A DNA stretch of 64,000 nt from Ignavibacteria bacterium (GCA_025612375.1 JAAXKN010000011.1:41503-105502), one strand, 5' to 3'. Positions 1 through 64,000 are shown, numbered from the stretch's first letter. Numbers and translations: made by a program. The notes: generated from the letters alone by a model not told the origin.

Positions 1-749
1 AAAGGAAGAACTTCAATTTCAATCGGGAAAGATGTTACAGTTCCCTGATCACTGGTGATTGTCATGGTTGTGGTATACTTTCCAGCCTGAGTGTTGTCAG
101 GAACGTGGACTGTCATCCAGATCTGTCTGTTTGTTGATCCATCCAGAGAGAAAGGCTGAAGTGTGTCGGCATCCTTTACAGTAACGTCATTTGTCGGGAA
201 CGTAGCACCCGGGTCGCTGATATTCTGGTAGTACTGTGAGCCGTCTGACTTTTTTGTACAAAGAAGAGAATTGGTCTGTGCAGAATAGTCAACCTTAACC
301 AGGTTATCATTCTTTACAAGGAGTTCCTGAGTTAAGTGCTTAATAACACCGGTCTCAGCGATATCTGATTTGTAGCCTGACTGATACCATACCTTAACAA
401 TTGAAACATCCATACGGTTGGCAGGAATTGTCATTGAACCGTTCTTGAAGTCTGTCCAGTTAAACTTAATGTTATTTATCTGCCCCTTGGGCTGGATAAA
501 AAGTGAAAGGGATTCAAATTCCCCTCTTGCTACACGGACTGACATCTTTGAAATCGGTGTTATTGTTGCCGGAGTATTCTTTCCTGTCAGTTCCTGATGA
601 AGTGTAGCGGGCATTGAATATACGTCTAACAAAGCTGCAGCAGAGCTACCTGTTGCGGATTTGTTATTACTCTGTGCAAATATCTGCAGAGTAAGTATGC
701 TGAGGAACAAGCTTATAACGAGGCCTCTAGTCGTAATCTTAGTCATCAT
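1..749 (-). CDS. Secreted carbohydrate-associated protein, N-terminal part (cut by window edge)
   Basis: The frame stays open from the start codon to the left edge of the window, giving 249 residues of a longer protein. The first 25 residues form a signal peptide (MMTKITTR, a hydrophobic core, then a cleavage region near QIFAQS), so it is exported. The mature part begins with a beta-rich domain (VARGEFESLSLFIQP, IPANRMDVSIVKVWY) and then a segment ending MTVHVPDNTQAGKYTTTM. This pattern is typical of the all-beta N-terminal region of secreted DUF4091/GH123-like glycoside hydrolases. That assignment is inference because the catalytic part is outside the window. Two tandem ATG codons lie 5 and 8 bases after an AAGGA site; I chose the first. 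No T9SS tail can be assessed. Confidence 0.8.
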   Translation of the reverse strand, partial: MMTKITTRGLVISLFLSILTLQIFAQSNNKSATGSSAAALLDVYSMPATLHQELTGKNTPATITPISKMSVRVARGEFESLSLFIQPKGQINNIKFNWTDFKNGSMTIPANRMDVSIVKVWYQSGYKSDIAETGVIKHLTQELLVKNDNLVKVDYSAQTNSLLCTKKSDGSQYYQNISDPGATFPTNDVTVKDADTLQPFSLDGSTNRQIWMTVHVPDNTQAGKYTTTMTITSDQGTVTSFPIEIEVLP

Positions 750-1060
750 TTCATTCCTTAAATAATTGATCGTGACTATGTTACGACAATCCGTATGCCA
801 TATAAAAAACCTCGTTTACAGGCTGAATTAAGCTATTGGGAAGAATTTGGGAGCGCAGAACTGGCTAATATAGGACAGTTGCCCAATGATGCCGGGGGAT
901 AAAAAATGCCCTAACTTCTTATTATTAAGGCATTTACGTTACATGTCTTAGGCAAGGAATTGTAAGTTTTGATTTTCAGAGGGGCATTATAATGGAGCAA
1001 TTAAAAAAAGAGCGCTCTTAAAAAAGAGCGCTTTATTACCGGATTTATGAAAAAATTCGT
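750..1060. other. Intergenic region between two minus-strand genes
   Basis: I see no gene in this 311-base stretch. It holds the terminator of the cyclase gene at 1001-1032 and must contain the promoter of the secreted protein gene that starts at 749. I could not identify convincing promoter elements. Confidence 0.6.
1001..1032 (-). terminator. Intrinsic terminator of the nucleotide cyclase gene
   Basis: A perfect 9-bp stem AGCGCTCTT/AAGAGCGCT (1011-1019 with 1024-1032) closes a 4-base loop. On the minus strand it is followed by a run of seven T residues. It lies just downstream of the cyclase stop codon. Confidence 0.85.
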
Positions 1061-2152
1061 CTAAATTTTTATTTTCTTCTCATGGACACTGCTTTTTTTA
1101 GAGGCTTTCATTAAGGAGTAAATCGATACCGGTTCAGTCTTCCCTTTTACCAGTATTCTTCTGTCAAAAAGAAATCCTTTTGTGTCATGCAGTCTGGAAA
1201 GAGTTGATTCGGTTACAAAGACCGTATTGGGCACAGCCAGTTTTTCTATGCGGACTGTAGTATTTACGACGTCTCCGATTACGGTCAGTTCCTTTCTTGC
1301 CGGGGTACCGATTTCAGCCTGCACCACGTTGCCGCTGTTAAGGGCTATTCTGACGTTTATTACTTCCCGGCCTTCCTGAATATAGCGCCTGTTGAGTTCT
1401 CCAAGAGACTCAAGAATCTTTTCGGCTGCCCTGACGGCGTCGTTTGCATCCACAAACTCTGCCATGAGTGCGTCCCCGATAAACTTATCAATATCCCCGT
1501 AGAACTCCTTTATAACGCTTTCACAGATGCCGAAGATCTCATTAAGTCTCTGGGCAACTTCCTCAGGGGGGTACTTCTCGGAAAGAGTTGTAAACTGCAC
1601 AACGTCAAGGTAGAGTATCGTAAGGTCACTTTTTCTGCTCCTGGCGTCGTTGCCTGAAAGGACCTGCGCCATCACCCTTTCAACTGTAGCATAAGAGACG
1701 TAGCGTTTAATGATATTGTTGAATTTTTCCTGAAGTATGCGGAGGTTTTCTTCTTTGGATATGTCGCGGAAGACTTCAACGGCAGCTATGATCTGGTCGT
1801 CTTTATTTCTTATTGGAGAAATATGGGCCATTACAGGGAAGCGTTTGCCGTTTTTATGCTGGGGAAAGATTTTAATTATTGTTGATGTACCCTGGGTTAA
1901 TGCGAGTTCCAGCGGACAGGTATCGATGCCCAGGGGTTCGCCATTTTCATCGATATGCTTCAGTATGTCCTCGCTGCACCTGTAGCCGAGGACCTCTTCG
2001 GACTTATAGCCCGTCAGAATTTCAGCGCCCTCGTTCCAGAAAATAATTTTTCGTTTTACGTCCACAATATACACACCGTCTGCAATCCCGTTCAGCACTA
2101 CATCAAGCACGGTATTTTTCCTGCTGATGTATTCCACAGAAATATCATCCAT
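1061..2152 (-). CDS. PAS domain-containing class III adenylate/guanylate cyclase
   Basis: A 363-residue cytoplasmic signalling enzyme predicted to make cAMP or cGMP. Residues about 12-135 form a PAS fold with PAC segment (DGVYIVDVKRKIIFWNEGAE, then VEVFRDISKEEN). A helical linker leads to a class III cyclase catalytic domain at about 172-345. The metal-binding aspartates are visible as D183 (LYLDVVQFT) and D227 (KFIGDALMAEF). The base-selecting pair appears to be K223 and D294, which favours adenylate, and the transition-state pair N297/R301 lies in GDVVNTTVRIE. All key residues are present, so the enzyme should be active. The start is supported by a GGGAG site upstream. The gene is monocistronic with its own terminator. 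The PAS ligand is unknown and no membrane segment is seen. Confidence 0.93.
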   Translation of the reverse strand: MDDISVEYISRKNTVLDVVLNGIADGVYIVDVKRKIIFWNEGAEILTGYKSEEVLGYRCSEDILKHIDENGEPLGIDTCPLELALTQGTSTIIKIFPQHKNGKRFPVMAHISPIRNKDDQIIAAVEVFRDISKEENLRILQEKFNNIIKRYVSYATVERVMAQVLSGNDARSRKSDLTILYLDVVQFTTLSEKYPPEEVAQRLNEIFGICESVIKEFYGDIDKFIGDALMAEFVDANDAVRAAEKILESLGELNRRYIQEGREVINVRIALNSGNVVQAEIGTPARKELTVIGDVVNTTVRIEKLAVPNTVFVTESTLSRLHDTKGFLFDRRILVKGKTEPVSIYSLMKASKKSSVHEKKIKI

Positions 2153-2442
2153 CGTATTGTCTCCCTCTTTCTGATTGGCAGGTGATTCTGAAAAGTATTA
2201 AATGACAATGCTTAAATAAACCATGAAAAAAGCCCTAAAAAAGGTCACTTTTTTCGCCCTATTTTTATGATAAAAAGATTATTAAATAATAGCAACGAAT
2301 TGCAGATAAATAAAAAAATTTTTTTCAACTTTTTTTCTTTATACGAGAAATAATGCTGCTGCACTAATTGAATTGCTTATTCGAAAGGCGCTTTATATAA
2401 TACAACTGTATTCATAACAAGAGGGCTAACGAAAAAGTGGGG

Positions 2443-2619
2443 ATGCTATACGCGGTTTGTTTTATCATCTTTTGTGTGCTTACAGCCGTTATAATACTTC
2501 TGCCCAGGCTGGCAGGAACTTCCATAAGCAGGAATCAGATAAGGGCAATATACTTCAATGTAATTGTACTTTACATTGTGCTTATATGGGTGCTTATTAG
2601 GTACACAATTCTGAGATAA
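2443..2619 (+). CDS. Small two-helix membrane protein, unknown function
   Basis: A 58-residue reading frame that I do not recognise. It encodes two strongly hydrophobic segments (about 3-21 and 37-56) separated by a short basic loop with SISRNQIR. The first ATG at 2443 is preceded only by a G-rich stretch. A GTG six bases earlier would lie 11 bases after a GAGGG site and is the alternative start. It is followed by a GC-rich hairpin (2626-2651). The coherent membrane topology and the hairpin argue for a real gene, but there is no family support. Confidence 0.45.
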   Translation: MLYAVCFIIFCVLTAVIILLPRLAGTSISRNQIRAIYFNVIVLYIVLIWVLIRYTILR

Positions 2620-2625
2620 TAAAGG

Positions 2626-2651
2626 ACCCCCGGGGTAAATATGCCGGGGGT
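2626..2651. terminator. GC-rich hairpin between the small membrane protein and the LVIVD protein
   Basis: The 8-bp stem ACCCCCGG/CCGGGGGT closes a 10-base loop. It lacks a strong T run on either strand, so it may act as a weak terminator or a 3'-end stabiliser for the two convergent genes. Confidence 0.5.
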
Positions 2652-2719
2652 TCAAAACTCAGCATTTACTGGCAAACCTCTTTAATTTTCTAATTTCTCA
2701 CTGAGTAGTAACATATAAA

Positions 2720-4885
2720 TTACTTAACAAGCATCAGCTTCTTAGAAGCCCTGAACTCCCCCGCCTGAATTGTATATATGTACATTCCGCTGGGAAGGTT
2801 CGAAGCGTTGAACTGAACTTTGTATTCACCTTCAGACTGCTCTTTACTAACCAGGGAAGCCACTTCACGCCCCAGCATGTCAAATACTTTGAGGTTTACA
2901 AATGACTGTCTTGGAATTGAATAGCTTATCATAGTTGCCGGATTAAATGGATTCGGATAGTTCTGCAGCAATGCGAAATCCTTTATGCGGCTGCCTGCGG
3001 CCCCTACTGAGGTGGTTATATCATTGGTAAATATGGAGAGCCCCTCCGGATTCCCGGAGATAATGATATAATCCTTATCAACAAACATGTCGGAAGAATT
3101 TTTTACGGTTTCATCGGATCTAACAAGATATGGAGTGGCGGGGTTCTTAACATTGAATACCTTAAGCCCTTTAGCTGCAAAAACAGCATACAAATAGCCA
3201 TCACGCGCAATAATTTTATAGGCGTCTGGCTCGGCAATTTTACCAATCTCTTTTGGGTTTTTAGGATCAGAAACGTCGAATATTTTTGTTCCGTCATAAT
3301 TAATGTTCACATATAAATAGCCGCCGTCGAGACTGATGTTTAAGGCATTCGCAACAGGAATTTCACTGATCAGAGCAGCTCCGGCGGGATTACTGACATC
3401 GAAAATCTTTAGCCTGTTCAACTTTTCAAGCAGGTACAATGTTGAGCCGTTAACAGCTAAATCCAGATTCCTGACCGGATCGGTGGAGTAGCTGAATATT
3501 TTTTTCGGATGATAAGGATCAGTTACATCATAGATCAGAAATTCAGAAACACCCGCAGTATAGGCATAATTGCCTGCAACTTCTATTTTCGCCACATTAT
3601 CGGGCTGCAATGCAATTATCTTTTTCAGGCTGGGCATATTTGCCAGGCTGAAGACTGAAAATCCAAAATCTGTTCCCCAAATGCCTGCAAAAAGAATGGT
3701 GTCTTTAACAAAAAGAGTATTACAGCCCTCATAATGCAAAGGCCCCTCGTAGGAAGACACCTCGGATGGGTTTGAGGGTTTTGAAATATCAAGAACTCTG
3801 ATCCCGTCCGGGTTCTTGGCAACATAAAGGTAATCTCCTTTTCTTACAACGGTACCCGTTAGGCCGGCGGTCCTGAAAGAACCATCTTCCAAGAGTGATT
3901 CAGGATTGGTCAAATCAAAAGAAAGCAGCCCTTTGTAGTCAGCCGTAACAAAAAGCCTCTTATCCTTTATGGCCAAGTCAAAGGCATTTTCAACATTCTT
4001 TTTAAGCACTTCTTTGACACTGCAGGGATTGCTGACATCAGCAATGGTTACATAATTTCCAACATCCGTTAAGGATGTTACGTATGCATAATTTCCGTTT
4101 ACGGCTATTTTTTCACCTGTGGCATGCCAGTCGCCGGTTAAAGATATCCCGCTTTCTTCAAAGATATTCGATGGATTTTTTATGTTAATAGCATGAAATC
4201 TTCCACTAATGGTGTATGAACTTTTGTTCTCGGCACTTGTTACATATGCAATGCTGTCTTTTACATAGACGTTTTTGGGCCGGTACTTCTGATCGAAATT
4301 ATAATGCCCGAGGATTGAGGGAGCGGTCTTGTTTTTCACATTTACTACATAAAGCCCCGAATCCATACAGCATACATAAGCAAGCGAGTCGGCTACAAAA
4401 ACGCCTGTGGCAAGATAATCTTTAAATATAGAAGCTGCTATTTTAGGCTGCGAAGGATTGCTTACATCAATTATCAGAAATCCGGGGTCCGGACAGGCAG
4501 CATAAACAAAATTGTCCTTTACGATCATTGATGCTGTATAAGGTATAGAAACGGCAGCTGCCATCCTGGGAAAAGTTTTATCGGTAACATCGATGACATA
4601 AAATCCGTTAGCACCGCTGACATAAGCATATGCACCTGATGCACTTATGCTGTGAATTATATCTGCAAGATCGAGCCTGCCTGCTGATTTGAAACTAGCC
4701 GCATTGCTTATATCCACTATTTCAAGAGCTGAACCGTTATTGATATAGGCATAATTGCCATCAATGGCCACAGCACTGGAAGGGCCATCGGGCCAGCGCC
4801 CTGCAAGTTTAAAACCATTAGTCTGAGAAAAGTTAATTCCGCTTAGAAGAATTAGAACTGAAAGGGCTCTGAATAAAATATGCAT
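2720..4885 (-). CDS. Secreted LVIVD-repeat beta-propeller protein with T9SS sorting domain
   Basis: A 721-residue exported protein. It starts with a signal peptide (MHILFRALSVLILLSG, cleavage near NFSQT). Most of the chain consists of LVIVD-type repeats, each a variant of AYV-x-GL-x-VIDVSNP (for example ALEIVDISNA, GFYVIDVTDK, GFLIIDVSNP, GLYVVNVKNK). Such repeats form beta-propeller-like surfaces in secreted proteins. Residues from about 640 to the end form a T9SS type A sorting domain: LLQNYPNPFNPATMISYSIP, VFDMLGREV, then a tail ending KKLMLVK. It should cross the outer membrane through T9SS and be anchored or released at the surface. The start is set by an AAGGAG site five bases before the ATG. 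Its binding partner is unknown. Confidence 0.92.
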   Translation of the reverse strand: MHILFRALSVLILLSGINFSQTNGFKLAGRWPDGPSSAVAIDGNYAYINNGSALEIVDISNAASFKSAGRLDLADIIHSISASGAYAYVSGANGFYVIDVTDKTFPRMAAAVSIPYTASMIVKDNFVYAACPDPGFLIIDVSNPSQPKIAASIFKDYLATGVFVADSLAYVCCMDSGLYVVNVKNKTAPSILGHYNFDQKYRPKNVYVKDSIAYVTSAENKSSYTISGRFHAINIKNPSNIFEESGISLTGDWHATGEKIAVNGNYAYVTSLTDVGNYVTIADVSNPCSVKEVLKKNVENAFDLAIKDKRLFVTADYKGLLSFDLTNPESLLEDGSFRTAGLTGTVVRKGDYLYVAKNPDGIRVLDISKPSNPSEVSSYEGPLHYEGCNTLFVKDTILFAGIWGTDFGFSVFSLANMPSLKKIIALQPDNVAKIEVAGNYAYTAGVSEFLIYDVTDPYHPKKIFSYSTDPVRNLDLAVNGSTLYLLEKLNRLKIFDVSNPAGAALISEIPVANALNISLDGGYLYVNINYDGTKIFDVSDPKNPKEIGKIAEPDAYKIIARDGYLYAVFAAKGLKVFNVKNPATPYLVRSDETVKNSSDMFVDKDYIIISGNPEGLSIFTNDITTSVGAAGSRIKDFALLQNYPNPFNPATMISYSIPRQSFVNLKVFDMLGREVASLVSKEQSEGEYKVQFNASNLPSGMYIYTIQAGEFRASKKLMLVK

Positions 4886-5364
4886 TTAGGTACTCCTTTA
4901 TATAGAATGAGAATCAGCACAGGAAAAAATATTGAGGATAACATACAGGTTTAAAATCCATTATGCATCTCAATAAATTGCGAAACAGACTGCAGAATAA
5001 TAAAGAGAGCCATAAATTCTCAATTCCCCACCGGGCCATGGGTACAAGTTTAGGGATTTTCTGATGTAAAATCAAATCAGTTTTATCATAATTTTCAGGA
5101 CAAAAAGCATGAAATAAATCAGTAACAATAGCTTTTTCGGCTCCTTAAGTTTGGCATCAAATTCAGAGAAGAATTCCAGAACTTCTTTAGCTCTTAAAGC
5201 CTGAGATTACGGCAAAAGGAAGGTGTAAAGCCTGAGGCAACAGATAAAAAAAAAGCTTAGTAAAATGCTTAGTGATTTTTGATTTTCACTAAGCAATACT
5301 AAGCAATTTCCTTAATCTGCAATAGATTGGCAACTCAAAAAGTGCGACTTCGAGCTGTTTTAAG
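4886..5364. other. Intergenic region with a long inverted repeat
   Basis: No gene is visible between the LVIVD gene start and the tRNA. The only structure is the inverted repeat at 5255-5304. The promoter of the LVIVD gene should lie near 4886-5000, but I could not identify it. Confidence 0.6.
5255..5304. repeat. Inverted repeat built from a doubled GCTTAGT unit
   Basis: The left arm GCTTAG-TAAAAT-GCTTAGTGA pairs with the right arm TCACTAAGC-AATA-CTAAGC across a short T-rich loop, with a small internal bulge. The plus strand is preceded by a run of A and the loop is T-rich. It may be a terminator downstream of the tRNA-Thr transcript on the minus strand, but a clean T tract is missing. Confidence 0.55.
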
Positions 5365-5437
<73 letters not shown>

Positions 5438-5511
5438 CTGACACGTATAAGGGATACTAAATGGAAGACGTTGGCTTTTAAGACTTCAATCTTCCATTTT
5501 TCACCAGTATA

Positions 5512-5607
5512 CTATCTTAATTTTTTCTTATGTCTGTTCTTCCTAAGTCTTTTTTTACGCTTGTGCGTTGCCATTTTATGACGTTTACGTTTTTTACCGC
5601 AGGGCAT
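5512..5607 (-). CDS. bS22/mS38-like small basic ribosomal protein (AURKAIP1/COX24 domain)
   Basis: A 31-codon gene preceded by a strong AGGAGG site two to three bases from the ATG. The product begins MPCGKKRKRHK and continues with MATHKRKKRLRKN, then RHKKKLR. It is almost entirely lysine, arginine and histidine. This matches the short bacterial proteins with the AURKAIP1/COX24 domain, the family of mitoribosomal mS38 and mycobacterial bS22, which insert into 16S rRNA of the small subunit. It lies 12 bases downstream of the zinc-ribbon/TPR gene, which follows the HU gene, so the three probably form one transcript. The length is normal for the family. The ribosomal role is inferred from family resemblance. 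Confidence 0.85.
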   Translation of the reverse strand: MPCGKKRKRHKMATHKRKKRLRKNRHKKKLR

Positions 5608-5619
5608 TTAAACCTCCTT

Positions 5620-6555
5620 TCATTTATGTGAATCTAATAATTCTTTTGCTTTCTTTCCAATCTCTGTTGTTGGATCTATTGTCACGGCCTTGTTCCACCA
5701 GATTTTTGCCGAATCGATACTTCCGGAAGCAAGGTTGATAATTCCCATATTAAAATTAGCTATCTGATGCCTTGGATTTATAGCAAGTCCTTTTCTCATT
5801 CTCGTCTTTGCAACATTGTACTGCTGCATCTCATAATAAACCACACCTAAATCCACCTGTACATCGGCATTCATCGGATTCTTTCTTAAATACATCTGGT
5901 AATAAGGAACTGACCTATCCTTCATGCCTGAATCATTTAGCAGGTGAGCCAGTTCCAGAACTGTATTAAGATTTGTTGAATCCTTCCTTACTGCGGCTTC
6001 GAGCTCGTTTATCCTCTGCACATTTTCCAGGCTCATTGCAGGGTTACCTGCCTGTTCCTGCCCGTTATTTCCATTTGAGCTTTCCGAACTGCTGAATACC
6101 CCGGCTCCCCACATAATCAAAACGCCAACAACCAACAGTCCTGCTATCATTCCCCAAAGCTGCACCGGACTCATCTTTTTGCCTGAAGATGCAGGCATTG
6201 CCTGTGGGGGTTTCTGTGCCTGGACTTTTTTTGCCGGTGGCGCCTGCTGAGGCTTTGGTTTCTGAACGGGGGCCTTAGCTTTAGGTTCTGCCGAGAGCTC
6301 TTTCAGAGGGGACTTTACTTCCCTTTTCTCACCGGTTTTTTCCCTTCCGGTTACTTTTGCTCCGCAAGAGGGGCAAAACAGAGAACCATCAGGTACTTCC
6401 TCACCGCATACATCACATATAATATACTTCTTTAATTCCTCAATTTCATCTTTTCCTGAATTATTCTCCTGAAACCCCTTCAAATCAACTCCGCAGGAAG
6501 GGCAGAAATTATATTCCTTATCAAGAGGATAATTACAATTCGGGCATTGTGTCAT
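5620..6555 (-). CDS. Double zinc-ribbon, single-pass membrane, TPR protein
   Basis: A 311-residue protein in three parts. The first 65 residues hold two zinc ribbons with complete CxxC pairs: C4/C7 with C18/C21, and C47/C50 with C61/C64. A proline-, lysine- and alanine-rich linker (about 75-127) leads to one membrane helix (about 132-154, LWGMIAGLLVVGVLIMWGAG). The remainder, from about 178, contains three or four TPR helices (for example VPYYQMYLRKNPMNADVQ and ANFNMGIINLASG). The ribbons would be cytoplasmic and the TPRs periplasmic. Its ATG overlaps the HU stop codon by four bases (ATGA), so translation is probably coupled. The function is unknown; a scaffold or assembly role is plausible. 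Confidence 0.85.
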   Translation of the reverse strand: MTQCPNCNYPLDKEYNFCPSCGVDLKGFQENNSGKDEIEELKKYIICDVCGEEVPDGSLFCPSCGAKVTGREKTGEKREVKSPLKELSAEPKAKAPVQKPKPQQAPPAKKVQAQKPPQAMPASSGKKMSPVQLWGMIAGLLVVGVLIMWGAGVFSSSESSNGNNGQEQAGNPAMSLENVQRINELEAAVRKDSTNLNTVLELAHLLNDSGMKDRSVPYYQMYLRKNPMNADVQVDLGVVYYEMQQYNVAKTRMRKGLAINPRHQIANFNMGIINLASGSIDSAKIWWNKAVTIDPTTEIGKKAKELLDSHK

Positions 6556-6860
6556 TTATTAACAGCCAGTCTTTCTTCTTTTAAACCTTTATCAACGATC
6601 GCCTTAAAGTCCTTTGAGAACTTAAAACTCGGGACGTAATGCTCTTCGACGAATACTTTCTCACCTGTTTTGGGATTTCTGGCCAGACGGGCTTTTTTCT
6701 TTCTAACTTTATAGCTCCCGAAACCTCTGATCTCTATTCCTTTTCCCTCTTTTAAGGCCTCTATAACGGTATTCAGGAAGCCTTCGACAATAGCTTCAGT
6801 TTCTAATTTCGTAACTCCAGTTCCCAGTGCTATTTTTTCTACTATATCCGCCTTTGTCAT
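6552..6860 (-). CDS. HU/IHF-family DNA-binding protein
   Basis: A 102-residue histone-like protein that binds and bends DNA in the nucleoid. It has the usual N-terminal helices (MTKADIVEKIALGTGV, AIVEGFLNTVIEALKEG) and the beta-arm region IEIRGFGSYKVRKKKARLARNPKTG. The RNPKTGE signature is the DNA-intercalating arm. A short extension after the usual end (GLKEERLAVNK) is the only departure from a typical 90-residue HU. It is the first gene of a probable HU / zinc-ribbon-TPR / bS22-like operon. HU and IHF subunits cannot be separated from sequence alone here. Confidence 0.93.
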   Translation of the reverse strand: MTKADIVEKIALGTGVTKLETEAIVEGFLNTVIEALKEGKGIEIRGFGSYKVRKKKARLARNPKTGEKVFVEEHYVPSFKFSKDFKAIVDKGLKEERLAVNK

Positions 6861-7159
6861 TATCAGCCCTTAAAATTACCACGTTTATTATTAAACAATT
6901 TTTCTATTAAAGTGCAGTAAGTTATTAAATTTTTTTATAAAATCCAACAAAAATAACTTCATAACTCATTTAGCCAATGATGCTTATGGTTATACAGCTC
7001 TCCAGCCCCGGAATGAGGCCCAGGCGCACCGGATTGTCTCAAATTGATATTGCATCTCATTTTGGTACCACCGCATAAAATAAAAAGTTCGATTTTGATC
7101 TGTATCACAGCTGGCACAGGAATTGATTTTAATCATAGAAAAACTCATGGAGTACAAAA

Positions 7160-7627
7160 ATGGGATTATTACCGATAATAGGAAAAGCAATAGGACTCTT
7201 TTCATTCCTGAGTGTTACGGCTTTAACTATATCATTTATATTATATAAATTAAGATCACCGAAAAGTAAACCTTATAGTGGAACAACCGGCAGCCCTTAT
7301 ACGGCACAGAAGAGCTATATGCCGGCCTTTCAGGCCTCATATTACCAGGCCCATGAAATGGCACCTATAGCTCAGCAGATGGGAACCGTTACAGAAAGAG
7401 TGGATTATCCTGAAAGGACAGCAGATGTGGAGAGAAGATTTGTTCAGGAAAGAGCGGACTATCAGGAAAGAATTATTCCTGAAAGAAATTTTCATGAAAG
7501 AAATGTTCCTGAAAGAAGACAGGCACAGCAGAAGGTAAACGCCAGGCCAAGGAGTAAATTCCAGATACTGCATTCAACCGAAGATGGTGAAATTAAGGCA
7601 TATCATCTTCCGATGAGAGATTACTAG
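7160..7627 (+). CDS. Membrane-anchored protein with Glu-Arg-rich short repeats, unknown function
   Basis: A 155-residue protein that I do not recognise. An N-terminal hydrophobic helix (about 5-30) is followed by a basic stretch and a low-complexity, tyrosine- and glutamine-rich segment. Residues about 72-125 contain a degenerate repeat in which PER or ERx recurs roughly every six to eight residues (VDYPERTADVERR, ADYQERIIPERN, FHERNVPERR). The end is a conserved-looking tail (SKFQILHSTEDGEIKAYHL). GGAG lies seven bases before the ATG and a strong terminator follows. The highly charged repeat suggests an extended or helical binding surface, but nothing in the neighbourhood identifies a partner. 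Confidence 0.7.
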   Translation: MGLLPIIGKAIGLFSFLSVTALTISFILYKLRSPKSKPYSGTTGSPYTAQKSYMPAFQASYYQAHEMAPIAQQMGTVTERVDYPERTADVERRFVQERADYQERIIPERNFHERNVPERRQAQQKVNARPRSKFQILHSTEDGEIKAYHLPMRDY

Positions 7628-7643
7628 TTTTTCTAAATATTTC

Positions 7644-7677
7644 AAAAAAAAGCCGGAATCAATTCCGGCTTTTTTTA
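7644..7677. terminator. Bidirectional terminator between convergent genes
   Basis: The stem AGCCGGAAT/ATTCCGGCT (7651-7659 with 7662-7670) is flanked by an A run on the left and a T run on the right, so it can terminate both the 155-residue gene and the TPR gene. Confidence 0.92.
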
Positions 7678-7692
7678 TCCAATTTCCAGCAT

Positions 7693-9306
7693 CTAAAGTC
7701 TGCCTTTTGCCTCGGCTATAAGCTTGCTAAGCTGTGTGCTGAAAGACCCGTCAAGCTTTATAGTAGCTTCCCAGTCACTAACAGCGTTTCTGTAGCTCCG
7801 CATGTTATAGAATATAAGGCCGCGCAGAAAGTAAGCCTTTGCATATTTAGGACTCAGGCTTATGACCTTATTCAGGTCGTCCATGGCTTCATTATAGTTT
7901 TCCAGGTTTTTATTTGCATTTGCCCTGATGAAATACTTAGCCGGGTCATTAGGTTCAAGGTTAATTGCCTTTGTGAAGTCAAGTATTGCCCCGTAGTAGT
8001 CGCTGAGCGTATATTTCATTCTTCCGCGTGCCATGTAGGCTTCTGAATAGCCGGGATTCATGAGGGCTTTTGTATAATCTGCAATAGCGCCGTGGTTATC
8101 CTGCAGGGCTGCTTTTGAGTTACCCCGGTTCAGGTAGTACTCGGAGTTTTCAGGATTAAGTTCCAGTGCTTTTGTAAAATCCTTAACGGCGCCGTTAAAG
8201 TCCTTAAGGCGGTGTTTGGCTATTCCCCTTGCGTTAAAGGCGTCTGATGATTCGGGGCATAGCTCAATGGCCTTCAGGAAATGGCCGACTGCGGTCTCAT
8301 AGCTCTTAAAGTTGGTTTCAAGGAGCCCCAGGTTATAGAATATCTCATAAGAAGAAGAGTTAAGGGAAAGAGCCTTCATGTAGTCTTCCCTGGCCCCCTC
8401 ATAGTCGAAGAGTATTCTTCTTACGTCGCCTCTTCTCATATAAGCAGTATAATCCTGTGAAGAGGATTCAATCATTTGAGTAAAGTCCGCCTCGGCCCCC
8501 TCAAAATCCCTCTGCAGGAGTTTAACCGAGGCCCTTAGTTCATAGCCCTTCGAGTATTTAGGATCCATCTTAAAGAGTACATTGAGGGCAGAGAGCATGC
8601 CTTCAAAATCCTCCTGTTTATTTTTGATAAGGGCAATAAAATACTGGGCTTCAGGGCTATGGGGTTTAAGGCTGACTGTTTTTTGGAAATCCTCAATTGC
8701 TGAGGGGAAATTTTCCATTTCAAGGGCCACGCGGCCCCTGAGGAAGTAGGAGTTAACGTGCGAGGGGTTTATTTCAATTGCTTTATTAAGGTCAATCAGG
8801 GCTTTTTTATAGTCCCTGAGCTTATACTTTACGCGGCCCATGGCGCAGAAGATTTCAGGGTTATCCGCGTGCAGGTTAGCCGCCGCAAGAAAGTCGTCGC
8901 CGGCGCCCCTAAGGTCGTCTGAGGCTTCCCTTATTTCGGCGCGTTTAAAGAAAGCAAGAGCGCTTTTGGAATTGATGGAGATAAATTTATCAAAGTCTTT
9001 GAGTGCCCCCGCATTATCGCCCATTCCGCTTTTAGCCATGCCGCGGTTATAATAAGCTTTAACGGAATAGTTCGGGTCAATTGCAATAACGCCGTCGAAG
9101 TCCGCAGCAGCATCCTTGAAATTTTCCAGGAACAGGTATGACAGGCCTCTTCCATAAAGGGCCTGAATATTATTTTCTTCGGCTTCAATAATTTTGCTGT
9201 ATAATTCAACTGCGGCCTTGTAGTCACCTTCGGCGTATTTACCGGATGCAGCCTTAATTAGCTTCTCCGACTCACTCTTTGAAAAGATTCCTTTAAGAAA
9301 ACCCAT
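7693..9306 (-). CDS. Large TPR-repeat protein (about 14 repeats)
   Basis: A 537-residue protein made almost entirely of tetratricopeptide repeats. After a short basic start (MGFLKGIFSKSESEKL), repeats of about 34 residues begin near residue 20. They show the usual pattern in units such as ALYGRGLSYLFLENFKDAAA, AYYNRGMAKSGMGDNAGALK and AFNARGIAKHRLKDFNGAVK, ending with AYFLRGLIFYNMRSYRNAV. There is no signal peptide or membrane helix, so it is probably a cytoplasmic scaffold. The gene stands alone; the upstream S9 peptidase gene has its own terminator. The binding partner is not indicated. Confidence 0.9.
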   Translation of the reverse strand: MGFLKGIFSKSESEKLIKAASGKYAEGDYKAAVELYSKIIEAEENNIQALYGRGLSYLFLENFKDAAADFDGVIAIDPNYSVKAYYNRGMAKSGMGDNAGALKDFDKFISINSKSALAFFKRAEIREASDDLRGAGDDFLAAANLHADNPEIFCAMGRVKYKLRDYKKALIDLNKAIEINPSHVNSYFLRGRVALEMENFPSAIEDFQKTVSLKPHSPEAQYFIALIKNKQEDFEGMLSALNVLFKMDPKYSKGYELRASVKLLQRDFEGAEADFTQMIESSSQDYTAYMRRGDVRRILFDYEGAREDYMKALSLNSSSYEIFYNLGLLETNFKSYETAVGHFLKAIELCPESSDAFNARGIAKHRLKDFNGAVKDFTKALELNPENSEYYLNRGNSKAALQDNHGAIADYTKALMNPGYSEAYMARGRMKYTLSDYYGAILDFTKAINLEPNDPAKYFIRANANKNLENYNEAMDDLNKVISLSPKYAKAYFLRGLIFYNMRSYRNAVSDWEATIKLDGSFSTQLSKLIAEAKGRL

Positions 9307-9352
9307 TTCTAACCACCTTCAGTTTTATATTTCGCACATGGGAATTAAATAC

Positions 9353-9411
9353 AAAAAAGGAAAAGAGCAAGCAGAATATAAAAAGACAGGATTTCTCTTG
9401 CTCAATTTTCC
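9353..9411 (-). terminator. Terminator of the S9 peptidase gene
   Basis: The minus strand folds GGAAAA/TTTTCC plus GAGCAAG/CTTGCTC around an approximately 25-base loop, with two unpaired bases on one side, and is followed by a TTTTTT run. It lies just beyond the S9 peptidase stop codon. Confidence 0.65.
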
Positions 9412-9437
9412 TAAAAACTCCTTATTGATGCCGGAAA

Positions 9438-11513
9438 TTACTTACTAAAAGCCCTGTTTCTAATCATGAGTGTCATATCGTAAGGAGCCGGGTCGCCTCC
9501 CAGGTATTTATGGAACCAGTCCAGATGCGCGTTATAGTAAAGAGGCATCGATTTAACGTTACTGGGCCAGTGTCCGTCGTTCTTAAAAACGATCAGGCGT
9601 GAATCCACGCCCATTTTCTGCAGGGCTGTAAAGAACTCGAGGCTTTGCGTATAGGAAACCCTGTAGTCGCGTTCGCCGGTGACAATGAGAGCCGGGGTAA
9701 CAAAATTCTTCACAGATGCAGACGGATCCCACTTTTCATAAAATTTTGAGTTCCAGGGCTGGCCTTTCTGGTCGTACTCCGGGAACCAGAGTTCTTCAGT
9801 TGTTCCGAAGAAAGATTTCAGGTCATAGAGGCCCATCATTGAGGCTATGCATTTAAAGCGTTTTGTATGCCCTTCAAACCAGTCCATCATATAGCCGCCG
9901 TAGGACCAGCCCATAGCTCCCATGCGGTCTTTATCTACGTAAGGTAGTTTCTCGAGGGCGTCTGTAACCTTCATCAAATCCTGGAACACCTTTCCGCCGT
10001 AGTCGCCCGAGATCTCGTGTGTATATTCCTGCCCGTAGCCTGTTGATCCGTGGGGATTTGCAAAAGCGACCACATAGCCTGCACCGGGATAAACCTGCCA
10101 GTCGCCCCTGAAAGCATCCATCCACTGGCTCTGAGGCCCTCCGTGAACGTTTAAGATGAGGGGATACTTTTTATTCGGGTCGAAGTTATGAGGTTTAACA
10201 ATAAATACGTGGACATCCTTGCCGTCAGCTCCCTTAACCCAGATCTGTTCAGCAGGCCTTACATCCACCTCATCCAGGAACTCCTTGTTTGCGCTGGTCA
10301 GTTCCTTTACCTGTTTTGAAGCCAGGTCGAGGCTGAAGATTTCGCCCGGTTTTTCAACGGTTCTTTTGTTATAAACTATGAACTTTGTCTCCGGGGAGAG
10401 TCCGAAGCCGGAGATGGACTCGTCGCCTGAGACTTTGTCGATTTTTTCAGTTTCAATGTTAACGCGGTAAATGGGGCTATAGCCTTTTACTTCTCCGGTA
10501 AAATATATATCCTTTGAATTATCTGCCCATGCAAAGTCATCTACCCAGTTATCGAACTTCTCAGTAACAATTTTACTTTTTCCGGTCTGGCGGTCGTATA
10601 CGGCAATTCTGAAGCGGTCCGATTCATAGTTCGGGATCACCTGTTTCCTGTATGCTATATAGCGTCCGTCGGGAGAATAGATCGGGTTCCCGTCCCAGCT
10701 TTTGTTATCTGCGGTAATGTTTTTCGCCTCGCCTCCCGTAACAGGTACAAGCCAGAGGTCAGAATTTGTTGAAGATGCAGGGTCCTTAACCCTTTTGGAC
10801 ATAAAGCAGAGTTCCTTATTGTCGGGTGAGAAGTTAAAGCCTATGCCGCCGCCGAGCTGAAAAGTAGGAGATTCCCAGCTGCCCGGGGTAATATCTGTAT
10901 AATTTTCCCTGTCGAGGCTAAAAAGAATTATGTGCGTGAATCTTCCGTCTGAGTAGTCGGTCCAGTGGCGGAATAATAGTTGGTCAGCCATATGGGCCTG
11001 AATGGGGCCATTTTCCATGGCTTCTGCATTAAGTTTATTGCATTCCTGGTCTGCGCCGCATTCAGGGAACACCGATGCCGTGAAGGCAACAGTTTTACCG
11101 TCGGGTGACAAGACCGGGTCTGAGATGCCGCCATAGAAGTCCGTAAGCTTCTTTGCCTTAGAGCCTGAGATTTCCTGGTAATAAAGCTGCGGGCTTCCCT
11201 CTTTGGTGGAAATGTAATATATCCCCTCGCCTTTAGCGTCCCAGATGGGGTTGTATTCAGATTTCTCCTCTGTTGCAAAGCCTTTATTATCACTTCCGTC
11301 GCTGTTCATAATGAAAATATCGGTATTCGACTTCCCTTTTTCCATGTCGGAAGTTGAGATGGTATAGGCGATTTTCTTTCCGTCTGGAGAAAGGACGGGT
11401 GAGCCGACATTTTTTATTTTATACAGGTCAGCAATTGTAAAAGCCTTTTTCTGGGCAAATACGCTTGCAGAAATGAATGACAAAACGACTAAGAATAGGA
11501 TTTTAGCTTTCAT
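9438..11513 (-). CDS. Exported S9-family prolyl oligopeptidase (dipeptidyl/acylaminoacyl peptidase type)
   Basis: A 691-residue serine peptidase that removes short peptides from oligopeptides, probably in the periplasm. A signal peptide (MKAKILFLVVLSFISASVFAQ) is followed by a PD40/WD40-like propeller, with repeats such as PVLSPDGKTVAFTA and PIYSPDGRYIAYRK, up to about residue 400. The alpha/beta-hydrolase domain contains the full catalytic triad: S537 in GWSYGGYMM, D616 in GERDYRVSY and H648 in NDGHWPS. The length fits secreted S9C-type enzymes. It is monocistronic with a terminator. The exact substrate preference cannot be told from sequence. Confidence 0.93.
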   Translation of the reverse strand: MKAKILFLVVLSFISASVFAQKKAFTIADLYKIKNVGSPVLSPDGKKIAYTISTSDMEKGKSNTDIFIMNSDGSDNKGFATEEKSEYNPIWDAKGEGIYYISTKEGSPQLYYQEISGSKAKKLTDFYGGISDPVLSPDGKTVAFTASVFPECGADQECNKLNAEAMENGPIQAHMADQLLFRHWTDYSDGRFTHIILFSLDRENYTDITPGSWESPTFQLGGGIGFNFSPDNKELCFMSKRVKDPASSTNSDLWLVPVTGGEAKNITADNKSWDGNPIYSPDGRYIAYRKQVIPNYESDRFRIAVYDRQTGKSKIVTEKFDNWVDDFAWADNSKDIYFTGEVKGYSPIYRVNIETEKIDKVSGDESISGFGLSPETKFIVYNKRTVEKPGEIFSLDLASKQVKELTSANKEFLDEVDVRPAEQIWVKGADGKDVHVFIVKPHNFDPNKKYPLILNVHGGPQSQWMDAFRGDWQVYPGAGYVVAFANPHGSTGYGQEYTHEISGDYGGKVFQDLMKVTDALEKLPYVDKDRMGAMGWSYGGYMMDWFEGHTKRFKCIASMMGLYDLKSFFGTTEELWFPEYDQKGQPWNSKFYEKWDPSASVKNFVTPALIVTGERDYRVSYTQSLEFFTALQKMGVDSRLIVFKNDGHWPSNVKSMPLYYNAHLDWFHKYLGGDPAPYDMTLMIRNRAFSK

Positions 11514-11721
11514 TATATGATCCGTAAGTTAATAACGATAATTTAGTTTAATAAAATAGTGATTTTTTTAATTGAGTCAAATAAATTGATTGGGCACAAA
11601 AAGTGAATATAAAGAATATTTTCATTTATAATTTTGCGGTTTCGGGAAAATTATGCCTATTTTCCAGCATCGGATTGCGAATTTTTGCATCTTATTAATA
11701 TATACTTTTAAGGGAACAGTA

Positions 11722-12294
11722 ATGCTTTCGGAAAAAACGCTTTTAATTAAAAATATGGTCTGCAGCCGCTGCATCAAAGTGGTTAGAGAGGAGCTCGAAA
11801 AGCTCGGGCTGGAGGTACTAACTATTGAGCTTGGCGAAGTAAGAATAAGGGGCGAGCATTTTCCATTTGATCAGATTATCAGGGCGCTTGAAGAAAACGG
11901 TTTTGAACTCATTGAAGACAAGAAAGCAGCTACCATAAACAAAATAAAAAGCCTTATTATTGATCTTATTTACAGCGACCGCCTGGAAAATATAGACATG
12001 AACCTGTCTGAATTCCTGGAAAAGAATCTGGATCAGGATTATCAGTACCTGAGCACCCTGTTCTCATCAGTTGAAAATATTACGCTTGAGCATTTTGTTA
12101 TACTTCAGAAGGTGGAGCGCGCAAAGGAGCTTTTGAAATATAACGAACTAACCTTAAGCGAAATTGCTTACCGCTTGGGCTACAGCTCGGTTCAGCACCT
12201 TTCAAGCCAGTTCAGGAAAGTGACCGGCTTTACAGCAAGCGAGTTTAAGGCGCTCACACACAGCCAGAGAAAACCGATAGACAAGCTCCATTAA
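11722..12294 (+). CDS. AraC-type regulator with an N-terminal heavy-metal-associated-like domain
   Basis: A 190-residue regulator. The N-terminal 65 residues resemble a heavy-metal-associated fold, with the metal-binding pair C14 and C17 (NMVCSRCIKVV) and an alternating beta/alpha pattern ending EENGFELIEDKK. From about residue 85 the chain is an AraC/XylS DNA-binding domain with two helix-turn-helix units; the second contains LTLSEIAYRLGYSSVQHLSSQFRKVTG. I chose the ATG at 11722 because AAGGGA lies 7 bases upstream and the protein then begins like an HMA domain; an upstream ATG at 11653 has no site. It precedes a CopZ-like and a CopA gene on the same strand, so it is probably the copper-sensing activator of this unit. 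A TAATTTTG element resembling the Bacteroidota -7 box lies at 11629-11636. Confidence 0.85.
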   Translation: MLSEKTLLIKNMVCSRCIKVVREELEKLGLEVLTIELGEVRIRGEHFPFDQIIRALEENGFELIEDKKAATINKIKSLIIDLIYSDRLENIDMNLSEFLEKNLDQDYQYLSTLFSSVENITLEHFVILQKVERAKELLKYNELTLSEIAYRLGYSSVQHLSSQFRKVTGFTASEFKALTHSQRKPIDKLH

Positions 12295-12429
12295 AATTTT
12301 ATAACAGATTGATAAAATTATGTAACGCTTCCCTTGCCCGCCATTATTATTTTTGTATCAGACGTTAACACTGACATAAGTTATCTGAATAATAAATTAA
12401 TCAACAACTTAAAAATTCCGGAGACTAAA

Positions 12430-12630
12430 ATGAAATCTGAGAAATTAAAAATCGAAGGCATGAGCTGCAACCACTGTGTTATGCACGTAAAAAAAGAGTT
12501 ATCAAAACTCGACGTTAACATAAAGGACGTACAGATCGGTTCGGCCGACGTGGAATATGACGAAAATAAAGTAAAAAGAGAAGACCTCATTAAGGCAGTT
12601 GATGAGGCCGGATATAAAGTAATAATTTAG
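12430..12630 (+). CDS. copZ: CopZ-like copper chaperone (HMA domain)
   Basis: A 66-residue free-standing heavy-metal-associated domain. The copper-binding motif GMSCNHC is at residues 11-17, and the beta-alpha-beta-beta-alpha-beta pattern runs to VDEAGYKVII. Such proteins carry Cu(I) in the cytoplasm to a P-type ATPase or sensor. The ATG at 12430 follows a CGGAG site; the frame is open further upstream but has no ribosome binding site there. The gene is 55 bases before copA and about 135 bases after the regulator. A TATTTTTG box at 12348-12355 could be part of a promoter, but the matching -33 element is not at the expected distance. Confidence 0.9.
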   Translation: MKSEKLKIEGMSCNHCVMHVKKELSKLDVNIKDVQIGSADVEYDENKVKREDLIKAVDEAGYKVII

Positions 12631-12685
12631 GGTTTTAAGCCGGGGTTAAAGTTTTTTAACCCCGGCCAAGCCGTTTGGAGGAATT

Positions 12686-14980
12686 ATGGATAAGGTAAAT
12701 AAAACCCTGGTGGATAGTCCGCAGGAAAATACATTACAGAAATTTTCCCTTCCCGTTGAAGGGATGACCTGTGCAAGCTGCGTGGCAAGGGTGGAAAAGG
12801 CCATCGGTAAGGTTGAGGGGGTAAAAAATGTCGCTGTAAATTTTGCAACCGAAAAGGCAAATTTTGAGCTGGATCCTTCAAAAGCAGATTTAAGTAAAAT
12901 TGCTGAGATTGTTGAAGATGCAGGATACAAAATAAAACTTCCTGAAAAAACTGAAACTGCACAGCCGGAGGCTTTGCCTGAAGAAAAAGAAGAAGACAAC
13001 GCATTTTACAAGGCGCTGAAAAAAGATCTCCTGTTTGCGCTTATTTTGACTGTACCGGTATTTATTATCAGCATGACAATGGATTTCAGCTGGTTCCACA
13101 GGATGTTCCCAGCTTCCCTAAGCCATGAAAAGCTGATGCATTATATAAATAAAATTCTGCTTATACTTACCACACCCGTTGTCTTTATTTCAGGCAAAAG
13201 ATTCTTTACAATTTTCTACAACAACCTGAAGCATTTTGCAGCCGATATGAATTCGCTGGTTGCAATAGGTACGGGAACAGCATACATCTACAGCCTCATT
13301 GCAACGCTTTTTCCGGATATGATTACATCTTCAGGCAGTACGCCGCACGTTTATTACGATTCTACGGCGGTAATAATTACGCTGATACTGACGGGGCGTT
13401 TTCTTGAAAACCGCGCAAAGCGGAAAACAGGATCGGCAATAAAAAAACTTCTTGAATTAAAGCCAAAGACCGCTGCGGTAAGGCGTAATGGAATAGAGGT
13501 TACCGTTAAGATAGATGAGCTGGCATTGAAGGATATTGTTATTGTGCGCCCGGGTGAGAAGATCCCGTCCGACGGCGTAATAAAAGAAGGGCTTTCAACG
13601 GTAGATGAATCCATGATTACAGGAGAGGCAATACCCGTTGAAAAAGGCCCGGGAGCAAGGGTCATTGGAGGCACAATAAATAAGAACGGATCTTTTGAAT
13701 TTGAGATCACGGCGCTTGGTAAAAATTCCGTACTAGGACAGATAATAAAGTACGTCGAGGAGGCCCAGGGCTCCAAGGCTCCCATACAGAAGCTGGCAGA
13801 CAAGATAGCCTCGGTCTTTGTTCCTGCAGTAGTTTTAGTTGCGTTTCTGACATTTATCGTATGGCTTATTATAGGGGGTGACGGAGCATTTAACCTTGCA
13901 CTCATAAACTTTGTTGCTGTTTTAATTATAGCCTGCCCCTGCGCACTGGGGCTTGCAACGCCTACGGCAATTATGGTTGGAACGGGCCTCGGGGCAAACC
14001 ACGGCATACTGATTAAAAATGGTGAAAGCCTTGAACACGCGCACAAAATAAATGTAATTGTGCTGGATAAAACGGGAACAATTACCGAAGGAAAGCCTTC
14101 TGTTACTGACATTATTACTCATGAAATCAGCGAAGATGAACTGATAAAAACTGCCTCTTCGGTTGAAAGCCGCTCCGAACATCCGCTGGCTCAGGCAGTA
14201 GTGGACTATGCAAAAGCAAGAAACATTACCCTGGGGAACCCGGAGTCGTTTAAGAACATACCGGGACACGGAATCCAGGCTGTAATTGGAGGAAGAGCCG
14301 TTTTAGTCGGCAACGAGAAGCTGATGCGGGATTATTCACTGAAACCCGGGAAGTTCCAGGAGGATTTTGACAGGCTTTCTTCTTTAGGCAAGACGATTAT
14401 ATTTATTGCAATTGACGGCGGAATAAAAGGCCTTTTTGCAATTGAGGACCCGATTAAGAGCACGTCAAAAGACGCCATAAGGAAGCTTAAGAGCATGGGC
14501 ATAAAGGTTGTGATGCTGACGGGCGACAACAGAAAAACCGCCGAAGCTATTGCAAGAAGAATAGGCGTTGATGAATTCAGGGCCGAGATACTTCCAGAGG
14601 ACAAGGCGCGCGAAATTGCAAAGTACCAGAAGGAAGGAAGCATTACGGCAATGGTTGGAGACGGAATTAACGATGCCCCGGCGCTTGCACAAAGCGACGT
14701 TGGAATTGCAATGGGTTCGGGCACTGACGTTGCAATTGAAACGGCCGATATAACGCTCCTGAAAAGCGACCTTCAGGGAGCGGTTAATTCAATACAGCTT
14801 TCAAAAAGAACTATAAGGACGATCAAGCAGAACCTCTTCTGGGCCTTTATCTATAACGTGCTCGGAATTCCCCTTGCCGCATTGGGACTGTTAAACCCCA
14901 TGTTTGCAGCGCTTGCAATGTCGTTTAGTTCTGTTTCGGTGGTAACAAACTCCCTTCGCTTAAGGGGTGTTAAATTGTAA
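12686..14980 (+). CDS. copA: Copper-exporting P1B-type ATPase
   Basis: A 764-residue inner-membrane pump that exports Cu(I) at the cost of ATP. One N-terminal HMA domain carries GMTCASC (residues 26-32). The membrane region contains the transport motif CPC at 417-419 ([12 protein letters not shown]). Phosphorylation occurs at D461 in DKTGTITEG. The actuator TGEA loop is at about 312, the SEHPLA histidine-proline motif is present, and the hinge motifs TGDN and [10 protein letters not shown] follow. All catalytic residues are intact and the CPC motif indicates Cu(I) specificity. The start is fixed by GGAGG five bases before the ATG. It is the last gene of the regulator-copZ-copA unit and ends at a clear terminator. 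Confidence 0.97.
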
Positions 14981-14987
14981 TCTTTTA

Positions 14988-15029
14988 ATATAACGGGCGC
15001 CTCAGGCATGGCGCCCGTTATTATTTTAT
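14988..15029 (+). terminator. Intrinsic terminator after copA
   Basis: An 11-bp perfect stem TAACGGGCGCC/GGCGCCCGTTA (14991-15001 with 15010-15020) with an 8-base loop is followed by a T-rich run. Confidence 0.92.
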
Positions 15030-15119
15030 ATCAGCCCTCCTTTTTCTTTTTCACCTTTGCCTTTAGAGCCCATTCTGTTTATCTTTTACATTGAAAACAT
15101 AAACTTCAGGACCGGTTAA

Positions 15120-16589
15120 ATGCGCAGAGTTTACAGTATCTTTTTATTTTTATTTATTTTTTCTACTGTTTTAAGGGCCGGGGTAAACGCTGCTCCGGAT
15201 GAAATTGACAACTTCTTTAAGACGCTTCTTTCAGACAACGGGAATTTGTCTAAGTTTGTGCTGGATAGTGAACTGGAAAAGTCAAAGCGCCTTGGCGTAA
15301 ACTATGAAAACACTCCCCTGAAATTCCTCATATCCTATGATATCGATAAAAGTATAAAAGAGAAGATAAACTCGGGCCAGATGAAGTATAATATTACAAA
15401 AGAAGATCTGGGCGGGGGTTTTACGAAGGCTTCATTCTCCATAAAAGGGATGAGCTATAAAAGAGAGTTCTTCTTTAAGGATAATAAATATGTCTCCCCT
15501 GAGCTTTATTACACGAAAGGCTGGAAAAACTTTAAGACAAAATATTTTAATTTTTTTATAAGCGACAGTTCATTATTTAATAATTATTCTGCCGGTAAGC
15601 TTGACGCATACGTTGATGCCGCATGTGACCTCTTAAACATTACAAAAGATGACAAAGACCTCCTTGAAAAGAATAAAATTATTTATATACTCTGCAAAGA
15701 TGAGAACGAAATTGAGAAGCTTACAGGCTTCAATACACGCGGCATGTACATTCTTGCCTTTGATGAAATAATAACCACGTTCAATACTCACTTCCACGAG
15801 CTTTCACACCTGCTAATAAATTTCAGGCTTAAGAGGCTCCCCCTGTATACGCTTCCCTTTCTGCAGGAAGGTTTTGCCGCTGCAACGGGAGGAAGAGGCG
15901 GCCTGGCGAGAAACGTCATACTGGATGCAGGATATTACCTTGAGAAGTCGGGTTATATTCCCTACAACTCAATTCTTACAAAAAAGGAGTTTACTTCGGA
16001 AGACGCGTCAATGACTTACCCCGTTGCGGGGCTTTATAATTATTTCCTCATAAAAGAGCTCGGTATCGAGGCTTACATTAAGCTTTATAGAAGCCTGAGT
16101 GGAAGCGAAGGGTTCGTTGATAACATAGGACTTGACTCCATCAGGTTTCCCTCACAGGTGCGTTTTAAGGAGTTTCTGAACGCTTATAAATATTTAGGCG
16201 GCATAAGCTTCGAAGAAAAAGGATCTCCGGGAAGGGTGATATATGAAGATGCAGAAGGAAAGATCTATGAGAGCGGGAAGTTTTACCTGGTGAGGCTTAA
16301 GGGCAGCATGGTTTTATCACCTCAGGAAAAGCCGGAGAACTATAAGAGCAGAAAGTTCCAGGAGATATTTCCCAAAGCAGGCTACAAAGGAGAGAAGTAC
16401 CTCATAACCTCAAATGCAAAAGAAGTAAGCGTTTATAACCTTTACACAAATAATTTAATTGCTTCCTACAGCGCGGGCTTTTCCTTCAGTCAGAAGGACG
16501 TCACTTTTAAGGACGGATACTACCAGTTTTATATAAATAAAGAGGTATTTGACGAGGACCTGCAGCTTATGGAGGCATCAGGATTTTAA
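15120..16589 (+). CDS. Exported putative gluzincin-type metallopeptidase (HELSH motif)
   Basis: A 489-residue protein without a family I can name. The first 24 residues form a signal peptide (MRRVYSIFLFLFIFSTVLRAG). Near the middle is a zinc-peptidase motif, HELSH at 226-230, inside a hydrophobic helix. It is followed 20 residues later by LQEGFAAATGG, where E250 can be the third zinc ligand. This spacing is that of gluzincins such as the peptidase MA-like families. The C-terminal third (about 360-489) is beta-rich and has no obvious motif. It is the first gene before a cupin on the same strand, with a 31-base gap, so the two may be cotranscribed. Peptidase activity is inference from the motif. 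Confidence 0.75.
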   Translation: MRRVYSIFLFLFIFSTVLRAGVNAAPDEIDNFFKTLLSDNGNLSKFVLDSELEKSKRLGVNYENTPLKFLISYDIDKSIKEKINSGQMKYNITKEDLGGGFTKASFSIKGMSYKREFFFKDNKYVSPELYYTKGWKNFKTKYFNFFISDSSLFNNYSAGKLDAYVDAACDLLNITKDDKDLLEKNKIIYILCKDENEIEKLTGFNTRGMYILAFDEIITTFNTHFHELSHLLINFRLKRLPLYTLPFLQEGFAAATGGRGGLARNVILDAGYYLEKSGYIPYNSILTKKEFTSEDASMTYPVAGLYNYFLIKELGIEAYIKLYRSLSGSEGFVDNIGLDSIRFPSQVRFKEFLNAYKYLGGISFEEKGSPGRVIYEDAEGKIYESGKFYLVRLKGSMVLSPQEKPENYKSRKFQEIFPKAGYKGEKYLITSNAKEVSVYNLYTNNLIASYSAGFSFSQKDVTFKDGYYQFYINKEVFDEDLQLMEASGF

Positions 16590-16620
16590 TTTTATTTAAT
16601 TATTTTAAGGAAATAAGTAT

Positions 16621-16983
16621 ATGAGTAAATATGAACTTCAAACCGCGCCATTCATTGTCCCGACAAATGACGGCAAACTTATAGAGGAACATTTCGGGAA
16701 GGCAAGCATCGATACCGGCGACTACAGCTTTGCCCATATGATAGCTCCTGCAGGCTGGAGCGAGCCTTTTCAGACGCCGGATTTTAATGAGATCACGTAT
16801 GTAATTTCAGGAAGGAAAATTGTGGAGGTGGAAGGAAGAAAGATCCAGCTTTCAAGGAACGAGTCCATCTGCATAAAAAAAGGAACCAGGGTAAGGTACT
16901 CAAACCCCTTTGAGGAGCCGGTTGAATATGTTTCGGTATGCGTGCCGGCTTTTACAATGGACAGGGTAAAAAGAGAAGGCTGA
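16621..16983 (+). CDS. Single-domain cupin protein
   Basis: A 120-residue cytoplasmic protein with one cupin beta-barrel. The second half carries the cupin pattern: EITYVISGRKIVEVEGRK, then NESICIKKGTRVRYSNP and a final beta strand (VEYVSVCVP). The typical first-motif metal histidines are not clear (the equivalent region reads WSEPFQTPDFNEIT), so metal binding is doubtful. AAGGA lies nine bases before the ATG. It shares a bidirectional terminator with the convergent IMPDH-family gene. A role in sugar or small-molecule binding is possible but not shown. Confidence 0.75.
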   Translation: MSKYELQTAPFIVPTNDGKLIEEHFGKASIDTGDYSFAHMIAPAGWSEPFQTPDFNEITYVISGRKIVEVEGRKIQLSRNESICIKKGTRVRYSNPFEEPVEYVSVCVPAFTMDRVKREG

Positions 16984-17000
16984 AAGAAAGCCATAAAAGA

Positions 17001-17030
17001 AAAATGCCCTTAGTTTACTAAGGGCATTTT
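17001..17030. terminator. Bidirectional terminator between cupin and IMPDH-family genes
   Basis: A perfect 14-bp inverted repeat AAAATGCCCTTAGT/ACTAAGGGCATTTT with a two-base centre. A and T runs at both ends allow termination in both directions. Confidence 0.9.
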
Positions 17031-17053
17031 GCAGGAATTTATTTTCAGGACAA

Positions 17054-18070
17054 TTATATCTTAGGAAGTCTTTCCAGGAATGAGCTGTTGCTGAGAACGG
17101 CAAAGGTTTCTGTTTTTCTCAGCTCTTCAAGGTTAAAGCAGTTCATATAGCTCATTGCGCTTTTCAGGCCGTCGGAGATTGCATCAATGACGCTTTTTAC
17201 CTGGCCCTTATAAGGCACCATGGTTTCTTCGCCTTCAATGAATTCATTTCTCATTTTAACGCCGAAAGAAGCAGAGCCGCGGTATTTTTTCCAAAGCTGT
17301 CCGTTATATTTAATTACCTCGCTCGGGGTTTCCTTTGTACCGGCAAGCATACGTCCCAGCATCACGGCATCTGCTCCAAGAGCCATAGCCTTTGCCACGT
17401 CGCCAGGTGATTTGATACCGCCGTCGGCAATAATCTTAATCTTCAGGTTATCTTTTTTTCTTGAAAAGATCACATTCAATAAAGACGACACCTGACCGAT
17501 GCCGATACCGGTCTGGATTGATGTAGTACAAACGCTACCGCTTCCTATTCCAACTCTTACTGCATCGGCTCCTGATTCCTCTAGCTGTTTTAATGAGGCT
17601 CCGTGGGCAATGTTTCCCACCATGATTTTTACACCAGGGAATCTTTTTTTAATCTCTTCGGTTTTATTCAGCACGGCCCTGTTATTTGCGTTAGCCGTAT
17701 CTATACATATCACATAATTTCTTTCGGCAAGTTTTTCGACCACGTCCATTTCAGTATTAAGGGCAATTGAAACGCCGCGCAGGTTATGACCGTCTGTCCC
17801 GTTAAGAATGTGTGCAAGGGATGAATCAAACCTGTTCAGCACTCCAAGGCATCCCAGGGCTGTCAGCTCTTCTGCCATTGCAATTCCGGTAACAGTATCC
17901 ATGGGACTGGAGACAACGGGCACTGCAAGATCCAGGCCCATAAAATTGCACTTGGTTGATGCTTCTGTACGGCTCTTAATTCTGGAAACTTCCGTAGGAA
18001 TAAGACTTATATCGTCATAGGTCAGTGAAAAATGATACTCATTTAAGTCTTTTTTCGAGTAAATCTTCAT
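17054..18070 (-). CDS. IMP dehydrogenase / GMP reductase family enzyme without CBS domains
   Basis: A 338-residue purine enzyme of the IMPDH/GMPR barrel family. It carries the N-terminal signature [14 protein letters not shown], the substrate loop with the catalytic cysteine in [15 protein letters not shown], the phosphate-binding [20 protein letters not shown], and the flap region with VPYKGQV. No CBS pair interrupts the barrel, and the length matches GMP reductase or the CBS-less IMPDH-like enzymes. I cannot separate NADPH-dependent GMP reduction from IMP oxidation. I placed the start at 18070 (MKIYSKK), because GAGA lies seven bases upstream. The ATG at 18100 sits directly against the terminator of the PepF gene and has no ribosome binding site. 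Confidence 0.88.
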
Positions 18071-18100
18071 CTTATTTCTCTTTTCGATGTTTTTTGACAT

Positions 18101-18129
18101 TAAAAAGGCGAGATTTTACCTCGCCTTTT
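18101..18129 (-). terminator. Terminator of the oligoendopeptidase F gene
   Basis: The stem AAAAGGCGAG/CTCGCCTTTT (18103-18112 with 18120-18129) has a 7-base loop and ends in a T run on the minus strand. It lies between the PepF stop codon and the IMPDH-family start, so the latter needs its own promoter or read-through. Confidence 0.85.
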
Positions 18130-18159
18130 ATTTTATTACCACGCAATATATGAGTTTAA

Positions 18160-20061
18160 TTACTTCTGGTCAAGGAGCTTTTCCATTTCATCCAGAAGTT
18201 CGTTCATCTTGCTTATGGTCTGAAGTACCGGTTCACGTGAAGTCATATCGACGCCCGCCTTCTTAAGGACATTGATCGGGTAATCGCTGCTTCCGGCCTT
18301 AAGGAAATCAAGGTAGCGGTTGATTGCAGGCTGCCCTTCTTTTTTAATATTTGCCACTAGTGTCTGCGAGGCCGCAAGTCCCGTTGCGTACTGGTAGACG
18401 TAGAAGTTATAGTAAAAGTGAGGGATCCTGGCCCATGTATAATCCTCTTCCTCGTCAATAACCATATCAGGGCCCCAGTAGCGCTGTGTAATCTCGTGGT
18501 AGAGTGCATTAAGTTTATCGGGCGTAAGGGGTTCCCCTTTTTCCACCATGGAATGCACCATCTGTTCGTACTCGGCAAAGCAGGCCTGGCGGTAGAAAGT
18601 TGAGGTGATGTTAGTAAGATACTTTTCTAGCAGGGCAAGCTTTTCTTCCCTGGACTGTGAGTGCTGTATCAGGTAGTCCAATAAAAGAGCCTCATTAGCC
18701 GTTGAGGCCACCTCGGCAACAAAGATTGAATAATCGGCATAAGGGTAGGGCTGAGTCTGGCCCGTATAGAAAGAATGCATATTATGCCCCATTTCATGCG
18801 CAAGCGTAAAGACGTCATTTAACTGATTGTTCCAGTTAAGGAGGACATAAGGGTGTACGCCGTAAGTTGTGCCTGAAGAATATGCCCCGCTGCGCTTCCC
18901 CTTCGTTTCGTAGACGTCAACCCAGCGGTTATCGAAAGCACTCTTAAGATTGGCAATATAGTCGCTTCCCATGGGCTTAAGGGCTTCAAGGACCACTTCC
19001 TTGCCCTTTTCATAGTCATATTCTTTTTTAACTCCGGGAAACAAAGTAACATAGCTGTCGTAAATGTGCAGTTCCTTGAGTCCAAGCACTCTTTTCTTTA
19101 TTGATGCCCAGCGGTGCAGGGGCTGAAGGTTTTCATTGATGCTTTTAATCAGGTTGTCGTATACTGCAACGGGTATATTATTAACGTCCAGTGCAGCTTC
19201 CCGGGAGGAATTGTAGCGGCGCGCCCTGGCATAAAAAACGTGAGTTTTAATGTTTCCCGAGAAAAGCGTGGAAAGCGTGTTCTTATACTCCTTAAAAGGT
19301 TTATAGAAGCCTGTGTACACTCTTTTTCTGTATTCGCGGTCTGTTGAGAAAAGTGCCGCCGAATACCTGCCGTGGGAGATCTGGACGTCCTGCCCTTCGG
19401 TGTCCTTAACAACGGGAAACTGCATCTCGGCGTCTGTAAAGACGTTAAATGTGCTGTATGGAATACGGCTTACTTCTGAGCCCATAGCAAGGAGCTCCTC
19501 TTGCTCTTTTGACAAAGTATGCTCTTTGGTTCTGAAGAGGTTATCGAACTGCTGCTTATAGAGCATGAGGCCGCCGGAGGATTTCATAAAATCCTTAATT
19601 TTCTCCTCCGCGATGCTCAGGATTTCAGGGCGAAGGAATGAGCTTAAGGCTGCAACTTTTGAAGAAAGGGCGCTTATTCTGTCGTATCTGGCCCTCGCCT
19701 CGCTATTTGCAAGATCGAGGTCCTTTGCAAGTGAAGAATAAAGGTAGAGCCTGGAAAGTTTAATTCCCATTTCATCGTCGAACTTCATTGCCTTCAGGAG
19801 CTCATCGGCAGAAGAGCCGAGTTTTCCCTGGAAATTCTGGTATCCCGCGGCATTTTCATCAACCCATTTGAAGTCCTTTTCCCACAGATTCTCTGTTTTA
19901 TAAATATCCGAAAGGTTCCAGGTATACCTGGCCTCAATGTCACCTCTTGCGGGCAGGCTGCCTGTAACATCCTGAGCCATGATATCCCCTGAAGAAAGGA
20001 CCGGAATAGATAATCTCATAAATAATCCTGCAGTTAAAAGAAAAAATAGTTTTGTTTTCAT
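18160..20061 (-). CDS. pepF: Exported oligoendopeptidase F (M3B metallopeptidase)
   Basis: A 633-residue zinc peptidase that cleaves oligopeptides. The M3 catalytic motif HEMGH is at 422-426 (LAHEMGHNMHSFYTG), and the third ligand E450 is in FVAEVASTANEALL. The preceding PepF N-terminal domain is present (YTWNLSDIYKTENLWEKDF, then the helical region). Unlike classical cytoplasmic PepF, the chain starts with an apparent signal peptide (MKTKLFFLLTAGLFMRLSIPVLSSG), so it is probably periplasmic. The length is otherwise normal. It has its own terminator and is divergent from the histidine kinase gene. Confidence 0.92.
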   Translation of the reverse strand: MKTKLFFLLTAGLFMRLSIPVLSSGDIMAQDVTGSLPARGDIEARYTWNLSDIYKTENLWEKDFKWVDENAAGYQNFQGKLGSSADELLKAMKFDDEMGIKLSRLYLYSSLAKDLDLANSEARARYDRISALSSKVAALSSFLRPEILSIAEEKIKDFMKSSGGLMLYKQQFDNLFRTKEHTLSKEQEELLAMGSEVSRIPYSTFNVFTDAEMQFPVVKDTEGQDVQISHGRYSAALFSTDREYRKRVYTGFYKPFKEYKNTLSTLFSGNIKTHVFYARARRYNSSREAALDVNNIPVAVYDNLIKSINENLQPLHRWASIKKRVLGLKELHIYDSYVTLFPGVKKEYDYEKGKEVVLEALKPMGSDYIANLKSAFDNRWVDVYETKGKRSGAYSSGTTYGVHPYVLLNWNNQLNDVFTLAHEMGHNMHSFYTGQTQPYPYADYSIFVAEVASTANEALLLDYLIQHSQSREEKLALLEKYLTNITSTFYRQACFAEYEQMVHSMVEKGEPLTPDKLNALYHEITQRYWGPDMVIDEEEDYTWARIPHFYYNFYVYQYATGLAASQTLVANIKKEGQPAINRYLDFLKAGSSDYPINVLKKAGVDMTSREPVLQTISKMNELLDEMEKLLDQK

Positions 20062-20393
20062 AGGCCGCTCTGTCCATTTTAATGAATAATTGAAAAGAAA
20101 GTTAATTCAAATAATCATTAAAATCGAGCGAGTTTATTAAATTAAGCAATCCGGGGTTTCTTCCGCAAGTACAGGAAAAGCAGTATCTTGACAAAAGCAG
20201 AACTTCCGCAGATTAATTCATAATTTTCCTATTTTTTTTGAAATAATTACTTAAATTTGTCCTGATAATATAAAAGTCCGATTTTCCAGAAAAAACAGGA
20301 GGAAAAGAATTTTTCACAAGGCTATTGTTTTTTACAAACTGTTTTTTTATCCTTTATGAAATTTTTACCATTTACCGGCATAATTATTCATCA
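20062..20393. other. Divergent promoter region between pepF and the histidine kinase
   Basis: A 332-base AT-rich stretch with no gene. It should hold the promoters of both flanking genes. A TTGACA hexamer at 20188-20193 is a possible -35 for the kinase but has no good partner 17 bases downstream. An AGGAGG at about 20298 precedes no plausible start codon in frame. Confidence 0.5.
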
Positions 20394-23129
20394 ATGACAA
20401 CAAAAGATATTAAGTGCCTGCTAATAAATCCCGGTGCCCATAGAACTCTTTTGGGGGACGAGATCAGAAATAACGGAACATGTATCAGCATCATCCGGAA
20501 GCCTGATTATTCAGAGATGGAATTCTCTCACCAGGAGCCGGACTATGATGTATGTATTTTTTTTATCGGTAAAGATGAAGTCAATCCCGGAAAGTATTCA
20601 GAATTTCTCACCCGCTTAAATCCCCCGGCAATATTTATACTTGAGAACAAAGATTATGAGCTTGCCTACAGGCTTATGAAAGCCGGTGCCACGGAAACTG
20701 TTTTCCTGCAGGACGCCACGAATGAAGTAATTTCAGCCTCGGTAATAAAACTTCTGGACAAAAAAAACAGGACAGGCTCATCTCAGAGCTACAAGCCTTT
20801 TATAGATATGATGTGTTCCCTGTTTGAACCGACACGCCTTGGCTTTGCAGTTTTCGACATGTCGGGCTCAATGCTTCACTTCAATAGTTCATTTCAGCAG
20901 GTGCTTGGATTTAATAAAACAAGGCTTCTTTCGATGAAGCTTGAGGAAATATGCTACTCTGATTATGTTGATGAAGTTTATTATTATGACGACCTGGTAA
21001 GCGGGAAGATAAAGTGTTTTGAGCTGGAAAGGCCGCTTTACAACAAGGAAGGAAATTTAATCTGGTGCAGGATCTTTGTTAACCTCATAAAAGGCCGTGA
21101 AGGCAAGCCTGAGTTTATGGTTATGACCATGAACGATATAACAGAAAGAAAACAGTCCTTTCTGCAGCTTGAGAAAGAAAGATACTACCTTCAGAGGCTT
21201 ATGGACAACATCCCTGACGCCATATACTTTAAGGATGCCGAGCACAGGTTTACAAAAGTAAGCAGGTATATTCACTTAAAAGGGATCAGCAATCCCGATC
21301 AGGCTATCGGGAAAACAGATTTTGATTTCTTTACGAAAGAGCACGCACAGGAAGCCTTCGATGATGAAGAAAGAATTTTAAGGACGGGAAAACCTGTAAT
21401 CAACAAAGTTGAAAAAGAAACATTCCCCAACGGGGAGATCGCGTGGGTATCGACTACAAAGGCTCCGCTTTTTGACGCCGGGGGCAATGCAAACGGAATT
21501 GTTGGAATTTCCCGGGACGTAACGGAAATGAAGCTTTCCGAGGAAGCACTCTTAAAGTCGGAAGAACGCTACCGCAACCTTGTGGAATATATTCCCGATA
21601 CAATTGCCGTTATTTGCGGGAATAAGATCGTCTATACGAATTCCGCCGGAATGAGCCTCCTGAAGGCTCCAAAGATGTCAGACATTCTTGAAGAAAGCAT
21701 TTTCACCTTCATTCATTCGCATTATTTTCCAACTGCAAAGCGTTTTCTGGAGAGCATTTTATGCAGAAAAAAACCTGCAAGGGCTAACAGGGTAAAACTG
21801 ATCACACTTTCAGGTGAAACCATTGACGCTGAAATTACCGGCTTACCCACGACATATAACGAAAAGCCTGCAATACAGCTCGTCATACGCGACATTACGG
21901 ATCTTAAAAGGCAGGAGAGAATAAGGCAGACTACATTAAAGATTCTTCAGGCATCAAATTTTACGCAGACTACCGAAGAACTCTTCCGTTATATACATCA
22001 GGCAGTGGGAAGCCTGATGCCCGTAAATAATTTCTATATAGCACTTTACGACGAACAGAATCAGGTACTCTCCTTCCCCTACTGGGTAGACGAAGAAGAT
22101 GAGCAGATGCTTCCTAAAAAGCCCGGAAGGGGCCTGACTGAATACGTTTTAAGAAGCGGCAAGGCCATGCTGCTTACTGAAGATGACGACCTTGAACTCC
22201 AGAAAAAAGGAGAAGTTGACCTGGTAGGCTCCCCTGCCAGGATCTGGCTGGGTGTTCCATTGCAGATAAAGGAAAAAACAATCGGAGCCATGGTTGTACA
22301 GGACTACACCAGGGAGGAAGCCTATACAGAAAACGACAAGGAAACTCTTGAGCTCATATCTTACCCTGTTTCACGCGCAATTGAAAGAAGGAAAAACGAA
22401 GAACAGATACTCGAATACGTGCAGCAGTTAAAGGAAACAAATGCAACAAAGGACAGATTCTTCTCCTTTATCTCCCACGATTTAAGGGGGCCGTTCTCCT
22501 CCCTGCTGGGATTCTCGGAGATGATGCTTGAGGATTTTGAAAGCCTCCCGCATGAGGACCTTAAAAGGTACCTGGAAATAATTAATGCCACTTCGAGGAA
22601 TCTTTATAACCTCTTAAACAACCTGCTTCAGTTCTCAAGGTTCCAGACAGGAAGGGTGCAGTACAATCCTTCAGAATACAACCTGGGCGAACTTGTAAGT
22701 AAAAATGTGGATCTCCTGAGGGGCAATGCCCTGAAAAAAGGGATTCACCTTACTACAGAAACCACAATCAACAGAGCCGCATTTGTGGATGAGGAGATGA
22801 TTAGCTCAGCCATTCAGAACCTTATAACAAACGCAGTTAAATTTACCCCCAGAAACGGAAGCATTACAGTAAAATGCGTGCAGATGGAAGGCGAAGACAA
22901 GGCCATGATTTCAGTATGCGACACGGGCGTGGGAATGGATAAGGATACTCTGGATAAGTTATTCCGCATCGAAGTAATACATTCCACAAGCGGAACAGAA
23001 AAAGAACCGGGAACAGGCCTGGGGCTCATTCTTACAAAAGAGTTTGTTGAAAAGAATAACGGAAGGATCTGGGTTCAAAGCACTCCCGGAAAAGGAAGCA
23101 CATTCTGTTTTACGCTGCCACTTTCTTAA
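20394..23129 (+). CDS. Multi-PAS/GAF sensor histidine kinase with a receiver-like N-terminus
   Basis: A 911-residue soluble histidine kinase. Residues 5-125 look like a receiver-domain fold (IKCLLINPG, DYDVCIFFIG, PPAIFILENKD, LMKAGATETVFL). The residue after the third strand is not an acidic phosphorylation site, so it is probably a pseudo-receiver. Three PAS domains follow (about 138-255, 262-385, 386-505), then a GAF domain (510-665). The HisKA dimerisation helix carries H695 in FSFISHDLRGPFSSLLG, and the ATPase domain has N (QNLITNAVKF), G1 (CDTGVGMD) and G2 (PGTGLGLILTK) boxes. No membrane segment is predicted. I start at 20394 (MTTKDIK), because upstream codons encode an unrelated hydrophobic stretch. 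No response regulator is adjacent. The 3' end overlaps the corA end by four bases. Confidence 0.92.
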   Translation: MTTKDIKCLLINPGAHRTLLGDEIRNNGTCISIIRKPDYSEMEFSHQEPDYDVCIFFIGKDEVNPGKYSEFLTRLNPPAIFILENKDYELAYRLMKAGATETVFLQDATNEVISASVIKLLDKKNRTGSSQSYKPFIDMMCSLFEPTRLGFAVFDMSGSMLHFNSSFQQVLGFNKTRLLSMKLEEICYSDYVDEVYYYDDLVSGKIKCFELERPLYNKEGNLIWCRIFVNLIKGREGKPEFMVMTMNDITERKQSFLQLEKERYYLQRLMDNIPDAIYFKDAEHRFTKVSRYIHLKGISNPDQAIGKTDFDFFTKEHAQEAFDDEERILRTGKPVINKVEKETFPNGEIAWVSTTKAPLFDAGGNANGIVGISRDVTEMKLSEEALLKSEERYRNLVEYIPDTIAVICGNKIVYTNSAGMSLLKAPKMSDILEESIFTFIHSHYFPTAKRFLESILCRKKPARANRVKLITLSGETIDAEITGLPTTYNEKPAIQLVIRDITDLKRQERIRQTTLKILQASNFTQTTEELFRYIHQAVGSLMPVNNFYIALYDEQNQVLSFPYWVDEEDEQMLPKKPGRGLTEYVLRSGKAMLLTEDDDLELQKKGEVDLVGSPARIWLGVPLQIKEKTIGAMVVQDYTREEAYTENDKETLELISYPVSRAIERRKNEEQILEYVQQLKETNATKDRFFSFISHDLRGPFSSLLGFSEMMLEDFESLPHEDLKRYLEIINATSRNLYNLLNNLLQFSRFQTGRVQYNPSEYNLGELVSKNVDLLRGNALKKGIHLTTETTINRAAFVDEEMISSAIQNLITNAVKFTPRNGSITVKCVQMEGEDKAMISVCDTGVGMDKDTLDKLFRIEVIHSTSGTEKEPGTGLGLILTKEFVEKNNGRIWVQSTPGKGSTFCFTLPLS

Positions 23130-24196
23130 AACCATTTCTTCCTCTTGAAGTAGATAAAAAGTCCAAGGGAAACAAGAAACATTAAGAACAATACCATCGG
23201 GTAGCCCAGGTAGAAATTCAGCTCAGGCATGTTGTATTTGCTGATACCAGTATTGAAATTCATGCCATAGATGCCTGCAATAAAGTTCAGCGGTATGAAA
23301 AAAGTAGAGATGATGGTCAGAACTTTCATTATCTCATTAAGCTTATTGCTTACGCTGGAAAGGTAAATGTCCATTAGTCCCGCGGCCATTTCCCTGTAGT
23401 TTTCGTTTGTATCAATAAGCTGGACTATATGGTCGTAGAGGTCCCTCAGGTAAGGCTGTGTGGATTTTGAGATGAGTTCCGTCTCGGTTTTTTCGAGGCT
23501 GCTAATAACTTCTCTTAAAGGCCAGACGGCGCGTCTGATGATAATCATCTCCCCTTTTAACTTATAGATCTTCTCCAGCGTCTGCCTGGTGGGGTTTTCC
23601 ACCAGTTCGTCTTCAACATTTTCAATCTCATCCCCTATTTTTTCAAGAACAGCGAAGTAGTTATCCAGAACAAAATCCAGGAGCCTGTAGGCAAGATAAT
23701 CAGGTCCCAGTTCTCTTATTTTTCCCTTATTCTTCCTCAGATTTTCGCGCACCGTTTCAAACTCATCGGTTGCGTTTTCCTGAAAAGAGAGCACATAGTT
23801 TTTTCCTATTATGAGGCTCACCTGTTCGCTCAGGAGCGAACCGGACTGGAAGCCGAGCATTTTCATTACAATAAAGATATAGCTCCCGTTATCCTCTGCC
23901 TTCGGGCGGTGTGCGGTGTTCAGAATATCCTCCTGGGTAAGAGGATGTATGCCGAACTTGTCGCAGATATTCCCGATGGTCTCAGGAATATGGATTCCAT
24001 CGACGTTAAGCCAGAGGATCCCCTCGCCGGAGGGTTTCAGCTCCTCCGGGCTCAGGATATTCTTTTCATAGAAATTCTCCCTGCCGTAGTGTGCGGCGTT
24101 AATTTTAATGCCGTTTCCCGTCCGGTCGCCCATATAAATGAGGCTTCCGGGCAGCTGGCCCACCTTTTTGCGCGAGTTCTTCAGGATTTTTTTCAT
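23126..24196 (-). CDS. corA: CorA-family Mg2+/Co2+ transporter
   Basis: A 356-residue inner-membrane divalent-cation channel. The large N-terminal cytoplasmic domain (about 1-285) is followed by two C-terminal helices. The selectivity motif GMN is present in FIAGIYGMNFNTG between the helices, and the chain ends with the usual basic tail (YFKRKKWF). The family motif preceding TM1 (ISTFFIPLNFIAGIYG) is intact. It is convergent with the histidine kinase gene and the two stop codons overlap. It is divergent from the MFS gene. Confidence 0.95.
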   Translation of the reverse strand: MKKILKNSRKKVGQLPGSLIYMGDRTGNGIKINAAHYGRENFYEKNILSPEELKPSGEGILWLNVDGIHIPETIGNICDKFGIHPLTQEDILNTAHRPKAEDNGSYIFIVMKMLGFQSGSLLSEQVSLIIGKNYVLSFQENATDEFETVRENLRKNKGKIRELGPDYLAYRLLDFVLDNYFAVLEKIGDEIENVEDELVENPTRQTLEKIYKLKGEMIIIRRAVWPLREVISSLEKTETELISKSTQPYLRDLYDHIVQLIDTNENYREMAAGLMDIYLSSVSNKLNEIMKVLTIISTFFIPLNFIAGIYGMNFNTGISKYNMPELNFYLGYPMVLFLMFLVSLGLFIYFKRKKWF

Positions 24197-24292
24197 TAGA
24201 TTAAAGTCTGCGAAATTAAAAATTAACTACTCAGCAATTTAATAATTGTTGCTTATATTTGCTTTCAAATTCAAATAAAAATCCGAGGTATT

Positions 24293-25651
24293 GTGGAGAC
24301 GTCCTTAAAAGAAGCATCAGTGACAGAAGAAGAGGCAAAGAAAGCCGGGAGGAAATGGAATTTTCCGTTTTCATTCTGGATATCAAACCTTGTCGAGCTT
24401 TTTGAACGCTCGGCCTATTATGCCGTATTCATTGCAATTACACTTTACCTGACGCGTGTAGTGGGGTATTCCGACATCTGGGCTGCGTGGATAGGAGGCA
24501 TTTTTTCGGCAGGGCTTTATCTTCTTCCCCCTTTCAGCGGGGCATTTGCCGACAAGATTGGATTCAGGAAAGCAATCATACTTGCATTTGCACTGCTTTC
24601 AGCCGGCTACTTCACGCTGGGTGCCCTGCCGTACAAGGCAACAGTTCTGCCTGCAATTGTAATACTTATGATTGGCGGGTCGTTTATCAAGTCCATCATT
24701 ACGGGTACGGTTGCCAAGACGACAAACGAGGCAAACCGCGCGCGCGCATTCTCCATTTTCTACGGCATGGTTAACGTGGGATCTTTCCTTGGGAAAACAT
24801 TTGCTTATCCCTTAAGGCTCAAGTGGGGCTTAGAATCGATCAACTTCTATGCTGGTGCAATGACACTTCTGGCGCTCGTAGTTGTTTTTATTTTCTATAA
24901 GAATGTCGATCAGTCCTCTGAGACCAGAAAGATCAGGGAAATCTGGAAGAGCTTTACGAGTATACTGACGAACCTGAGGCTTTTGACTCTCATACTAATT
25001 ATTACGGGCTTCTGGATAATCCAGTCGCAGCTTTATGCAACCATGCCAAAATACGTTTTAAGGACAGTGGGAGAAAGCGCCTCGCCGGAATGGATTGCAA
25101 ACGTAAATCCTTTTGTAGTAATGACCTCGGTAGTATTTATTACCTCCCTTATGAGCAAGGTTAAGGCAATTACGAGCATGACGGTCGGCATGTTCCTCAT
25201 GCCGGTCTCAGCCCTCTGCATGGCATCAAGCCCTCTGCTTTCGTCGTTAACCGGCGGAGAGGTTTCCTTCTTCGGGTTCTTCTCGGCTCATCCGGTAACA
25301 GTAATGATGATTATTGGTATTACTTTTCAGGGGTTTGCAGAATGTTTTATTTCCCCGCGCTATCTTGAGTTCTTCTCGCTTCAGGCGCCGAAAGGGGAAG
25401 AGGGGCTGTATATGGGTTTCAGCCACCTGCATTCATTTTTTGCATACCTTCTCGGCTTTGGAATCTCGGGTTATCTGCTTACAGCTTACGTGCCTGAGCG
25501 TGCGGGCCTGAGTGCCGAAGGGATAAAAACGGCATACCTTCACGCACATTATGTATGGTATTACTTTGCCGCAATAGGATTTACCGCTGCTGTTGCGCTG
25601 GTTATTTATAACAAGATAACAAGCCGCATGGATAAGAACCTTTCAAAATAG
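24293..25651 (+). CDS. MFS transporter of the proton-dependent oligopeptide (POT) type
   Basis: A 452-residue inner-membrane transporter with about twelve hydrophobic helices. The first helix contains ELFERSAYYAVF, close to the ExxERxxYY signature of POT/PTR proton-coupled peptide transporters. The loop after helix 2-3 has GAFADKIGFRKAI, the MFS A-like motif. I use the GTG at 24293, because GAGG lies 4 bases upstream and no ATG is nearby. The substrate may be di- or tripeptides, or another small solute; sequence alone does not settle it. It is divergent from corA and is followed by an unusual inverted repeat. Confidence 0.85.
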   Translation: METSLKEASVTEEEAKKAGRKWNFPFSFWISNLVELFERSAYYAVFIAITLYLTRVVGYSDIWAAWIGGIFSAGLYLLPPFSGAFADKIGFRKAIILAFALLSAGYFTLGALPYKATVLPAIVILMIGGSFIKSIITGTVAKTTNEANRARAFSIFYGMVNVGSFLGKTFAYPLRLKWGLESINFYAGAMTLLALVVVFIFYKNVDQSSETRKIREIWKSFTSILTNLRLLTLILIITGFWIIQSQLYATMPKYVLRTVGESASPEWIANVNPFVVMTSVVFITSLMSKVKAITSMTVGMFLMPVSALCMASSPLLSSLTGGEVSFFGFFSAHPVTVMMIIGITFQGFAECFISPRYLEFFSLQAPKGEEGLYMGFSHLHSFFAYLLGFGISGYLLTAYVPERAGLSAEGIKTAYLHAHYVWYYFAAIGFTAAVALVIYNKITSRMDKNLSK

Positions 25652-25668
25652 CCCCCGGGTGTTCTCTG

Positions 25669-25738
25669 CATGCAGATGCCCTGCCTTTGGCTTCTAACTG
25701 AGGCTTCAGGCTGAGGCTTCAGGCGGGCCATCTGCATG
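25669..25738. repeat. Inverted repeat enclosing a 13-base tandem duplication
   Basis: The arms CATGCAGATG (25669-25678) and CATCTGCATG (25729-25738) are perfect inverted copies, with imperfect GC-rich pairing inside. The loop contains CTGAGGCTTCAGG twice in tandem (25698-25710 and 25711-25723). It lies just after the POT-like transporter stop codon and could act as a 3'-end structure. Confidence 0.6.
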
Positions 25739-25855
25739 GCTTTGTTTACAGCAAAAGCAATTAGTTTTTTTATTCCGCTTTACTTTTCGCATTAATCTTC
25801 CGATTATAAAGTAGAATTGGGGATTTCTACTTTTTTTTTGGCGGAGAAAAATAAT

Positions 25856-27232
25856 ATGACAGATAAAAAGTTTCTTAACAGCGATGAGGTCTCGGAAATT
25901 ATAGCAAAGCTGGGGCTTGAGTTTGCAGTTGTACACAACCCGGCACCTTTATATCCCGAAATCGAACTTTATCCGCTTGCTCCAAAGATAACAGCTCCAC
26001 AGAAGGAACTCTCGGCTGTTTTAATGGACCTTGAAGGGACTGTCTGCTCAACACTGGATTTAAGGCTGCATGCACTTGAGAATACTGTCCGTTCAATAAG
26101 CGGCAGGCTGACAAAAGATGAGTGGAAAGGACTTGATCCCCTTATTGATCACCCGAACCTCACGGGAATAGGGACCCCGGAGCAGATCCGCTATCTCATA
26201 CAGCGCTATCATAACTTTATAAAGCCTGAGGCGATGAAGGAAGCCTATCTGCATTCTGTACTCTGGACAATTATTTCGGGCCACAACGAGGAAAGGAAAG
26301 ATGAATCCAGATACAGTCTGGAGCAGGTTGGCCTTGGGGAAATGTTAAAAGACAGTAAGCTTCAAGAGCTTATGCTTCAGAAAGAGTTTAATAAGTTTAA
26401 TTCCAACCTTATCAGGAATTACTTTCTGCACAAATATGGCAGCCTGCTGTCAATAAAGAATTTTGAGGAGGCTGTACGGGCAGCTACAGAGATATTTTTC
26501 CAGAATTATCATCAGATGCTGGAGCTTGTCAAGTATGGTGAAGGGAGCAATCTGGCAGAAGAAGTTTCAGGCCAGAGCGAATTGCCGCTTATAAGGCCCC
26601 TGCCCTCAATCCCTGTACTCTTTGCCCTGGTAAAAGGATGGCTTGGGGAAGATATCAGCTATTTGTTTGATGAAATGAGAGAGGAGCTTAAGCAAAAAAG
26701 CAGCCAGGTTTACCGCATCAGCAGCCAGGAAGAAGCCAGAGAGAAGCTGGTTAAGCTTGGGAAGTTTTTAGAAACTCACCCCCTTAAGTTAGCCCTGGTC
26801 ACCTCTTCAGGAGGCTATGAGGCAGACATCATACTGGTTGAACTTTTCAACGTCATTTCTCATGAGATAAGGAAATGGAAGATCCCGCAGGCAAAAAAAG
26901 AAATGCTCCTGGAAAAGTTTTCTGATTATAAAAACGTAGTTGATGTATTTATAACAGCAGACAAGGTCAGCAGGATCAGGCCAAAGCCTCACCGCGATCT
27001 TTTCAGCATTGCATTAAGCAGGCTCGGTATTCCGCATAGCACGTTCAGCCGCATACTGGGCTTTGAGGATTCTGAAAACGGGATCATCGCCCTGCGCGCC
27101 TCTGGAATTGGCCTTACGGCGGCGGTACCGGCAACGAGGAATTCGAGGCACGATCTTTCTGCGGCATCTTTCATACTGCAGGGGGGCATAACCGAAGCGT
27201 TATTAAACTATAATCTTTTTATAAGTTTGTAA
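25856..27232 (+). CDS. HAD-superfamily hydrolase-like protein with a large cap insertion
   Basis: A 458-residue protein with the haloacid dehalogenase fold. Motif I is AVLMDLEGTVCST with nucleophile D58, but the +2 position is E60 instead of the usual aspartate. Motif II is probably ALVTSSGG, motif III the lysine in RPKPHRDLF, and motif IV GFEDSENGI. This order matches the beta-phosphoglucomutase/phosphatase branch. The long region from about 70 to 310 is a helical cap insertion, much larger than usual. I start at 25856, because GGAGA lies seven bases upstream; a TTG at 25817 is less likely. The substrate is unknown, and the altered +2 residue makes phosphatase activity uncertain. Confidence 0.75.
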   Translation: MTDKKFLNSDEVSEIIAKLGLEFAVVHNPAPLYPEIELYPLAPKITAPQKELSAVLMDLEGTVCSTLDLRLHALENTVRSISGRLTKDEWKGLDPLIDHPNLTGIGTPEQIRYLIQRYHNFIKPEAMKEAYLHSVLWTIISGHNEERKDESRYSLEQVGLGEMLKDSKLQELMLQKEFNKFNSNLIRNYFLHKYGSLLSIKNFEEAVRAATEIFFQNYHQMLELVKYGEGSNLAEEVSGQSELPLIRPLPSIPVLFALVKGWLGEDISYLFDEMREELKQKSSQVYRISSQEEAREKLVKLGKFLETHPLKLALVTSSGGYEADIILVELFNVISHEIRKWKIPQAKKEMLLEKFSDYKNVVDVFITADKVSRIRPKPHRDLFSIALSRLGIPHSTFSRILGFEDSENGIIALRASGIGLTAAVPATRNSRHDLSAASFILQGGITEALLNYNLFISL

Positions 27233-27318
27233 AATAATCTTTTTTGCCGTAAGTATATTCAGTGGATTTTTTATAAATTTGTAATTAATATAAGCTATAG
27301 ATTAACCCCGGAGCAGTT

Positions 27319-28338
27319 TTGAGCAGATACATACATACAGAAAGCAAATTCGGCAGTTTCAAAACTATAATCCTGAAAGACACGCTTTCGGGCAGCAGCG
27401 TTGAAATTGCACTCAGAGGCGCCACACTGCTGAATTTTTTTATCCCCTTAAAAAATAAGCTCTTCAACATCATTGACGGTTATCAGACCCCAAAGGAACT
27501 TGAAGAGCAAAGCGGAGCACGCTCATGCATTATGGCCCCCTTCTCCAACAGGATTGAAGGCGGGTTTTATGAATTTGATGACGCGCAGCACCAGATGTAT
27601 AACCCCGTAAATCCGCAGCGCGAGGCGATCCACGGCTTTGCAAGGGTGATTGATTTTGAGGTAAAGAAAGTTACAACCGATGAACACAAGGCGGAACTTA
27701 TACTCTTTACGAACAAGCTCAGGAAAGACGCCTTTAAGGGATATCCTTATGCGGTGGATGTTGAAGTAAAGTTTGTCCTAAAAGACAATGAGCTTCACGT
27801 TGATATTACAGGGCACAATAAAGGAACCGAAGCCGCCCCCTTCGGATCGGGCTGGCACCCTTACTTTAAGACCTCGGATGAAGGAGTGGACCACCTGGTT
27901 CTTACAATTCCCGCCTCCAGCGTTATAATTGTGGACGAGAAGCTGATACCATTAAGCGGAGAGGATGCATACTTGCCGATCAGTGAGATGCCGGAGGCTG
28001 ACTTCCGTCCGTCGAAAGACATTTACCAGAATACAATAGGCGACAGAGAGGTAAACTACTGTTATGCGGACCTGCAGGCAGGCAGCGACGGTATAATAAG
28101 GTCCACAATAAGGGATCCCAAAAACGGTCTGAAGATTACGGTATTCCAGAAAGGCGGGGTGTTTTATGCCTATTCGGCAGATGAAGTCAAGTATCGCCCC
28201 AGGATGTCGATTGCCCTGGAGCCGGTACAGTACATTACAAATTCGTTTAACCGTCCGGAACTAAAAGACAAGATGACGCTGAAGCCCGGCTGTTCGGTTA
28301 CTTTCAGTTTCGGAGTTATTACAGAAGTTCAGAAATAG
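27319..28338 (+). CDS. Aldose 1-epimerase (galactose mutarotase family)
   Basis: A 339-residue beta-sandwich enzyme interconverting alpha and beta anomers of aldoses. The family marks are present: MAPFSNRIEGG, the substrate-binding HGFARV, the catalytic histidine in GSGWHPYFK and the catalytic glutamate in SIALEPVQY. No signal peptide is seen, so it should be cytoplasmic. I use the TTG at 27319, since GGAG lies five bases upstream and there is no alternative ATG before the conserved start of the domain. Its proximity to the HAD-like gene suggests sugar metabolism. It ends at a clear terminator. Confidence 0.9.
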   Translation: MSRYIHTESKFGSFKTIILKDTLSGSSVEIALRGATLLNFFIPLKNKLFNIIDGYQTPKELEEQSGARSCIMAPFSNRIEGGFYEFDDAQHQMYNPVNPQREAIHGFARVIDFEVKKVTTDEHKAELILFTNKLRKDAFKGYPYAVDVEVKFVLKDNELHVDITGHNKGTEAAPFGSGWHPYFKTSDEGVDHLVLTIPASSVIIVDEKLIPLSGEDAYLPISEMPEADFRPSKDIYQNTIGDREVNYCYADLQAGSDGIIRSTIRDPKNGLKITVFQKGGVFYAYSADEVKYRPRMSIALEPVQYITNSFNRPELKDKMTLKPGCSVTFSFGVITEVQK

Positions 28339-28354
28339 CACATATTTATTCAGC

Positions 28355-28388
28355 AGGCTCCCCGGGATTTACCAGGGGAGCCTTTTTT
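28355..28388 (+). terminator. Terminator of the aldose 1-epimerase gene
   Basis: The stem AGGCTCCCC/GGGGAGCCT (28355-28363 with 28375-28383) closes an 11-base loop and is followed by a run of six T. Confidence 0.9.
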
Positions 28389-28543
28389 ATAAAAGGCATC
28401 TCTTCCCGCCGCTACCTTAAATTTACTTTTCAAATAAAAATTTTTTCTGAATAAAAATACTTTTCGAATAAAAAAGTTTTACTAATACCTCATCCTTAAA
28501 AAAGAAATTTGGTCTTTAATGCTCAATCAGGTAATTTTGAAGT

Positions 28544-28583
28544 GCGGAATTTTAGTGCATTTTTTTGTGCACTAAAATTCCGC
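28544..28583. repeat. Perfect 16-bp inverted repeat in the wecB leader
   Basis: GCGGAATTTTAGTGCA (28544-28559) is the exact inverse complement of TGCACTAAAATTCCGC (28568-28583), with an 8-base T-rich loop. It lies 60 bases before the wecB start. The arm core TTTTAGTG recurs in another intergenic inverted repeat of the same operon. Confidence 0.85.
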
Positions 28584-28643
28584 GCAATTAATTACGACGA
28601 TATACAATCAATATGCCCATTTAATATCATAAGGATGCGATAA

Positions 28644-29825
28644 TTGAAAAAGATTGCAGTAATATTCGGCACACGTCCGGATACCATAAAAATGGCTCCA
28701 ATTATACAGGAAATAAAGAAAAACAGTAAACAGTTTGAACTTTTAACCATTGCCACTGCCCAGCACAGGCAGATGCTCGACCAGGTTCTGCAGGTTTTTG
28801 ACATTAAACCTGATTACGATCTGAACATCATGAAGCCGAAGCAGACGCTTGCTTCAATAACAAAAAACACGATCGAAGAGCTTGACAACGTCTTCAGCAA
28901 AGAAAAGCCCGACATGGTTTTAGTTCAGGGCGATACCACTACAACATTTGTAGGCAGCCTGGCCTCCTTCTACAGGCAGATACCCGTAGGTCACATTGAG
29001 GCGGGTCTGAGGACAAACGACAAGGCAAATCCCTTCCCCGAAGAAATAAACAGAAGACTTACGAGCTCAATTACCGAGCTTCACTTTGCCCCCACAGAAA
29101 CGGCAAAAAAAGCACTCTTAAAAGAAAACATCGATCGCAAAACCGTATTTGTAACGGGAAACACGGTCATTGATGCCCTGAAGGTTTCAGTAAAGAAAAA
29201 ATACAAGTTTTCGATAATGAAACTGAATGAACTTGTAGGCCAGAAGAAGAAAATCGTACTGCTTACCATGCACAGGAGAGAAAATTGGGGAGCTCCGATG
29301 CAGGGTGCCTGCGATGCGGTAAAAAGACTTGCCATGGCTTATCCGGAGCTGAACTTCGTGTTTCCGGTGCATCTTAACCCGATTGTCAGGGATGTCGTAT
29401 TCCCTACACTGGACAAGATTGAAAATGTGCACCTGATAGAGCCTTTGGATTACATGGACTTCGTAAACCTTATGGCGAAATCCTACCTGATCATAACGGA
29501 TTCAGGCGGTGTTCAGGAGGAAGGGCCGCACTTCGGCATTCCGATTCTTGTATTAAGAAAAGTTACCGAACGCCCGGAGGCCGTAAAGTACGGGACTGTG
29601 AGACTGGTCGGCCTGGATGAAAACAAGATCTATTCAACGGCAAAAAAACTTATAGATGATAAAACATACTATAATAAGATAGCTTCAGCTGTTAACCCTT
29701 ATGGCGACGGCCTCTCGGCAAAAAGAACGGTTCAGATTATAAAGAACTATTTCGGCCTCTCCAAAGCTGCGGTAAATGAATTCATCCCCAAAGCCGGAAA
29801 TAAAAAATCCGGAAACAAAAAGTAA
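28644..29825 (+). CDS. wecB: UDP-N-acetylglucosamine 2-epimerase (non-hydrolysing)
   Basis: A 393-residue cytoplasmic enzyme interconverting UDP-GlcNAc and UDP-ManNAc. The WecB/MnaA marks are intact: the N-terminal FGTRPDTIKMAP (D instead of the commoner E at the fifth position), AQHRQMLDQVL, the catalytic aspartate in QGDTTTTF, the glutamates in HIEAGLRT and PFPEEINRR, and the histidine in MHRRENWG. The uridine-binding ITDSGGVQEEGP follows. It starts with TTG, 9 bases after an AAGGA site. As first gene of a synthase-type exopolysaccharide locus, it probably supplies ManNAc precursor. A specialised uronate epimerase (WbpI-like) cannot be excluded. Confidence 0.92.
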   Translation: MKKIAVIFGTRPDTIKMAPIIQEIKKNSKQFELLTIATAQHRQMLDQVLQVFDIKPDYDLNIMKPKQTLASITKNTIEELDNVFSKEKPDMVLVQGDTTTTFVGSLASFYRQIPVGHIEAGLRTNDKANPFPEEINRRLTSSITELHFAPTETAKKALLKENIDRKTVFVTGNTVIDALKVSVKKKYKFSIMKLNELVGQKKKIVLLTMHRRENWGAPMQGACDAVKRLAMAYPELNFVFPVHLNPIVRDVVFPTLDKIENVHLIEPLDYMDFVNLMAKSYLIITDSGGVQEEGPHFGIPILVLRKVTERPEAVKYGTVRLVGLDENKIYSTAKKLIDDKTYYNKIASAVNPYGDGLSAKRTVQIIKNYFGLSKAAVNEFIPKAGNKKSGNKK

Positions 29826-29845
29826 AGCCTGCGGTAAAACCTGGC

Positions 29846-29925
29846 ATAAAAACTGCACTTTTATAAAAAAAGCGTGCTGTTTTTATGGAAATTCAGCTCT
29901 TTGGGCCCGATCGGGCTCAAAGAGC
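29846..29925 (+). promoter_or_regulatory. Two consecutive hairpins between wecB and the deacetylase/hydrolase gene
   Basis: Hairpin one pairs ATAAAAAC-T-GCAC (29846-29858) with GTGC-T-GTTTTTAT (29874-29886), with one mismatch. Hairpin two pairs GCTCTTTGGGCCCG with CGGGCTCAAAGAGC (29896-29925), a 14-bp stem with one G-U pair and a two-base loop. A short T run (ATTTTT) follows nine bases later. Together they may act as an attenuator or an RNA-stability element. Confidence 0.6.
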
Positions 29926-30011
29926 AGGAAATTTTTACATGTAAATTTTTCCGGTGGTCATTCTACTTCTTTATTAAAAAAGGACCCTTTATACACTTTA
30001 ATGAAAAGCGC

Positions 30012-33000
30012 ATGAAACATATTAAAATACTCTTTCTTCTACTACTCACATTACTGGCTGTCTCACCAAGCTTTGCAGCAGGAAATGGGAATAAGAAAAT
30101 ACTGATAGTTGTTCAGGGCAGTTCAAACCTCAGAAATTATGCCATTGGCGATGCCAGACAGCTGGCGGCCCTGCTTGGACATTTTCAGACTGATGTCACC
30201 TACAAGGGCATGGACGATTACAAGCCCAGGGAATTAAACAGCTACGATTACACATTTTATATCGGTTTTTATGTAAAAGACCCCGTACCTCAGAAGTTTG
30301 CTGATGACGTCATAAGGACGAACAAGCCGGTCATATGGATGAACACCGGCATGGCTGAAAGCTCAAATAATAAAACTTTCAAAAATAAGTACGGCTTCTC
30401 GGTCTCAAGAATCGATTCCTCTTACCAGTTTGACCAGGTAAAGGCAAACAAAAAGATTTTTACCAAAGGGGAAGGCAAAAACAACATTATTGAAATCTCC
30501 GACAGGAAAAAAGTTGTTGTAATGGCTACGGCATATTCCACAAAAAAGAAAATGGAAGTGCCGTACATCATAAAGTCTGATAACCTGATCTACATTGCCG
30601 ACTCGCCTTTTTCCTATGCTACCGAAACCGACAGGTATCTTCTTTTTGCAGATATGCTTCATGACATTCTGCATGAAAATCACGAGAGCTCTCATTCAGC
30701 CATACTAAGAATTGAAGACATAAACCCCACAGACAGCCCGGACAAGATAAGAGAAGTGGTGGATGTACTCTCGGAGCGCGGTATACCTTTTCTTGTCGGC
30801 GTAATCCCATTTTATGTAAATCCTGGCGATGGCACAAGGCTCAGCCTTTCGGACAAGCCCGACCTGGTGGATGCTCTTAAGTATGCCGTAAGAAACGGCG
30901 GGTCAATCGTCATGCACGGCTCGACTCACCAGTACAGGGGCATTACAGCAGGAGACTTCGAATTCTGGGACGGCAATGCAGACAAGGTTATAAAAAACCA
31001 GACAGAAGCAGACATAAGGCAGAAGATTGAAATGGGCATTCAGGAGCTAATGAAAAACGGCCTCTACCCTGTTGCCTGGGAGACGCCGCACTATACGGCT
31101 TCTTTCCTTCTTTATAAAACAGTAAGCCAGTACTTCTCTACTGCAGTTGAACAGAGGCTCGCAATTGAAAGCTCAGACTACAGCCAGTACTTCCCTTACG
31201 TCATAAATAAAGATCTTTTCGGGCAGAAGATATTTCCCGAAAACCTGGGATACATTCCTCTTGACAAGGATATTAACGTAAGCCGCAAGTACGTGCAGAA
31301 TATAATTAAGGGGGCAAAGGTAAACCTTAATGTCAGGGACGGCTTTGCAGCCTGCTTTTTCCATTCATTTCTGGACGTGAGCCTCTTAAAAGAGCTCGTT
31401 GACGGGGTGCGTGCCCTTGGCTACAACTACATAGACCTGAAGGATTACAATAACTGGGTAAGAACCAATAACAGGATAATACTTACCGGTTCGCAGGATT
31501 ATTCAGTAAAATTAAACGATCAGTTTCTTACCGAGTCTTACATAAACGATAAAGGCGAGGTAGAAAAGAAAACCATTTCAGATAAGAAGCTCTCGGGCCT
31601 TATAACAAAAAACATCAAGCTTCAGCCCGGGGAGCTTTACAAGGCTGAACCTATAGAGTTCAAGGAATATGAACCTTCATTTTTTGAAAAGCTGGTAAAT
31701 TTCTTCAAAAAGATTTACAACAGTCTTTTTCATACAGATGAAAAATGGCGCAATGCCGAGGTTGCAGTTCTCTGGAACCACTATGCCAACGGCGCGGCAT
31801 ATAACGACCAGGCCTCACTGGTTGCAGCTTTCAAGAGCGTTAACATAAATGTCGATACGATATTTACAGGAGAGGCAATCAACCCCAAAGGCTACAGCCT
31901 GCTTATTGTTCCTTACGCCGCAGTAGACTCGCTTCAGCCCAAGGATTACGACATAATTACACAGTACGTTGAGCAGGGCGGCAACCTGATTACCGATACT
32001 AAGAATGAAGTTGCAAAGGAACTGGGAATTAAGTTCAGCCAGACCAGAATAAAAGTTCATGGAATAAGGGATAAGTTCTTCATGGAAGAGAAGATATTCT
32101 GGAGAGAAGGCGAGCTTATGAACAAGCTGGAAATTGAGGACAAAGTTGACGAGATATTCTCCACGGACGAAATGACGGGAGCACCTGTTGAGATCGGCAA
32201 GCCGTTCGGCAAAGGAAAGGTTCTGTTCTTAGGCTCAAGGTTTGATCCCCTTTCGCAGCACGGGTACAGCCTTTACCCGTTCCTGCTCGAACACGTCAGA
32301 AAGTACTTCCAGTTAAGGCCCGCAGTAAGGCGCGACAACCTGGAGGTATACTTCGATCCCGGATTCAGGCACACTACGAGCACAGAGGATCTGGTCAAGC
32401 AGTGGGTACACGAGGGTATAAGAATAATTCATGTTGCAGGCTGGCACCAGTATCCCAAGTATACTTATGATTACAAGAAACTAATTGAGCTGGCACATGC
32501 CAACGGAATACTGGTTTATGCATGGCTGGAGCCCCCGCAGGTAAGCCTGAAGTTTTACCAGGAGCATCCGGAGTGGAGAGAGAAAAACTACAAGGGTGAG
32601 GATGTAAGGCCTTCGTGGCGCTATCCTGTTGCTCTTACCGATCAGGAGTGCCTGAAGGCAATGACGACGGAGTTTACCAGGTTCCTGGGATCGTATCAGT
32701 GGGACGGCGTAAACCTGGCAGAGCTTTATTTCGAGGCCGGTAAAGGGCTGGAGAATCCGAACCTTTACACTCCGATGCATGAAAGCGCACAGAAGGAGTT
32801 CAAACAGAGATATAATCTGGATTTGAAGAAGATCTTTACTCCCGGAACGGCTTCATACTGGAAGACCAACCCCGTCGTAAAGTCTCTTGTGACAGAGTAC
32901 AGGATAAACAAGCTTTCAGAAGTCTATGAAAGGCTTCTTACAGCATTTAACGCCTTCGCACAGAAGAAGAAGGGCTTTCAGGTAATTGTAACTGCGATGG

Positions 33001-33953
33001 ACAGCTACGGGTCTCCTGAGTTAAAGGATTATATAGGCGTCGATATGACGAGCATAATTTCACTGCAGAAAAAGCATAATTTCCTCCTGCAGGTAGAAGA
33101 TCCGCAGAACCTCTGGTCAACCGACCCGATGCGTTATGTTGAAATAGGAAGGAAGTATAATAGCTTGATCGGCGACAGCACAAAGCTGCTTCTGGACTTA
33201 AACATACTTACATTCAGAAACAACGAGTCTCTGGCAACCCCCTTCCCGACAGAGATACAGACCGGAACGGAAAGCTTCCTTCTTGTAAAAGCAGCCTCCA
33301 TGGGAGCACCAAGACTAACCATTTATGCCGAGTCGAGCGTAAATCCGCAGGATATGTTCTTCCTGCCTTATGCCCTTGCAAGCAAGGTTGAGTACCGTTT
33401 TACAGGAGACGGATATGAGGTAAACTCGCCCTACTCATTTACAATTCGTCTTCCGAAGGACATAAAGGAAATTCTGCTCGACGGAAGCCCAATTGCGCCT
33501 TCGAGGGAGAATTCATATCTGATTCCGGCAGGAAAGCATTTTATAAAGCTCAACATGAATATCACAAATACATTCTCCACGCATGAGCTTCAGACAAGGA
33601 TCATGTCATTTACGGGCAATATCCTTTCTGTCGCATATGGAATGCAGGGGATAAAATTTGAATACGATTCTGAGGCGCGGAACGTTATTTCCCTCAACCG
33701 TGAGCCGACCAGTGTTAAGGTTGACGGACACGATTACAGCTTTACGGTATTGAAAGGAAGCGACTGCTACAGCATATACCTGCCCACAGGGCGCCACCAG
33801 GTGGAACTGGTTGCAGGAGATGCGTTCTCTTACGGGATCAACCTGACAAGCTTATGGTCATCTAACGGAATTGCAATTTTCGGATCAATTGCAATCATGA
33901 TGCTCATGGTAATGTACTTTACGATGAAAATATATAAAAGGAAATACCGTTAA
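30012..33953 (+). CDS. Exported PelA-like fusion: Rossmann-like, DUF2334 deacetylase, GATase-like and TIM-barrel hydrolase domains
   Basis: A 1313-residue exported protein. A signal peptide (MKHIKILFLLLLTLLAVSPSFAAG) is followed by a Rossmann/GATase-like domain (27-225). Next is a DUF2334 polysaccharide-deacetylase-like domain (about 227-490), with the metal-site acidic pair in ILRIEDINP (E235, D236) and HGSTHQ (302-307). A second GATase-like segment (about 583-770) and a TIM-barrel glycosidase-like domain (about 775-1100, VYFDPGFRHT, IIHVAGWHQY, VYAWLEPPQ) come next. A beta-rich region and one C-terminal membrane helix (about 1280-1305) close the chain. PelA of the Pel system also joins hydrolase, Rossmann-like and deacetylase parts. 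I infer that it deacetylates and trims the polymer made by the adjacent synthase. The ATG at 30012 fits the signal peptide; it overlaps the stop of a four-codon minicistron starting at 30001. Confidence 0.82.
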   Translation: MKHIKILFLLLLTLLAVSPSFAAGNGNKKILIVVQGSSNLRNYAIGDARQLAALLGHFQTDVTYKGMDDYKPRELNSYDYTFYIGFYVKDPVPQKFADDVIRTNKPVIWMNTGMAESSNNKTFKNKYGFSVSRIDSSYQFDQVKANKKIFTKGEGKNNIIEISDRKKVVVMATAYSTKKKMEVPYIIKSDNLIYIADSPFSYATETDRYLLFADMLHDILHENHESSHSAILRIEDINPTDSPDKIREVVDVLSERGIPFLVGVIPFYVNPGDGTRLSLSDKPDLVDALKYAVRNGGSIVMHGSTHQYRGITAGDFEFWDGNADKVIKNQTEADIRQKIEMGIQELMKNGLYPVAWETPHYTASFLLYKTVSQYFSTAVEQRLAIESSDYSQYFPYVINKDLFGQKIFPENLGYIPLDKDINVSRKYVQNIIKGAKVNLNVRDGFAACFFHSFLDVSLLKELVDGVRALGYNYIDLKDYNNWVRTNNRIILTGSQDYSVKLNDQFLTESYINDKGEVEKKTISDKKLSGLITKNIKLQPGELYKAEPIEFKEYEPSFFEKLVNFFKKIYNSLFHTDEKWRNAEVAVLWNHYANGAAYNDQASLVAAFKSVNINVDTIFTGEAINPKGYSLLIVPYAAVDSLQPKDYDIITQYVEQGGNLITDTKNEVAKELGIKFSQTRIKVHGIRDKFFMEEKIFWREGELMNKLEIEDKVDEIFSTDEMTGAPVEIGKPFGKGKVLFLGSRFDPLSQHGYSLYPFLLEHVRKYFQLRPAVRRDNLEVYFDPGFRHTTSTEDLVKQWVHEGIRIIHVAGWHQYPKYTYDYKKLIELAHANGILVYAWLEPPQVSLKFYQEHPEWREKNYKGEDVRPSWRYPVALTDQECLKAMTTEFTRFLGSYQWDGVNLAELYFEAGKGLENPNLYTPMHESAQKEFKQRYNLDLKKIFTPGTASYWKTNPVVKSLVTEYRINKLSEVYERLLTAFNAFAQKKKGFQVIVTAMDSYGSPELKDYIGVDMTSIISLQKKHNFLLQVEDPQNLWSTDPMRYVEIGRKYNSLIGDSTKLLLDLNILTFRNNESLATPFPTEIQTGTESFLLVKAASMGAPRLTIYAESSVNPQDMFFLPYALASKVEYRFTGDGYEVNSPYSFTIRLPKDIKEILLDGSPIAPSRENSYLIPAGKHFIKLNMNITNTFSTHELQTRIMSFTGNILSVAYGMQGIKFEYDSEARNVISLNREPTSVKVDGHDYSFTVLKGSDCYSIYLPTGRHQVELVAGDAFSYGINLTSLWSSNGIAIFGSIAIMMLMVMYFTMKIYKRKYR

Positions 33954-33961
33954 ATTAAGCC

Positions 33962-34075
33962 GCAGGCACTAAAATCCTCTGATTGGAAATAATGGTCTGA
34001 TGTTTTTGAAGAGGTTTGGTCTTGGAGGTGCATAAAACTTTTTAGCCGTTGGGAAAAACGGGTTTTAGTGCCTGT
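33962..34075. repeat. Long-range inverted repeat between operon genes two and three
   Basis: GCAGGCACTAAAATCC (33962-33977) and GGGTTTTAGTGCCTGT (34060-34075) pair over 16 positions with two G-U pairs, enclosing 82 bases. The element begins eight bases after the stop codon of the PelA-like gene and ends 56 bases before the synthase start. Its core matches the hairpin upstream of wecB. Confidence 0.75.
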
Positions 34076-34130
34076 GGTTTTTAATAAAAGTAATACTTAC
34101 TACTCTACTATTTTAATTAAAGGAAAATCA

Positions 34131-35459
34131 ATGTCAGTCTTAGAAGTAGATTTAAGCTTTTTATTTGTCGTTGCTGTCATTCTGATATGGTTCATGATCG
34201 GCTATCAGTTTATACTGACCGTATACGGCTATTTCAACTATATGAAGAGCCTGAAGGAGAAGAAGGAAGTTGACGCTAAAGAATATGACCTCCCTTCCTG
34301 CACCATTCTTATTCCTGCTCATAATGAAGATAAGGTAATCGGACAAACGATTGAAGCAATGTTAAGGTTGAATTATCCAAAAGACAAGCTTGAAATAATT
34401 GTTATCAATGACGGATCGAAAGACAGGACTAAAGAGATCATACAGCATTATGCATCTTTAGACAGCCGCGTGGTTCTTTTTGACGTTCCCAAGGGCGAAG
34501 GCGGAAAGGGAAAAAGCCGCGCGCTTAACCTCGGGATCAGGCAGGCTAAAAACGATATCATAGCCATTTATGATGCCGACAACACCCCGGATGCGAATGC
34601 ACTAAGGTACCTGGTAATTCAGCTTACAACACATAAGGACCTGGGTGCGGTGCTCGGGAAATTCAGAACAGTAAACAAAAACACAAACCTTCTTACAAAG
34701 TTCATCAATATTGAAACCCTCAGCTTCCAGTCGATGCTTCAGGCAGGACGCTGGCAGATGCACAGGATAGCAACATTGCCAGGGACAAACTTTGTAATGT
34801 GGAAGTGGCTCATATACAAGCTCGGAGGATGGGATGAAGAAGCCCTCACTGAAGACTCAGAGCTCAGCATAAGAATTTACCAGGAAGGCTACAAAATTAA
34901 GTTTATCCCCTATTCAATTACATACGAACAGGAGCCGCAGGAGTGGAAGGTCTGGATAAAGCAGCGCATGAGATGGGTCAGGGGCAACAACTACGTAATT
35001 GCAAAGTTCTTCAAGCAGATACCGAAGTTCAAGAACAAGCGTCTGGCTTTTGATCTTTTATACAACCTTTCTCTTTATTACGTATTTTTTGCCGCAATTC
35101 TGATTTCTGACGTTCTTTTCATAATCAGTGCTTTGAACCTGGTCAGTATTGCACTTCCCGGCCCTTACACTTTTGTTTGGATCATGGCGTTCTTCCTGTT
35201 TATTCTTGAAATTACGCTTGCCATATCTTTTGACGAGGAAGAAAGCATAAAGAATATATTTCTCATAGTGCTAAGTTATTTCAGCTACTGCCAGCTTTGG
35301 ATATATATTGTTGTGAAGGCCATTTATTCAGAATACATAAAAAGAGAAAAACGCACCTGGGATAAAACAGTGAGGTTTGAAGTAAAGCCCTCGCAGATTA
35401 CTCAGCCCCAGGTGGAAACAACAAAAAAGGAGCTTAAGGATGAACTGCAAAGCAAATAA
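34131..35459 (+). CDS. Processive GT2 exopolysaccharide synthase (PgaC/BcsA-like)
   Basis: A 442-residue inner-membrane glycosyltransferase that should polymerise and extrude a glycan. One N-terminal helix (about 8-34) precedes a GT2 domain with all synthase motifs: D94 (INDGSKD), DAD 148-150, TED 240-242 (the catalytic base) and QRMRW 278-282. The last is typical of processive synthases such as cellulose, hyaluronan and PNAG synthases. Three or four helices follow (about 310-420) and a polar tail ends the chain. AAGGA lies 9 bases before the ATG. It is flanked by a deacetylase/hydrolase and an outer-membrane barrel, as in PNAG and Pel loci. No PilZ or c-di-GMP domain is attached. The start of the next gene overlaps its 3' end by 20 bases. 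Confidence 0.92.
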   Translation: MSVLEVDLSFLFVVAVILIWFMIGYQFILTVYGYFNYMKSLKEKKEVDAKEYDLPSCTILIPAHNEDKVIGQTIEAMLRLNYPKDKLEIIVINDGSKDRTKEIIQHYASLDSRVVLFDVPKGEGGKGKSRALNLGIRQAKNDIIAIYDADNTPDANALRYLVIQLTTHKDLGAVLGKFRTVNKNTNLLTKFINIETLSFQSMLQAGRWQMHRIATLPGTNFVMWKWLIYKLGGWDEEALTEDSELSIRIYQEGYKIKFIPYSITYEQEPQEWKVWIKQRMRWVRGNNYVIAKFFKQIPKFKNKRLAFDLLYNLSLYYVFFAAILISDVLFIISALNLVSIALPGPYTFVWIMAFFLFILEITLAISFDEEESIKNIFLIVLSYFSYCQLWIYIVVKAIYSEYIKREKRTWDKTVRFEVKPSQITQPQVETTKKELKDELQSK

Positions 35460-36792
35460 GACACTGCTAATAGCCGCAGCCATTATAGTTTTATTTTCTT
35501 CGAAGGCATTTCCGCAGTTTTCATTTTACGGCAACACGAGCTTCGGTTATTATAATAATCCACTTTATAATTACCAGAGGAAGCCCGATCAGCTAAGGCA
35601 ATCGTATCTGGAGATGAATTACCTGAAAGATTTTGAGGCTTCAAGGCTTTCTTTCAGCTACGTCTCGGGCCTTATGCTTTTTAACCAGTTAAGCGACAGA
35701 AATTTTTACGAGCACAACATTTTCGCCAAATATAACCTGAGGCTAACAAAGAAGCCTTCGGCCGGCTTGGAAAAAGGGGCTGCTCCCATGGATGAAGAAG
35801 CCTCAGAAGGTGATGATTCCACGTCAACAGAGTCTGAGGAGATAGAGCCCGCAGAAGAGGAAGAATCGGCAGAAAGCGTAACGGAAGACTCCAGCGCCAG
35901 CTACCTCAACTTTACTCTTCAGGCAGGAGCAAGGCACGACAAAGATGCATTCAGGGAATTTGACAACTTCGGCACCGGGTTTACTGCGTCGTATAAAACC
36001 GTTCCCGGAGACCTCTTCTCGCTCAGGATTACAAATTCCGCAGGACTGAGAAGTTACGCCTATATTTCTGAACTTTCCAACTTTACAGACCAGCTCTCCG
36101 TTCAGATATATAACAGATATAACGTATCCTATCAGTACGGCCTCTCACTTTCAGGAGGCATAAAGTATTACACACAGTCGATCTACGACACGACAAAGTT
36201 TGAGACCAAAAGAAGCTTCAACCAGAAGAGCCAGGGTAAAGGCAAGCTCGGATCAAAGATAACGGTCCCATCATCAAAGCAGATACTCCTGGAGCCACAG
36301 GAAAACGGCACCTCGCAGTTTACGGCAGGAGTATTTTTTAATAAAAGGTGGGAAAGCCAGACGGCATTAAGAACCCTCTTCCTTTACAGGTATAACCCCA
36401 AGACCCTGACCAGGTATCTGGCACAATACGCCAACACGTCAATGCTTTCAGAAGATTTATACAATGACTTCTTCAGCTATGAGGGCTTTGAATCGAAAAT
36501 TGCCGTGGACCAGCCCCTGCCATGGAATATGCAGATGTCTATGGAATACAACTTCCAGCAGAAGAACTTTGAAGCGCCTGCTTTGAACCTGGACGGTGTG
36601 CAGATAAATAATGAAAAACGCAATGACCTGACCAATTCAGTAGAAGTATACGTTTCTAAAAACTTTACACTTTTCCCTGGCTTCAGCCTCGACGTAATGC
36701 TCGGCACCGGAGTCTTAAGAAACCAGTCGAACGATGACTATAACGATTTTTCATCTTATCATTTCACGGGCACAATAGGAATAGGATTCTAA
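35440..36792 (+). CDS. Outer-membrane beta-barrel protein with acidic loop, probable polysaccharide export
   Basis: A 450-residue protein that I cannot place in a named family. A signal peptide (MNCKANKTLLIAAAIIVLFSSKAFP) is followed by alternating aromatic beta strands (for example FYGNTSFGYYNN, LSFSYVSGLMLF, YNVSYQYGLSLSG) throughout. The chain ends in GTIGIGF, with the C-terminal phenylalanine typical of barrels inserted by BamA. Residues about 108-150 form a very acidic, serine-rich insertion (DEEASEGDD, EEIEPAEEEE) likely to be an extracellular or periplasmic loop. It overlaps the synthase gene by 20 bases and is followed four bases later by the next gene, so it belongs to the operon. 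I infer an export-channel role equivalent to PgaA or PelB. Confidence 0.78.
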   Translation: MNCKANKTLLIAAAIIVLFSSKAFPQFSFYGNTSFGYYNNPLYNYQRKPDQLRQSYLEMNYLKDFEASRLSFSYVSGLMLFNQLSDRNFYEHNIFAKYNLRLTKKPSAGLEKGAAPMDEEASEGDDSTSTESEEIEPAEEEESAESVTEDSSASYLNFTLQAGARHDKDAFREFDNFGTGFTASYKTVPGDLFSLRITNSAGLRSYAYISELSNFTDQLSVQIYNRYNVSYQYGLSLSGGIKYYTQSIYDTTKFETKRSFNQKSQGKGKLGSKITVPSSKQILLEPQENGTSQFTAGVFFNKRWESQTALRTLFLYRYNPKTLTRYLAQYANTSMLSEDLYNDFFSYEGFESKIAVDQPLPWNMQMSMEYNFQQKNFEAPALNLDGVQINNEKRNDLTNSVEVYVSKNFTLFPGFSLDVMLGTGVLRNQSNDDYNDFSSYHFTGTIGIGF

Positions 36793-36796
36793 GAGA

Positions 36797-38914
36797 ATGA
36801 AAATAAAAATACTCCTTCTTTTATTTATAACGATGAACATAACCGCCAGAGCCGAGGACTGGCGCTGGCAGAACCCCAGGCCGCAGTCGAATACGCTCTG
36901 GGCGGTCTCATTTTATAATGAATTTTACGGCTATGCCGTTGGCGAAAGCGGCACAATTTTATTCAGCCCCGACGCCGGGAAAAGCTGGGAGATACAGTTT
37001 GAAGCTATTACAGATAACTTCAGGAGCATATCTGTCGTTGATTCAATTACAGCCTTTATTGCAGGCGATTACGGCGCCATATTTGCCACAACCAACGGAG
37101 GAACCAACTGGATACAGCAGAACGACAAGAACGGAAGACCGAATAACACTAACGGACTTAACTCAATTTTCTTCCTCGACAAAAACTTAGGGTGGGCTGC
37201 AGGAGATAACGGGACCATTCTTACAACCCTGAACGGAGGGAAAACCTGGTCTCAGCAGTCGCAGGGCGTTCCAACAAACATTAGCATCAACAGCATTTGC
37301 TTTATAAGCAGCACAAACGGTTTTGCCGTTGGCTCAAACGGAACTGTTCTTTATACAACAAATGGCGGAACGAGCTGGAGCTCAAAAGCAACCGGTGAAG
37401 CTACCACGGTTATAAACACGATGGTTAAGTTCCTTGACCAGTCGACAGGCTTTATCCTGGGAAGCGGCGGAACAATGTATGTCACTCGTAATGGCGGCGC
37501 GAGCTGGAGCCCAATTGCCTCAGGCGTTACAGAAGGCTTAAACGACATTACTTTTACTTCCCCATCGGAATACTATGTTGCGGGCGATAACGGCACCATG
37601 CTGCATTCAGTTAATTCCGGAAGCAGCTGGACAAATGAAGCTCTTGGCATTTATACTTCGGTACACGGCCTGTCCAGAACTCCGGGAACACTTTTGGCTG
37701 TTGGGGATTTCGGGATGCTGGCAAGCAAAACCGGAACCGGCGCCTGGAACTTCACAAATAAAGGCACTGCTCCAAGCGTCAACTGGATTACCTTCGGCAA
37801 CAACATGAATGGCTTTGCCGGCGGGCAGTGGGGTTATATGCTTAAGACCAATGACGGCGGGAAAACCTGGGACAACATAACCAAGGGGATTACAGGAGAC
37901 TCATTCTACGGCGCAGCTGCCGTGGGAAAAGATAACCTCTGGGTTGTTGGAGACATGGGAATACTTCTGCATACCTCTGATGGCGGGGCTACATGGACGC
38001 AGCAGATAAATACACAGCTTGATTCCAAGACGATTGAAGCTGTAAGCTTTGTCGACCTCAATAACGGCTGGGCTGTTGGTGAACAGGGTAAGCTAATCCA
38101 TACAATGGACGGAGGCAAAACCTGGACATACCAGAATCCCGGCGTAACAAGTATTTTATTCGGAATAAAATTCAAAGACACACAGAACGGCTGGATATGC
38201 GGCGAAAACGGGCTCATACTCCATACGCAAAATGGCGGACAAAGCTGGACAAAGCAAAATGAGAATACAGGCTATGCGCTTGTAAACGTGGACTTCCGAG
38301 ACTTAAACAACGGTTATGCTTCAGGCTCAAACGGCACAATATTAAAGACCATTAACGGCGGACAAACCTGGACACGCCTTACTACAAACACTACGGCTAA
38401 TATAAATTCTGTTGAAAGCAGGTCGGCGGGCGTTGTTTATGCCGTTGGCGACGGAGGACTCGTTCTTTACAGCACTGATGGCGGCACAACATGGACACAA
38501 CAGTGGGCTTCAACCGCATACGACCTTTTCTCAATGCATATGATGAATGATTCCACGCTCTGGATCTCGGGCGACTGGGGGACTATACTTGCAAAAGGGA
38601 ACCCCGCGCTTGTTACAGGAGTAGAACAGAAAGGCGCTCCGGCAGTCCCGGCAAAGTTCAGCCTTTCACAGAACTACCCGAATCCTTTTAACCCTGAGAC
38701 GACAATTAAGTTCAGCCTTGAAAGAAGCGGCAATGTTACCCTTAAGGTCTATAACATACTCGGGCGTGAGGTGGCAACGCTTTTAGACGGCTTTAAGCTA
38801 TCAGGAGAATACTCCATCCATTTTAACGCAAAGAACGTTCCAAGCGGAATATATTTTTATGAATTAAGACAGGGCCAGTATTCAGAAATTAGGAAGATGT
38901 CGATTCTGAAGTAA
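36797..38914 (+). CDS. Secreted Ycf48-like repeat protein with T9SS sorting domain
   Basis: A 705-residue exported protein. A short signal peptide (MKIKILLLLFITMNITARA) precedes a chain of about eleven Ycf48/BNR-like repeats, each with GWAAGDNGTILTTLNGGKTW-type sequence, which fold as beta-propellers in related proteins. The C-terminal segment from about 622 is a T9SS type A sorting domain (LSQNYPNPFNPETTIKFSL, VYNILGREVATLL, ending KMSILK). The gene starts four bases after the barrel gene and precedes a strong terminator. It is therefore the last gene of the exopolysaccharide operon. A surface role in binding or organising the polymer is plausible but not shown. Confidence 0.9.
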   Translation: MKIKILLLLFITMNITARAEDWRWQNPRPQSNTLWAVSFYNEFYGYAVGESGTILFSPDAGKSWEIQFEAITDNFRSISVVDSITAFIAGDYGAIFATTNGGTNWIQQNDKNGRPNNTNGLNSIFFLDKNLGWAAGDNGTILTTLNGGKTWSQQSQGVPTNISINSICFISSTNGFAVGSNGTVLYTTNGGTSWSSKATGEATTVINTMVKFLDQSTGFILGSGGTMYVTRNGGASWSPIASGVTEGLNDITFTSPSEYYVAGDNGTMLHSVNSGSSWTNEALGIYTSVHGLSRTPGTLLAVGDFGMLASKTGTGAWNFTNKGTAPSVNWITFGNNMNGFAGGQWGYMLKTNDGGKTWDNITKGITGDSFYGAAAVGKDNLWVVGDMGILLHTSDGGATWTQQINTQLDSKTIEAVSFVDLNNGWAVGEQGKLIHTMDGGKTWTYQNPGVTSILFGIKFKDTQNGWICGENGLILHTQNGGQSWTKQNENTGYALVNVDFRDLNNGYASGSNGTILKTINGGQTWTRLTTNTTANINSVESRSAGVVYAVGDGGLVLYSTDGGTTWTQQWASTAYDLFSMHMMNDSTLWISGDWGTILAKGNPALVTGVEQKGAPAVPAKFSLSQNYPNPFNPETTIKFSLERSGNVTLKVYNILGREVATLLDGFKLSGEYSIHFNAKNVPSGIYFYELRQGQYSEIRKMSILK

Positions 38915-38940
38915 AACAATTTTTCCCAAAAGTTTATTAA

Positions 38941-38976
38941 GGCATGCGCTTAGAAAGCGCATGCCTTTTTTATTTT
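38941..38976 (+). terminator. Terminator of the exopolysaccharide operon
   Basis: An 11-bp stem GGCATGCGCTT/AAGCGCATGCC with a three-base loop is followed by TTTTTT and further T-rich sequence. It overlaps the last codons of the convergent SIMPL gene by two bases. Confidence 0.93.
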
Positions 38977-39706
38977 ATTCAAGCTGGAAGGAGGCCGAAA
39001 TTACGGCTGTAATTTCCTTATCAATTGAGCTTAAGTCATTTACACCGTAGTCGGAGACCATGTTTGAAAACTTCGGCGTAATCTGAAGGACTCCCATCCT
39101 GGCCGACTTAATGGGGCCTAAGGATCTGTTCGTGGCCTCGGCAATCCTCTGCGCGCGGTTAATGGCGTCTTTTGCGGCCTCAGCCTGTACCTGGATTTTT
39201 AGGTCCGCAAGCTTAGTATAGTAGTATTCAGGCATCTCCACCATGAACGTAACGCCCTTTTTAACCAGTGAACTGATTTCAAGCGATATTTCCCGAATCT
39301 TATTAACGTCGGCTGAACTGATCTCTATTCTCTGGCTGTAGTTATAATTGAGCAATCTTCCCGTCTGTTCCCTATTCGGGCCCACCTCATAGACAGGAAA
39401 AGAATTAACTGTAAAGAAAGTAACCTTATCCTGAGGGAACCCCTTTGAGGCAAGGTATTCAAGCAGGATCGGCTTCTGACGGTTCAGCTCATTGAACGCT
39501 TCCTCAGCCGTAGTGGCGCGCGAAGAGATACTTCCCCTAAGGAGGCCGAAGTCACTGGTTATCTCCTTCTTTGCCGAACCGGTAACGGTAATTGTCTGAT
39601 CGGCTTTCCTGTTAGCGCGCCAGGTCAAAGCCATAATAACGGCGCAGATAATAAGTCCTGCAGCGATTAAAGCTGCAGGAATAAGGAACACATTTTTCTC
39701 TTTCAT
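38975..39706 (-). CDS. SIMPL (DUF541) domain protein
   Basis: A 243-residue protein with one N-terminal membrane anchor or signal (about 7-28, LIPAALIAAGLIICAVIMAL) and a periplasmic SIMPL/DUF541 domain. The family start ITVTGSAKKEITSDFGLLRGSI is clear, as is the central region with LLNYNYSQRIEISSADVNKIREIS and the helical segment AAKDAINRAQRIAEATN. The family has been linked to outer-membrane stability and oxidative-stress tolerance, but the molecular role is unsettled. It stands upstream of nothing on its strand; the next minus-strand gene (pyrC) lies 64 bases away on the other side. Confidence 0.88.
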   Translation of the reverse strand: MKEKNVFLIPAALIAAGLIICAVIMALTWRANRKADQTITVTGSAKKEITSDFGLLRGSISSRATTAEEAFNELNRQKPILLEYLASKGFPQDKVTFFTVNSFPVYEVGPNREQTGRLLNYNYSQRIEISSADVNKIREISLEISSLVKKGVTFMVEMPEYYYTKLADLKIQVQAEAAKDAINRAQRIAEATNRSLGPIKSARMGVLQITPKFSNMVSDYGVNDLSSIDKEITAVISASFQLE

Positions 39707-39770
39707 GCTTATATAACCCCGGATTATTTATGGAAATGGGAATAAACATTACATATTAAGAACTACAGGA

Positions 39771-41060
39771 TTAAATCGCAAAGAATTTATCTTCAAAGAA
39801 CATTTTACCCTTGTTAATAACACCCAGGGCCTTTCCGGTCAAAAGCCTCTTGTCGAAAGGAGAGTTCTTTGATTTGGACTTAAATTGCTTAACGTCAACC
39901 GTCCAGACAACCTCGGGATCGATTATTGTAAGGTTGGCAATTTCACCCTCGGCAATTTTCGGAACCGGGAGGTTCAGAATCTTCCTTGGGTTAACCGACA
40001 GTTTATTTACAATCTCCTCAATTGAAAGGATCTTCTTATTCAGAAGCTCGCTTAAGGCCAGGCCGAGCTCGGTTTCAAGTCCCACTATTCCGTTAGGCGC
40101 ATAGATAAATTCCATCTCTTTTTCCTCAATTGAATGAGGCGCGTGGTCGCTTGCAATGGCGTCTATGGTGCCGTCTTTTAAGGCTTCAAGCACGGCATCC
40201 ACGTCGGCCCTCGTCCTTAAGGGGGGATTCATCTTTGTATTTGTGTCGTAATTCTTAAGGGCTTCTTCAGTCAAAGAGAAGTGGTGGGGTGTAACGTCTG
40301 AGGTAATTTTGACTCCCCTTTTCTTTGCCTGGCGTACCATTTCAATTGAGTTTTTTGTGCTGATATGGGTGATATGAATTTTGCCGCCCGTGTATTCAGC
40401 CATCATTATATCGCGCATAACGGTCAGGTCTTCGGCAATTGAAGGCATCGGGGGAAGTCCTAAGAATGTAGAGGTAACGCCCTCGTTCATCACACCACCG
40501 GCCAGGGATTCATCCTCGCAGTGTTCCATAATGGGTATGCCGTACATTGAGGCGTATTCAAATGCCAGCCTTAAAATTCTTGCATTTTTAATGGCATCGC
40601 CGTCGTCAGAAAATGCCACAACGCCTGCTTCATTCAGTTCAGCCATAGGACTGAGAGATTCACCTTTTCTTTCCATTGTAACAGCGCCTACAGGATAGAC
40701 ATCCACGAGGTGGTTTTTTGCTTTTTCTTTTATGAAGCTTACAATTTCAGCCGAGTCTATTGCCGGATTGGTGTTCGGCATGCATGCAAGTCCCGTAAAA
40801 CCTCCTGCAGCGGCGCTGTTGCTTCCTGTAACAACAGTTTCTTCATCTTCCCTGCCCGGCTCTCTTAAGTGGACGTGCATGTCAAAAAGCCCGGGGACCA
40901 CGTATTTATTATTAAGTTCAAATGTTCTAGCATTTTTTGTGTCTTCAGCATTAAGGCTGCCGACTTTTGTAATTACGCCGTTAGTAATCAGCAGGTCACT
41001 GGTTTCATTTAGTTTCTGCTCCGGGTTAAGGAGCCTCGCGTTTTTTAATATTATTTTCAT
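39771..41060 (-). CDS. pyrC: Dihydroorotase (class I)
   Basis: A 429-residue cytoplasmic amidohydrolase catalysing the third step of pyrimidine synthesis. It has the metal-binding [10 protein letters not shown] (H62 and H64), the MPNTNPAID substrate loop, the EHCEDESL and THIST histidines and the ASDHAPH active-site aspartate. The length is that of class I dihydroorotases, and the metal ligands are complete, so it is an active enzyme rather than the inactive PyrC-like partner. Its ATG overlaps the pyrB stop by four bases, which indicates translational coupling. Confidence 0.96.
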
Positions 41061-41992
41061 CTTCCATCCGCCTTGTTTAATGTTCCTAATAAGTAGAGCA
41101 CAGCCATTCTGACAGCTACACCGTTTGTCACCTGATCGAGAATTATCTGATACGGTCCGTCGGCCACTTCCGAAGAGATCTCAACGCCGCGGTTTATGGG
41201 TCCGGGGTGTAGAATAACAATATCCCTTCCGTTTTTCTCAAGGCGTTCAGAAGTTATGCCGAAGTAGTTGTGGTATTCCCTCAGGCTTGGGAATAAGGCG
41301 CCCGCCTGGCGCTCGAGCTGGATCCTAAGGACGTTAAGGACGTCATTTTCGCGTATGGCCTCGTCAATGTCGTGTATTACCTTTACTCCCAGCTTTTCAA
41401 TATCCCTCGGGATCATGGTTGCAGGGCCGCAGAGCGACACGTGGGCGCCCATGGCCTTAAGCCCGAATATGTTTGAAAGCGCCACGCGGCTGTGAGCGAT
41501 GTCGCCAACGATACAGACCTTAAGTCCTTCCAGGCGTCCGAACTTTTCCCTGATTGAATACATATCCAGCAGGGCCTGCGTGGGGTGCTCGTGTGCGCCG
41601 TCACCGGCGTTAATAATATTTGCATTTGAAATGCGTGTTAAGAACTGCGGAACTCCTGCCGAGGCATGGCGCACTACGATCATGTCGACTTTCATGGCTT
41701 CAATATTCTTTACAGTATCCTTGAAGGTTTCTCCCTTTTTTGTACTGCTCGTGGAAGTTGAGAAGTTGATCGTATCGGCCGAAAGGCGCTTCTGCGCCAG
41801 TTCAAATGAGATACGGGTGCGGGTGGAGTTTTCAAAGAAAAGATTTACAATGGTTTTCCCCTGAAGTGTCGGGACCTTCTTGATCGGCCTTTCCAGCACT
41901 TCCCTGAAAGTGACCGCCGTATCTAAAATGAGCTGTATATCTTCCTTTGGAACGCCCTGCAATCCCAGTAGATGTCTGCTTGATAAAGGCAT
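41057..41992 (-). CDS. pyrB: Aspartate carbamoyltransferase catalytic subunit
   Basis: A 311-residue enzyme that condenses carbamoyl phosphate with aspartate. The carbamoyl-phosphate site is seen as [13 protein letters not shown] (residues 53-65), with the second-site [10 protein letters not shown] and the aspartate-binding region near [10 protein letters not shown]. The length is typical of the catalytic chain. No regulatory subunit (PyrI) gene is adjacent, so it is probably a simple trimer or a complex with pyrC. It is separated from the upstream pyrR gene by an intrinsic terminator. Confidence 0.96.
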
Positions 41993-42040
41993 GTAATATT
42001 CTCTCTTTAATTTTAAGAATTACTTAAATTTTGTTTTATC

Positions 42041-42070
42041 AAAAAAAAGGCGAAACAACGGTTTCGCCTT
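42041..42070 (-). terminator. Terminator between pyrR and pyrB
   Basis: On the minus strand the stem AAGGCGAAAC/GTTTCGCCTT (42047-42056 with 42061-42070) has a 4-base loop and is followed by eight T residues. It begins 11 bases after the pyrR stop codon, so pyrBC needs read-through or its own promoter. Confidence 0.92.
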
Positions 42071-42080
42071 CAGGAAATAT

Positions 42081-42626
42081 CTATTCTTTAGAAATATCGA
42101 TTAAATAGACGGCGTCTTCATCGTCTATTTCTTTCATTTTCACTTTTACTTCCTCATTGAATGAAGTAGGGATATTTTTCCCGATAAAGTCGGCCCTGAT
42201 CGGGAGCTCGCGGTGCCCGCGGTCGACTAAAACGCAGAGCTGGATTGTAGAAGGCCGCCCGAGGTCCATCAAGGCATCGAGGGCGCTTCTGACGGTTCTG
42301 CCGGTATAAAGGACGTCATCAATAAGTATGACGTCTTTTTCGTTAATGTCAAAGGTTATGTTTGTTACAGAGACCTGCGGCTGTTTGAGGCGCTTGCGGA
42401 AGTCATCCCTGTAGAGAGTGATATCAAGCACTCCGTACGGGGGCTCCGAGTGGTCAATTTCCCTAATCTTCTCCAGGAGTCTTCTGGAAATAAACTCACC
42501 GCGCGTTCTCATACCGATCAGCACCAGATTTTTTGTACCCTTGTTCCTCTCCAGTATCTCGTGCGCAAGGCGCGTAAGCGTACGGTTCATACCTTCCTGG
42601 TCAATAATTTTAGCTTTTATGTTCAT
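42081..42626 (-). CDS. pyrR: PyrR bifunctional regulator / uracil phosphoribosyltransferase
   Basis: A 181-residue phosphoribosyltransferase-fold protein. The PRPP-binding loop [17 protein letters not shown] is at residues 99-115 (counted from the ATG at 42626). The region [11 protein letters not shown] is typical of PyrR. PyrR proteins sense UMP and UTP and control pyr genes by binding RNA, with additional uracil phosphoribosyltransferase activity. An AAGGAGG site lies upstream; a TTG at 42632 is better spaced from it (5 bases) than the ATG (11 bases), so either may be the real start. The gene is first of a pyrR-pyrB-pyrC array, with a terminator after it. Confidence 0.93.
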
Positions 42627-42637
42627 ATACAAAAAAT

Positions 42638-42671
42638 CCTCCTTGACCAGTCAGATAACAGGCCGCGGAGG
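42638..42671 (-). promoter_or_regulatory. Hairpin that sequesters the pyrR ribosome binding site
   Basis: On the minus strand, CCTCC (42667-42671) can pair with the Shine-Dalgarno GGAGG (42638-42642), and GGCC pairs with GGTC inside the stem. This would hide the ribosome binding site. Whether PyrR or a nucleotide controls it is not known. Confidence 0.45.
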
Positions 42672-42814
42672 TTCTCCCTTGTTGTTATAAGTTGTAATTT
42701 CGTCTTTGTCATCTTTCTTTACCTCGCCGGATAAAATTAAAAGAATATGTTTGCCTTAACATAAAACAAATTTATTAAAAAGTAAAGGGGTATGGTAAAC
42801 GAGGAAAATTCCCA

Positions 42815-44101
42815 TTAAAAAATTCCGTTCTGCGAGAGTTTTTTTAAGAGAAGATCAAACCTGTTCGTCTGAATGTTCCCGTAGTACTCCCCTTCACCCA
42901 GGAGTACCATTCTTGCATATGAGGAAGGATCGTCATAGTCGCCGTCGGAATCCTTAAGCAGTATGTCACTCCCGTCCTTAGCCTTCAGGGCAAGGGATAT
43001 AAAAGTACCAATCTCGTTCATATTCGGGGCAATGTTAAGCATTTCCATAGGGAGCCTAAGCCTGAAGGTCAGGTCGCCCGATTTTTTTCCCGACAGTCTT
43101 ATTTCTGATGCCCTCTTAAGCCTGTAATTGCTTCCAATTGAGGTAACAATCCTTGCCTGGGAGGGATTGCTTGCAGTGAAGCTGACGTTTATTCTTGCCA
43201 CGTCCTCATCGGCCGATTCCCTGAACTTCTCCCCCCTTCTGGTTGCGCCTTTAATCAGCCTTTCAGCCGAACGGTCGAAGCAGATTGTCAGCTCGTTTAG
43301 TAAAAGCGAATCGATGCCGGATAAAAAATTTCTGTTTAAGGTGAGGTCAATTACCATTTCGGGATCATCTTTTTGTGTCTCATCCTGAGAAATGGTAACA
43401 TTGCCCCAGGAGGGGCTGAGGCCAGGCTTAGAGTTATCCCACAGCCAGCTTTTATCTATAGCCACACTTCTGTCGTAGCCTGAGTAAACATTTCTTTTAA
43501 GTGCGTATACGGGATGGTAAAAGTACTTTGTTTTTTTGTACTCGTTAAGTGTATTAACGTCGTAGTACCCTGTAAAGGCCTCAAGGTTCCTGTAGTTGTT
43601 ATAGCGCTCAAGGCCGATATCAGTTTTTTTGTTTAACGGCTTTACCTGGGTCCTGTAATAATCCACAAGTGCAAGTTCATTTTTTACAAAGGAGTAGCCT
43701 GTAATGGCCCAGCTTTTATCCTCAATTTTCTGTGTAATGTAGCAGACCCTGTTACTGATGCTGAAACCTATTTCAATCGGAAGCACGACAAACTTCATAG
43801 TATCGGCGTGAACGAGTGTGTAATGCTTAAGGGAATCGCAGAACATGTAGACGTAGATGGTCCTGTCGTGCCTGTTCAAAGGTCTTACGGCTATAGCCAG
43901 GTCGTTTTTACCGTCGCCTGAGAAGTCGGCATAGTCCAGTGCTGTAATTGCAAAATTCTTAGGCAGAATATTTTTCATTTCAAGCAGGGCATCGCGGTTT
44001 AATGATCCCTTGCTTATAGTCAGGAACTCATCAAAAGTAATTGTCTGGGCCGGCAGGATCCCGGACAGCATTACGAGCAGGTAAAATATCTTTCTTATCA
44101 T
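42815..44101 (-). CDS. Secreted protein of unknown function
   Basis: A 428-residue exported protein that I do not recognise. A signal peptide (MIRKIFYLLVMLSGILPAQT) is followed by a short FG-GAP-like element (ALDYADFSGDGKNDLAIAV, about residues 54-72). The middle is rich in aromatic residues, and the end is beta-rich. The C-terminal part carries DIT-like acidic stretches (LLKDSDGDYDDPSSYARM) that could bind calcium. There is no T9SS tail. I start at the ATG at 44101; the TTG at 44110 lies inside the terminator of the preceding ompA-like gene. A surface or periplasmic binding role is likely, but the substrate is unknown. Confidence 0.75.
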   Translation of the reverse strand: MIRKIFYLLVMLSGILPAQTITFDEFLTISKGSLNRDALLEMKNILPKNFAITALDYADFSGDGKNDLAIAVRPLNRHDRTIYVYMFCDSLKHYTLVHADTMKFVVLPIEIGFSISNRVCYITQKIEDKSWAITGYSFVKNELALVDYYRTQVKPLNKKTDIGLERYNNYRNLEAFTGYYDVNTLNEYKKTKYFYHPVYALKRNVYSGYDRSVAIDKSWLWDNSKPGLSPSWGNVTISQDETQKDDPEMVIDLTLNRNFLSGIDSLLLNELTICFDRSAERLIKGATRRGEKFRESADEDVARINVSFTASNPSQARIVTSIGSNYRLKRASEIRLSGKKSGDLTFRLRLPMEMLNIAPNMNEIGTFISLALKAKDGSDILLKDSDGDYDDPSSYARMVLLGEGEYYGNIQTNRFDLLLKKLSQNGIF

Positions 44102-44106
44102 GTTAC

Positions 44107-44140
44107 ACAAAAAAGGGTTACAATCTGTATGTAACCCTTT
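44107..44140 (-). terminator. Terminator of the OmpA-like gene
   Basis: The stem AAAGGGTTAC/GTAACCCTTT (44112-44121 with 44131-44140) is followed by TTTTTTG on the minus strand. It lies between the OmpA-like stop codon and the secreted protein start. Confidence 0.88.
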
Positions 44141-44174
44141 ATTAATCTTAAAAATTTCTACTTTACTAAATATA

Positions 44175-45302
44175 TCAATTTAATATCTTAAATTCTATCC
44201 TGCGGTTCAGTACCCTGCCTTTTGGGCTCTTGTTGCTGCCGACAGGATTCTGTGACCCAAGCCCCACGGCGCTAAGGCGGTTTGCCGCGACCCCGTGGCT
44301 TACGAGGTAATCCTTAACGGCATCGGCCCTTTTAAGTGAAAGGTTAAGGTTATATGTATCGGAGCCTATGTCGTCTGTATAGCCCTGTATTTCAACTTTC
44401 AGATCAGGGTTCTGCACGAGCATCTGAGCAGCGTTATAAAGTATGGGATAAGCCTCTGTTTTGAACTTTGCACTTCCCAGGTCAAAGGTTACGCCAACAA
44501 GCTGCCAGTTTTGTTTCTGCATCTGCGGAGCGGCAAGAGTCTGGTTTCTTTTAACTATGTCCTCAATTCTGTCGTAATCTACAGTCTCTGTAGGTTTGGT
44601 CTGGTATTTTTTAATTATGCTCTCTATGCGGTCATAATCTATTTCAGGGGTTTCCTTTGCCAGGCCGCTGTAGAGGTCGCAAAGTTTTGAAGGCTCCCCT
44701 TTTGAGAAGTAGTAAATAACGCCCAGGCGGAAAGTGGCATATGTATCGTAGTTACCGCCAAGAAGCCCGTTGTTAAAGCCCGAGGTAACGCCGTCAATTC
44801 TGCTTGTAGCAGGAGTAGTGTAATCCAGTTCCGTCTCGAGCCTCCAGTCCTCAGAGAGGTACCATTCGGCACCCAGGCCGGCATCGATCTGGTAATCCCT
44901 CAGGAATTTGCTTGAAAGGCCGGGGCTGATAGGGTTGCTTACCTTAAAGATAAAAGCACCCGCACCAACAAGGAAGTAAGGAGAGACCGGTTCACAGGGG
45001 GCGAAGTAATAAACCAGGTCGAAGTTTGCGCTCAGGAGGTCTGTTTTCTCTTCAATTGTTCCAAATTTTCCCTGCAGGCGGTTATAATTGCCCGAAATTC
45101 TCAGTCCCACGTGCTCAGAGAAATTTCTTTGGAAGGAATGGAATACTCCGTAATTATACTCGCTTGGAGAGATTCCGGAACTGATGTATCTGGGATAAGC
45201 CAGGCCAAAGGAATAGCTCCAGCTGTTCTGTGCCAGCTGGGCAAAGCCTTCATAAGTCATAAATGCTATGAATGCCAGGGTCAGTAACAGTTTTGATTTC
45301 AT
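44175..45302 (-). CDS. OmpA-family outer-membrane porin with peptidoglycan-binding domain
   Basis: A 375-residue outer-membrane protein. A signal peptide (MKSKLLLTLAFIAFMTYEGFAQ) leads to an eight-stranded barrel (about 25-205, with VGLRISGNYNRLQ, LVYYFAPCEPVSPYFLVG and LRLGVIYYF). A linker contains two similar short segments, each with DYDRIE followed by I(I/V)K and QT. The C-terminal OmpA/MotB domain (about 265-375) has KVEIQGYTDDIGSDTYN and NLSLKRADAVKDYL, the peptidoglycan-binding signature. It anchors the outer membrane to the wall. I use the ATG at 45302, because GGAG lies four bases upstream; an in-frame TTG at 45314 is weaker. The gene has its own terminator. Confidence 0.93.
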   Translation of the reverse strand: MKSKLLLTLAFIAFMTYEGFAQLAQNSWSYSFGLAYPRYISSGISPSEYNYGVFHSFQRNFSEHVGLRISGNYNRLQGKFGTIEEKTDLLSANFDLVYYFAPCEPVSPYFLVGAGAFIFKVSNPISPGLSSKFLRDYQIDAGLGAEWYLSEDWRLETELDYTTPATSRIDGVTSGFNNGLLGGNYDTYATFRLGVIYYFSKGEPSKLCDLYSGLAKETPEIDYDRIESIIKKYQTKPTETVDYDRIEDIVKRNQTLAAPQMQKQNWQLVGVTFDLGSAKFKTEAYPILYNAAQMLVQNPDLKVEIQGYTDDIGSDTYNLNLSLKRADAVKDYLVSHGVAANRLSAVGLGSQNPVGSNKSPKGRVLNRRIEFKILN

Positions 45303-45934
45303 ACAGCTCCGCAAAATTACATTATTACCAGATACCGGTTATATGGATAATAAAATTGTTTCAAACTTAAAATGTTATTGCTATTTAAGAATAGCGGGCT
45401 GCAGGAGCGTAAACAAACGTTATCACAAGAAATCAAAGCATTAGGCATCCAAATTCCGGCAGGTAAACATAAAGGCAAAGTTAACACACAAAAATCCGCC
45501 CAATAACCCTATTAATGCTTTCTTAAGTTAAAAATATAAAGCAATTAAGTCAATAAACCTCTGAACTTAGCGTCAAAATTTCCCGAACTATTTATCAGGG
45601 ACAGAGGTTAAAATATTGCCCCGGAAGTAAAAGGAAACCATAATCATGCCAGGCTAAAAAGCCCGATTAAAGTGTCATCTTTCTGGTCATAAAACCTTCC
45701 CTTTTTAGGGGGCGTTTCCCTGCCCTTTTTCTCCTTAAAAACAGGCATTTTCAGGCGTCAAAGGGGACGATTATTTCCCCTAATTTTCCTTAAAAATGCT
45801 CCAAAAACTGAACTTTTCGGATAAAAATATGGTTTTTATTTCAGAATGCCCGTCACTATATTCATAGTCCGGACAAGATTAAAAACAGATGAATTATGGG
45901 GACGGAAAACAGAGAAAGGTAAAGGTAAAAAAAG
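45303..45934. other. Long intergenic region upstream of the phage-type recombination pair
   Basis: A 632-base AT-rich stretch between the divergent OmpA-like and Gp157-like genes. I see no gene, no strong hairpin and no attachment-like repeats. It should contain both promoters. The 3' side near 45750-45780 has a weak AGGGGA/TCCCCT hairpin. Confidence 0.55.
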
Positions 45935-46453
45935 ATGAGCGATACTTTCAAACTTTTTCAGATTGATCAGGATATTCAGGGTCTGCTTGATTCTGATTCG
46001 AGCTATTCCGAGGAAACAGGAGAGCTTTTGCCCGAGGTCCGTGATAAACTGGAAACTCTTAGTCAGTCGCGTTCTGATCTGGTATACGGTCTGGCACAGT
46101 ACAATCTTTACTGTGCGGATATGGAAGAAGTGGTAAAAAAAGAGATAAAGCGTCTTCAGGCCGTTCAGACGAGGCTGCAGAAAAAGGCAGAATCGGTAAA
46201 GAAAACGCTGAAAGCTTTCATTCCTGAAGGTGAAAATGTGGATTTCGGGACTGTAAAGGTAAGCTGGAGAAAATCCTCGCACGTTATAACAGATGAGGTG
46301 CTCGATCTGGAAGAACTCGAAAAAGCTTGTCCTCAGCTGGTTAAGCACTCGCGTGAACTTAAAAAAGAGGAAGTAAAGAAATATTTCAAAGCAACAGGAT
46401 TAGTACCGCTCGGCTGCGAAATAATAGAAAAAAATAATCTTATCATTGGCTAA
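45935..46453 (+). CDS. Siphovirus Gp157-like protein
   Basis: A 172-residue protein of the Gp157 family, found in many siphoviruses next to single-strand annealing or recombination genes. The N-terminus has the early helical part (LFQIDQDIQGLLD), and a long coiled-coil-like helix spans about residues 30-95 (KLETLSQSRSDLVYG, then VVKKEIKRLQAVQTRLQKKA). The conserved end contains DFGTVKVSWRKSS and GLVPLGCEI, where the family usually has a beta-hairpin. The role is unknown; it has been linked to phage resistance and recombination. It precedes the annealing-protein gene by 21 bases on the same strand, so the two form a unit. The GAGAAAGG site lies upstream. Confidence 0.85.
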   Translation: MSDTFKLFQIDQDIQGLLDSDSSYSEETGELLPEVRDKLETLSQSRSDLVYGLAQYNLYCADMEEVVKKEIKRLQAVQTRLQKKAESVKKTLKAFIPEGENVDFGTVKVSWRKSSHVITDEVLDLEELEKACPQLVKHSRELKKEEVKKYFKATGLVPLGCEIIEKNNLIIG

Positions 46454-46474
46454 AAACCATTAGGAGAAGAAACT

Positions 46475-47350
46475 ATGGAAAATGCTGTTTCAAGCTATGA
46501 ACAGAACAATTTGCAGAATATTGCCGAAAATGAGACAACAAATCTGACTCCTTTCAACAACATGTACCAGAAGGCAAGCCTTCTTACAGTAACGGAGAAA
46601 GAGCAGAAAGCACTCGAGGCGCCGCTTAATCCGGAAGAAGTTGAGATACGCCCGGACGGACTGATCTATTATCCACAGGTCTTTTACCGTGAAAAGCTGA
46701 ATTCGATCTTTGGAATCGGCCAGTGGGCACTGATCCAGCACTCGATCTCAAAGATAGGCAATACGCTCTGTTTTGACGGTTCGCTTTATGTAAGAGGCTG
46801 CTTCGTCAGCCGTGCACTCGGTGAGCATGAGTACTATGAAAACAACAGGAATACTAGCTGGGCCTCGGTCTATGAAGCCGCAAAGAGTGACTGTCTGGTA
46901 AGGTGCTGTAAGGATCTGGGAATCGCCAAGGAATTGTGGCAGCCCGCCTACGGCCGCGACTGGGTTAAAAAGTATGCCGTAAAGGTTTTTGTTGAGGTAA
47001 AGGACCGTCAGACCGGTAAGACTGAAACAAAAGCCCAGTGGAGAAGAAAAGACGCCGATCCATTCTGGAACGAAAAAGGGATTGTGCCAAGCGCAAAATA
47101 TGAAGCTCCGCAGCAGAAAAAGCCTCCCCAGGCAGCCCAGAGTGAACCTGCAGTTGAAGCTGAACCGCAGAACCTTGTGGATTCTGTAAGGGATACGCTT
47201 CCCAAGCTGAATAACTTAAACGAAATCAAGGATTACTGGGAGGAGATCTTCCCTCTTTATAACAAACTGCCCGTTGAATCCAAAAGGATTGTCAACAAGG
47301 AATTCAAGTATTACAGAGACGCCGTAAAGTCTTCCGGTCTCTTCCAGTAA
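46475..47350 (+). CDS. Mgm101/Rad52-type single-strand annealing protein
   Basis: A 291-residue protein related to the mitochondrial nucleoid protein Mgm101 and phage Rad52-like annealing proteins. The core lies at about residues 45-175: NPEEVEIRPDGLIYYPQVFY, REKLNSIFGIGQWAL, a glycine-rich beta region, then ASVYEAAKSDCLVRCCKDLG and WVKKYAVKVFVEV. The sequence agrees well with the Mgm101 signature PDGxIYxPxxxYRxxLNxxFGxGxW. Such proteins anneal complementary single strands and are common in phage recombination modules. The C-terminus (about 205-235) is proline- and glutamine-rich, and the last part is helical. It follows the Gp157-like gene and ends at a terminator. No other phage genes flank the pair. 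Confidence 0.85.
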   Translation: MENAVSSYEQNNLQNIAENETTNLTPFNNMYQKASLLTVTEKEQKALEAPLNPEEVEIRPDGLIYYPQVFYREKLNSIFGIGQWALIQHSISKIGNTLCFDGSLYVRGCFVSRALGEHEYYENNRNTSWASVYEAAKSDCLVRCCKDLGIAKELWQPAYGRDWVKKYAVKVFVEVKDRQTGKTETKAQWRRKDADPFWNEKGIVPSAKYEAPQQKKPPQAAQSEPAVEAEPQNLVDSVRDTLPKLNNLNEIKDYWEEIFPLYNKLPVESKRIVNKEFKYYRDAVKSSGLFQ

Positions 47351-47377
47351 TCACGCATAAATACAAATAAATAAAAA

Positions 47378-47409
47378 AAAGCAGGCACCATACAGGGCCT
47401 GCTTTTTTT
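47378..47409 (+). terminator. Terminator after the Gp157/annealing pair
   Basis: The stem AAAGCAGGC/GCCTGCTTT (47378-47386 with 47397-47405) has a 10-base loop and a long T run. Confidence 0.92.
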
Positions 47410-47604
47410 GTATGTACCCTCTTTTTACAGCCCCCAGGCCTCTGCCGCATTCAGAGTACGCATGCCCCCATCTGTGCAATATTAGTCACACTTTAAACTT
47501 AAAATATTTACTAAATGTTACATTTTAGTCCGATTTAACAATTCTTCTAATGGCACCTTTCTTTCCTGAGGTTGAGCAGATTTTTAACTACGGGAAAGAC
47601 GCCA

Positions 47605-49551
47605 ATGAAAAAGATTTTATTATTTACACTGTTTGCTCTAATTTTAATGAATACTAAGAGCTGGGCAATAAACTACTATGTTGATGCCTCCAGAGGAAGC
47701 GACGCAAACTCAGGCCGCTCGAGCTCACTCCCCTGGAAAACAATTCAGAAGGCTGCAAACTCCATGGCTGCAGGAGATACATGCTTTGTCGTTCCGGGCA
47801 GCTATCCTGAAAGAATAAACGTCAGCACCTCAGGCACACAGAACGCTCCAATTGTATACAAGGCACTTGGGCAGGGTGCTGTAACAAAAGGTTTTACAAT
47901 AATTGCAAACTACGTTACGGTTGACGGCTTCGAGGTAACAGAGACAAGCCGCACAAGCTGGGTTGAGGGAGCAGGCTTTCACATCAAAGGGCAGTACGTA
48001 AAAGTCCTTAATAACTACATTCACATTACCTACCGCGAAGGTATCAGGCTCGGCGATGATGCGGCTTCCACAGCCACGGCCAACTGCCTGCTTCAGAATA
48101 ATAAGATTATTCGCGTAGGCCAATCAGGAATTCTTGTCTGCGGCGCAAATAACATGGTAAGAGGAAATGAAATTGCAGGCGTTGTACAGTGGGCCGTAAC
48201 AAATCCGCAGAACTTGGATGCCGTGGGTTTAAGGTTCTTCGGTACAGGCCACATTATCTGCAATAATTATATTCATGACATTTTGCTCAGTGATCCTGAA
48301 AACGGCAATGCCCCTCACGTCGATGCTGTACAAACATGGGGACCTGCCACATACATGACAATTGAAAACAACACATTTGCCATGGCAGAGCCTACCTTAA
48401 ACAAGCAGATATCCATGGTTACAGAAGTTAATGCCCCGGTTAACGACATCACATACAGAAACAACGTTTGCTATAATACTTTAAGAGGCCTTAATATCTA
48501 CGGAAGCCACGTTTCCGGTACTTCCACACCTATTGAAAACCTGAAGGTTGAGAACAATACATTTGACGGCTTCGTGGATAACCCGGTTGAACTGCACGAC
48601 TGCCCGAATGCAAAGGTAATGAATAATATTTTCAACAATACTGTTGAGCTCTATATCGATGATAAAACCGCCTCAGGAGGCCTTCAGATAGGCTATAACA
48701 GCTTTTTCCATACTGACGGTACACTTCCTGCCGGAACGCATTACCAGGGCGATCTGTGGGGCACAGACCCTAAATTTGTCAGCCCCTCTCAGAGAGATTA
48801 CCACCTCCAGGCAACATCAGGACTGATCGACAAAGGAGCTGTTCTTTCTGATGTTACAGCTGACCTTAGCGGAATTTCCAGACCCCAGGGTACGTCATAT
48901 GACATGGGTGCTTATGAATATGCATCTTCAACCGTTATTGTAAACCCGACTACAGATGTATCATCCCCCAAGGTTATGGGAGCCAGCCTGACTTCATCTT
49001 CCAAACTGGTAATAACATTCTCTGAAAAGATTGCTTCGGCTGAAGCCCTGCTAAAGTCGAACTACAGCATTTCCAATGGAATAACAGTACGCGGCGTAAC
49101 TATGAATTCAACCCAGGACGGTGTTATTCTTTCCACTTCAAAGCACAGAAGAGGGATTGTTTACACTGTAACGGTAAGTAACATAAAAGATCTGGCTGGC
49201 AACGTGATCTCATCATTTGATAACAAAGCACAGTACCAACTTGGTATCGGCAAGGAAGCTGAGGCTGCGGATGAAGATATGACGCCTGAGAACTACGAGC
49301 TTTCACAGAACTTCCCGAATCCTTTTAACCCCTCAACGGTTATTAAGTACTCTGTTCCGGAGAACTCTTTTGTAACACTTAAGGTGTACGACATGCTGGG
49401 TAAGGAAGTTGCAACGCTGGTACATGAGCAGAAGTCACAGGGAAGCTACGAGGTGCAGTTTGATGCCGGAAAGCTTTCAAGCGGAACTTATATTTATCAG
49501 ATGAAGACAAACAATTTTATTGAAAACAAAAAGATGATAATTGAGAAGTAA
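47605..49551 (+). CDS. Secreted right-handed beta-helix protein with T9SS sorting domain
   Basis: A 648-residue exported protein. A signal peptide (MKKILLFTLFALILMNTKSWA) precedes a DUF1565-like segment (YYVDASRGSDANSGRSSSLP) and a right-handed parallel beta-helix (about 60-450) with repeats such as KVLNNYIH, GILVCGANNMVRGNEI and MTIENNTF. An SbsA/Ig-like domain follows (about 455-550, LVITFSEKIASAEAL). A T9SS type A tail then runs from about 565 (LSQNFPNPFNPSTVIKYSV, VYDMLGKEVATLV, ending KKMIIEK). Beta-helix proteins of this type include polysaccharide lyases, epimerases and sugar-binding proteins. It is paralogous to the lipoprotein at 50759. The ATG at 47605 is chosen because it fits the signal peptide. 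Confidence 0.9.
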   Translation: MKKILLFTLFALILMNTKSWAINYYVDASRGSDANSGRSSSLPWKTIQKAANSMAAGDTCFVVPGSYPERINVSTSGTQNAPIVYKALGQGAVTKGFTIIANYVTVDGFEVTETSRTSWVEGAGFHIKGQYVKVLNNYIHITYREGIRLGDDAASTATANCLLQNNKIIRVGQSGILVCGANNMVRGNEIAGVVQWAVTNPQNLDAVGLRFFGTGHIICNNYIHDILLSDPENGNAPHVDAVQTWGPATYMTIENNTFAMAEPTLNKQISMVTEVNAPVNDITYRNNVCYNTLRGLNIYGSHVSGTSTPIENLKVENNTFDGFVDNPVELHDCPNAKVMNNIFNNTVELYIDDKTASGGLQIGYNSFFHTDGTLPAGTHYQGDLWGTDPKFVSPSQRDYHLQATSGLIDKGAVLSDVTADLSGISRPQGTSYDMGAYEYASSTVIVNPTTDVSSPKVMGASLTSSSKLVITFSEKIASAEALLKSNYSISNGITVRGVTMNSTQDGVILSTSKHRRGIVYTVTVSNIKDLAGNVISSFDNKAQYQLGIGKEAEAADEDMTPENYELSQNFPNPFNPSTVIKYSVPENSFVTLKVYDMLGKEVATLVHEQKSQGSYEVQFDAGKLSSGTYIYQMKTNNFIENKKMIIEK

Positions 49552-49557
49552 GGCTGA

Positions 49558-50649
49558 TTAAGATTTCTTTTTTCTTCTTCTTAAGTATTCACCTGTATTA
49601 ACAATGATCCTGCTGGAGAGGCTCCAGCAGGATTCATACTGTCCGGAAAACCTGACTTCCCTTCCCCCCATGCCTGATTTGAAGCGGTAGCCGCCGGGGT
49701 TATTTTCAGCGTCAATTCCCCCGAGGTCATAGGCTCTGGCCCCCTGTTCTTTCATCCACTTAATCATCTCCCACTGCAGAAGGTAAGTCCCCAGGAGCCC
49801 GCGTCCTTCTTTATTTGCTGCAGCAAGAAGGCAAATGCCCGTTGAGCCGACGAGCGAGGCCACAAGGCCCGCAGCCGCCCTGCCCTGCGAAGTGCTGATC
49901 ATTATCTGCATCTTATGCCTTTGGGAAAGGTTATGCTGTATTCTAATGAAATTATCTATGTCAGCCGGCACCGGAATATCCTTCGTTTGAAGGAGTTCTG
50001 TGTAGAGGCCATTAAACATTAAAAACAGATCCTCAGAAGTTCCCCGGAGGACCTGCAGTTCATTTCTTTCGGCAACATTAAGGTGGTTTTTCCACTTATG
50101 ATGGAACCCTCCCCTTATTTCAGGCAGTGAAGCCTCAAGGCCTACTATAATTGTCCTCTGCGGTTTGTAGCTATTATTTTTCTCGTAATGAGAGTGCTTA
50201 AAGATCTCTTCGTATTCTTCCTCAAACAATCCGGGGACAATCCTGAGCATCAGTTTTCTTTTTTCAACATACTCGCGATTCATTGCTTTCAGTATGTCTG
50301 CAAGGATCCTGTTGTCAGGAAGTACTCCTTTTCTTTTCCACAAGGGACCCCAGAAAATATATGCGATTCCTCTTTGCAGAAAAGGGACCGTAAGTATTCT
50401 TGCCTGAGAAAGAGCTGCTATATGCCCGTTTCTTTTAAGTATCAGATGACTCAGGTTCTTTCCCCCAGTGAAATATTTTCCGTAGGCCCATGTCTGGTAC
50501 AAGGAAGCATCCTCAAATTCTTCCAGATAACTATCCCACAACTTCTCATCCACATTATCCACTTCGACAGTTATTTTACCCGGGGTTTCAAAAAACTCCA
50601 TCCTCTTTTTATAAACCGATGAAGCATCCGGCTGTGCAATTAACTTCAT
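49558..50649 (-). CDS. FemAB/GNAT-fold acyltransferase-like protein
   Basis: A 363-residue cytoplasmic protein resembling the FemABX family and related acyltransferases that use a double GNAT fold. The N-terminal half contains LYQTWAYGKYFTGG and the central region with HKWKNHLNVAERNEL. The C-terminal half has the family-typical YDLGGIDAENNPGGYRFKSG and a basic tail. These enzymes transfer aminoacyl or acyl groups from a donor to a cell-envelope precursor. In exopolysaccharide loci FemAB-like proteins are often found without a defined substrate. The gene sits between two paralogous beta-helix genes and is convergent with the left one (6-base gap). Confidence 0.82.
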   Translation of the reverse strand: MKLIAQPDASSVYKKRMEFFETPGKITVEVDNVDEKLWDSYLEEFEDASLYQTWAYGKYFTGGKNLSHLILKRNGHIAALSQARILTVPFLQRGIAYIFWGPLWKRKGVLPDNRILADILKAMNREYVEKRKLMLRIVPGLFEEEYEEIFKHSHYEKNNSYKPQRTIIVGLEASLPEIRGGFHHKWKNHLNVAERNELQVLRGTSEDLFLMFNGLYTELLQTKDIPVPADIDNFIRIQHNLSQRHKMQIMISTSQGRAAAGLVASLVGSTGICLLAAANKEGRGLLGTYLLQWEMIKWMKEQGARAYDLGGIDAENNPGGYRFKSGMGGREVRFSGQYESCWSLSSRIIVNTGEYLRRRKKKS

Positions 50650-50758
50650 AAATTTCCTCTTGCCAATCGCCTTGAATTATTCCCTTATTTAGGTTCTATT
50701 ATATAATAAAACTGGATTATAACCTTTTCAAAAACAAGTCACATTACGGGCTTTAGAT

Positions 50759-52090
50759 ATGGGTACATGTTTAAGATTATTTCTGCTGGCCGTTATTCTT
50801 ACCGCTGCAGGGTGTTCGTCATATGCATCAAGTACATATTATGTCGATATAAATAATGGGAGCGATTCGAATTCCGGGCGCTCTGAATCAGAGGCTTTTA
50901 AGACCATACAGAAAGCCTCCGAGGTTATCGCTGCAGGCGACATCTGCATTGTAAAAAAAGGGAACTATCCCGAAAGGGTTTACATCCATACTTCAGGCAC
51001 CTCAAAATCCCCCGTCACATTCAGGGCTTCCGGCAAAGGTGTTGTTACAAAGGGTTTTACTGTTGAGGCAGACCACGTTGAAATTGACGGTTTTGAAATT
51101 ACTTCGACCTCTCCTAAAGGCTGGAAAGAAGGAGCCGGCATTCACTTAAGGGGACGCGGCTTAAAAATTCTCAACAATTATATTCACGATGTATTTCTTG
51201 AAGGAATCCGCCTTGGAGACGACCTCACTTCCGATGCAACAAGCAGGTGCCTTATCAGGGGAAACAGAATGGCGCGCTGCGGGCAGGCCGGAATTCAGAT
51301 TGCAGGACAGAATAACACAATTGAAAATAATGACATTTCAGGAACCGTCCAGTGGTCAAGGACAAACCCGCAGAACCTGGATGCCGACGGCATGAGGTTT
51401 TTCGGCTCAGGCCACATAATAAGAAAAAACCGCGTGCACGACATTTCACTTAATGACCCTGAAAACGGCACCCATCCTCATATAGACTGTGTTCAGACCT
51501 GGGGGCCTGCAAGCAATATTACGTTTGAAGAAAATGATTTCAGCCTGGGAGAAAGAAGCCTGAACAAGGAGATTGTGATGATAACTGAAGTTACCCCGCC
51601 GGTAAGGAATATTGCTTTCAGGAACAACATTTTCCACGATACGTTCCGCGGACTTAACATTTACGGCTCACATTCCCCCGCTCACCCAAGCCCTATATAT
51701 GAAGTTTTTATAATAAACAATACATTTGTCAACATCACAGACAACGCATTCGAGCTGCATGACACGCACAATGCAAAGGTAATAAACAATATTTTTTATA
51801 ACTGTACCGCTCTTTTTACAGATCCCTCCTCCAGAAGAGGCACTCTTGATGTGGGCTATAACTGTTATTTCCGCACCGACGGCAAAGAGACTGAAGGGAT
51901 CATACATTCCCCCGGAGACCTCCTGAACATAAACCCGGGGTTTCAGAACCCCGGGAAAAAGAATTACAGGCTCAAAAGCACTTCTCCTCTTAAAGGGCGC
52001 GGGAAGAATTTATCGGAGGAAAAAGGTGAAGCCCAAAGGAAAACAAAAAAGGCAAAAACTTCCGACATCGGCGCAAATATAACTTTATAA
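50759..52090 (+). CDS. Beta-helix lipoprotein, paralogue of the T9SS beta-helix protein
   Basis: A 443-residue exported protein with a lipoprotein signal (MGTCLRLFLLAVILTAAGCSS, lipobox LTAAGC with C19). After the signal it matches the first 400 residues of the protein at 47605 almost segment by segment (YYVDxNNGSDSNSGRS, KTIQKAS, GIRLGDDLTSDATSR, DPENGTHPHIDCVQTWGPAS, GLNIYGSH). It lacks the Ig-like and T9SS parts; the end is a basic lysine-rich stretch. It should be anchored in the outer membrane by a lipid. It is probably a polysaccharide-binding or polysaccharide-modifying protein of the adjacent polysaccharide locus. The ATG at 50759 has no clear ribosome binding site. Confidence 0.88.
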   Translation: MGTCLRLFLLAVILTAAGCSSYASSTYYVDINNGSDSNSGRSESEAFKTIQKASEVIAAGDICIVKKGNYPERVYIHTSGTSKSPVTFRASGKGVVTKGFTVEADHVEIDGFEITSTSPKGWKEGAGIHLRGRGLKILNNYIHDVFLEGIRLGDDLTSDATSRCLIRGNRMARCGQAGIQIAGQNNTIENNDISGTVQWSRTNPQNLDADGMRFFGSGHIIRKNRVHDISLNDPENGTHPHIDCVQTWGPASNITFEENDFSLGERSLNKEIVMITEVTPPVRNIAFRNNIFHDTFRGLNIYGSHSPAHPSPIYEVFIINNTFVNITDNAFELHDTHNAKVINNIFYNCTALFTDPSSRRGTLDVGYNCYFRTDGKETEGIIHSPGDLLNINPGFQNPGKKNYRLKSTSPLKGRGKNLSEEKGEAQRKTKKAKTSDIGANITL

Positions 52091-52094
52091 TACT

Positions 52095-52967
52095 TTATGA
52101 ACCAGCCTCCGACGCCCTGTAATCTGCGTCAGTCTTCTTTATTGCCACGCTCCTGCCTTTCAGGCTTAAGAGCTTTTCTTTCAGGGGCCTGAAATAATTC
52201 ATCCATTTATAGGCCCCCAGTATTTTCAGCTTAAATTCCAGTATACTATCCGAGGGGTCGACCCTCACCCTGCCAACTGCGGAACTATTTAATTCAGATG
52301 CCAGCACTTCATAGCTGCTTGTAAAGGCTCTTTTATATCCGGCTTCCAGTGCATGTTCAATGAGGCTCTTGTTAAAAGCGCCATATGGAAATGAAAACAA
52401 GTGAACAGCATTGCCGATTAATGATTCTAAATACTCCTTAGACTTTGTGAATTCTTCCTCGACCTCCAGGGGATCTAGGTCTGTCATGATCCTGTGTGAT
52501 AATGAATGCGATCCGATCAGGACAGAATCCGCCGGGAGATTTTTTATATCGCGGGCTGTCATTATCTCTTCATCTTCGTCGTTGAACCTCTTATTGAATT
52601 CCCATCCGGGCCTGCGCCCCAGGTATTTTGCCGGGAAGAAAATTGCACAGGGAATTCCAAGTTTTACCAGTTCAGGGATGGCATTTTTAATCAGGCTCTT
52701 AAAGCCGTCATCAAATGTCAGCACTACGTAGTTCTTTCCCTTTTGGAGGCTGCCCGCGTAGTCGGCTCTTAAGGGCACGGCATATTTTACCAGGAGATTC
52801 ATCTTACACCTGAACTTTTCTATTTCCTTGCCTTTAACAGAATGGAAATAAATAACGGTACACCTTCCTTCAGGCTCTTTGCCAATAAGCCTGAGGATAC
52901 CTCGCTTAAGAAGAAGGATTATATAGCAGCATAAACTTACGGCAAATTTAATTCTGCGATGTTTCAT
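52095..52967 (-). CDS. NodB-type (CE4) polysaccharide deacetylase
   Basis: A 290-residue protein with a short N-terminal hydrophobic segment (about 8-20), so it may be membrane-attached or exported. The NodB domain contains the metal-binding TFDDGF (D86 and D87) and SHSLSH (H154 and H158). The later motif region has LFSFPYGAFNKS. Enzymes of this kind remove N-acetyl groups from GlcNAc polymers or related amino sugars. I use the ATG at 52967: its A is shared with the stop codon of the upstream glycosyltransferase (TAATG), which indicates coupling. An in-frame TTG further upstream is not needed. It is the last gene of the minus-strand polysaccharide run. Confidence 0.9.
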   Translation of the reverse strand: MKHRRIKFAVSLCCYIILLLKRGILRLIGKEPEGRCTVIYFHSVKGKEIEKFRCKMNLLVKYAVPLRADYAGSLQKGKNYVVLTFDDGFKSLIKNAIPELVKLGIPCAIFFPAKYLGRRPGWEFNKRFNDEDEEIMTARDIKNLPADSVLIGSHSLSHRIMTDLDPLEVEEEFTKSKEYLESLIGNAVHLFSFPYGAFNKSLIEHALEAGYKRAFTSSYEVLASELNSSAVGRVRVDPSDSILEFKLKILGAYKWMNYFRPLKEKLLSLKGRSVAIKKTDADYRASEAGS

Positions 52968-53884
52968 TACACCAGATACTCTTTGTTTTTGTCTGTTTTC
53001 GAAAGGCAATAGAAATTTCTTTGGTATAAAATATTTGTTATGCGTTCCATCTGCTCTTTTCTTACATAGCGCACAAAGTCAATATTTACAGGCCTTTCCT
53101 CCTGCTTCAGGGTTGTCCACCAGAACCCTGCAAAGCGGAATATGCTTCCTATGACATATGGCTTTTCCCTGAAGCGGAAAATGCATTTCATAGCCTGGAA
53201 GAAGGGATGGTATCCGAGGCAGTACTCAACGGCCCCCTGGCGGAACTTGAAGTTAAGAATGTTCAGGACTGCCGTACCCGTTCTTCTATGGTGAAGGACC
53301 GGGAGGTGTGAAATGGATTTAACTTCCCAGCCGTGCATTCTGACAGATATTTCAGCCACGCCGTCTTCTCCGCCGTTTGCAATCGGGGTAAGCCCGCCAA
53401 GCTTATCAAAACACTCGCGCCTGAAGAACTGAATGGCATTTCCGACGCTGTTGTCGCTGTTAATTCCTTTATGCATCTTGCCGTCATAAAGATCAAATAT
53501 CTGTCCTCCGGCCAGGCCAAGCCTGGGATTAACATCAAATTCCTTCAGCAGCTTTTTATAGTAATCCACTTCAAACGTTATATCGGCATCCAGAATGCCT
53601 ATAAAATCATATGAAAGATTTTTTATGAGTGTGTAGCCTATATTTACCGCATAGACTTTAGAGGCAAAATCTCTCCCCTCGTTACTCGTCACCTTGAGGA
53701 GTTGAATAAAATCATAATCTGCCTCATACTGTCTTACTATTTCATCTGTGCAGTCTTTTGATCCGTCGCTTACAATAATCCATTTAAGCGGAAGGATAGA
53801 CTGCCTTAACACAGCTCTAATTGTGTCTTCAATAAAAGCCTCTTCGTTTTTTGCTGCGGTAATCAACACATAAGTCGTCTTCAT
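52967..53884 (-). CDS. Family 2 glycosyltransferase
   Basis: A 305-residue GT2 enzyme with an A-type fold. The nucleotide-binding start is VLITAAKNEEAF, and the donor loop has WIIVSDGSKDCTDE. The DxD motif (DAD, 99-101) is in IGILDADITFEVDYY, followed by the acceptor region GGEDGVAEISVRMHG. There is no C-terminal membrane region, so it probably adds a single sugar to the lipid-linked repeat unit. The ATG at 53884 has GGAGAG 8 bases upstream, inside the end of the Wzy gene, and lies four bases after the Wzy stop. It overlaps the deacetylase start by one base. Confidence 0.9.
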   Translation of the reverse strand: MKTTYVLITAAKNEEAFIEDTIRAVLRQSILPLKWIIVSDGSKDCTDEIVRQYEADYDFIQLLKVTSNEGRDFASKVYAVNIGYTLIKNLSYDFIGILDADITFEVDYYKKLLKEFDVNPRLGLAGGQIFDLYDGKMHKGINSDNSVGNAIQFFRRECFDKLGGLTPIANGGEDGVAEISVRMHGWEVKSISHLPVLHHRRTGTAVLNILNFKFRQGAVEYCLGYHPFFQAMKCIFRFREKPYVIGSIFRFAGFWWTTLKQEERPVNIDFVRYVRKEQMERITNILYQRNFYCLSKTDKNKEYLV

Positions 53885-53888
53885 AGAT

Positions 53889-55220
53889 TCACTCTCCAAT
53901 CAGGTATGGGGTTTCGATCAGGTTGTTCCCGGTCTTCAGAACAGCTGACCTTCCCGCCAATACCCACGCTATCCAAAAAAATATTGAATTAATTGAGTTG
54001 CCCCCGGTTATTGCAGTTTCGGCAAAATTCGATAAAAGAATCATTACTATGAGGGCAATAATCAATGCCTTGTAGTCGCTTTCAGGTATAAAAGAAATGC
54101 GCCATAGAGGAAGAATCAGAACTGCGCACCATAGTAGAAATGCAAGCAGGCCGACACCTATTACAACTGAGATATATCCGTTATGTAGTGAAGCTCTTGA
54201 GCTTCCGATCCAAAGGGAGTTTTTGGGGTCGTAGAACCTCGCATCCTCCCACACCTTGCCTTCCACAGAGTAGCCGTAGCCCTGGAGGGGACGCTCGGAA
54301 ATTAAGATGCGGGCACCCTGCCAGAAACCTTCGCGTCCAGTAAGGTCGGTAATACCGCTGTCTCCCTCCCTTTGAAAAACCTGAGGCTTGAATTGTGTTA
54401 CAAGAACTGCAAGCAGAATAAACAGGGCAGCAATAATTCCCGCCTTCAAAAGTTTTCTCTCAACAAGATACCACGTTATAAGCCCGACAATTGCAACAAC
54501 AATTGATGTACGGCTTCCGGTCAGGTAGTGAAGAATTAACGTCAGTATGCCAAGTGCAATAACAAAAAGCTTTGAGTTTAAGCTCACAGCCCTCCTGTAT
54601 TTCCACATGAGCACGGGGTAGGATACCATGCAGAGCCCGCCCAGGGTGTTGGGGTGATCCCAGAGCCCGAGGAATCTTTCTTCAGCCTCCCACCACCAGA
54701 CTCTTCCGGGCAGAAGTATAAGAGCGAGTGAATTTACTATTACGGAAAAAGCTATAAAGAAGAACACCACGTTAAGCGAAGTTTCAAACTCCTTTTCACT
54801 TTGAAGCCAGCTGTCCAGTCCGAGCAAAAATCCCCCGAGTGCAAGAAAAGATGCCGTGCGTATGAATGTAAATTCCTTATCGATGGAATAACTGACAGAT
54901 ACAAATGCCAGAACGAGGAATACGCCAAGGAGTATAAAATGGACTGATATCCTTCCCCTGTTTACAGGCAGAAGCTTCAGATATTTGATAACGCCTGCAA
55001 TTCCTGTAAGGGCGAGTATCCCGATTCTAAGGTATGAGCCCAATCCCCCTTCGGACTGGTAGTCGAATGAAGGCGAATTGTTAAAGAAAATTGCAGAAAC
55101 CCAGGGGGATATAACAACGAGTAAAAGAGCGGCTTCATACCTGATTACAGATATATATATAACTGCCGCGGCAAGAATGCCTGCAATTAAAATAGCCAAT
55201 ATGAGATAAAGATCTGTCAT
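53889..55220 (-). CDS. O-antigen polymerase/ligase-like membrane protein (Wzy)
   Basis: A 443-residue protein with about eleven hydrophobic helices in the inner membrane. The region between helices contains WWWEAEERFLGLWDHPNTLGG and the later GREGFWQGARILISERPLQGYG. This is typical of Wzy_C/O-antigen ligase family proteins, which act on lipid-linked oligosaccharide in the periplasm. In this locus polymerase activity fits better because Wzx, Wzc and Wza are present. Its ATG overlaps the Wzx stop by four bases (ATGA). Confidence 0.85.
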   Translation of the reverse strand: MTDLYLILAILIAGILAAAVIYISVIRYEAALLLVVISPWVSAIFFNNSPSFDYQSEGGLGSYLRIGILALTGIAGVIKYLKLLPVNRGRISVHFILLGVFLVLAFVSVSYSIDKEFTFIRTASFLALGGFLLGLDSWLQSEKEFETSLNVVFFFIAFSVIVNSLALILLPGRVWWWEAEERFLGLWDHPNTLGGLCMVSYPVLMWKYRRAVSLNSKLFVIALGILTLILHYLTGSRTSIVVAIVGLITWYLVERKLLKAGIIAALFILLAVLVTQFKPQVFQREGDSGITDLTGREGFWQGARILISERPLQGYGYSVEGKVWEDARFYDPKNSLWIGSSRASLHNGYISVVIGVGLLAFLLWCAVLILPLWRISFIPESDYKALIIALIVMILLSNFAETAITGGNSINSIFFWIAWVLAGRSAVLKTGNNLIETPYLIGE

Positions 55221-56701
55221 AAGTTTTCACCAGTAAGCTGTTTTTCAATTGCCCGGTTATTCTTCTTTTTAAACAACCCGGATAGAAATGCCTTTTCATT
55301 TTTTTTGAGGAATTTGCCCCAGTACAGCGTGAGACCCGTTGACAAAAGTACAATTAAAGCCACGGGGTAATAGAAATATGCAGGAACGTTCCTGAATGTA
55401 AAAGCATTTACAAGGAGTATAATAAAGGCAAGGCTTACCATTATAACGCGCCTTAGTTCAAGCCTGAGAGTAAACGTCCTGGAGCCCTGAACAAGAAGCA
55501 TTACGGCAATTGTAAACATGATGATATTAAATACAGCAACGAGCCCCCAGATTCCATACTGGCGGATAAATATATAATTTAATGCCACACTAAAAAGGCT
55601 GAGGCTGAAAACTATTATTCCTGTTACATGAGTCTTGTTCTGAACGTGCAGCAAGGATTGTCCCACGTATTGCAGCCCCTGGGCCGCAATACCGGGCAGA
55701 AGTAAGAATATAAAAATGTAGGCGTCACTATATTCAGGCGGGGCAATAAGGTGAATGAGGCCGCGGAATACAAAAACTATCAGGAATCCTACTACGGTAA
55801 AAGTAAGCAGCAGATAGGTAGTAAGTTTTGATATTGTTGCCTTAATTTCAGGGTTATGCAGATTGGCAAAGACAAAGGGTTCATATGCCATCTGGAAAGG
55901 AAGAATTACAACCATCTCGGCAATTGATGCAATCTTAAAGGCAAGTGAGTATATTGCCACCTGCTCAAGGTTTGTAAAATATCCCAGGAAATAGACAGCC
56001 GATGTATTCATTAATAGATTTCCTGCCATGGCAAATATGAGAGGAAACCCGAATTTCAGAAGCAGAAGAAACAATTTTGGTGAGACTGACAAGCCGTGCT
56101 TAAGAGAAACAGCAGCTGTTACAACAGCCCAGATTATGCCATAGGACATGATCTGTGAAATAAGTATGCCCTGAATTCCCATATTTAACTTCACAAGAAA
56201 CAGGAGGCTTCCGGCAATAAGCAGCAAAGAGGCCGCCAGATTAATAATCATAAAAACCAGCCCCTGGTTTTTTGCCCTGTAGTAAGAAATAATATTTATG
56301 CATAATGACTGTACAACTGCCGTAAGGCAGGTAAGCATAATGTAGTTTGAGATATCCCCTGAATGCAGCACTACGCGAAGTATAGGGCTGAAAAGATAGA
56401 TTGTAACAAGTGTAGTCAGAAGGCCGCCCATAATATTCACAGCCAGAGCACTTCCCAGGAATTCCTTCAGCCGGTTTTCCTGTTCATATTTTGCCATAAA
56501 CCTCATCATACCGCTTCTGATACCAAAGTCCACAATTGTAACAAGTATCTGAATTGTCAGCAGAAGCGTGGAAAGGAGCCCGTAGTCACTCAAGGAGAGA
56601 TAATGCGTATAAAGCGGAATAAGCAGAAATGATGAAGCCCTTAAAACCACCGTCCCGACCGAATATACAATTGCATTCTTACCGAATATTTTAAGATTCA
56701 A
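55217..56701 (-). CDS. Oligosaccharide flippase (Wzx-like, MOP superfamily)
   Basis: A 494-residue membrane protein with about fourteen hydrophobic segments. The start NAIVYSVGTVVLRASSFLLI and the following LIPLYTHYLSLSDYGLLST are those of Wzx/RfbX flippases. These proteins move undecaprenyl-linked oligosaccharides across the inner membrane. The gene starts with TTG at 56701, since no ATG fits the conserved N-terminus; the upstream site is weak. It overlaps wzy by four bases and belongs to the minus-strand polysaccharide run. Confidence 0.9.
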   Translation of the reverse strand: MNLKIFGKNAIVYSVGTVVLRASSFLLIPLYTHYLSLSDYGLLSTLLLTIQILVTIVDFGIRSGMMRFMAKYEQENRLKEFLGSALAVNIMGGLLTTLVTIYLFSPILRVVLHSGDISNYIMLTCLTAVVQSLCINIISYYRAKNQGLVFMIINLAASLLLIAGSLLFLVKLNMGIQGILISQIMSYGIIWAVVTAAVSLKHGLSVSPKLFLLLLKFGFPLIFAMAGNLLMNTSAVYFLGYFTNLEQVAIYSLAFKIASIAEMVVILPFQMAYEPFVFANLHNPEIKATISKLTTYLLLTFTVVGFLIVFVFRGLIHLIAPPEYSDAYIFIFLLLPGIAAQGLQYVGQSLLHVQNKTHVTGIIVFSLSLFSVALNYIFIRQYGIWGLVAVFNIIMFTIAVMLLVQGSRTFTLRLELRRVIMVSLAFIILLVNAFTFRNVPAYFYYPVALIVLLSTGLTLYWGKFLKKNEKAFLSGLFKKKNNRAIEKQLTGENL

Positions 56702-56748
56702 AGAATCGCCCTATTTTAGTAAGTTAATTCTCAGTTTTATGCACAAGA

Positions 56749-57927
56749 TTATTTTCCCAGGCTTTCCACAAGGTTGAGATATCTCTTTCCCATTACGGTG
56801 CCTGAAATTGCGCTTACCACTTCATTTGCATTCTGCGAGATCTGCATGCGCTTTTCAGGACTAAGGCACAACTCGGCAATGGCATCAGCGAAAGCCTCAG
56901 GCTTATCTGCCCGTGCAAATTTAATACTGCTTTGGTCGAAGATAAGTGAAAGAGAGTATAGATTAGATGCAATTACAGGGAGACCTGTTGCAGCATATTC
57001 AAATGTTTTAGTTGACAATGCGAGATTCATATACGGGTCGTCAACGTAAGGCACCAAGCCGAGGTCAGATTTTTTAATTATCTCATAAATTTCTTCAAGG
57101 CTCCTGGCGCCGTTTAAGAAAACGAGTCCTTCAAGGCCCAGGTCCCTGATCTGTCCTTCGAGTTTAATTCTGTAGTCGGTATCATATTTGCCATAAATAT
57201 GAAGTGTGCTCCGTGGGATTTTATTCTGCAGAAGCGCAAGTGCCTCAATTGCAGTATGTATTCCGAACCTTTCAGCAACTGTGCCGTGGTAAAGTAGCCT
57301 GGCCCCGGATTCAATCCTTTCAAAAGTGCGGTTGCAGTCGAACTGGAATATACGGGTGTCTGCCGTATTAAGGACAAGAGTGATTTTCTCCGGCGGAACT
57401 CCCCTTTCGACAAGTTTATCCCTGCATGCTTCAGTTACGGTTATAAGGTGGTCTGCAAAACTGCACGAGAGCTTTTCAACTTTTCTTACAGCCGACATCA
57501 TCAGGGATTTCTTTTTATCCGGCCACTTTGTCTCAAAGAGGTCCACCGTAAGGTCATGAATATCAAGAATGAGTTTTTTCCCGAGCATCTTCTGCACAAT
57601 ACCTGTAAAGATGAGGAAGTCTGGCATATTATGCACCTGTATAAGCCTGTAGTCTTTTTTCATGGCCAGGGTCTGCATCTTAATAATGGAAAGCAGGGAA
57701 AACATGAAAGACAGCCATACGTATCTTAGAATGCTTTCCTTGTTTACACTTCTCATTATCCTGTGCACTGTTACAAGACCCATCTTTTCTGTCTCTGCCT
57801 GTTCAGCCTCCCTGAGGCAGATAACGTCAACATGATAACCTTCTTCCTCAAGCACTTCGGCCTGTCGTCTTACGCGGGGGTCGTAAGGATAAGACGAGAG
57901 AACAACCATGCAGATATTTTTAGACAC
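56749..57927 (-). CDS. Family 4 glycosyltransferase
   Basis: A 392-residue GT-B enzyme of the GT4 family. The N-terminal Rossmann half begins MVVLSSYPYDPRVRRQAEVL. The C-terminal donor-binding half contains the EX7E-like region with DLGLVPYVDDPYMNLALSTK and TFEYAATGLPVIAS. It should transfer a sugar from an activated donor to the lipid-linked repeat unit in the cytoplasm. The GTG start at 57927 has AGAGG seven bases upstream. It lies between wzx and asnB with short gaps, so it is in the same transcript. Confidence 0.9.
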   Translation of the reverse strand: MSKNICMVVLSSYPYDPRVRRQAEVLEEEGYHVDVICLREAEQAETEKMGLVTVHRIMRSVNKESILRYVWLSFMFSLLSIIKMQTLAMKKDYRLIQVHNMPDFLIFTGIVQKMLGKKLILDIHDLTVDLFETKWPDKKKSLMMSAVRKVEKLSCSFADHLITVTEACRDKLVERGVPPEKITLVLNTADTRIFQFDCNRTFERIESGARLLYHGTVAERFGIHTAIEALALLQNKIPRSTLHIYGKYDTDYRIKLEGQIRDLGLEGLVFLNGARSLEEIYEIIKKSDLGLVPYVDDPYMNLALSTKTFEYAATGLPVIASNLYSLSLIFDQSSIKFARADKPEAFADAIAELCLSPEKRMQISQNANEVVSAISGTVMGKRYLNLVESLGK

Positions 57928-57957
57928 TAAAACACCTCTTTTTAATAATCCTGTTGT

Positions 57958-59871
57958 TTATATGTAACTTTCCATCATTCTCATTTTCTCCGGGGCAAGA
58001 AATATTTCAGCCCATTTTTCAATTGAAAGCAGGAGATAAAGAAATCTCTTGTGATCAGCCTTGTTGTTTTTGTGCTCATAATACATCCTGCTGACCGCAT
58101 TTTCGTTCAGGTAGTTTTTTGTAATTGAATTTTGAGAACTTACGTAGTCCATCAGCTCATCTCCAAGCGAGTCCTTAAGCCATATCTCCACTGGATCCTG
58201 GAAGCCGATTTTCCTCTGATGCACAATTTCCTTCGGGAGGTAATGTTCGCAGACCTTCTTATGAATATATTTGCCCGACTTCCCCCTGATCTTCAGAGTT
58301 GCAGGAATGCTCAAAGCCGTTGAGGCAAAATCTATATCAAGGAAAGGAACTCTTCCTTCTATACTTGCAGCCATTGCCATTTTATCCTGAACGAGGAGCA
58401 GGTTCTCCGAAAGTGAGCTGAACATGTCGTAGAGGAACATTTTCTCTACAGTCGACCCATGTATGCTGTCGTGCAGGACTTTTTCAACCTCATTAACATA
58501 GTCCACTTCGTGCGAGTAATCCAAAAGTTCGCTGTTAAAAAGGTTTTTTCTTTCCCTGTTATTCAGTATGCATGCGGCGCTTGTTATTCTCTTTATATCG
58601 CTGTCCTGCCTCAGGTAGTCCGCAAATCGAGAGAGCTTCCTCTTTTTATTAAGTGAAATCGGGAGCATGAGTATATATTTCATGAGCTGGGGTTTTAGGA
58701 ATGAATATTTGTTTCTATAGAAAGCGCCAAGGTGCCTGTCGTAGCCGCCGAAGGGTTCATCTGCCCCCTGCCCGTTTAAGAGCACTTTTACTTTTCCCTT
58801 TGCCAGTTCAGTCACAAAGTAAACGGCAACGGCAGATTCATTTCCCAGGGGTTCCTCAAGATGCCAGAGATACTGCCTTAGGAAATCGGAATAGTCCTTT
58901 GAAGTAATCACCCTGTGGTGAAACACAGCACCGAACATGGCAGCATTAGCCTCTGCTCTTTTGATCTCGTTATCTTCCTCTTTCCCTCCTTCAAAGCCGA
59001 TAGTAAAGGCATAGACTCCGCGTCCGGCATATTTACTCATAAGAGCCAGTATGGAGCCCGAGTCTATTCCGCCGCTTAGGGAGATCCCGACCGGCACGTC
59101 AGCCATCATCTGTCTTTTAACAGCCAGTTCAAGCCCATGCCTTAAGATCTCAATCCACTCGCTTTCACTTCTTTGCGTATCAATTTCAATAGCCCTGTCC
59201 CAGTATGGCTTCAGGCAGAACTCTTCTTTATGCCCAATTGAGAGCATGTGTGTCGCGGGGACTTTGCTTATGTTGTTAAGGAGAGTATAAGGAGCAGGTG
59301 TATGCCTGAAGGTAAGGCACATATTCAAAGCAGCGGGGTTGATCTCTCCGGGTATCTTCAGGTAGTGCATTATCGATTTTAATTCTGAGGCAAAGACGAG
59401 CTTTTCATTATCGGCATAGTAATAAAGCGGTTTTACGCCGAAGTGGTCCCTGGCCAGTAGGAGCCTTCTTTTATTTGAGTCCCAGATAGCAAAGGCAAAA
59501 ATCCCGTTAAGCTTAGAAACAAATTCATCCCCGAATTCCTCATAAGCATGCACTAAAACTTCTGTATCCGATTTCGTTCTGAATATGTGTCCTTTTTTAA
59601 GGAGGTAATCCTTAATTTCCTGATAGTTATAAATCTCGCCGTTAAAAGTGACCCAGACAGACTCATCCTCATTAGTCATCGGCTGGTCCCCCGTACTGAG
59701 GTCAATTATGGAGAGTCTTCTATGCCCAAGTCCTATTCCCGCATTCTGGTCAATGAAGTAGCCCTCGCCATCAGGCCCCCTGTGGCTCATGAGGCGTGTA
59801 GACTGCTTCAGGAGCTCCGGGCTGACGGGGTTATAGTTCTTAAAGTTAAATACTCCGAATATTCCGCACAT
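57958..59871 (-). CDS. asnB: Glutamine-dependent asparagine synthase-type amidotransferase
   Basis: A 637-residue enzyme of the AsnB family. The N-terminal glutaminase domain begins MCGIFGVF with the catalytic C2 right after the initiator methionine. The GHRRLSIIDLS and FNGEIYNYQE motifs follow. The C-terminal ATP-pyrophosphatase domain has the PP-loop SLSGGIDSGSIL. In polysaccharide loci such proteins often amidate uronic acids or other carboxyl sugars instead of making asparagine. Its location inside this run favours that role here, but the reaction is inference. Confidence 0.93.
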   Translation of the reverse strand: MCGIFGVFNFKNYNPVSPELLKQSTRLMSHRGPDGEGYFIDQNAGIGLGHRRLSIIDLSTGDQPMTNEDESVWVTFNGEIYNYQEIKDYLLKKGHIFRTKSDTEVLVHAYEEFGDEFVSKLNGIFAFAIWDSNKRRLLLARDHFGVKPLYYYADNEKLVFASELKSIMHYLKIPGEINPAALNMCLTFRHTPAPYTLLNNISKVPATHMLSIGHKEEFCLKPYWDRAIEIDTQRSESEWIEILRHGLELAVKRQMMADVPVGISLSGGIDSGSILALMSKYAGRGVYAFTIGFEGGKEEDNEIKRAEANAAMFGAVFHHRVITSKDYSDFLRQYLWHLEEPLGNESAVAVYFVTELAKGKVKVLLNGQGADEPFGGYDRHLGAFYRNKYSFLKPQLMKYILMLPISLNKKRKLSRFADYLRQDSDIKRITSAACILNNRERKNLFNSELLDYSHEVDYVNEVEKVLHDSIHGSTVEKMFLYDMFSSLSENLLLVQDKMAMAASIEGRVPFLDIDFASTALSIPATLKIRGKSGKYIHKKVCEHYLPKEIVHQRKIGFQDPVEIWLKDSLGDELMDYVSSQNSITKNYLNENAVSRMYYEHKNNKADHKRFLYLLLSIEKWAEIFLAPEKMRMMESYI

Positions 59872-59974
59872 TTTTCTTTCTTTCTTCCGGCTTTTCTTTC
59901 ATCCGGCCACTAAAATTGTGAATAAATCGATCTTTTTCTGTTAAGGAAACCTATCCCGCTCCGCCCGGGAAGTT

Positions 59975-62581
59975 TTACTTCTTAAGCAATCCTTTGCTGT
60001 AAGAGCTTTTTGTTCCTTTGGAGTAAGTTCCTCCACTCAGTTTTTTAGCGTTTCCTTTTTCGCCATAGGCATAGCCGTAACCATATCCATAGCGGTGTTT
60101 GAAAGAAGAGCGGCTGATGTCGCATGCATTAATGAGTATGCCGCTTATATTTATTCCCGCATCAGTCATTTCCATCATACCCCAGCTGACACTGTCCTTA
60201 AACGATTTTCCGGGTCGTACGATTAGTACTGCGTCCCTGACAAACTTTCCAAGCACCAGCACGTCAACAACTCTTGTAATTGGCGGAGTATCTATAAGAA
60301 CATATTCAAAAGGTGACGAGCTTATCATATCAATGAGCTGTTCCATTTTGAAGGAACCCAGAAGACTGCTCGAAGCCTCTGTTATTCCACCAGCCGTAAG
60401 TATCTTCAGGTTGCGCACATTGTCCGGTTCCTCACCAAGAGGAATCTGGTATGTATTAAACGTTGTCTGCCCGTCAGAGAGGAAGTTAACCAGTCCGGGC
60501 GAATCGACCTTAAGATTAAATGTCTTTGTAAGTGAGGCTTTCTTGAGGTCGCAGTCTATCATGAGCACTTTTTTATTTGCCTTTGCAAGTGAAATTGCGA
60601 AGTTGGAAACAATTGAGGTTTTTCCGGTATCCTCTTCGCAGCTTGTAAACATGAGTATTTTTTTACCCGGGAATTTTGCCTCCAGCTTAGTCTGCAGCAC
60701 CCTGTAGGATTCACGGAAGCCCTCCTGATCCGGCATAAGGGTTACAAATCTTTCATGGTAGTGAGTTGAGTTTTCGATTCTTTTCTGGACTTCCCTGGGG
60801 TAGTTTGGAATAATGGCAAAGATCGGAATATCGTACTCATTTTCAACGTGATCAGCATCTACAAGCCTTCTGCTTTTTACTTCCTGGACGGTCATGCCTA
60901 TAAAACCTATAAATATTCCGGCCATAAGCCCGAGCCCAAGGTTAAGCGCCTTCTGAGGGTGTATTGGCTTACCAGGCTCGTGGGCCTCGTCCAGAACGGT
61001 TATGTCCTGAAGCTTTGATACCTCAGCAATGCGCATCTCTTCTCTTTTATCCAGCAGAAGCTTAAATATCTTGTCGTATACGTCTTTCTGCCTGGTCAGT
61101 TCAGCCAGGCGGCTCTCGTCGGGAGGCAGAGCCTTAATCATACCTGAATATTTGGAAGTAAGTCCGCTTAACTCATTCTGCTTTTTCTTAGCCGAGTTTA
61201 TTATGATCTGATATGCAGTTAGTGTATTCTTGTTGTATGTTGAAAGCTTGTCTTTAATCTGTTTTATCCTCTCATCCAGGTTCAGGACGTCCGGGTGGCT
61301 TTCTTTCCTGGTCTGCAGCAGTTCAACTCTTTTGACCTCCAGGTCCGAAAGCTGCTTTAAGAGTCCGGAAAAAGGAGAATTGGACTGCTCCTCCGCCTGA
61401 GGAGTAAGGTATGTCTGATCTATATAGCCCTTTGTCTTAAGCTCACTTTGCATCTGAGCAAGTTTAGTTTCGCGGTCCGTCAGTTCCAGGTCGGTTTTAA
61501 TCTTTTCAGCCTCCAGGCTGCTCAGGAAATCCACCAGGTTTTTTGAATTCTCATCGATGGATGTAAGCTTTTTAGCAGACTTGAACTCGCTTAAGTTCCG
61601 TTCAGCATTTTTAAGTTTTTCCGAAACGTCACTAAGCTGCTTATCCACAAAGTCGTAGGAATATTTTATATTTTGTTTCTGCTGGCCTATTCTTGCGCTT
61701 CTGAATTTTTCAGCCGCGGTATTAGCAATAAGCTGTGCGGCATAAGGCGAGTGCGACTGGACGGATATCTTAAAAATATCTGTTTTAACCACGTGTTCGA
61801 CGTTAATTGATTTACCAAGCCCGTCCAGGGTTTCATTATAGCTGCCGATATTAAAGAACACACGGCTTCCCACCTGAGCCTCCGGCCAGTCAATTTTAAA
61901 ATATTTGCCAGGCAGGTTAAAAACCACAAAGGAATGTTTTTCTGAAGTAAATTCATTCTTAAGGCTGTCCAATGCCTGGTCCTGGCTGCTGCCCGTGTTC
62001 AGGTATGTTGTGTCGACTGAGGACTGAAGAAGGCTGTCGTTCTTTGCGTTATAAATGCCATAGGTATTCCGGGCAGTCTTTGCAATAAAGAATGAGGATG
62101 CCGGTTCTGAAGGTTTAACAAGCACTTTTTCGAAAGCAGGCATGAAGCCTGGCGTACCTTTCCTTAGGAAATTATGGTTGTAGTCTACAGCATCGGAATT
62201 TATCTTCACGCTTTTACCGTCGGGCTCAACCAGTTTATCGATGCTGAGGTTAAGCTTAAGTTCATCAATAATGCTGTTAAGCACCTCCCTGGTTTTGACC
62301 AGTTCCATTTCAGTTTCAATTTCATCCTGGGTCTGGAGGAGGACCAGACTCTTAAACTCGTCGTTTGCGGAAGACTTTTCATCGCCCCTGTCTTTCTTGA
62401 GCATTACCGAGGCTTCGTAGACAGGCTTTGAAAGCGTATTATACAGGAAGGCCAATGAAACGAGTACAATAACTGAAATAAAGAGTATTTTCTTTCTTCT
62501 GTTTATAATCTGGAACAGTTCGCCTAGTGTAAATTCTTCCCTTTTCTTTCCATGAGGCGCGGGTTTCAGCAGTTTGGCCAT
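59975..62581 (-). CDS. Wzc-like polysaccharide copolymerase and tyrosine autokinase
   Basis: An 868-residue inner-membrane protein. A Wzz-type chain-length domain starts with a membrane helix (about 35-55) and contains a long coiled coil (about 300-480). A second helix is at about 540-560. The cytoplasmic BY-kinase has Walker A (EEDTGKTS, GKT at 653-655), Walker A' (LMIDCDLKK, D676) and Walker B (VLIDTPP, D764). The C-terminal tail from about 831 is tyrosine-rich (RYGYGYGYAYG, then more tyrosines), the usual autophosphorylation cluster. It controls chain length and export with Wza. GGGAG precedes the ATG. Confidence 0.95.
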   Translation of the reverse strand: MAKLLKPAPHGKKREEFTLGELFQIINRRKKILFISVIVLVSLAFLYNTLSKPVYEASVMLKKDRGDEKSSANDEFKSLVLLQTQDEIETEMELVKTREVLNSIIDELKLNLSIDKLVEPDGKSVKINSDAVDYNHNFLRKGTPGFMPAFEKVLVKPSEPASSFFIAKTARNTYGIYNAKNDSLLQSSVDTTYLNTGSSQDQALDSLKNEFTSEKHSFVVFNLPGKYFKIDWPEAQVGSRVFFNIGSYNETLDGLGKSINVEHVVKTDIFKISVQSHSPYAAQLIANTAAEKFRSARIGQQKQNIKYSYDFVDKQLSDVSEKLKNAERNLSEFKSAKKLTSIDENSKNLVDFLSSLEAEKIKTDLELTDRETKLAQMQSELKTKGYIDQTYLTPQAEEQSNSPFSGLLKQLSDLEVKRVELLQTRKESHPDVLNLDERIKQIKDKLSTYNKNTLTAYQIIINSAKKKQNELSGLTSKYSGMIKALPPDESRLAELTRQKDVYDKIFKLLLDKREEMRIAEVSKLQDITVLDEAHEPGKPIHPQKALNLGLGLMAGIFIGFIGMTVQEVKSRRLVDADHVENEYDIPIFAIIPNYPREVQKRIENSTHYHERFVTLMPDQEGFRESYRVLQTKLEAKFPGKKILMFTSCEEDTGKTSIVSNFAISLAKANKKVLMIDCDLKKASLTKTFNLKVDSPGLVNFLSDGQTTFNTYQIPLGEEPDNVRNLKILTAGGITEASSSLLGSFKMEQLIDMISSSPFEYVLIDTPPITRVVDVLVLGKFVRDAVLIVRPGKSFKDSVSWGMMEMTDAGINISGILINACDISRSSFKHRYGYGYGYAYGEKGNAKKLSGGTYSKGTKSSYSKGLLKK

Positions 62582-62619
62582 TTTAATTCTCCCGGGTTAA
62601 AATACAAATCTTACTCAAT

Positions 62620-63231
62620 TTATTTTCTCACAAACAGAGCAACCAGTGTAACCAGAATTCCTGCACCGGAGACAATCATGGCAATGTTTCTTGCTCCCAC
62701 CCACCATTTCCTGGGCACATAAAGCCTGTCGCCTGAGGTTAAACTGATGTCATTTTTATTTTCGCCCTCTTCAATAATTTTGGCGGCATCAATTTTAATC
62801 TCCCTGTCGTTGCGTACGATATACATATCACCCAGGTCGGCATCACTTGTTTCCCCTCCTGCAAGGGCCAGCAGGTCTGAAATTTTTTCAACTCCTGTAG
62901 CGTAGTATGATCCGGGTGTTTTCACCTCACCCAGCACATTTATCCTGTACAAAGGGCGCACAGTAACTTCGGGCTGCCTGTAGAGGGAATCATATTTTGA
63001 AATGATTTCCTTTTTCAGGCTTTCGAATGTTATGTTCTCAGTCTGAAGTGTTCCGATAAAGGGCAGCTGAAGCATCCTGTCCTGCGTTATAAAGTAGTCG
63101 CCTGAGATCTTGTCCGTTATGTTGAAAAAAGCCAGCCTTACCCCGTCTCCGGGATTAAGGGACTGTGCCTGGATCTTCAGAAGACTGGATAGTAAAAGAC
63201 AGAAAACCAAAAGCGCCAGATGTTTTTTCAT
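62620..63231 (-). CDS. Wza-like polysaccharide export protein
   Basis: A 203-residue protein with a signal sequence (MKKHLALLVFCLLLSSLLKIQAQ) and a polysaccharide export domain (about 24-105, LNPGDGVRLAFF, ISGDYFITQDRMLQLPFIG). One SLBB-like domain follows (about 106-165, INVLGEVKTPGSYY, LLALAGGETSDA). A C-terminal membrane helix is present (about 178-200). It lacks a lipobox, unlike E. coli Wza, and is shorter. The ATG at 63231 is favoured by an AGGA site six bases upstream, in place of the ATG at 63237. It lies next to wzc and should form the outer-membrane export channel. Confidence 0.92.
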   Translation of the reverse strand: MKKHLALLVFCLLLSSLLKIQAQSLNPGDGVRLAFFNITDKISGDYFITQDRMLQLPFIGTLQTENITFESLKKEIISKYDSLYRQPEVTVRPLYRINVLGEVKTPGSYYATGVEKISDLLALAGGETSDADLGDMYIVRNDREIKIDAAKIIEEGENKNDISLTSGDRLYVPRKWWVGARNIAMIVSGAGILVTLVALFVRK

Positions 63232-63259
63232 AACCATTCCTGTTTATAAAACGTATTTC

Positions 63260-63778
63260 TTAAAGTTTTAATCCGGTCGTATCAGTGTAATTAATCAGTT
63301 CCGGCGGAGCATTCCTGACTTTAATTATGCGGGCAGGCACGCCTGCAACCACGGCGTTCGGAGGGACGTCTTTTGTCACCACAGATCCGGCTCCAACGAC
63401 AGCATTTTCGCCAATAGTAACTCCGCAGAGTATTGTAGCAGAAGAGCCAATGGAGGCTCTCTTTTTTATAAATGTTTCCACTACTTTCCAGTCCTGTTCA
63501 TTCTGCATCGATCCGTCAGGATTTGTTGACTGCGGGTATTTATCGTTTATGAAAGTTACATTATGGCCTATAAAGACCTCATCTTCAATATGGACGCCTT
63601 CGCAGATAAAAGTGTGGGAAGAGATTTTGCAGTTTTTGCCGATAGTGGCGTTTTTCTGGATTTCAACAAACGTTCCGACTTTTGTATTGTCACCTATTGA
63701 GCAGCCGTAAAGATTTACGAAGTCATAAATCTTAACATTTTCCCCGAGCTTTACGTCATTAATCTTTTTATAATCCAT
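63260..63778 (-). CDS. Left-handed beta-helix N-acetyltransferase (WbpD-like)
   Basis: A 172-residue hexapeptide-repeat acetyltransferase. The repeats are seen in [37 protein letters not shown] and [15 protein letters not shown]. The active-site region continues with [10 protein letters not shown], typical of WbpD/WlbB-like enzymes. Such enzymes acetylate the 3-amino group of UDP-2-acetamido-3-amino-glucuronic acid. The end [20 protein letters not shown] is the common cap. Its start overlaps the upstream oxidoreductase gene by 11 bases. The sugar substrate is inferred from resemblance and context. Confidence 0.88.
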
Positions 63779-64000
63779 TACTCATAATCCTGATTTTCTT
63801 AACAAAATCTTCTCTTTCAAATTCTTTTATTGCGGGTTTCCGTTTTCTCTTTTCCTCAAGCTCGATTAAGCATCCGCGGTTTTTTATTGATCTGTCTGAT
63901 GCCTCAAGAATTCTTACTACCTCAAGGCCGTCTTTTCCATTTGTAAGCGGCTGCCTGCCTTCTTTAATTGACGAGACGAATTCCTTTACTCCAACGGCGA
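63768..64000 (-). CDS. Gfo/Idh/MocA-family oxidoreductase, C-terminal part (cut by window edge)
   Basis: Only the last 77 codons are in the window. They read [20 protein letters not shown], then [20 protein letters not shown] and a basic tail ending RIMSNGL. This is the typical end of Gfo/Idh/MocA dehydrogenases. Next to a WbpD-like gene it is probably the UDP-N-acetyl-glucosaminuronate 3-dehydrogenase of the WbpB/WlbA type, but the NAD-binding half is outside the window. Its stop codon overlaps the WbpD-like start by 11 bases. Confidence 0.8.

Follow-up and report, generated by a model that had tools for sequence, protein, structure and literature searches.

The locus described here raises the question of which polymer is made by five consecutive genes of an Ignavibacteria bacterium, and of how the proposed machinery relates to the synthase-dependent exopolysaccharide systems already known. 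The genes lie on the plus strand of the window (the whole stretch of 64,000 nucleotides that was analyzed), and all five ORFs reported by the first-pass annotation were confirmed in the sequence. They encode a WecB/MnaA-type UDP-GlcNAc 2-epimerase, which would supply UDP-ManNAc (28644-29825), a 1313-aa fusion of a DUF2334 domain and a predicted PgaB-like TIM barrel (30012-33953), a processive GT2 polysaccharide synthase of the PssC type (34068-35459), a predicted outer-membrane beta-barrel of 450 aa as candidate exporter (35440-36792) and an accessory Ycf48-like beta-propeller with a T9SS sorting domain (36797-38914). The epimerase and fusion genes are separated by 186 bases and the fusion and synthase genes by 114-177 bases, depending on which of two possible synthase starts is used, while the GT2 and 450-aa genes overlap by 20 bases and a 4-base gap precedes the Ycf48-like gene. 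A terminator-like hairpin with a T run, read by eye from the sequence, is located 5' of the epimerase gene (approximately 28356-28390), and the last gene is followed on the same strand by a terminator-like hairpin with a 13-pair stem and a T tail (38939-38967). Given these flanking hairpins, it is plausible that the five genes form a single transcription unit. The epimerase-fusion gap also holds a 30-base near-perfect palindrome (29896-29925), possibly an attenuator hairpin, of a kind expected zero times in shuffled sequences. Its sequence is not kept in the two nearest relatives and it had no Rfam match, so a conserved regulatory element in this gap was rejected.

The kinship of the synthase is central to the question of the polymer. 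The D, DAD, TED and QRMRW motifs of a processive GT2 enzyme had been noted beforehand, and the corresponding positions (D115, D169xD171, TED263 and Q299xxRW303) are indeed invariant or nearly so among 42 aligned synthases; the protein carries TM helices along with this complete motif set. Homologues align from about residue 22 of the 463-aa ORF, and the real start is thus probably the ATG at 34131, giving 442 aa. Identity reaches 43% to Listeria PssC, vs. 21-29% to PgaC, IcaA and BcsA. The comparison with known synthase clades suggested by the first-pass annotation was carried out with two trees, in which the window clade grouped with PssC and with synthases of Enterococcus, Acinetobacter and Lactobacillaceae (support 93/90 and 92/92, the latter value for the Pss-clade branch being short of full support), and joining it to PgaC/IcaA was rejected (AU p=0.008). 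BcsA, NodC and the Comamonadaceae NfrB-like synthase form long branches in these trees and their placement is unsure. Judged from these sequence comparisons, the synthase belongs with Listeria PssC, outside the PgaC/IcaA clade.

Concerning the fusion, translation from the ATG at 30012 yields a 1313-aa protein that begins with a signal peptide; this start lies close to that of homologues, the ORF itself being open to 29874. An N-terminal domain (about residues 20-220) is followed by the DUF2334 deacetylase-like domain (residues 230-465, 5.7e-49), the sole Pfam match above cut-off in the protein, and then by a GH42M-like domain (about residues 590-760), which sequence comparison also recovers in 38 of 39 members. 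According to AlphaFold and Foldseek, a PgaB-like TIM barrel follows (about residues 770-1110), and beta domains lie between it and a C-terminal TM helix predicted from hydropathy (about residues 1282-1307). Since the protein has a signal peptide and ends with this helix and K/R residues after it, its two enzyme halves are expected on the periplasmic side, held at the inner membrane next to the synthase by the protein's own C-terminal helix. In the DUF2334 half, D236, H302 and H306 (HxxxH) and H451 represent the NodB-type Asp-His-His metal site and the motif-5 His of CE4/NodB enzymes, and they are kept in 37 of 38 DUF2334 domains, including those of Streptomyces, Burkholderia and Comamonadaceae. 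When the DUF2334 profile was compared with the PDB, the best four matches were all CE4 deacetylases, although individually weak (E 0.007-0.3). Neither hhalign of DUF2334 with the IcaB/PgaB deacetylases nor that of DUF4434 with the second half of the fusion gave a signal, the alignments being too shallow, and phmmer of the fusion against the PDB returned no match.

The second half was modeled with AlphaFold from 39 relatives (mean pLDDT 87.6), and Foldseek matched the model to PelA (9cgy), the PgaB C-terminal domain (TMt 0.68 over the PgaB domain), Cwp19 and GH42 enzymes. Invariant acidic residues of the TIM-barrel half include E904, D898 and D997. The PgaB-like TIM barrel together with the NodB-like D-H-H site suggests that the fusion is built like PgaB. 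This likeness is one of fold and architecture, hhalign of the deacetylase halves having given no signal. The deacetylase/glycosidase fusion proposed earlier thus retains its main lines, an intact NodB-like site and a predicted PgaB-like fold, with the structure model covering the second half; deacetylation and hydrolysis would be its presumed activities. In the literature searched we found no description of a fused deacetylase/hydrolase partner of a PssC-related synthase. DUF2334, a family scarcely mentioned there, would gain a testable function as a ManNAc-polymer deacetylase.

The gene arrangement recurs in relatives only in part. Among 149 genomes of the class searched with the fusion (E<=1e-20), 39 gave a match, own genome counted; the match was essentially full-length in 38 and confined to the DUF2334 half in one, and full-length matches outside the own genome showed 42-61% identity. 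In the class loci inspected, the GT2 gene comes after the fusion. When 84,980 species genomes were scanned with a DUF2334 alignment, 229 relatives were obtained, the best 80 of which were analyzed and belong to Ignavibacteria, Bacteroidales, Acidobacteria/Terriglobia, Chlorobiaceae, Kapaibacterium and Spirochaetes. Among these best 80 of 229, the fusion is a single ORF in 74 loci (most of the remainder being cut by a contig end or frame-broken) and a GT2 was seen in 70, the contig stopping too early in the others. The invariant core hence consists of the 1313-aa fusion and the GT2 synthase. It spans at least five phyla, with loci from Ignavibacteriota, Bacteroidales, Acidobacteriota, Chlorobiota and Spirochaetota, and its arrangement is not due to chance. 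The conservation that the first-pass annotation proposed to look for holds for this pair and fails for the barrel and the T9SS cargo. Within the same best 80 of 229, barrel homologues occur 3' of the GT2 gene in a minority of loci and sometimes upstream, while no barrel or cargo gene was detected in the loci of Bacteroidales and Acidobacteriota, and many of those in Ignavibacteriota likewise gave none. The barrel was accordingly rejected as a core component, and both genes are lineage-specific. Parts of the fusion also occur separately. The DUF2334 half stands alone in locus L063 (G141:C13, approximately 8001-10154) as a 725-codon ORF with no synthase adjoining. Stand-alone copies of the glycosidase half, lacking a TM helix, adjoin the operon in some Bacteroidales and lie elsewhere in the own genome. 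The copy in the latter (G000:C15:82035-83990; L064, L069) shows 31% identity, and similar genes in Bacteroidales loci L117, L119 and L120 face the operon.

As regards the outer membrane, the 450-aa protein matched no family. AlphaFold predicted about 16 long strands for it (pLDDT 76), and Foldseek retrieved OmpG, CymA, AlgE, OprD-type porins and PelB; among 17 relatives, 4 gave SlipAM. The earlier suggestion of an outer-membrane barrel is in keeping with this beta-barrel prediction. The structural matches fit a polymer channel and a general porin alike, and export of the polymer through the barrel would be one reading of the model. The Ycf48-like protein matched PSII_BNR (3e-61) and Por_Secre_tail (3e-11). 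It had been proposed to link the polymer to surface proteins; Ycf48-like genes do recur near the core in roughly 15 loci (best 80 of 229), in varying arrangements, but about 16 Ycf48-type proteins are encoded in the own genome, and we have rejected the role as polymer link. A further T9SS-tailed protein, with a beta-helix, a Big_5 domain and a weak chondroitinase B match, is encoded at 47572-49551 of the window and is possibly a secreted polysaccharide lyase.

The nature of the sugar is approached through the epimerase, which scores 494 bits with TIGR00236 (WecB/MnaA; cut-off 210, E=3e-148) and has all of the QGDTT, HIEAG, FPEE and MHRREN motifs. In 33 of the 73 loci with room (from the best 80 of 229), its gene immediately precedes the fusion; in over half it is not adjacent. 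At least one WecB-type gene is present in all 38 class genomes examined, and such genes are common anyway; non-adjacency is therefore no argument against ManNAc, and presence is equally unspecific. WecB-type epimerases adjoin PssC-type or DUF2334-linked synthases independently in Streptomyces, Acinetobacter, Latilactobacillus sakei and Comamonadaceae. On the plasmid pKCA54 of Latilactobacillus sakei (L169, 4986-8556), for instance, an operon flanked by IS elements carries a PssC-type GT2, a GH8 and a WecB gene. There is no UDP-ManNAc dehydrogenase in the operon of the window, which makes an aminouronate polymer unlikely. The claim that the epimerase points to a ManNAc-containing polymer thus gains from the PssC kinship and the recurrent WecB neighbors, and we infer ManNAc as the likely unit, the identity of the polymer having been deduced in this way.

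A comparison with described systems places the locus between several of them. In Listeria, the pssA-E operon (PMC4125290) fits the order of membrane protein, DUF2334 protein, GT2, BcsB and GGDEF protein, and a beta-1,4-ManNAc chain bearing alpha-1,6-Gal has been reported as its product (PMC5422440). The window shares with it the PssC-type GT2 and a DUF2334-type protein encoded directly upstream, an order seen in the window and in all related loci with enough sequence (best 80 of 229). However, the window operon lacks the BcsB-like subunit (PssD) and the degenerate GGDEF receptor (PssE), and has in addition an epimerase and a predicted outer-membrane barrel. Its DUF2334 domain keeps the metal site and forms one chain with a PgaB-like glycosidase. 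Listeria PssB (L070, 4479-5975), annotated as DUF2334, scores only 23 bits to this family and is without all four of the predicted metal/acid residues. It is hence probably not an active deacetylase, and the DUF2334 role shared with Pss may be structural rather than catalytic. The YdaJKLMN proteins of Bacillus subtilis are grouped here with the Pss type and were likened to the window by their description. No BcsB (PF03170) match was obtained in the whole genome by a search in which the E. coli and B. subtilis controls did match, no PilZ domain was found in it or in 23 relatives, and its one GGDEF protein is on another contig. The annotated lack of an attached PilZ or GGDEF regulator can thus be extended to PilZ genome-wide, and the system is unlikely to be controlled by c-di-GMP via the usual receptor domains. 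A cellulose (Bcs) assignment was rejected, BcsB and PilZ both being absent. With BcsB and GGDEF receptor missing, we classify the locus as a variant of this kind from a diderm bacterium, and not as a Pss system.

The PNAG- and Pel-like logic put forward at first is reflected in the PgaB-like architecture of the fusion and in the PelA fold match, and not in the synthase, which groups with PssC and not with PgaC. Similarly to PgaABCD of E. coli, the window has a synthase, an exported fusion of predicted deacetylase and TIM-barrel glycosidase, and a candidate outer-membrane channel. Unlike PgaABCD, its synthase is of another clade, DUF2334 replaces the usual CE4 deacetylase domain, large extra domains are present, the fusion has a C-terminal TM anchor where PgaB is a lipoprotein, and the operon lacks PgaD and the TPR domain of a PgaA-type porin. 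The locus would hence work like PNAG systems in its predicted deacetylase-hydrolase fusion while its synthase sides with Pss by sequence. The NGR polymer of E. coli (NfrA, NfrB, YbcH, WecB) has been proposed to be ManNAc-based because, among the enzymes of the ECA pathway, it requires WecB alone (PMC8669472), and resembles the window in this proposal and in the involvement of WecB. NfrB, however, is a distantly related GT2 that carries a c-di-GMP-binding MshEN domain, and NfrA is a TPR porin, while the window GT2 had no MshEN match and the barrel no NfrA_C match. A Comamonadaceae plasmid (L082; CP099603.1, 262510-276009) carries at 2743-11689 genes for WecB, an NfrB homologue (the GT2, 39.5%), a small protein, DUF2334, an NfrA_C porin and a DUF4434/YbcH homologue; by its gene content this operon is of the NGR type, with an added deacetylase-like DUF2334 protein and an epimerase of its own. 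For C. difficile 630, a locus of GT2, BcsB, WecB homologue, CE4-like deacetylase and glycoside hydrolase was predicted to yield a partly deacetylated ManNAc-rich EPS (PMC7710045); as compared by description, it differs in its monoderm host, the presence of BcsB, unfused genes and a GH113. Given the PssC-related synthase, the Listeria DUF2334-GT2 pair and the ManNAc proposals for NGR and C. difficile, calling the system undescribed was too strong.

Taken together, we consider it likely that the locus is a diderm, BcsB-less member of the Pss/NGR kind of synthase-dependent exopolysaccharide systems, producing poly-ManNAc that is probably partly deacetylated. The epimerase would make UDP-ManNAc, and the PssC-type GT2 would polymerize it and move the chain across the inner membrane. 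The exported, inner-membrane-anchored fusion would strip some N-acetyl groups through its DUF2334/CE4-like half and cut or trim the chain with its PgaB-like TIM barrel. The 450-aa barrel is the candidate exit through the outer membrane, and the T9SS Ycf48-like protein would be an accessory surface protein. A PNAG-type system, in which the GT2 would polymerize GlcNAc, the fusion would be the counterpart of PgaB and the epimerase would belong to a different pathway, appears unlikely to us. The PgaB-like second half would fit it, and so would the WecB-type genes in all genomes searched; PgaC_IcaA is also the best NCBIfam match of the GT2, yet with 174 bits vs. a cut-off of 422. Such a system is at odds with the exclusion of the synthase from the PgaC/IcaA clade (AU p 0.008), its 43% identity to a ManNAc-polymer synthase, the repeated and independent adjacency of the epimerase, and an operon with neither PgaD nor a TPR-type PgaA.

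We regard a mixed or decorated heteropolymer as quite improbable, be it a ManNAc chain branched with Gal or one in which ManNAc and another sugar alternate: Listeria Pss does carry galactose branches (PMC5422440), but the operon has no second glycosyltransferase and no UDP-ManNAc dehydrogenase. It is very hard to reconcile the full D, DxD, TED and QxxRW set and TM helices of the GT2, or the joining of a deacetylase-like domain to a chain-cutting fold as in PNAG/Pel systems, with a short cell-envelope or protein-linked glycan and no exported matrix polymer. The barrel and cargo would then be chance neighbors, which would agree with their not being found in many loci and with the several members of both families in these genomes. 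If the preferred poly-ManNAc system is true, a Gram-negative counterpart of the Listeria Pss polysaccharide would be widespread in at least five phyla, and Pss, NGR and the C. difficile prediction would be tied together via common WecB and DUF2334-like partners. Only tentatively do we extend this to a widespread undescribed diderm class making a cationic, partly de-N-acetylated poly-ManNAc, with a single inner-membrane-anchored deacetylase-hydrolase taking the place of both PgaB and BcsB, and without an attached c-di-GMP receptor. Finally, at 45935-47350 of the window, Siphovirus Gp157-like and Mgm101-type recombination genes adjoin, perhaps as a prophage remnant.
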